This document shows positions 1-21,222 of a DNA stretch of 21,222 nt, one piece after another (the first letter of the stretch is position 1; each line of letters starts with the position of its first letter). This DNA comes from a virus: the IMG/VR virus record IMGVR_UViG_3300037882_001932, positions 1-21,222 of that record, one strand, 5' to 3'. A program made the translations under genes and the position numbers. Below the pieces are notes generated by a model, which was not told the DNA's origin, did not search any database, and worked only from the letters and a program-made list of their open reading frames with translations.

Positions 1-6
1 ACTCAT
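1..6 (-). CDS. Start of a further leftward gene, cut by window edge
   Basis: Only the first two codons (ATG AGT) lie inside the window. The start is inferred because the minus strand reads TAA, then CTAAAAGGGCAGTAAA, then ATG: an AAAGGG SD seven bases before the ATG, directly after the stop codon of the gene at 23-280. This matches the spacing seen throughout the array, so the array continues to the left. Nothing can be said about the product. Confidence 0.5.
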
Positions 7-22
7 TTTACTGCCCTTTTAG

Positions 23-280
23 TTAATCTTTACGATCTGTCTCTGTTGTGTAACCAAAGTCGTACGCTCCACGTTCTTCAGGAGTCATTTCATTAAACTC
101 TACACGTTCAGAAGACCCGGTATCACCGGCATAGTAATGGGGAGAGTAAGGTCTACCGTAGTACGCGTCAGCACTACCCCTGTCAAAAGCCCCACCGTGG
201 CGCGTGTACTTCTGGGGTAAAGTAACCGAGTCCACCTCTAGGTCAAACACTACACCGTTAATCTTTGTTTGAATTATCAT
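23..280 (-). CDS. Small hypothetical phage protein (85 aa)
   Basis: I do not recognise this protein. It is short, polar and Tyr/Gly-rich in the middle, with a short beta-like N-terminus (MIIQTKINGVVFDLEV), a Ser/Gly segment and a charged C-terminus. No membrane segment or signal peptide is visible. Its ATG overlaps the TGA of the upstream gene in an ATGA junction, so the two are probably translationally coupled. A GAGG SD lies ten bases upstream, inside the end of the neighbouring gene, where copy R1 of the dispersed repeat family also sits. Family and function are unknown. Confidence 0.75.
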   Translation of the reverse strand: MIIQTKINGVVFDLEVDSVTLPQKYTRHGGAFDRGSADAYYGRPYSPHYYAGDTGSSERVEFNEMTPEERGAYDFGYTTETDRKD

Positions 281-558
281 GCGGTACGTTCCTCACTTTG
301 TTCCGGTTCGGTGCTCGGCGTTCCGCCTTCTCCCGTGAATACGCCCATAGTCGCTGCGCTCCGTTCGTTTGTATTGGGGTACCCGTTTACCCCTCCACAA
401 AAGTAACCGAAAGCTACGGGAGCTTGGTCTCTAAGTTCTGGTAAACCTTCGGGGTTCCACCACTTCTCCGCTTGTTCTTGTAGTTCTTGGGTCCACTGAC
501 GTCCACAATCACCTTTACAATCTTTAGACATACAAAATGTCCGGTCCATGAAACACAT
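277..558 (-). CDS. Small cysteine-rich phage protein (93 aa)
   Basis: The frame is open from a GTG at 570, but that codon abuts the SD. The ATG at 556-558 lies eleven bases after AGGAG and is preferred. The N-terminus has closely spaced Cys residues (MDRTFCMSKDCKGDCGRQWT) followed by a WW and an aromatic FGYFCGG segment. This suggests a small metal-binding or disulphide-stabilised fold and resembles small Cys-rich proteins common in tailed phages (recollection, not a search). The last 27 residues (SAATMGVF to SEERTA) are low in complexity and overlap dispersed repeat R1, so the tail may be repeat-derived. The stop overlaps the next gene's start by ATGA. Confidence 0.75.
   Translation of the reverse strand: MCFMDRTFCMSKDCKGDCGRQWTQELQEQAEKWWNPEGLPELRDQAPVAFGYFCGGVNGYPNTNERSAATMGVFTGEGGTPSTEPEQSEERTA
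281..320 (+). repeat. Dispersed palindromic repeat, copy R1
   Basis: The + strand reads GGTACGTTCC, then TCACTTTGTTCCGG, then TTCGGTGCTCGGCG. It shares the GGTACGT start and the ACTTTGT centre with copies R4a and R10. It lies within the C-terminal codons of the gene at 277-558 and just upstream of the start of the gene at 23-280. It is one of the more diverged copies. Confidence 0.5.
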
Positions 559-583
559 CAAAACGTACACTCCTTTTACTCAC

Positions 584-1024
584 TTAATCTTTATTAGAAA
601 AACTTAGAGTTAACGCTTGTGTATCGGCACCTGATAACGCTAAGTGTGACACAATAGCTTGGCGAATCTCTTCAGTAGCTTGACGTTGTTTAAGGTCGTT
701 CAATTTACCGATGATTTCTTTCTCTTTAACTAAGTTAGCGTTGTACTTCTCAAAATCTATTTTATCAACTACCCAATTTAAAGTGCGGTTAGAGCTTATA
801 TCGAAACCTACATCTACCTTGGATACCGTAGCTAATTTATATTCGAGGGTGCTTCCTAAGTGTGTAGGAACGATTACCGTATCACCTACATTAATATCTA
901 GGTTAACGTATTTGTAGTTATACTCTTGTGACTGTCCTCCTGTGTATTTGTTAAAAGTTACAGATAGAACTTTCACTTCGGGGCAAAGGATTAACACGGC
1001 GTGTGAGTGGTTATTTAGTAACAT
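584..1024 (-). CDS. Hypothetical protein with beta-rich core and C-terminal helix (146 aa)
   Basis: The ATG at 1024 is chosen over an upstream in-frame ATG at 1051: AAGGA lies nine bases before the former, while the latter is preceded only by a C-rich stretch. Residues 10-90 alternate like beta strands around a VGDTVIVPT segment, then a VVDKIDF strand. Residues 90-146 look helical and charged (YNANLVKEKEIIGKLNDLKQ). The strand-rich VGD-VVVP core followed by a Lys/Glu-rich helix is a pattern I associate with a small phage protein group of unknown function. No membrane segment or catalytic motif is visible. Confidence 0.75.
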   Translation of the reverse strand: MLLNNHSHAVLILCPEVKVLSVTFNKYTGGQSQEYNYKYVNLDINVGDTVIVPTHLGSTLEYKLATVSKVDVGFDISSNRTLNWVVDKIDFEKYNANLVKEKEIIGKLNDLKQRQATEEIRQAIVSHLALSGADTQALTLSFSNKD

Positions 1025-1068
1025 GAGTTTTATTCCTTCGTTATAAAACATTGAGGGGGGGGGAGGGT

Positions 1069-1365
1069 CTAAGGTAGTTTGGGTAGGTTAAGCGCGTCGC
1101 TGATCTTCTCTTTACTTTGGAAAGTAATAGTGTCGTTAGCGTAAGCGGGGGAGGCGAACCAAGAGAACAATCCGTCTAAGAACGAGTGTTTCTCGGCTTC
1201 TCCGTCTAACGTTTCTTTACCTAAAATTTCTTTTGGTGTTACAAAGAACTCTTTCTGTAACTCACTCAGTATCCACTGTTTGTGTAAGGTGTGTGCGCTG
1301 AAGACCAAAGATGTCCATAAAATAATCGGCAATAGTAACTTCGTAGTTGTCTTTTTGATTATCAT
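1069..1365 (-). CDS. Probable secreted or membrane-anchored small protein (98 aa)
   Basis: The ATG at 1363-1365 has GAGG nine bases upstream; a GTG at 1378-1380 in the same frame has no room for an SD and is less likely. The N-terminus is positively charged (MIIKKTTTK) and then hydrophobic (LLLPIILWTSLVFSA), as in a signal peptide or a single membrane anchor. A second short hydrophobic stretch near residue 65 ends in SPAYAND. The 5' third (1262-1365) overlaps the end of the upstream gene in another frame. Overlap plus an exported product invites comparison with Rz/Rz1 lysis pairs, but the partner has no anchor and no lipobox is seen. Function unknown. Confidence 0.65.
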   Translation of the reverse strand: MIIKKTTTKLLLPIILWTSLVFSAHTLHKQWILSELQKEFFVTPKEILGKETLDGEAEKHSFLDGLFSWFASPAYANDTITFQSKEKISDALNLPKLP

Positions 1366-1729
1366 TTGAGGGTTCCTCACTCTCTTGGTGTTGTTGTAAC
1401 TTTAACAGTTTCTTGTTAGCTTCACGTCTTAAAGCCACTTCTCTTCGTTTAAGTATCTCTTCTTTACGTTTCTCTACATTTTTTTGTGATACCAATTCAT
1501 CGACGTAATCTTGTTCCCAAGGGTTGAAGAACGGTACAACTACAACATCTGAACCTAAAGGCGGTAACGTTGTTTTCTCTACTTTAATCCCTTGGTGGTA
1601 ACAGTTCACCGCGTGTCTCACGTAATTTCTAACTTCGCCTACTCGGTGGTAATTTAAATAATCGTTGACGTAGTGGATTAAATAAGATACTGGGTTGTGT
1701 TTGGTGTAAGCGAGTAAATCTGAAGCCAT
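1262..1729 (-). CDS. Hypothetical protein with charged coiled-coil segment (155 aa)
   Basis: The ATG at 1727-1729 is the only usable start before an in-frame TGA. A good AAGGAG lies about 30 bases upstream, separated from the ATG by dispersed repeat copy R2, so translation may be weak or the repeat may have displaced the SD. Residues 1-75 are aromatic and mixed; residues 85-115 are a Lys/Arg/Glu helix (KRKEEILKRREVALRREANK) probably forming a coiled coil. The C-terminal 35 residues are encoded where the next gene already starts in another frame. No membrane segment and no recognised family. Confidence 0.65.
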   Translation of the reverse strand: MASDLLAYTKHNPVSYLIHYVNDYLNYHRVGEVRNYVRHAVNCYHQGIKVEKTTLPPLGSDVVVVPFFNPWEQDYVDELVSQKNVEKRKEEILKRREVALRREANKKLLKLQQHQESEEPSNDNQKDNYEVTIADYFMDIFGLQRTHLTQTVDTE

Positions 1730-1730
1730 G

Positions 1731-1780
1731 TGCGGTGCGTTTTCCGTACGATCCGTTCTCCTTCGTCGATACGTTCGAGG
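1731..1780 (+). repeat. Dispersed palindromic repeat, copy R2
   Basis: The segment GTACGATCC, GTTCTCC, then ATACGTTCGAGG closely matches copy R9 at 6632-6662 (GTACGATCC, GTCCT, then GTACGTTCGAGG). It is preceded by GCGGTGCG. It occupies the space between the AAGGAG and the ATG of the gene at 1262-1729. Confidence 0.55.
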
Positions 1781-1846
1781 TCACATCGCTTGCGCTCGTT
1801 CGTAATCTAAAAATGTAAACGGTTAAAGTTAATAGGTAGGACTAAA

Positions 1847-1874
1847 CTCTTACATAGATTCGGCGGTTTGTCAA
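1847..1874 (-). promoter_or_regulatory. Possible leftward promoter
   Basis: The minus strand has a perfect -35 box TTGACA (1869-1874), a 16-base spacer and a weak -10, TAAGAG (1847-1852). It lies in the only sizeable gap of the leftward array (1730-1874), right after the stop of the gene at 1875-2060, and would serve the genes at 1729 and below. The poor -10 keeps confidence low. The rest of this gap holds repeat copy R2 and no ORF I would defend. Confidence 0.3.
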
Positions 1875-2060
1875 CTAGAAATATCTAGGTAAATTCAAAC
1901 ACATAAGACCTAGACAAATCCACTTAGCTCTTTTAAATACGAAGTAACAAATTTCTCGTTGTGCGTGGATTACCAAAGATGTGATTGTCCACGGCTCTTT
2001 GTTTTTCTCCGACCAGTAAGTGTTCCAATCAATGGGGTCGATGTGAGTAACTCTACGCAT
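1875..2060 (-). CDS. Small hypothetical protein (61 aa)
   Basis: It starts two bases after the stop of the gene at 2063-2353, with a poor SD (AAGTGG, 13 bases from the ATG), so it may depend on re-initiation. The product is rich in Trp, Ile and basic residues (ITSLVIHAQREICYFVFKRA) with no clear membrane span. The last codons and the stop form an imperfect dyad (CTAGA, AATA, TCTAG). Position and orientation support a gene, but its composition is unremarkable and it could be spurious. Confidence 0.45.
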   Translation of the reverse strand: MRRVTHIDPIDWNTYWSEKNKEPWTITSLVIHAQREICYFVFKRAKWICLGLMCLNLPRYF

Positions 2061-2062
2061 TT

Positions 2063-2353
2063 TTATTTAGCCACTTCTTTAGAGATTGTTTCAGGGTTTT
2101 TATATTGGGTAGAAAACCACGACATAGTACTTTCCAAGTCCAAATCTGCGATGGCTTCTTCAAGTGTTTGCGCGGTGCGTGAGTAAATAGTACCGTCGTA
2201 CTCTCTGACTTCGCGGATACGAACGGTAAACTTATTAAACTCTTTGTTACTTGAACCCGCGCCGTACTCAGGTGTTGGGGCAAATACTTTAGTTGTGGTT
2301 TCGTCTGGTTTATGCTTTACGTTGGCGTAAAAGTTTAAAGGTCTATCTGTCAT
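2063..2353 (-). CDS. Small hypothetical protein (96 aa)
   Basis: A strong AAGGAG lies ten bases before the ATG, and the gene overlaps the end of its upstream neighbour by 11 bases. The product is soluble and polar: a Pro/Thr-rich start (MTDRPLNFYANV), a central strand pair (FTVRIREVREYDGTIYSRTA) and an acidic helix (TLEEAIADLDLES). No recognised motif. Function unknown. Confidence 0.75.
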   Translation of the reverse strand: MTDRPLNFYANVKHKPDETTTKVFAPTPEYGAGSSNKEFNKFTVRIREVREYDGTIYSRTAQTLEEAIADLDLESTMSWFSTQYKNPETISKEVAK

Positions 2354-2801
2354 AGTAGTTAATCTCCTTCTTTTCTTGTTCTATTTGTTCTAAAAATATG
2401 GTTAAAAGTTCTTGTTTTCTTTTTTGTAAAGCTAGTTCACTATTTTCCTCGGATACTTCAACACATTGTTGCATAAGTTTCTCTACAATCTCTACGTCAT
2501 CTCCGTATAACACCGTGTGGAAACAAGAGCCTTTATCGTCACCTATTAGTTGGAAGCGACCCTCTTGGTAATGAAGGACTTCCTCTGTCTTAAACTTACG
2601 CCAGTTAAATTTAAATGTGCGGACTACGTTAAAGTCAAACCGTACACTAAAAAATTTATTGGTAAAGTGACAAGCGTAGTGGTGCTCAATTTGTGTGGGG
2701 TAAGTGTTGTAGTAATACGTAGCGTGACCGATAGTTTTATCTTCAACTGCTTTCTCTAAAGATTCTAAAATCTCGTAAAATTGTTTTAGTTCATCGTCCA
2801 T
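2343..2801 (-). CDS. Hypothetical protein (152 aa)
   Basis: The start has AAGGG six bases before the ATG, with GGAGG further upstream. Residues 1-20 and 110-152 are predicted helices rich in Glu, Lys and Gln; the middle (residues 25-105) is aromatic and strand-like (HATYYYNTYPTQIEHHYACH). The mixed beta core between charged helices could be a small regulator or host-interaction protein, but no family is recognised and no catalytic pattern is seen. Its end overlaps the next start by 11 bases, which implies coupled translation. Confidence 0.78.
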   Translation of the reverse strand: MDDELKQFYEILESLEKAVEDKTIGHATYYYNTYPTQIEHHYACHFTNKFFSVRFDFNVVRTFKFNWRKFKTEEVLHYQEGRFQLIGDDKGSCFHTVLYGDDVEIVEKLMQQCVEVSEENSELALQKRKQELLTIFLEQIEQEKKEINYYDR

Positions 2802-2804
2802 ATT

Positions 2805-3035
2805 TTACCCTTGTACCTCCGTTAAATCCCATTCTTGTGCTAACTTATCTTTTGTTTCTTGTGGTAAAACTTTTATGAGACCCTTTAGAAGTCTACGCAT
2901 TTCGTCTAACTCTGCTGCTGTAGATTCCATAAAACCGTCTCGTGTATTACCCTCACTAACTATATTCCAGCTAAAAATATATTCAATCGGGACTTTTGAC
3001 CCATTCCACATTTTATATAGTTTATCTTTTGACAT
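2805..3035 (-). CDS. Small hypothetical protein (76 aa)
   Basis: AAAGGGG lies seven bases before the ATG, and only a few bases separate it from both neighbours. The N-terminal half is mixed (KMWNGSKVPIEYIFSWNIVSEG); the C-terminal half is a probable amphipathic helix (ELDEMRRLLKGLIKVLPQET). No recognised family. Confidence 0.75.
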   Translation of the reverse strand: MSKDKLYKMWNGSKVPIEYIFSWNIVSEGNTRDGFMESTAAELDEMRRLLKGLIKVLPQETKDKLAQEWDLTEVQG

Positions 3036-3038
3036 ACT

Positions 3039-3350
3039 TTACCCCTTTATTGATTGTCTAAGGTTAATTAAATCACTTCTTAATGTTTTTAAACTTATGA
3101 CACTCGACTCTAAAGTTTCTATTAACGTATTGTTTTCACTAGTTAAATCAGGTAACTCTCCTAGTAAATCTTCGTTTAACCAGTGGAGTTCGCCTAACGC
3201 TTCCTCAATGTTTGATAGGGCCGCGCGAACATTTGCCTTGACGTTTAGTTTCTTTAACACTTCCTGCGGTACGTCCAAACTTTGTTTGGTACGCCCGCTG
3301 TCATTCGTTTCGGTACGTGCCGTAGGTACGTCCGTTAGTTTTTCACTCAT
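3039..3350 (-). CDS. Small helical protein with repeat-derived N-terminus (103 aa)
   Basis: GGGAG lies eight bases before the ATG. Residues 1-30 (containing LTDVPTARTETND and GRTKQSLDVPQ) are low-complexity and encoded entirely by two adjacent copies of the dispersed repeat (R4a, R4b). A very similar peptide, LTADVPTERTVTEK, occurs in the gene at 4888-5127. From residue 31 on the protein is helical (VRAALSNIEEALGELHWLNE) with heptad-like Leu spacing, probably a coiled coil. The simplest reading is a small helical protein whose N-terminus was extended by repeat insertion. Function unknown. Confidence 0.72.
   Translation of the reverse strand: MSEKLTDVPTARTETNDSGRTKQSLDVPQEVLKKLNVKANVRAALSNIEEALGELHWLNEDLLGELPDLTSENNTLIETLESSVISLKTLRSDLINLRQSIKG
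3266..3302 (+). repeat. Dispersed palindromic repeat, copy R4a (best copy)
   Basis: The order is GCGGTACGTCC, a self-complementary centre CAAAC-TTT-GTTTG, then GGTACGCCCGCTGTC. The centre with its flanking C and G forms a six-pair hairpin. It lies in frame inside the gene at 3039-3350. Confidence 0.75.
3311..3338 (+). repeat. Dispersed palindromic repeat, copy R4b
   Basis: CGGTACGTGCC, GTA, then GGTACGTCCGTTAG, eight bases from copy R4a. It nearly matches R6 at 5064-5092 and encodes the first residues of the gene at 3039-3350. Confidence 0.65.
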
Positions 3351-3362
3351 TCCTTTTACTCC

Positions 3363-3608
3363 CTAAATAAATTTCTCTGGCGTCTTAGTACAAGTAAAAC
3401 CGTACTCTTTTGTTGTGTCCATTGGGTGGGTCGGTGTTTGAAGGTACGCTTCCCCAAGCGCTTGGCACTCGGCCAAAGACTCTACTTTAATTAACTCAAA
3501 GGACTCGACATAGTATGCGGTGCTCCCTAGCGGTGCGCCCGTGGTCAAACTCTTCGAGTTTTCCGATAAAGGGGACATTACCAACATAATTATAATCAAA
3601 CTATACAT
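3363..3608 (-). CDS. Small, possibly exported protein with internal repeat copy (81 aa)
   Basis: GGAG lies seven bases before the ATG. The N-terminus (MYSLIIIMLVMSPL) is short and hydrophobic, possibly a weak signal or anchor without a charged n-region. Residues 18-33 (SKSLTTGAPLGSTAYYV) fall in dispersed repeat R5. The remainder is soluble, with two Cys (EC near residue 48 and TCTKTP near the C-terminus) that could pair outside the cytoplasm. No recognised family. Confidence 0.65.
   Translation of the reverse strand: MYSLIIIMLVMSPLSENSKSLTTGAPLGSTAYYVESFELIKVESLAECQALGEAYLQTPTHPMDTTKEYGFTCTKTPEKFI
3508..3550 (+). repeat. Dispersed palindromic repeat, copy R5
   Basis: ACATAGTATGCGGTGCTCC, CTAG, then CGGTGCGCCCGTGGTCAAAC. 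It is longest-matched with R7 at 6059-6100, which begins ACATAGTATACGGTACTCC and continues to GTGCGCCCGTG. It lies in frame inside the gene at 3363-3608. Confidence 0.7.
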
Positions 3609-3610
3609 TT

Positions 3611-3841
3611 CTATTCTCCATCAGTCATTAGTAATAGTTCAAGGTGTAATAGTAAAGCCTCTACTTGGTTAGTTAGTATGGTAGCTTGCGTTCTCTCTTC
3701 TGTCATAAATCCTTTACGCCACATAAGAAGGGTTAAATTCTTTAAGTCGTTTAACTCGTCTATATAATGTTTAATAATTGGTGTCTGTTCTTTAACGTAA
3801 TTAGAATAATCTTTATTCCATTGTGTTTGTTTAGCTGTCAT
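3611..3841 (-). CDS. Small helical hypothetical protein (76 aa)
   Basis: The frame opens at a TTG (3856), but the ATG at 3839-3841 has GGAA nine bases upstream and follows the upstream stop directly, so it is preferred. The product is almost all helix (YVKEQTPIIKHYIDELNDL; EALLLHLELLLMTDGE), Leu-rich at the C-terminus but too amphipathic for a clear membrane span. No family recognised. Confidence 0.72.
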   Translation of the reverse strand: MTAKQTQWNKDYSNYVKEQTPIIKHYIDELNDLKNLTLLMWRKGFMTEERTQATILTNQVEALLLHLELLLMTDGE

Positions 3842-3843
3842 AG

Positions 3844-4428
3844 TTACTGATTCCAATTATTAGAATTAAACATAAAGTCGAGGGTTTTCTTAACGTCCAT
3901 TTTTAAAAAGGATTCCACCTCTTCAGTTACCGTTACGAGAATCTCACGGCTGGTGAAAGGTAAATAAGGGGCGTTACGATAAAGAATAGATAGTTCTAGC
4001 ACTACACACGCGCCACACTCTTGGTAAATAGGTTCACGATAAAAGGCGTTAAAGTTTAAAATAGTGCGCTCAATAGGTGAATAAGAATCACACAACCAAT
4101 TATCGTCAAACTCTTGAATAACTTCCTCATCTAAACTTGTTAGGTTGGTGTCTAGGGGAAGACCCTTTGATTCTAAAAAGTCTTTAATTAGTTGCCCATA
4201 AGTCTCGTCTACCCAATCACTTTGGTTCTTTGTAAAGTGGGTGCTAGGGTCAGTTGTTAACGAGTAGTCTTGTGACACAGTAACGTCTAAACCATCCGCT
4301 AGGTCAATAAACGACTCACCTAAAGTTTCTCCCCCTATGTAATACTCACCACATTTAGGGGACTCTGTGTAATCGCTTAAGACTAGTTTGGCGATAAGTT
4401 CAAGTTTCTGTTTAATCTGTTGCGTCAT
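3844..4428 (-). CDS. Hypothetical protein (194 aa)
   Basis: This is the largest leftward gene. GGAG lies nine bases before the ATG. The product is acidic and soluble: an N-terminal helix (QQIKQKLELIAKLVLSDY), a Gly-rich turn (GEYYIGGETLGES), a central acidic part with scattered Trp, and a C-terminal strand-helix part (EILVTVTEEVESFLKMDVKK). Cys residues at CGEYY, WLCDSY and ECGACVV do not form a convincing zinc site. No recognised family. Confidence 0.75.
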   Translation of the reverse strand: MTQQIKQKLELIAKLVLSDYTESPKCGEYYIGGETLGESFIDLADGLDVTVSQDYSLTTDPSTHFTKNQSDWVDETYGQLIKDFLESKGLPLDTNLTSLDEEVIQEFDDNWLCDSYSPIERTILNFNAFYREPIYQECGACVVLELSILYRNAPYLPFTSREILVTVTEEVESFLKMDVKKTLDFMFNSNNWNQ

Positions 4429-4432
4429 AGTA

Positions 4433-4681
4433 TTACTTCTCCATTAGTTTGTTAAAAGCGTAAGGGGTCATACACCCCTTGTCAATTTTGTCGGTTATGT
4501 CTTTACCCTCAATGGTTATAAAACGTCCTTTTGTTTTGTTTACCATAATGTAATTAACATCAGATCCAGTTATTGTTAATATTTTAAGGGCGCTTCGTGC
4601 CTCACTCTGTGTTTTGTAAGGTTCAGTACGTAAAGGGGCAAAAGTCCCATCACTAAACTTAAAGAATAAATAATACCCCAT
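4433..4681 (-). CDS. Small hypothetical protein (82 aa)
   Basis: GAGG lies ten bases before the ATG. The protein is basic and small, with a beta start (YYLFFKFSDGTFAPL), a helix (TQSEARSALKIL) and a strand-turn-strand part (YIMVNKTKGRFITIEGKDIT). It looks like a compact alpha/beta fold. The partner and function are unknown. Confidence 0.75.
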   Translation of the reverse strand: MGYYLFFKFSDGTFAPLRTEPYKTQSEARSALKILTITGSDVNYIMVNKTKGRFITIEGKDITDKIDKGCMTPYAFNKLMEK

Positions 4682-4686
4682 AGCTA

Positions 4687-4875
4687 TTAATCCTCATCAT
4701 CAAGGTGTGCATTTCCACAAATCACCCCGTTTGTATCAAGGAGGGTTAGTTTTTCTGCTAGTTCCTCTTCTTTCAAAGCTGCGATTACTTGTTCTAGGAC
4801 GTTAAGGACTTCTAAACTCGGGTTTTCTGTAAAAGCTGTGTTGTCTAAGTTTATTTTTATAATGTAATTAGTCAT
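4687..4875 (-). CDS. Small acidic hypothetical protein (62 aa)
   Basis: A strong AAAGGAG lies six bases before the ATG. The protein is acidic: a strand (YIIKINLDN), a helix (SLEVLNVLEQVIAALKEEEL) and a short strand-like end (LTLLDTNGVICGNA). No recognised family; many phages carry such acidic mini-proteins among their early genes. Confidence 0.75.
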   Translation of the reverse strand: MTNYIIKINLDNTAFTENPSLEVLNVLEQVIAALKEEELAEKLTLLDTNGVICGNAHLDDED

Positions 4876-4887
4876 TATCCGACTCCT

Positions 4888-5127
4888 TTAGTTTACTTTG
4901 TATATAACTTGTACTGATTCGTTAATGTAGTCGCTCGCCTTTTCTTGAAACTCTTCAAAGGTCATCGACTCATCATCGTAAAAGATTGCGCCCAAGTCTA
5001 GCTCATCGCTTAAGTAAGGGAAATCACCCGCTTTAATTGTTTCTGTTACTAGTTTTTCTGTTACGGTACGTTCCGTAGGTACGTCCGCTGTCAAACTTGT
5101 TAAATTTTCTTGTGTTACATTTTCCAT
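4888..5127 (-). CDS. Small acidic protein with repeat-derived N-terminus (79 aa)
   Basis: CGGAG lies eight bases before the ATG. Residues 8-25 include LTADVPTERTVTEK, encoded by dispersed repeat R6 and close to LTDVPTARTETND in the gene at 3039-3350, though the rest of the two proteins is unrelated. The remainder is acidic (SDELDLGAIFYDDESMTFEE), ending in a strand (ESVQVIYKVN). This supports independent insertion of the same repeat rather than homology. Function unknown. Confidence 0.72.
   Translation of the reverse strand: MENVTQENLTSLTADVPTERTVTEKLVTETIKAGDFPYLSDELDLGAIFYDDESMTFEEFQEKASDYINESVQVIYKVN
5064..5092 (+). repeat. Dispersed palindromic repeat, copy R6
   Basis: CGGTACGTTCC, GTA, then GGTACGTCCGCTGTC, followed by AAACTTGTT. 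It matches R4b and the tail of R4a and lies in frame inside the gene at 4888-5127. Confidence 0.65.
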
Positions 5128-5149
5128 AGTTTTATACTCCGTTAATTAA

Positions 5150-5320
5150 CTATTTTGTTTTAAGAAACTTTGTCCACGCTTTGTTAGCTTTGATAGCGTA
5201 AACTCGGCCTAGGTTAGTGTTGGCGGGTAACTCTTTACTCACTCTTAATAATAAGTCGGCGGTATAGAGTCGCTGTTTTTGGTTGGTACTCAATAAAGGT
5301 TTGGTGTTTATCTTAACCAT
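5150..5320 (-). CDS. Small basic protein (56 aa)
   Basis: This reading frame starts MVKINTKPLLSTNQKQ and ends KANKAWTKFLKTK before a TAG. It overlaps the end of the gene at 5308-5526 by 13 bases, fills what would otherwise be a 180-base hole in a gap-free array, and uses codons like its neighbours. The product is strongly basic with a central helix (RLYTADLLLRVSKELP), compatible with nucleic-acid binding. No clear SD is seen, so translation is probably coupled to the upstream gene. Function unknown. Confidence 0.55.
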   Translation of the reverse strand: MVKINTKPLLSTNQKQRLYTADLLLRVSKELPANTNLGRVYAIKANKAWTKFLKTK

Positions 5321-5526
5321 AGAGGCGAACCCGCTGTATAGAATAACCCATCGTCTTTAGCTTTTAAGCGGCGCTTGTGTGTACCGTCCTTTTTAACACA
5401 CTCACTTAAAGGGAAGTCTCTATAGTGGATCGCCCCATAGCCGAATTTAATCTCGCTAGGTGTGGGTTTACGCCAATAAATAATATACCCACGATCAATA
5501 GTTTCTTGGTTAATTGGTAAAGTCAT
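5308..5526 (-). CDS. Small conserved-type phage protein (72 aa)
   Basis: AAAGGT lies about ten bases before the ATG. The core YWRKPTPSEIKFGYG, then HYRDFPLSECVKKDGT, then a basic KRRLKAKDDGL segment, resembles a small phage protein pattern I recall from several tailed phages (RKPT-SEIKFG-GA-HY-DF). This is memory, not a search. It is soluble, basic and aromatic, possibly a nucleic-acid or host-protein binder. The end overlaps the next gene. Confidence 0.75.
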   Translation of the reverse strand: MTLPINQETIDRGYIIYWRKPTPSEIKFGYGAIHYRDFPLSECVKKDGTHKRRLKAKDDGLFYTAGSPLWLR

Positions 5527-5539
5527 AATCTTTTACCTT

Positions 5540-5770
5540 TTAAACACATGTTATTGTTATGTTTGGTGCATCTTTATACTCACCTGCTGGCACTAATTCA
5601 TAATCACGGATTGACTGCAAACATTTAGTTTTAATCTGCTGGACTCCACCTAGTTCTTGTATTTTAACGTTGTTCCATGAACCCACGACTCGCCAATCCC
5701 CGTTAATCCACTGTTCAAGCTGTAAGCCTAGTTGGTTTAAAGTAAACCTTATTTTATATTTACCGTTCAT
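5540..5770 (-). CDS. Small beta-rich hypothetical protein (76 aa)
   Basis: GCGGGG lies seven bases before the ATG, overlapping the end of the 48-aa gene upstream. The product is strand-rich (KYKIRFTLNQLGLQLEQWI, NGDWRVVGSW) with a final ITITCV strand and no membrane segment. No recognised family. Confidence 0.75.
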   Translation of the reverse strand: MNGKYKIRFTLNQLGLQLEQWINGDWRVVGSWNNVKIQELGGVQQIKTKCLQSIRDYELVPAGEYKDAPNITITCV

Positions 5771-5775
5771 TTTAT

Positions 5776-5922
5776 TTACCCCGCTATCAATCTGAGAGTT
5801 TGGTTTACGCTCTCCGATTCGTTGTCGTTAACGTTAAACATATAATCAAACGAATCTACAAAGTCATTATAATTAATGTCAGAGAGTTGGGGGGCTTTGT
5901 GTTTGTGTGGTTGTTTGACCAT
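5776..5922 (-). CDS. First gene of the leftward array (48 aa)
   Basis: The reading frame is short but well supported: AAGGA lies ten bases before the ATG, a near-consensus promoter (5985-6013) ends about 55 bases upstream, and its stop overlaps the SD of the next gene. The product starts basic and His-rich (MVKQPHKHKAPQL), then turns acidic (DINYNDFVDSFDYMFNVNDN). It is probably partly disordered. As the first translated gene after the main leftward promoter it may be made early and in quantity. Function unknown. Confidence 0.65.
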   Translation of the reverse strand: MVKQPHKHKAPQLSDINYNDFVDSFDYMFNVNDNESESVNQTLRLIAG

Positions 5923-5984
5923 GTTGTGTTTATTCCTTATCCGAATTTTGTTTAGTGAAAGACTTTATCCGTCTTATTCTTAAA

Positions 5985-6013
5985 ATTATAGGTGATTCGC
6001 CTTGGATTCTCAA
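5985..6013 (-). promoter_or_regulatory. Strong sigma70-type promoter for the leftward array
   Basis: On the minus strand, TTGAGA (6008-6013), a 17-base spacer and a perfect TATAAT (5985-5990). Transcription should begin near 5978 and run into the 48-aa gene at 5922 and the whole leftward array. The match to host sigma70 suggests early expression by host polymerase. Confidence 0.8.
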
Positions 6014-6058
6014 TAGAAAAGAATCAAACTAATTCAGTTACTTACCTTTTTAGTAAAG

Positions 6059-6100
6059 ACATAGTATACGGTACTCCAACAAGTTGTGCGCCCGTGTTCA
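6059..6100 (+). repeat. Dispersed palindromic repeat, copy R7
   Basis: ACATAGTATACGGTACTCC, then CAAC-AA-GTTG, then TGCGCCCGTGTTCA. It matches copy R5 over its whole length, except for the hairpin centre. It lies about 45 bases upstream of the leftward promoter. Confidence 0.7.
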
Positions 6101-6199
6101 GATGATAATCATCTTCCGATTCGGATTCGGTACAGTGATTCGCTATGTACCCGATAATGATTCGATAAACGAATCGATAAGTGATTCGGTTTTGTGGTT

Positions 6200-6233
6200 C
6201 GGTACGTCCTCCGATGTCGGTACGCCCGATGTC
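6200..6233 (+). repeat. Dispersed palindromic repeat, copy R8
   Basis: CGGTACGTCC, a centre TCCGATGTC that pairs CCGA with TCGG, then GGTACGCCCGATGTC. It keeps both conserved arms of R4a while the hairpin letters differ completely. Confidence 0.7.
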
Positions 6234-6300
6234 CCTTCGGTTCGTTATGTTAAGTGTTGTGTTAGTTTCTTTCTTTGGTGTAGCGTCTCATCATCAACAC

Positions 6301-6338
6301 ATACATATGTATAAGCTTTATTATTAATTGTATATACA
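6301..6338. promoter_or_regulatory. Pair of AT-rich palindromes, possible operator
   Basis: ATACATATGTAT (6301-6312) is a perfect 12-base palindrome, and TGTATATACA (6329-6338) is a perfect 10-base one, flanked by ATTAAT on both sides. Both contain the TAT/ATA-GTA core, as two sites for one dimeric repressor or initiator might. Low sequence complexity lowers the weight. Confidence 0.35.
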
Positions 6339-6375
6339 TTAATCATTATTAACATTGGTTGGTTATTGTGTGTTT

Positions 6376-6391
6376 GGTGGTGTGGTTGTGG
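6376..6391 (+). other. Two-tetrad G-quadruplex motif in a G/T-only tract
   Basis: GG-T-GG-TGT-GG-TTGT-GG lies in a nearly C- and A-free tract (about 6353-6399). The layout resembles the well-known thrombin aptamer quadruplex. It could fold when single-stranded. Confidence 0.35.
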
Positions 6392-6393
6392 TG

Positions 6394-6411
6394 TTGATTA
6401 TGTTTAATCAA
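6394..6411. promoter_or_regulatory. Perfect 7-base dyad, possible operator or hairpin
   Basis: TTGATTA, loop TGTT, TAATCAA: two perfect 7-base arms. No T-tract follows, so a protein site is more likely than a terminator. Confidence 0.4.
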
Positions 6412-6517
6412 GTAGGAATATGCGCCTAATTCTGCATAAAATAGTTAAGAGTGCGATAAATAGGCACTTACAGCGGTATTTTATTAAGCATAATGTGTAT
6501 TATCCAACATATATTTT

Positions 6518-6542
6518 CATATTAATCAGTAGTCATATTAAT
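6518..6542 (+). repeat. Short direct repeat CATATTAAT, two copies
   Basis: Copies at 6518-6526 and 6534-6542, 16 bases apart start to start. The spacing is iteron-like but only two copies are visible. Confidence 0.35.
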
Positions 6543-6549
6543 TTTTTAA

Positions 6550-6582
6550 GGGAGGGGGTGGGGAAATTTTCGATCGGTGGGG
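6550..6582 (+). other. G-run block 1
   Basis: GGG, A, GGGGG, T, GGGG, a 15-base AT-rich loop containing the palindrome CGATCG, then GGGG. Four runs of at least three G give an imperfect quadruplex motif. Confidence 0.4.
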
Positions 6583-6631
6583 ATGTATTTTAGACACGTC
6601 AAATAATTGGAGTAATTTTTTAGGTTTTTAG

Positions 6632-6662
6632 GGTACGATCCGTCCTAAAGGTACGTTCGAGG
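6632..6662 (+). repeat. Dispersed palindromic repeat, copy R9
   Basis: GGTACGATCCGT, a CCT-AA-AGG mini-hairpin, then GTACGTTCGAGG. It pairs best with copy R2 and runs directly into the G-rich block. Confidence 0.55.
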
Positions 6663-6726
6663 GTGGGGTTGTTGTAGGTGGGATGGGTTTGGGGAAGGGG
6701 TGGTAGGGGTAGGAAGGAAGGGGTGA
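6659..6726 (+). other. 68-base C-free G-rich block with canonical G-quadruplex
   Basis: There is no C in 68 bases, and about 40 of the 66 bases from 6661 are G. At 6680-6700 the runs GGG-AT-GGG-TTT-GGGG-AA-GGGG fit the canonical quadruplex rule (four runs of at least three G, loops of 1-7). The block lies 80 bases before the small terminase start on the coding strand. Possible roles are a packaging (pac) or replication signal, or control of terS transcription. Confidence 0.55.
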
Positions 6727-6805
6727 CCGCGGACGGGTTGATTGGTGTTAAGTAATTGTGTAAGGTTATTGGTAAATGAACTTTAAAACCTACTAGGGGT
6801 AACTA

Positions 6806-7705
6806 ATGACAACTGAAGATAAAGACACCATCGAACCGAGCACCGTAACCGTAGACGATTTACTTAAACAGGAACGTAGTGACATCGGACGCAGCGAAGC
6901 GAGCACCGTAACAATTGATGATTTGGTAGCTAAAGCTAAGGGTAAATCTAAACGAGATATGGAAGCGGCTATCAAGGGTGGGATTGGTATGATCCTCAGT
7001 AACCACGAGAAGCTCGCTGTGAAACGACAAGTTAAGAAAGGTTTGCCGAGTGAAGGTAAGCCAGGGGCTAAGTCGGACGAGGAAACTTACGGAAAGGGAT
7101 TTGACCCGAGTAAGAAAGCGTTGACAGAGAAACAGCAGAAGTTTGTGACGTACGTCCTTATGGGACATAACTACACAGACGCGTACGCTCGGATGAGAGG
7201 CATCGACCCTGTTAAGGAACGTTCTAAGATGGGTAAGTACTTTGGACAGTCAGCGAGTGAGATGGCAGCTATCCCACAAGTTAAAGCGGCGTTGGAACGC
7301 GCGCGTCAACGGAAGAAAGAGATAGTGTTACAGGAGTTGGATGAAGGAACGGTAATCCAAGCGGGGTTACAGCGTTCGGACATTGCGACGGAGTTAGTAA
7401 AGATCGCTTACAACCCGGACGGTAAAGATAACGACAGAATTAACGCGTTGAAGTTGATTGGTCAGATTACGGGAGCGTTAAAAGAGACCGGGGATATACA
7501 AGACGCACATAAACAAGTATTTCGTGACGGGTTTAAGGACCCTTTATCAGCGCTTAACCATTATCTGGGGGTGTTATCTGATAAGTTCTTACGTTCTGAT
7601 TCGGTAGATGTGTTTGTAGACGGGGAATTAATCGAAGGTGGTGTAGCGGAACCGGAAGATGTAGAACATCTAACAACAAACGCACAAACTAGTTTGGCGG
7701 ATTGA
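6806..7705 (+). CDS. terS: Terminase small subunit (299 aa)
   Basis: This is probably the DNA-recognition subunit that brings concatemeric phage DNA to the large subunit for packaging. After a disordered N-terminus, residues 105-170 read LTEKQQKFVTYVLMGHNYTDAY, then AAIPQVKAALERARQR, the pattern of small-terminase helix-turn-helix domains (EKQ-KFV, Y-DAY, P-V-AL). A predicted helical oligomerisation part follows (residues 180-240). At 299 aa it is longer than P22 gp3 (162 aa), with extra disordered ends. The N-terminus repeats STVT(V/I)DDL at residues 12-19 and 33-40. AGGGG lies six bases before the ATG. It is followed at once by the 60-aa gene at 7707. The large subunit is about 2 kb further on. 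Confidence 0.8.
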   Translation: MTTEDKDTIEPSTVTVDDLLKQERSDIGRSEASTVTIDDLVAKAKGKSKRDMEAAIKGGIGMILSNHEKLAVKRQVKKGLPSEGKPGAKSDEETYGKGFDPSKKALTEKQQKFVTYVLMGHNYTDAYARMRGIDPVKERSKMGKYFGQSASEMAAIPQVKAALERARQRKKEIVLQELDEGTVIQAGLQRSDIATELVKIAYNPDGKDNDRINALKLIGQITGALKETGDIQDAHKQVFRDGFKDPLSALNHYLGVLSDKFLRSDSVDVFVDGELIEGGVAEPEDVEHLTTNAQTSLAD

Positions 7706-7706
7706 A

Positions 7707-7889
7707 ATGCGGAAGAAATCGAAAGTGAAGCCTCAGAATCTGATAGCTAAGGATTTATTGAGTAGTAAGTTATATAAGATGAAGGTAATCCCGGACAAAC
7801 GGGAGGAAGCGATGAAAGCTTACCACGAGTTAGTAAAGCTAGAGAGTGAAAAACCAATAGATTGGGAAACAGAAGTGGTTTACCACTGA
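7707..7889 (+). CDS. Small basic protein after terS (60 aa)
   Basis: It starts one base after the terS stop (TGAAATG), so it is probably translated by coupling; the nearest SD-like word is GGCGG. The product is basic (MRKKSKVKPQNLIAKDLLSS, then YKMKVIPDKREEAMKAYHEL). The PQNLIAKDL and KVIPDK words resemble small basic proteins found near terminase genes of many podoviruses, which are uncharacterised as far as I know. A terminator-like hairpin follows at 7916-7938. Confidence 0.7.
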   Translation: MRKKSKVKPQNLIAKDLLSSKLYKMKVIPDKREEAMKAYHELVKLESEKPIDWETEVVYH

Positions 7890-7915
7890 CACCGGAAGGT
7901 GGTACACCTAACAGG

Positions 7916-7938
7916 AAACTCCTTAAATTAGGAGTTTT
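7916..7938. terminator. Terminator-like hairpin between convergent units
   Basis: AAACTCCT, loop TAAATT, AGGAGTTTT: a perfect 8-base stem whose flanking A and T runs serve both strands. It lies between the rightward gene ending at 7889 and the leftward unit ending at 8089. The T-tract is short, so efficiency is uncertain. Confidence 0.6.
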
Positions 7939-7952
7939 GAGGGGAACGTAGT

Positions 7953-7990
7953 GACTACGGACGCACAAATCTAAAGGGATTTGGCGTACC
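7953..7990 (-). repeat. Dispersed palindromic repeat, copy R11 (minus orientation)
   Basis: The minus strand reads GGTACGCC, hairpin AAATC-CCTTTA-GATTT, then GTGCGTCCGTAGTC. Both arms match the family while the hairpin stem is different. Its orientation is opposite to R1-R9. Confidence 0.6.
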
Positions 7991-8088
7991 GAGGGCGCTC
8001 GGCTGGGAGAAGTGTCCTTCAAAGGAGGGTAGCCTCGCGCTTACACAGTAAAGCGAGTGCCTCGCCTCGCGCTGGAACAAAGTTTTAG

Positions 8089-8289
8089 CTACTTCTTCTT
8101 GTAATCCTCCCACAGATTACTTCCTAATAGGAATAGGCCTACTACAGACACGAGGAATAGTGTTACGAGGTAAGTCCCCACAGCTACTATCAATCCTATG
8201 AAAGATGGGAGTAGTACCAGAAGCCAAGGCCACGAGATGAGCCCAAGGGCTTTAAGGATTACCAGAGTGATTGTTAATAGGTGAACCAT
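8089..8289 (-). CDS. Small integral membrane protein (66 aa)
   Basis: AAAGGT lies about nine bases before the ATG on the minus strand. Nearly the whole chain is hydrophobic, with two probable membrane spans (LTITLVILKALGLISWPWLL and VGTYLVTLFLVSVVGLFLL) and a charged cytoplasmic tail (WEDYKKK). The LISWPWLLVLLPSF segment recalls a small phage membrane protein family with a WPWWWVLLP word (memory only). Holin-like size and layout make lysis one possibility, but small membrane proteins of this kind are often not holins. It is the last gene of a leftward unit that also holds the tRNA. Confidence 0.7.
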   Translation of the reverse strand: MVHLLTITLVILKALGLISWPWLLVLLPSFIGLIVAVGTYLVTLFLVSVVGLFLLGSNLWEDYKKK

Positions 8290-8326
8290 TTATTTAAACC
8301 TTTTAAGTATGAAGGTCGCTAGACCT

Positions 8327-8358
8327 GATAACGGGCGCACCACAAAGTGGGTGTACCG
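8327..8358 (-). repeat. Dispersed palindromic repeat, copy R10, abutting the tRNA
   Basis: The minus strand reads CGGTACACC, CACTTTGTG, then GTGCGCCCGTTATC. It shares the ACTTTGT centre with R1 and R4a. It begins three bases after the tRNA 3' end (8361), so the repeat hairpin would lie directly downstream of the tRNA and could affect 3' processing or termination. Confidence 0.65.
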
Positions 8359-8360
8359 AA

Positions 8361-8434
8361 ATACCCCGGTAAGATTCGAACTTACATGACTTAGGTTGAT
8401 CAGACCGTAACTTTACCAATTAAGTAACGAGGTA
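8361..8434 (-). tRNA. tRNA-Ile (GAT)-like, aberrant anticodon stem
   Basis: The minus strand folds as a 74-base cloverleaf. The acceptor TACCTCG pairs with CGGGGTA (one G-T). The D stem is ACTT/AAGT with loop AATTGGTA carrying the conserved GG, and the T arm is GTAAG-TTCGAAT-CTTAC. The seven-base loop CTGATCA puts GAT at the anticodon (8399-8401), giving Ile. The anticodon stem is odd: either two mismatches, or a perfect six-pair stem if one C is bulged. Base 37 is C rather than a purine and the discriminator is T. CCA is not encoded. A promoter ends a few bases before its 5' end. It is probably transcribed, but whether it is charged is uncertain. Confidence 0.8.
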
Positions 8435-8442
8435 CTGTGGTT

Positions 8443-8471
8443 GGTATACCTGATTCTCTATCTGGTGTCAA
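8443..8471 (-). promoter_or_regulatory. Promoter for the tRNA
   Basis: On the minus strand, TTGACA (8466-8471), a 17-base spacer and TATACC (8443-8448). The predicted start near 8436 is at the tRNA 5' end (8434), so the transcript would begin almost at the mature tRNA end. The unit would continue into the membrane protein at 8289. Confidence 0.65.
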
Positions 8472-8478
8472 TAGTAGA

Positions 8479-8508
8479 AAACCCCCAAGGCGCGAACCGA
8501 GGGGGTTT
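8479..8508 (-). terminator. Terminator after the 35-codon leftward ORF
   Basis: AAACCCCC (8479-8486) pairs perfectly with GGGGGTTT (8501-8508), with an inner GG/CC extension and a CGCGAA loop. On the minus strand the stem ends in GGGGGTTTTC. The stop codon TAA of the ORF at 8507-8614 runs directly into it. Confidence 0.7.
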
Positions 8509-8614
8509 AATACTGCTTGACCAAGCAACGCGGGCAACTTACTCCTATTTGCGCGGGGGGAGCGTTGGAGCTACCAACAATCTCAAAGTGTCTCCCGTAC
8601 TCCATAGCCAGCAT
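8507..8614 (-). CDS. Possible micro-protein (35 aa) or small RNA unit
   Basis: A frame MLAMEYGRHFEIVGSSN, continuing to VSCPRCLVKQY, ends in TAA exactly at the terminator stem. The unit has its own strong promoter (8683-8711) and so looks like a complete monocistronic transcript of about 200 bases. A CPRC word near the C-terminus hints at metal binding. Against coding: there is no good SD (only AGAAG, nine bases before the second ATG at 8605), and the frame upstream of the first ATG is broken by TAG. The alternative is a non-coding small RNA covering 8479-8676. Confidence 0.4.
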   Translation of the reverse strand: MLAMEYGRHFEIVGSSNAPPAQIGVSCPRCLVKQY

Positions 8615-8682
8615 CTTCTAGGTCACTGGTTTAACGTTCACCTTCCTCACCACGTTCAACTAGTATCGGTGCGGTAAGTATT

Positions 8683-8711
8683 TTAATAGCACTAAAAGAA
8701 GAATTTGTCAA
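8683..8711 (-). promoter_or_regulatory. Strong leftward promoter with extended -10
   Basis: On the minus strand, perfect TTGACA (8706-8711), 17-base spacer, TATTAA (8683-8688) with TGC directly before it (extended -10). The start would be near 8676. It is divergent from the rightward promoter at 8733-8761. Confidence 0.75.
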
Positions 8712-8732
8712 CAGAAAAATAGTAGTACATTG

Positions 8733-8761
8733 TTGATTTACTGGTAAGTCTATGATATTAT
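8733..8761 (+). promoter_or_regulatory. Rightward promoter
   Basis: TTGATT (8733-8738), 17-base spacer, TATTAT (8756-8761). It ends 29 bases before the gene at 8791. Only 21 bases separate its -35 from that of the divergent promoter, so one regulator could control both. Confidence 0.65.
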
Positions 8762-8790
8762 TTTATACTTAGTATATATAAGGGATTAAA

Positions 8791-8982
8791 ATGGGTATGT
8801 CTAAAAAGAAATTAGTAGATAAGCAGGAGAAGGAAGCTCGTAAGCGCGAATCCCTCGGTCCTGAGTATTACCAGGAATTAACTATCTTTAGGAAAAAAGT
8901 TAACGGTCTCTACGATATTAATAATAAACTAACTAGATATGATTTCTATGAAGTAATGGGTGGGGATGATCTCCCATTCTAA
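8791..8982 (+). CDS. Small charged protein (63 aa)
   Basis: AAGGG lies six bases before the first ATG; a second ATG two codons later (MGMSKKK) is possible. The product starts with a basic helix (SKKKLVDKQEKEARKRESLG) and ends in an acidic, aromatic part (YDFYEVMGGDDLPF). It is soluble, possibly nucleic-acid binding, with no recognised family. It follows its own promoter and precedes the long structured non-coding stretch, so it may share a transcript with that RNA. Confidence 0.65.
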   Translation: MGMSKKKLVDKQEKEARKRESLGPEYYQELTIFRKKVNGLYDINNKLTRYDFYEVMGGDDLPF

Positions 8983-9303
8983 ACTACTCTCTGACAATGT
9001 ATATGGCCTCGGCTTGACGGGTCCACGGTCTTTGGGAGACCTAAGCCCCGGCTCGGCTCATATTAAGAGTTTTACCATTTACTAATTAAATAAATCGGGA
9101 CACCTTGTAAGGGAACGAGAGAAGCGAGTGGCCTCTCGAACGGATCTCGAAGAGAACGTATCGTAGTATTCGATATGTATTAACTTCTAGTGTAAGAGGT
9201 AGATTGTTAGAGGTGGGTTCGCGGTAGACAGACCTCGGGCTATAGAATCGATTAATATTAGATTCTAAGTATAAACTGTAATAAGTGTTAACAGCTTATA
9301 TAA

Positions 9304-9324
9304 GCTAATATACTTCATCTTGAG
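9304..9324 (+). repeat. Direct repeat, copy 1
   Basis: GCTAATATACTTCATCTT followed by GAG. It is identical over 18 bases to copy 2 at 9537-9558, which has one extra T before GAG. It overlaps the end of the palindrome at 9293-9306. Confidence 0.75.
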
Positions 9325-9395
9325 TTCAACCTTTAGAGGTATTACTTCGGAGTATATATAAAATACTCCTTATAAACTCTAAAGGGGGATATGCA

Positions 9396-9414
9396 AGGGG
9401 GAAAACCCCTATTT
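9396..9414 (+). terminator. Terminator-like hairpin
   Basis: AGGGG, loop GAAAA, CCCCT, then ATTTT. The five-pair GC stem and short T-run are consistent with a rho-independent terminator at the end of the structured stretch. Confidence 0.5.
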
Positions 9415-9536
9415 TAGCCATGTCTTTTTATTAGTGATTCGGATCCCAACCCGCACTGTAAATAAAATAGACTGTAAGCTTACATATGGCTAACGCAAAT
9501 CGAGAACTCAAGACTAAGTGGAGAACCAAACTAATG

Positions 9537-9558
9537 GCTAATATACTTCATCTTTGAG
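9537..9558 (+). repeat. Direct repeat, copy 2
   Basis: GCTAATATACTTCATCTT, then TGAG. The two copies bound a 233-base period containing the nested stem-loops and the terminator-like hairpin, which suggests duplication or an inserted segment. Confidence 0.75.
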
Positions 9559-9682
9559 ACGTACCTTCGTCAGTGATTTAAATGTAGCACAAACTTTCAC
9601 GAGTGTCAAATAGTTTATTCACTAAAGTGAAAAACTCCCGTTCGGAACTCACTCGTTGGTTTATTCACGATCTAAGGTACTA

Positions 9683-9711
9683 TTTACGAACTAAGTAAAA
9701 CAATGTATAAA
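9683..9711 (+). promoter_or_regulatory. Promoter directly before terL
   Basis: TTTACG (9683-9688), a 17-base spacer and TATAAA (9706-9711). The predicted start near 9718 falls on the terL ATG (9719), which would give a leaderless or nearly leaderless mRNA. Confidence 0.5.
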
Positions 9712-9718
9712 TACGGGT

Positions 9719-11383
9719 ATGACAGTAAAAGCCCCCGTATACGAACTCAAATATTATTCACAAGAACACTACCAAGTCGCTTCTAAGATCCAACAGATTA
9801 TAGCGAATCACCAAGAGAACTCTAAAATCTTAAAGGAAGAGGAGTTGTGGGAGCTTTGGCAAAGGTTCATGGATTACTTGATTTGGGAAGCCCAACGGGA
9901 TTTCTACGTGTTTGTGAAGCTGGTAGGTCCTACCCACATCAACGGCTTTGTCGCGGGAAGACACATTAACAAGTTAGCGCGACACTTACAGCAGATGGAA
10001 GAAGGGGTGGCGCTTAAAGACCCGGAAACCAAAGGTAAGATGGTCCATATGCCTCCGGGTGGTTCTAAATCTAAGGTTTCGAGTAATTTGTTCCCCGCGT
10101 GGGCTATGGGACGTAATCCTAACTGGTTTATCTTACTCGTGGGCCACACCATCAAGTTCGCGGAAGATAATTTAGGTCGGCCTACAAAAGATGTGATGAA
10201 TTACCCACAATACAAAGCTATTTTCCCAAATATCGCTATGAGAAAAGACGTAGACAGCGCGGGACGCTTCTACACCGAACAAGGTGGTCAGATTGTAGCG
10301 ACAGGTGTTGGTTCTAACATCGCGGGTCGACGTGCTCACCTCGCTTTATTGGATGACCCCGTGTCAGAACAGACTACCACCGCGGAAAAAGCGGAGATGT
10401 TAACTTGGTTCTACGACGGTTTACGTACCCGTTTAATGCCGGAAGGCCGTGTTGGATTGATCATGACACGTTGGGGTACAGACGATATTGCTGGGGAATT
10501 GAAGAAAAAGAACGCCCAAGACTGGGATACTATCAGTTTTCCCGCTATTTTGGACGCTATATCGAGCGCTATTCTTGGTTTACCGGTAGGAAGTAGTTAT
10601 TGGCCCGAGTTTTGGCCTCTTAAACGCTTTTTGGCGCTTAAACAAGATATGCCGGCTCAAAGATACTCCGCTTTGTATATGCAATCGCCCGTTCCAGAGG
10701 AAGGTACCATCTTTAAGAAAGATAACTTCCAGATTTGGCCTCACTCAGAGCCTCCACAGTGTGATTTCATCTTGGTATCCCTCGATACGGCGTACGGCGG
10801 TAAACAAGGGAAGAATGACCCCACGGCTTGGGGCGTTTGGGGTGTGTTCCAGAGACCGAGCGTTAACTTTGAAGGACGGGAAGTGTGGGTAAACCACCTT
10901 ATCCTCCTTGAGTGCGGTAAAAACTGGTACGAACCAGGGGATCTAATCAATTTGTGTAAAGATTTACGGAACGACTATAAACCTGACCTTTTCCTTATTG
11001 AGAAACAAGCTTCTGGTAACTTTATTGGTCAAGAACTTAGAAAACGGGGTATTCCTACCTTAGATTTTGTTACTAAACACGATAAGATAGCGCGTGCTCA
11101 AGCGTGTCAAGTTATTTTCCAGAACAGACGTGTGTGGTTCCCCGATAAGGACGATGAAGTAAACGACCTTATGAACGAGTGTCTTGAGTTTCCGTACGGT
11201 AAACACGACGACGCGGTGGACCAACTTACTCAAGCCCTACTTTGGATGAAAGACATTTACGATATTTCTCGTGACGTTTCAGCGGACGGTGAAGGTTTCT
11301 TAACTGAGGAAGAGGAAGATGACGCGCACAGTCGCTATCAATCTAAATCATATTGGAGTAAAGTCTCTTTTAGCGTAAGATAA
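9719..11383 (+). CDS. terL: Terminase large subunit (554 aa)
   Basis: This is the DNA-packaging motor: an N-terminal ATPase that translocates DNA into the procapsid and a C-terminal RNase H-like nuclease that cuts concatemers. Visible motifs are a Walker A-like loop MPPGGSKSK (residues 111-119), Walker B LALLDD (208-213), the coupling motif TRWGTDD (250-256), and nuclease acidic residues in LDTAYGG (Asp355), LIEKQASG (Glu428) and KHDDAVD (Asp497/498). All key residues are present and the length is normal. The SD is poor (GGGT abutting the ATG), matching a possible leaderless start. It is separated from terS by about 2 kb instead of adjoining it as in P22. Confidence 0.95.
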   Translation: MTVKAPVYELKYYSQEHYQVASKIQQIIANHQENSKILKEEELWELWQRFMDYLIWEAQRDFYVFVKLVGPTHINGFVAGRHINKLARHLQQMEEGVALKDPETKGKMVHMPPGGSKSKVSSNLFPAWAMGRNPNWFILLVGHTIKFAEDNLGRPTKDVMNYPQYKAIFPNIAMRKDVDSAGRFYTEQGGQIVATGVGSNIAGRRAHLALLDDPVSEQTTTAEKAEMLTWFYDGLRTRLMPEGRVGLIMTRWGTDDIAGELKKKNAQDWDTISFPAILDAISSAILGLPVGSSYWPEFWPLKRFLALKQDMPAQRYSALYMQSPVPEEGTIFKKDNFQIWPHSEPPQCDFILVSLDTAYGGKQGKNDPTAWGVWGVFQRPSVNFEGREVWVNHLILLECGKNWYEPGDLINLCKDLRNDYKPDLFLIEKQASGNFIGQELRKRGIPTLDFVTKHDKIARAQACQVIFQNRRVWFPDKDDEVNDLMNECLEFPYGKHDDAVDQLTQALLWMKDIYDISRDVSADGEGFLTEEEEDDAHSRYQSKSYWSKVSFSVR

Positions 11384-11422
11384 CAAGTAAATTAATTAAA
11401 AGAAAAATAAAGGAACTCCCAA

Positions 11423-13726
11423 ATGAACATCAACGAAGAAATGGACGACGACTTTGAAATCGTGGTAGATAACGAAAAAGACGCTGAGGACCTTGGTGTT
11501 AAATCTACACAAGAGTTAGAAGACATGAGTGTTGATGAGCTTTCACAAGACCACTTCAGAAACTTAGTCGGAGACTTAGAAACGCCGTACCTCAGAAAAC
11601 TTGGTAGTAAGTTGATGTTAGCTTTCGAGACAGACTTACAGAGCCGTTCACAATTTGACGCAACAATTTCTCAAGGTTTGAACTTTATGGGTATCGGTTT
11701 TGACGACGCAGACGTACCTTTTGATGGGGCTTGCTCAGCTATCCACCCACTCTTAACCGAGAACACTTGTAAGTACCAAGCTAAGTTCGCGCGTGCGTTC
11801 TTACCGACCAAAGGCCCTTACCAGATTGACGTGATTAACGAAGACGTTCCTAACATCGATGTGTTGTCCAAGAAATACCAACGTAAGATGAACTATTTGG
11901 CGACAGTGAAAATGCCGGAGTTCTACCGTGAAACTGAGAAGATGTTCCTTTACCTCCCGTTTATTGGTACGGGTATTAAGAAAGTGTATTTCGACCCTAT
12001 TTTAAAACGCCCGGTATCTGACTTTGTGAGGGTAGAAAACTTTATTGTCAATGAGTTAGCTACCGACTTAGAACGTGCTGAGCGTTTCTCTCACGTGTTC
12101 TACCGTTCAGTTGACGAGTTCAACTACGATAAAGAAGCGGGTATTTACTCAAACCCAGAAGGTGTAGACCTTAGAGAGTCGGACCCTTGGCGTTCAACCT
12201 TAGCTCAAGACGTTGATTCGGCTTTAGAGATTCACGCTGAATTACAAGGTACTGAGGTCCACACACTCATTGAGATGTACGTAAACCTTACCTTCGACGA
12301 TACTGACTTCGAATCAGAAGTAGCTCTACCTTACGTAGTAACTATCCACAAAGATAGTGAAATGGTAGTAGGTGTACGCCGTAACTGGTACCAAGAAGAT
12401 TTAGACCAACGTAAAATCATTCCTTTTGTGGATTACACCTTTATTCCTAACCTCGGTTGGATGGGTTTAGGACTTATCCACTTACTCGGCGGCTTAGAAC
12501 AATCAGCGACAGCTATTCTCCGCGCGTTAGTAGACAGTGGTTCGTTCGCTAACTTACAAGGTGGTTTTAAAGCTAAGAACCTTAAAGTGGTTGGTGAAAA
12601 TGAGCCCCACTCTCCTGGTGAGTTTAAAGATGTTGAGATGTTAACCGCAGCCGGTCAAGGTCAAACAATCAGTGACTTGATTATGCCGTTACCTTTCAAA
12701 GAACCTTCAGCTACTTTATTCCAATTACTCCAGTACATCGTTAACAGCGGTCAGAAGTTTGCGGATAACTTAGAGCAAGTTGTGTCAGACAGCGCTAACT
12801 ACGGTAAAGTTGGTACAACAATGGCGTTACTCGAAGAGTCTACACAATTCTTCACAGCCGTGTACAACCGGGTATACCGTTCTTTCTTCCGTGAGTTGAT
12901 GTTAATCGCTGAGTTAGCGGAACGTTACATGGGTGATGAGTTTATCGCAGATTTCAACAAAGACGGTACCGCGGACTTACTCCCAGCAGCTGACCCGAAC
13001 TACCCGACACGCTCACACCGTCTAGCTGTAGCTCAAACTAAAGTGAACCTCGCGCTACAAGCGCCTCAAGTACATAACTTGTCTGAGGTATTCCGTAGTT
13101 TATACCAAGCCCTCGGCGAATCAGAAGAAGATATAGCACGTATTCTATCTTCACCAGCGCAAGCTCAGGAAGCGGATCCTTTAACTGACATCCAAACAGC
13201 TTCTAACGGTTTACCGATTAAAGCGTTCCCTGGTCAAGACCACGACGCCCACATCCAAGTTAAGACCATGTTCTTACAAGACCCTCTCGCGGGTGGTTCT
13301 GACCAAATGGGCACTGTTCGTCCAGTGTTAGAAGCTAACATCCGTGAGCACACTGTTTTGAAATACATCGAGATGGTTAAAGGCGCTACTAAAGAAGACG
13401 CTGGTATCGCTGAAGCCGCTAAGATGGTAAGTGCAGCTAACCAACAAGCGATGACTAACAAACAACAAGGTACCCCTGAGATGTTGATGGCTCAAGCTCA
13501 AGTAGATAAAGTGGCGATTGAAGCTGATAAATTAGAGCACCAGAAAGATAAAGACGCTGTAGACGCCTCTTTACGAATCAAAGCGCTCGAGTTACAAGCA
13601 GCAACCCAAACTAACCAAACGTTAGGAGCTATTGTAGCTGCGGATCAAAAAGCGGAACAAGCTTTAGTCTCTACAGCTCTACAGTTGTTAAACCTGACAA
13701 AAGAAACACCCCCAACCAAAGGTTAA
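11423..13726 (+). CDS. Portal protein, P22 type (767 aa)
   Basis: This should form the dodecameric ring at the capsid vertex through which DNA enters and leaves, and to which the tail attaches. The length (767 aa) is close to P22 gp1 (725 aa), and the position right after terL is canonical. Recognisable parts are an acidic N-terminus (DDDFEIVVDNEKD, residues 8-20), a clip/wing core with LPFIGTGIKKVYFDP, a long helical stem, and an Ala/Gln-rich helical C-terminus (about 640-760) like the P22 barrel. AAGGA lies eight bases before the ATG. Residues DDDFEIV recur exactly in the scaffold-like protein at 14437-15495. Confidence 0.88.
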   Translation: MNINEEMDDDFEIVVDNEKDAEDLGVKSTQELEDMSVDELSQDHFRNLVGDLETPYLRKLGSKLMLAFETDLQSRSQFDATISQGLNFMGIGFDDADVPFDGACSAIHPLLTENTCKYQAKFARAFLPTKGPYQIDVINEDVPNIDVLSKKYQRKMNYLATVKMPEFYRETEKMFLYLPFIGTGIKKVYFDPILKRPVSDFVRVENFIVNELATDLERAERFSHVFYRSVDEFNYDKEAGIYSNPEGVDLRESDPWRSTLAQDVDSALEIHAELQGTEVHTLIEMYVNLTFDDTDFESEVALPYVVTIHKDSEMVVGVRRNWYQEDLDQRKIIPFVDYTFIPNLGWMGLGLIHLLGGLEQSATAILRALVDSGSFANLQGGFKAKNLKVVGENEPHSPGEFKDVEMLTAAGQGQTISDLIMPLPFKEPSATLFQLLQYIVNSGQKFADNLEQVVSDSANYGKVGTTMALLEESTQFFTAVYNRVYRSFFRELMLIAELAERYMGDEFIADFNKDGTADLLPAADPNYPTRSHRLAVAQTKVNLALQAPQVHNLSEVFRSLYQALGESEEDIARILSSPAQAQEADPLTDIQTASNGLPIKAFPGQDHDAHIQVKTMFLQDPLAGGSDQMGTVRPVLEANIREHTVLKYIEMVKGATKEDAGIAEAAKMVSAANQQAMTNKQQGTPEMLMAQAQVDKVAIEADKLEHQKDKDAVDASLRIKALELQAATQTNQTLGAIVAADQKAEQALVSTALQLLNLTKETPPTKG

Positions 13727-13731
13727 ACTAG

Positions 13732-13923
13732 ATGTTTTCAGATATTATTAATCGTATCACTTCTCAAAAGAAACAGTTTGAGGAGTCGGTGTTACTAGGT
13801 TCTATTGACAGTTATGAAGTGTACAGGTACCATCGAGGCGTTCTAATGGGATTGGATTTAGCGTTACAAGCTATTGAAGATTACCAAAAGGAAATGACCC
13901 GACTAAATAACGATGATAACTAA
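13732..13923 (+). CDS. Small helical protein after portal (63 aa)
   Basis: AAAGGT lies eight bases before the ATG, five bases after the portal stop. The product is one or two helices (IINRITSQKKQFEESVLLGS, then GVLMGLDLALQAIEDYQKEM) with a charged C-terminus. Small helical proteins of this shape (a G--GL--AL pattern) often follow portal genes in podovirus-like phages; I know of no assigned role. Coupling to the portal suggests a virion-assembly function. Confidence 0.7.
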   Translation: MFSDIINRITSQKKQFEESVLLGSIDSYEVYRYHRGVLMGLDLALQAIEDYQKEMTRLNNDDN

Positions 13924-13938
13924 ATAGGTACTTCACTA

Positions 13939-14340
13939 ATGTCTTTACAACTCTCTAAATTAAATACAGAGTTCACACCAAGTACGACCCCTGACCCAGA
14001 AAACTTACCGAGTATCCGTCCCCGCGACGTTCTTATTCGTCCGGTTCCGGTACGGGAAACTACTAAAGGTGGTTTGATTCTTCCAGATAATCTACGTTCA
14101 GACATGACACTCTTAACCCAAATTGGTAAGGTGTTAGCTGTTGGCTCGGAAGCTTTCACTTCGAATGAGTTCGCGTTAAACGACGTAAACGTAGGTGATT
14201 ACGTTATCTTTGATAAGTTCGCTCACGATAAGTTGGCTTACAAAAACGTCCTTTTGATTCTTTGTGAAGATATGAACGTTAAAATGAAAGTAACTTCTCC
14301 AGAAGATGTGGACCCTTCAGGGTTAACTAGGAGTTTTTAA
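13939..14340 (+). CDS. GroES-like co-chaperonin (133 aa)
   Basis: The Cpn10 pattern is clear: RPRDVLIRPVPVRETTKGGL (residues 27-46) with mobile-loop residues KGGLILP (43-49), then IGKVLAVGS, then NVGDYVIFDKFAHDKL, then LLILCEDMNV. It should form a heptameric lid on the host GroEL and help fold virion proteins, as T4 gp31 does for its coat. About 25 extra residues at the N-terminus and 18 at the C-terminus extend the usual 95-100 aa. Its place between portal and scaffold suggests late expression with its likely client, the coat. An AGGT lies upstream of the ATG. Confidence 0.9.
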   Translation: MSLQLSKLNTEFTPSTTPDPENLPSIRPRDVLIRPVPVRETTKGGLILPDNLRSDMTLLTQIGKVLAVGSEAFTSNEFALNDVNVGDYVIFDKFAHDKLAYKNVLLILCEDMNVKMKVTSPEDVDPSGLTRSF

Positions 14341-14347
14341 GACTATG

Positions 14348-14356
14348 TGTTATACC
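14348..14356 (+). promoter_or_regulatory. Possible extended -10 promoter before the scaffold gene
   Basis: TGT-TATACC lies in the 96-base gap 14341-14436, within the 13-base word ATGTGTTATACCT that also precedes the capsid gene at 16249. No good -35 is seen. The gap otherwise holds a CAGTA/TACTG inverted repeat and no gene. Confidence 0.4.
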
Positions 14357-14436
14357 TACAAATAACCCTTCGTTAAAACATACCACGCGCAGTACAGGTC
14401 GAAGGCTATACTGTGGAATACAAGCGAGTACGCTAA

Positions 14437-15495
14437 ATGAGTAAAAATGAGACAACGTTAGACTTGGATTCTATCCCAGTCGAAACTGGAGATGAGAACT
14501 CCGCACAGAAACTAATTGATTCGGTAAAAGAACAATACGAAGAAACCTTTAAAGGCCGTAAAACTTCCCTTTTTGAAGAACCAGACGATAAAGACTACAG
14601 CGCCTTAACTAAAACTTCTGAAGACGATGACTTTGAGATTGTAATCGAAGGTCAAGAGCCAGATGTTGTTGAAGAGCCAGTCGACGAGCCGGTTAAACAA
14701 CCAGTCACTCCTCCCCGTAACGAAGACGCCCAGAAAGATAACCAACGTAAATCACGTGCTAAAGATCGTATCCAAGAGTTAGCTAGCGATAAGAAACGTT
14801 TGGAAGAAGAAAAGAAGGAACTCCAACGCCAACTTCAAGAGAAAGACAACCAAGCTCTCGGCGCTAAACAAGAAACACTTAAAGCTCACTTAGATTCAAT
14901 TAAAAAAGAACTTCGTATCGCTAAAGAGAACGCGGATATTGATAAAGAGATTGAATTAACTGAGAAGTTACAAGAGACAGTGTTCTCCCTCGCAGTTATT
15001 GAAGCTAACAAGCAACGCCCGCAACCAGAACCTAAAGAAGAACCTGTTGTAACTAAAGCTCAAGAAGCTAAGGAAGACACAACCGGTTACGAGGATTACT
15101 ATGACGAAGGCGAAGAACGTAACGTTCCCGCTGAAGAGTGGTTTACCAAAAACGCTTTCTGGTTATCACGCGACCCAGAGAAAAAAGCTTTAGCTCTAGT
15201 TATTGATAAAGAGTTAGCTGCTGAAGGTAAAATCTCTTTCACTGATAAATCTTACTTTGATGAGTTAGACCGTCGTTTAGACGCTAAGTTGAACCCAAAA
15301 CCTCAGCCGAAACAAAACCCTCCCCCAGTGGGCGGTGCTTCACGTAACGCGGCTCCAGGTATCACAACTAAACCCCAAATTAAACTATCTGAAGCAGACG
15401 TAGCTACGATTCGTAAGTACAACCTTGACCCTAAGACGTACGCGAAAAATAAACAAGCTCAACTAACAGATAACCGTACATCGTACTTACAATAG
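14437..15495 (+). CDS. Scaffold-like head assembly protein (352 aa)
   Basis: By position (after portal, before coat) and composition this is the likely scaffolding protein, which guides coat polymerisation and leaves before or during packaging. It is highly charged and mostly disordered or helical: an acidic N-terminus with DDDFEIVIEG (residues 63-72), a long Lys/Glu/Gln coiled coil (about 100-180, e.g. DKKRLEEEKKELQRQLQEKD), a linker, a compact part (EEWFTKNAFWLSRDPEKKAL), a Pro-rich hinge and a basic helical end (SEADVATIRKYNLDPKTYAK). A basic C-terminus is typical of coat-binding ends. No protease domain is seen. Sequence identity alone would not prove the role. Confidence 0.65.
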   Translation: MSKNETTLDLDSIPVETGDENSAQKLIDSVKEQYEETFKGRKTSLFEEPDDKDYSALTKTSEDDDFEIVIEGQEPDVVEEPVDEPVKQPVTPPRNEDAQKDNQRKSRAKDRIQELASDKKRLEEEKKELQRQLQEKDNQALGAKQETLKAHLDSIKKELRIAKENADIDKEIELTEKLQETVFSLAVIEANKQRPQPEPKEEPVVTKAQEAKEDTTGYEDYYDEGEERNVPAEEWFTKNAFWLSRDPEKKALALVIDKELAAEGKISFTDKSYFDELDRRLDAKLNPKPQPKQNPPPVGGASRNAAPGITTKPQIKLSEADVATIRKYNLDPKTYAKNKQAQLTDNRTSYLQ

Positions 15496-15507
15496 GAGTA
15501 ACCCAAT

Positions 15508-16119
15508 ATGACACAAGAACAAATTACAGTAACCGTAGAAGAAACAAAACCTTTGGCTGTAAACGTTGCACGCCGCCCTACACGCCCTTCGAACCTTCCA
15601 GACTTACGTGAGGAAAATGGTTTTGAACCAGCGGAAGAGGATAAACCAAACCCTTTCGTTAAACCTCGTAAACCTTCTTACGGTAAAGAACAAGAGCAGA
15701 AAGGAGCCCTTAACCTTCCCCAACAAGTTACTAAGTTCTTCGAACAACAAGGGTACACCTTGAGTTGGGTACGCGCTTTACTCCAAGGTCAACCGGATAC
15801 CCCGAACATTGTCAGTAAAATGAGAAAAGGGTACGACTTTGTAAAACCTGAACATTTCGCTTTTGGCGGTTTGGAGAACACCTTCGCTACTGAGATGAAC
15901 GTGGGGGATTTCCGTGGGGTTCTCGTGTACGGTGATTTGGTTCTTATGATGATTCCAACTGAAGTTCGTCAACAAAACACAGCGATTAAACACGCTCGCG
16001 CTTTACAAGAACAAGAAGACACTGACACTAAAGTAGGTCTGGGTACCAAGATTCGTGGTATTAAAGACATTAACGAAAGCTCTTCACAAAGCGAGAATTT
16101 ACGTTTTAAAAAGCGTTAG
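15508..16119 (+). CDS. Head-module protein between scaffold and coat (203 aa)
   Basis: AGGAG lies eight bases before the ATG. The N-terminal 70 residues are polar and disordered (RRPTRPSNLPDLREENGFEP). A compact middle reads YTLSWVRALLQGQPDTPNIV, then RKGYDFVKPEHF, then VYGDLVLMMIPTEVRQQ. The order W-R---G--D-----R--GY--V--E and GDLVL--IP-E matches a protein I recall in the head gene cluster of many uncultured podoviruses. It is probably a virion or assembly component. The C-terminus is basic and Ser-rich. No enzymatic motif is visible. Confidence 0.65.
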   Translation: MTQEQITVTVEETKPLAVNVARRPTRPSNLPDLREENGFEPAEEDKPNPFVKPRKPSYGKEQEQKGALNLPQQVTKFFEQQGYTLSWVRALLQGQPDTPNIVSKMRKGYDFVKPEHFAFGGLENTFATEMNVGDFRGVLVYGDLVLMMIPTEVRQQNTAIKHARALQEQEDTDTKVGLGTKIRGIKDINESSSQSENLRFKKR

Positions 16120-16120
16120 T

Positions 16121-16149
16121 TTGGGACTTAACACTTTATGTGTTATACC
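16121..16149 (+). promoter_or_regulatory. Promoter for the capsid genes
   Basis: TTGGGA (16121-16126), 17-base spacer containing TGT at its end, TATACC (16144-16149): an extended -10 promoter right after the stop at 16119. It shares the word ATGTGTTATACCT with the site at 14344. It probably boosts capsid synthesis. Confidence 0.6.
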
Positions 16150-16189
16150 TTAATCAATTACAACAGATAGGTTGTGAGAAATTAACTCG

Positions 16190-16221
16190 ACCACGGTACC
16201 TTCGTTGGTGTCGTGGTTTTT
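16190..16221 (+). terminator. Terminator or attenuator in the capsid leader
   Basis: ACCACG pairs with CGTGGT, then ACC with GGT around TTCGTT, with a symmetric GT/GT internal loop, followed by TTTTTATAT. It lies downstream of the promoter at 16121-16149 and 28 bases before the next ATG, so it may end read-through from the scaffold operon or attenuate the new transcript. Confidence 0.65.
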
Positions 16222-16248
16222 ATATAGAATAAATATGGTAAATGAAAT

Positions 16249-16812
16249 ATGCCTTTTGGTTTTCGTTCTACAGGTACATTCAACGGCGGTCCAAATGTTG
16301 GTGCCCTACGTGAGTTCGCAGTAGCAAACAGCTACGGTACCGCACTGTTTAAAGGTGACCCTGTTACAGTGTCAGCCGGCTATATTGTTAAAGCTGCTAA
16401 TGGCGATAAAGTTATGGGTATCTTCCAAGGTGCCAAATTTATTGACCCTATCAACAAACAATACACCGTAACTCAATATCTTCCTGCGAGCACTTCAAGT
16501 GCTGGTCGTGTAGAAGGTCAAACTACTCCAGTAGCTTTAGTGGATGTAGATCCCGAGACTACTTATGTGATTGAGTGTAAAGCTGGTTTGGCTTTGGCAC
16601 AAACTGATATTGGTAAAACTTTTACCGTATCGTTAGCCGGCGCTGGCAATACTGCCACAGGATTAAGTTCTGCTGTTTTGGATACTGCTGTTACAACTTT
16701 AGCTGACGCTATGGTTCAAGTGGTAGACCTTTACCGTATTCCTGGCAATGAATTTGGTGTATCAGCAAACCAAGCTCTTGTTAAAATTGTTAACCAAGCT
16801 GGTAATAAGTAA
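16249..16812 (+). CDS. Probable capsid decoration or minor head protein (187 aa)
   Basis: The product begins MPFGFRSTGTFNGGPNVGAL, continues with FKGDPVTVSAGYIVKA, then VMGIFQGAKFIDP, and ends in a beta-rich, Thr/Ala-rich half (GAGNTATGLSSAVLDTA). This order (GF-P start, Y-KGDPV, A-GD--MG-F-G, then an ATGLS segment) matches a structural protein found just before the coat gene in many podoviruses. Beta-sandwich decoration proteins or head fibres are likely analogues. The SD is weak. It shares a transcript with the coat and is preceded by its own promoter and terminator-like leader. Confidence 0.72.
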   Translation: MPFGFRSTGTFNGGPNVGALREFAVANSYGTALFKGDPVTVSAGYIVKAANGDKVMGIFQGAKFIDPINKQYTVTQYLPASTSSAGRVEGQTTPVALVDVDPETTYVIECKAGLALAQTDIGKTFTVSLAGAGNTATGLSSAVLDTAVTTLADAMVQVVDLYRIPGNEFGVSANQALVKIVNQAGNK

Positions 16813-16831
16813 TAGAAAGGACTAATTTAAC

Positions 16832-17761
16832 ATGACTATTACAACCGCAAATATCGCCAAACAACTCCGTCCAGGTTTAGATACAGTTCTTGGTCTTGGT
16901 TATAAAGCTATCCAAGAGTACCACAAAGACTTGTTTGATATTCGTAACTCAGAAAAAGCTTATGAAGAAATGGTAATGATGTCAGGTTTAGGTCTTGCAC
17001 CAGTTAAAGCTGAAGGCGCAGCCGTTCAGTTTGACGATATGCAAGAAACTTACACCGCACGCGTTAACCATGAAACTATCGCTTTAGGTTTCGCTGTAAC
17101 TGAAGAAGCTACAGAAGACAACCTTTACGAAAGTGCTTCAATGATGAAAGCTAGTGCTTTGGGTCGCTCTTTGGCTGTTACCAAACAACAAAAAGCTGCC
17201 GCCTTGTTTAACAATGGTTTTAACTCAACTTTCGCCATCGGCGACGGTGCCGCTTTCTTCAGTGCTTCACACGGTACAATCAACGGTAACCAAAGTAACT
17301 TGTTAACAGCTGCTGACTTGTCAGAAACCGCCCTTGAAAGCGCGTTGATCGACATTAGTTTAGCTAAAGACGAACGTGGTATGTTAGTAGCTGCTCGCGC
17401 GTTGAGTTTACACATCGCTCCTGCTGCTCAGTTCCAAGCTGCTAAAATCTTAGGTTCACAACTAAGTACCACTTTGGCAACTAACAGCACAACTGGTGTG
17501 ACTAACGTTAACGACATTAACGTAATCAGCCAAAACAGTTTGGTGCCACAAGGTTACAAAGTTAACCCGTACTTCACAGACGCTGACGCTTGGTTTATCA
17601 AAACTGACATTCCAAACAGCGCCGTGATGTTTACACGTTCACCTGTGAAAATGTCGGATGAAGGTGACTTCTCGACTGGTAACTACCGTTACAAAGCCCG
17701 TGAGCGTTACAGCTTCATGGTGGGTGACTGGCGCGGTTACTTTGGTAACGCTGGCGCGTAA
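16832..17761 (+). CDS. Major capsid protein, Mu gpT-like (309 aa)
   Basis: This is the main shell protein, expected to have the HK97 fold. Its length (309 aa) matches Mu gpT-type coats. Diagnostic stretches are FAVTEEATEDNLYESASMM (E-loop/spine region), GRSLAVTKQQKAAALFNNGF, then GDGAAFFSASHGTINGNQSN (the DG--LFS--H pattern of gpT proteins), and PNSAVMFTRSP near the end. AAAGGA lies about ten bases before the ATG. It is followed by a strong terminator (17789-17815), fitting a highly expressed unit. No prohead protease gene is visible nearby, so maturation by cleavage is not suggested. Confidence 0.88.
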   Translation: MTITTANIAKQLRPGLDTVLGLGYKAIQEYHKDLFDIRNSEKAYEEMVMMSGLGLAPVKAEGAAVQFDDMQETYTARVNHETIALGFAVTEEATEDNLYESASMMKASALGRSLAVTKQQKAAALFNNGFNSTFAIGDGAAFFSASHGTINGNQSNLLTAADLSETALESALIDISLAKDERGMLVAARALSLHIAPAAQFQAAKILGSQLSTTLATNSTTGVTNVNDINVISQNSLVPQGYKVNPYFTDADAWFIKTDIPNSAVMFTRSPVKMSDEGDFSTGNYRYKARERYSFMVGDWRGYFGNAGA

Positions 17762-17788
17762 TAAACCCTTAAACCTATCTCTTAGAGG

Positions 17789-17815
17789 AGCCGAGCTTAG
17801 TCTCGGCTTTTCTTT
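17789..17815 (+). terminator. Rho-independent terminator after the coat gene
   Basis: AGCCGAG, loop CTTAGT, CTCGGCT, then TTTCTTT: a perfect seven-pair GC-rich stem with a T-run. Confidence 0.88.
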
Positions 17816-17816
17816 G

Positions 17817-17825
17817 TGTTATGAT
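17817..17825 (+). promoter_or_regulatory. Extended -10 promoter after the terminator
   Basis: TGT-TATGAT directly follows the terminator T-run and lies 30 bases before the next ATG. It resembles the GTGTTAT words at 14347 and 16141. The -35 candidate (TTAGTC, 17797-17802) is weak. Confidence 0.5.
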
Positions 17826-17854
17826 TAGACAAAAGATACAGGGATACACCTTTT

Positions 17855-18541
17855 ATGACAGTAACAACTTCAGGGACCACAACTTATAATTTACGTGTAG
17901 ACGAGATTGTAGACCTCGCTATCAAACGTTTAGGAGGTGAGCCAACCACTGGGATTGATTCGAAACAAGCACGTCACGAGTTAAACCTCCTTCTTATTGA
18001 TTTAACTAACAGAGGTGTTCCTCTCTCTAAAATTGAACTTAAAGTTAAAACACTGACAGCGGGTGATGCGACGTTAAACTTAGATGAAGATGACAACGAT
18101 ATTCTAAACGCTGTAGTTTCTTACGGGGACATTGATTTACGTCTCGAAAGATACTCTCTATCAGAGTTCAACCTTATACCAGATAAAACACAAACTTCAA
18201 GACCCACCCACTATGCGGTAGACCGTCAACGTACAGTTACTGTTGTTAAACTTTGGCCTACTCCTGATAGTTCTACTGATTCGTTTAAGTATTACTCGAC
18301 AACACGTATTGAGGACGTGACTGCGGCTTACCAATATGTGGATATCGCTTACCGTTTTCTACCGGCTTTAACAGCGGGTTTAGCTTACAAACTATCTTTT
18401 GATAGGGGTGCCGGTGAAGATCAGTTGAATTACCGTAACCAACTAAAAGCTGAATACGAGGAATTGTTAAGAAACGCAATGACAGAAGACAGAGAAAGAG
18501 CTTCATTCAAGGTAATGCCTTATCCTTATGGTCGGAGGTAA
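17855..18541 (+). CDS. P22 gp4-like head completion (DNA stabilisation) protein (228 aa)
   Basis: In P22, gp4 binds the portal after packaging, plugs the channel and seats the tail. Here the start NLRVDEIVDLAIKRLGGE, then ARHELNLLLIDLTNRGVPL, the middle strands (LNLDEDDNDILNAV), the SRPTHYAVDRQRTVTVVKLW segment and the helical end (LTAGLAYKLSFDRGAGEDQL) follow this family's order: helical bundle, beta part, helical bundle. The length (228 aa) is longer than P22 gp4 (166 aa) but common in relatives. Position after the coat is the same as in P22. The SD is AGGG about 11 bases before the ATG. Confidence 0.75.
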   Translation: MTVTTSGTTTYNLRVDEIVDLAIKRLGGEPTTGIDSKQARHELNLLLIDLTNRGVPLSKIELKVKTLTAGDATLNLDEDDNDILNAVVSYGDIDLRLERYSLSEFNLIPDKTQTSRPTHYAVDRQRTVTVVKLWPTPDSSTDSFKYYSTTRIEDVTAAYQYVDIAYRFLPALTAGLAYKLSFDRGAGEDQLNYRNQLKAEYEELLRNAMTEDRERASFKVMPYPYGRR

Positions 18542-18544
18542 TTT

Positions 18545-18880
18545 ATGAGCTTGTTTAAAAGACGTGGTAAGTCTCGTAAGTTGGTTCCTGTTTTTATTTG
18601 TGACAGATCAGGTTTTAAACACCCGATTACCGAAGCAGTTAAAGAGCCAGGTACAGGTTACGTTGTGCACAAAACCGAATCAGACGGTCTCTACTCTATG
18701 GTATGTCACCCTCAAAATAAACCTTATAAACCGGCGCGACAAACAGTAAATCGTTTTGTTCAATACTTTAGACCAGATACTACGATTGACGCGGCGTTCG
18801 GTTTGTTGATGGAAGATGGTTCCTTTATAATCACAGAAGATGAAAATAACTTAGAATATACGGATACCTCGTTGGATTAA
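18545..18880 (+). CDS. Small probable metal-binding virion-module protein (111 aa)
   Basis: A strong GGAGG lies directly after the upstream gene, with the start four bases past its stop. The core FICDRSGFKHPITEAVKEPG, then YVVHKTESDGLYSMVCHPQN, carries a Cys-Asp-x-Ser-Gly-Phe knuckle and a Cys-His-Pro-Gln-Asn end. It recalls a small phage protein with a CDR-GF---------G--V---------HPQ pattern found beside gp4-like genes. One Cys of a classical four-ligand site is missing, so zinc binding is a guess. The C-terminus is acidic and Thr-rich. It probably joins the head-tail interface. Confidence 0.65.
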   Translation: MSLFKRRGKSRKLVPVFICDRSGFKHPITEAVKEPGTGYVVHKTESDGLYSMVCHPQNKPYKPARQTVNRFVQYFRPDTTIDAAFGLLMEDGSFIITEDENNLEYTDTSLD

Positions 18881-18881
18881 T

Positions 18882-20768
18882 ATGGCCGATAAAAAAATAT
18901 CAGAATTAAATCAAGTAGTCGAAGTCGGTTTAACTGATATGTTACTTGTAGTGCAGAACGGTACATCTAAAAGAGCTTCGGCCCAACAACTATCTAATCT
19001 CTTGAATACGGACCTTACACTAGGTGAACTTGTAGACGTATCTGTAAGTGGTATTACTGATGGTCAAACAATCATATATGATGAGTTAAGTAGTAAGTAC
19101 GTACCTTCAGACATCCCTAACACAACTTCTATTAACAACGTTTTAGACCAAGTTATCGCTGCTAACGCTTCTATCTCTAACGTAGTTACGTCTTTATCTA
19201 ATACCGTAGCTTCTATATCAGCTGTAGTAGGTTCGTACGACTCTCAAATCGCTGCGGTTAGTGTACGAGTAACGTCTGTGATGAGCGGTGTTACGAATTT
19301 AACTTCTGTTGAACTAGCAGCCCGTACATCGATTATGGTTAATGTTAACGCTGTTTCAGCAGCTAACGGTCTGACAAATGCCAGAGTGACCTCTGTTGAT
19401 TCGTATTACCAAACAGTAAAAACAAGTACAGACGCTTCTATTGTAAGTGTTGAGAACCATGTAAATACAGTCTCAACCGCTAATGTAGTAACAGAGGCAC
19501 GAGTTACTAGTGTAAATAATTATTTCTTAAACCAAGTTTCTGTTCTTGGGGGTTCTTTAACTTCTGTTGACTCCCGTGTTACATCGGTTGTTAGTGCCAA
19601 ACAAGACAACCTCGTTAGTGGCACAAACATAAAGACAATTAACGGAGATTCAATCTTAGGCTCAGGCAATTTAGTTGTTAGTGGCGGTGGCGGTGGAGGG
19701 GGCTCTCTTTATTTAGTAACAAGTTCAGCCGCGCCAACAGTAGCTCCTGTGGTTGAAGTTGGGGCTCTTGACAGTATCGCTTTAGGTAGTAACGCGTACG
19801 TCAGTTCACTTGGTAGTAATTCTATCGCTATAGGTCACGCAAGGACAGTCGGGTCCAACGGTATATCAATACAAACGTTAGACTCTTCAGTAGATGAGTG
19901 GGGGGCTGCTGCTGCCGAATCTATTGTTATAGGTCCAGGTTACGTTGAGGCAGGGTCTACTGGTAGTGCCGTTATTGCTGGCGCTTTTGGTAGTGTTTTA
20001 GGTAACTCTACAAGTTGTTTGATTTTAGGCCAAGGTTCACAAATCAGTAGTGGGTCTGAAAGCTGCGCTATTATTCACTCTACAGGCGCTCAAATAGGTT
20101 TTGGTGGTGGTTCTGAAGATTCTTCTATCCTCAGCTCACCTAACTCACAAATAGGTTTTGGGGGCACTTCTTCTAACGACACAATCGTGGGTGGCTCTAG
20201 TCACAACATCGCTTATTCCGCAGGGTCATTCGGTGGTAATTTAATTTTAGGCGGTAGTTCAAACACGATAGACGACGCTAGTAACTGTGTAGTTGTAGGC
20301 GGTAGTGGGGTTATTATCAATGGTGCAGTGGACGGTGCTATTTCTCTTGGTGGCGGTAAACTATCAGCTAATAGTATGGTGGGTTTCCCAGCTTCTAACA
20401 CAGGCCAAACTTCTCTGTATATTCAATCAGAAGTCACGACAGACGCTACTCCTACTATTTTGAGTACTACTAACCCTTTTAAAATAGGTTTGGGCAGTTT
20501 TTATGTTTTCAAAATTTTAGTAGGTGGTAAGAGTAACTCCCCTGAACAGGCTGCTGGGTATGAATTTACTGGCACTATCCGTAACTTCAGTGGGACAACT
20601 TCTCTTTTAGGTTCTGTAACTAAAACAGTTCTCGGTGAAGATAACGCTGCTTGGGATTGTAACGTAACCGCAGATAACACAACTGACACCCTTAGTATTA
20701 CGGTAACCGGTGAAAACGCGGTAGAAGTTCTTTGGTGTGCGAGTGTCTACGTCACACAAGTATTTTAA
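18882..20768 (+). CDS. Tail fibre or tailspike-like protein (628 aa)
   Basis: This is probably the trimeric receptor-binding fibre. Domains in order: an N-terminal attachment motif (MADKKISELNQVVEVGLTDM, residues 1-45); a Ser/Val-rich helical or coiled shaft (about 75-240) containing RVTSV at residues 129, 168 and 207, an exact 39-residue period; a fibre linker KQDNLVSGTNIKTINGDS (240-257); a run of seven Gly (268-274); YadA-like beta-roll repeats (about 297-510: SIALGS, SIAIGH, SIVIGP and similar); and a C-terminal domain (GYEFTGTIRNFSGTTSLLGS) that I recall at the ends of many aquatic phage fibres. The gene starts one base after the previous stop. Confidence 0.8.
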   Translation: MADKKISELNQVVEVGLTDMLLVVQNGTSKRASAQQLSNLLNTDLTLGELVDVSVSGITDGQTIIYDELSSKYVPSDIPNTTSINNVLDQVIAANASISNVVTSLSNTVASISAVVGSYDSQIAAVSVRVTSVMSGVTNLTSVELAARTSIMVNVNAVSAANGLTNARVTSVDSYYQTVKTSTDASIVSVENHVNTVSTANVVTEARVTSVNNYFLNQVSVLGGSLTSVDSRVTSVVSAKQDNLVSGTNIKTINGDSILGSGNLVVSGGGGGGGSLYLVTSSAAPTVAPVVEVGALDSIALGSNAYVSSLGSNSIAIGHARTVGSNGISIQTLDSSVDEWGAAAAESIVIGPGYVEAGSTGSAVIAGAFGSVLGNSTSCLILGQGSQISSGSESCAIIHSTGAQIGFGGGSEDSSILSSPNSQIGFGGTSSNDTIVGGSSHNIAYSAGSFGGNLILGGSSNTIDDASNCVVVGGSGVIINGAVDGAISLGGGKLSANSMVGFPASNTGQTSLYIQSEVTTDATPTILSTTNPFKIGLGSFYVFKILVGGKSNSPEQAAGYEFTGTIRNFSGTTSLLGSVTKTVLGEDNAAWDCNVTADNTTDTLSITVTGENAVEVLWCASVYVTQVF

Positions 20769-20785
20769 GTAAAGGGTGAAAATAA

Positions 20786-20935
20786 ATGAAACGTCCTGGT
20801 GGTTTATACGCAAACATCCACGCTAAGAGGAAACGTGGAAACAAAATGAGAGAACCTGGGGATAAAGGTGCTCCAACTTCTAAAGACTTTAAAGCAGCTG
20901 CTAAAACAGTTAAACCGTATAAAAAGAAGAAATAG
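20786..20935 (+). CDS. Very small basic virion-type protein (49 aa)
   Basis: AAAGGG lies eight bases before the ATG. The product (MKRPGGLYANIHAKRKRGNK, then MREPGDKGAPTSKDFKAAAK, ending KKKK) is strongly basic. The GLYANIH-KRKR and KGAPT--DF--AAKT words match a tiny protein I recall in aquatic podovirus genomes, usually next to the gene that follows here. The likely role is DNA or portal binding inside the virion; none is proven as far as I know. Confidence 0.75.
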   Translation: MKRPGGLYANIHAKRKRGNKMREPGDKGAPTSKDFKAAAKTVKPYKKKK

Positions 20936-20937
20936 GT

Positions 20938-21207
20938 ATGGCCTCTAAGAAACCGTCAATCTCAATGACTAAGAAGGATAAGAACCCAGAAGGCGGTTTA
21001 AGCGCCGCGGGGAGAGCTAAGTACAACAAAGCTACTGGTTCAAACTTAAAACCTCCAGTGTCTAGTTCTGAAGCTAAGAAAAACCCTAAAGCTGCTGCTA
21101 GACGTAAAAGTTTCTGTGCGAGGATGTCTGGGGTAAAAGGTCCGATGAAGGACGAGAAGGGTCGCCCTACAAGAAAATCTTTAGCTTTAAAGAAATGGGA
21201 CTGTTAG
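20938..21207 (+). CDS. Small basic protein of a common podovirus type (89 aa)
   Basis: It starts two bases after the upstream stop with no clear SD (only AGGT overlapping the junction), so coupled translation is likely. The product is Lys/Arg-rich: KKDKNPEGGLSAAGRAKYNK, then ATGSNLKPPV, then KSFCARMSGVKGPMKDEKGR, then PTRKSLALKKW. The GGL-A-GRA-Y--ATGSNLKPP and S---RM-G--GP--DEKG-PTR pattern is shared by an uncharacterised phage protein family that I believe is DUF6321. A structural or DNA-binding role is plausible. The last 15 bases of the window hold no feature. Confidence 0.8.
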   Translation: MASKKPSISMTKKDKNPEGGLSAAGRAKYNKATGSNLKPPVSSSEAKKNPKAAARRKSFCARMSGVKGPMKDEKGRPTRKSLALKKWDC

Positions 21208-21222
21208 TTTAACCCTTTAAGG

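Follow-up and report, generated by a model that had tools for sequence, protein, structure and literature searches.

A phage genome fragment carries at least 14 dispersed copies of a small hairpin built around a conserved helix with two symmetric A bulges. The copies share one orientation relative to transcription, and their stems show compensatory change. From these sequence features we tentatively favor the view that this lineage-private stem-loop family acts single-stranded, most likely as RNA hairpins within the transcripts of the phage.

RESULTS

The analyzed virus record and its gene layout

The analyzed stretch (the window) is the 21,222-base virus record IMGVR_UViG_3300037882_001932, which is probably a genome fragment. 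It is a virus of bacteria, and by its terminase, portal, and capsid genes HTVC023P-, DSL-LC04-, and CRP-901-like podoviruses are its distant kin. Identity to named phages is ~37% for the terminase and 50% for the capsid; for the latter, the best IMG/VR match among those listed is 60% identical. When phage records were searched for sequence nearly identical to the window, no match was found. Small leftward genes occupy positions 23-5770 and rightward genes run from 6806 on, forming two divergent transcription units. The sign of the GC skew switches near 6 kb, and the best sigma-70-like leftward promoter is predicted at 6013-5985.

In the divergent intergenic region near the GC-skew switch, the plus strand is strongly G-rich at 6540-6735, with eight runs of at least four G, and 5924-6806 contains no C runs of four or more. 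The G-rich tract is a possible origin, R-loop, or quadruplex region. In an Rfam scan of the window, only a tRNA reached the gathering score (8361-8434, minus strand; 41 bits). ARAGORN did not call a tRNA there. The end of copy R10 is 3 nt away.

Fourteen copies of a hairpin repeat

A sequence-only reading of the window had described a family of at least eleven dispersed hairpin repeats and had named shuffled sequence as a control. The existence of the family was confirmed by such controls and by a covariance model. The half-site GGTRCGYYC has 11 matches in the window versus 0.74 in shuffles, with none of 100 shuffles reaching 11. All 11 matches fall within or overlap the copies, and solitary half-sites are absent. 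Furthermore, a structured scan detected 8 intact hairpins in the window, while 200 shuffles gave a mean of 0.35 and a maximum of 2. In neither scan did shuffled sequence match the window.

The first covariance model was built from the 8 intact copies and run on the window without filters. It recovered these 8 and five more, R12, R13, R2, R9, and R1 (E values from 0.0007 to 0.1; Table 1), all on the sense strand. A second model was built from these 13 copies; it detected R14, unseen in training, at the E value given in Table 1, and its further matches in the window had E values of 0.38 and above. Thus, the copies listed earlier are real, but the total is 14: R12, R13, and R14, all on the plus strand, had been missed, and R14 lies in 8361-21222, where no copy had been seen. 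R2 and R9 had been assigned wrong registers, their cores being of the CGA...TCG subtype. The expanded copy R1 is the weakest among those originally listed; over the whole set, certainty is lowest for R1, R9, and R14. The generic double-A-bulge architecture without sequence occurs 8 times in the window and 1 to 10 times in shuffles, which is not above chance; R13 and R14 therefore depend on sequence plus structure. Rfam families gave no match at any element in 1-9800 at E values up to 1.

TABLE 1 Copies of the hairpin repeat and their upstream hairpins, with covariance model E values
Feature	Position	Strand	Core or stem	Location	Remarks
R1	282..347	-	expanded, TGG...CCG; inner stem TTCAC/GTGAG; long apical part	1 nt before start codon at 280	E 0.1; E 0.0008 as training member
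R2	1749..1777	-	CGA...TCG subtype		E 0.007; homologous to R14, flank included
R4a	3267..3297	-	canonical; 6-bp inner stem CCAAAC/GTTTGG	within gene 3039..3350	
R4b	3311..3334	-	canonical	gene 3039..3350, from codon 6	
R5	3518..3541	-	canonical	within gene 3363..3608	3' flank common to R7
R5 upstream hairpin	3547..3561	-	AAACTC-GAA-GAGTTT		
R6	5064..5087	-	canonical	within gene 4888..5127	
R6 upstream hairpin	5093..5107	-	AAATTT-AAC-AAGTTT		absent from predicted minimum-energy fold
R7	6069..6094	-	canonical	noncoding	
R7 upstream hairpin	6100..6114	-	AGATGA-TTA-TCATCT		upstream sequence resembles that of R13
R8	6200..6228	-	canonical	noncoding	
R9	6636..6659	-	CGA...TCG subtype	noncoding	E 0.09
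R12	6886..6908	+		terminase small subunit gene, from codon 27	new; E 0.0007; model span 6878-6912
R13 upstream hairpin	7657..7671	+	AGATGT-AGA-ACATCT		
R13	7677..7704	+	outer stem CAA...TTG	3' end of terminase small subunit gene; next start codon follows after 2 nt	new; E 0.001; model span 7669-7708
R11	7958..7991	+	canonical	noncoding	stablest of copies folded, z = -6.3
R10 upstream hairpin	8313..8326	+	AGGTC-GCTA-GACCT		
R10	8332..8358	+	canonical; two G-U pairs in conserved helix	adjoins minus-strand tRNA gene	
R14	9137..9163	+	CGA...TCG subtype	noncoding, upstream of terminase large subunit gene	new; E 0.05

A conserved helix with two A bulges and a variable apical stem

On the gene strand, the core reads CGG-RCGY-A-(variable apical stem-loop)-RCGY-A-CCG. 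Seven conserved pairs make up the helix, which has a single unpaired A per side, and the whole element is about 25-65 nt long. The two GGTACG arms noted before do pair, but they are not simply inverted: because RCGY is self-complementary, they pair with a slip of one base, which strands an A on each side. Pairing is kept in the outer-pair subtypes CGA/TCG (R2, R9, and R14), CAA/TTG (R13), and TGG/CCG (R1). The claim that the centers vary yet stay complementary was mostly borne out, since the apical stems (including CCAAAC/GTTTGG, CAAATC/GATTTG, CCAC/GTGG, CAAC/GTTG, and CC/GG) differ but mostly pair. R5 and R7 have a flank in common and different centers, each still complementary.

The proposed compensatory change was confirmed, with both partners altered in 20 cells versus 8.0 in shuffles; none of 500 shuffles reached 20. 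In the 13-copy alignment, pair 15-85 is UA in seven copies and CG in six, and pair 11-90 is GC in ten and AU in three. Paired cells amount to 86% versus 74.5% in shuffles. Because this alignment was fitted to the structure, all of these counts, the 20 doubly changed cells included, are biased toward it. When the partners were slid by 1-3 columns, pairing fell to 25-38%. An 8-copy MAFFT alignment gave the same covariation picture.

For R4a, R4b, R6, R8, R10, and R11, the minimum-energy structure predicted by RNA folding is the bulged stem. Within the conserved seven pairs, the gene strand has 7 G-U versus 1 A-C, and the other strand has the reverse. This modest excess (7 to 1; P about 0.04) hints at the gene strand as the folding strand. 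The fold energies of the two strands showed no separation. In summary, covariation, single-strand folding of the bulged stem, and the uniform strand support the earlier suggestion of selection on a hairpin.

A GAC-NN leader is located 5' of the core in 8 of the 14 copies, and variants of it occur in others. In five copies (R5, R6, R7, R10, and R13), a perfect 5- to 6-bp hairpin lies exactly 5 nt upstream of the core. At a background rate of 2.5% per site, about 0.4 would be expected in 14 copies; this test was performed after the 5-nt gap class had been noticed. With the gap free to vary, the mean upstream-hairpin score of all 14 copies was not above chance (P = 0.44), leaving the exact 5-nt class as the sole one to stand out. 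Since the average is not raised, the upstream hairpin defines a subclass.

Orientation and location of the copies

The leftward half contains nine copies, all on the minus strand, and the rightward half contains five, all on the plus strand; every copy is sense to its transcription unit. This holds for all six copies found or re-registered by model or homology. R10 is antisense to the nearest minus-strand tRNA gene and a small ORF and sense to the main rightward unit. The last copy ends at 9163, ahead of the terminase large subunit gene, and a covariance-model scan of the structural genes (9.7-21 kb) found no copy.

Seven of the copies overlap genes and fall into two codon phases. Some copies, in genes 3039..3350 and 4888..5127, yield similar DVPTxRT-like peptides, as would be expected if the repetition were at the protein level. 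Because the coding copies are read in two frames, the peptide is not the constraint, and a peptide repeat was excluded. Moreover, noncoding DNA also carries copies, as do both transcription units. Together with the shuffle controls, this makes repetition by chance or at the protein level extremely improbable.

In the region around R7 and R8 (5993-6190), TGATTCG words and palindromes are clustered. The terminase small subunit gene contains similar 33-nt units at 6829-6861 and 6892-6924, which are 82% identical and 63 nt apart. The latter overlaps R12, and the former has the right half of the R12 element only.

Copying between sites

Upstream flanks are common to R2/R14, R11/R12, R7/R13, and R1/R2, and the downstream flank is common to R5/R7. 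Six upstream flank pairs and one downstream pair scored above the 99% level of random segment pairs, where about one is expected by chance in the 91 pairs compared per side. R2 and R14 align over about 57 columns including the flank, and R11 and R12 have a 13-nt 5' flank in common. R2/R14 and R7/R13 are opposite-strand pairs. Because copies share long flanks, some of them on opposite strands, we conclude that duplications have happened; dispersal by copying, as supposed at first reading, is thus supported.

Distribution outside the record

As a positive control, the second model found 9 of the 14 copies in their own record in fast genome search mode. It did not find the element in seven complete related phage genomes or in 42 further related virus records. 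In this sense, i.e., absence from the records searched, the family appears to be phage-private. Three exact pattern scans of IMG/VR gave 54, 8, and 25 stretches, which are isolated chance hits; among the 54, single hits that were GC rich and coding repeats of 9 nt predominated. One IMG/VR match to the second model (L350; E = 0.00015) was treated as chance, because it had been picked by the pattern itself and its apical part is unpaired. In a genome pattern scan, Streptomyces dominates among the matches listed. A model search for host copies in 369 genomes of one class (that of G020) and 292 of one phylum (that of G024), in which few candidates were scored, gave no match. Searches for empty alleles through gene 4888..5127 and the terminase small subunit yielded no usable relatives, and even the nearest relatives found, whose capsid proteins are at most 60% identical, do not carry the family.

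A terminase relative (IMGVR_UViG_3300022178_002409, positions 1-6000) has a different family of dispersed palindromic words in its early region. There, AATTGTTC occurs 25 times versus about 1.3 expected, often as GAACAATTGTTC, and CCCGATCC occurs 9 times.

DISCUSSION

Among described cases, the ESAS of cluster K mycobacteriophages behave most like this family. ESAS are phage-private dispersed imperfect inverted repeats with a variable spacer and on the order of ten copies; nearly all have one orientation, and they are found in nonstructural genes only and not in the host (PMC3203893). They adjoin the 13-bp SAS just upstream of start codons (PMC3203893). The family described here is likewise private, dispersed, sense oriented in 14/14 copies, and limited to the nonstructural region. 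However, it does not follow the location rule of ESAS, as only R1, R2, and R13 (3/14) are followed by a start codon within 20 nt. Furthermore, the ESAS sequence is unrelated, and a double A-bulge is not described for ESAS.

A somewhat unlikely but serious rival origin for the family is a REP-like mobile hairpin of single-stranded DNA, with GAC-NN as its 5' tag and with unpaired bases, moved by a Y1-type transposase from elsewhere in the phage or host. The uniform strand would then be explained if insertions had entered the lagging-strand template as forks moved away from an origin near 6.6 kb. The dispersed copies with common flanks, some on opposite strands, and the uniform orientation relative to the GC-skew switch are in line with this origin. 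Bacterial REPs (the GTAG and CGTC superfamilies, including RPE-4 and RPE-6 of Rickettsia) are 20- to 40-nt hairpins with a tag at one end (PMC3733652). In GTAG-1/2 REPs, too, a tag and an unpaired dinucleotide accompany the hairpin, and REPs in general show compensating stem variants and intragenic copies (PMC3733652); the present family has this tagged-hairpin plan, such variants, and such copies in a phage. Unlike in GTAG REPs, the leader is GAC-NN and no GTAG adjoins the stem, although R11 and R12 have GTAG a few nucleotides further upstream. GTAG REPs frequently form head-to-head or tail-to-tail dimers, whereas head-to-head dimers are absent here and the sole close pair, R4a/R4b, is head-to-tail. 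CGTC repeats and RPE-4/RPE-6 have an 8- to 9-bp stem starting from A-T pairs, a CGTC tag, a 4- to 5-nt loop, and a CCA tail (PMC3733652), while the stem here begins with C-G and G-C, has internal A bulges, and is very variable in apical length. A Y1 transposase (PF01797) was not found in the window, itself a fragment, and the centers of the flank-sharing R5 and R7 differ strongly, unlike those of recent insertions.

Two further explanations at the DNA level are each improbable in our view. If the hairpins were displayed on exposed lagging-strand template as primase or primosome assembly sites, the same strand relative to both presumed forks, the copies along both arms, and the switch in GC skew and the G-rich tract at about 6-6.5 kb would fit. 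However, the right arm is without copies at 9.2-21 kb, the origin is a putative one, and known single-strand initiation sites occur once or a few times per replicon. Operators for a DNA repressor, each with two GGTRCGYCC half-sites like the stoperators of cluster A mycobacteriophages, would agree with the well-conserved, near-palindromic half-site and the confinement to the nonstructural region. Such operators are at odds with the lack of solitary half-sites, a half spacing from a few to about 48 nt, the pairing of the centers, and the strand bias.

We prefer an RNA signal because the orientation follows transcription and the copies stop before the structural genes. The two-A-bulge helix may then be recognized by an RNA-binding factor, from the phage or from its host, that acts on early and packaging-region messages. 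Its role might be in processing, stability, or antitermination rather than in start-codon control, which is less favored because the position of the copies relative to starts varies. The copies may have spread by duplication and then been retained through selection on structure. The put RNA of HK022, present twice per genome, is about 70 nt long and consists of two adjacent stem-loops with unpaired bases; it causes antitermination by acting on RNA polymerase via the beta' zinc-binding domain (PMC9378689). Like put, the present family has a two-hairpin plan and is sense oriented in both divergent early transcripts; unlike put, it has 14 copies and the second hairpin in only 5, and the likeness is one of layout. 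Several points count against an RNA signal. R7-R9 may lie upstream of the predicted promoter at 6013-5985 and thus might not be transcribed from it, R10 is antisense to its nearest tRNA gene and small ORF, the two strands do not differ in fold energy, and the G-U excess is modest. Furthermore, if the origin is near 6.6 kb, the transcription sense coincides with the lagging-strand template. DNA readings stay viable, because a lagging-strand element with such an origin would give the same orientation.

It is conceivable, though unlikely, that the repeats represent a new class of structured RNA: one or two hairpins with a symmetric double A-bulge, deployed ~14 times by one phage lineage in its early and packaging-region transcripts, with a dedicated phage RNA-binding protein setting RNA fate there. 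Descriptions of dispersed structured repeats exist for few phages, and the function of the most similar ones, SAS/ESAS, was unknown when they were reported. With 14 copies, compensatory change, a uniform strand, and intragenic tolerance, the family offers a sharp, testable system of one hairpin and one presumed reader. More generally, it would help to tell whether small palindromic repeats originate as RNA signals or as mobile hairpins.
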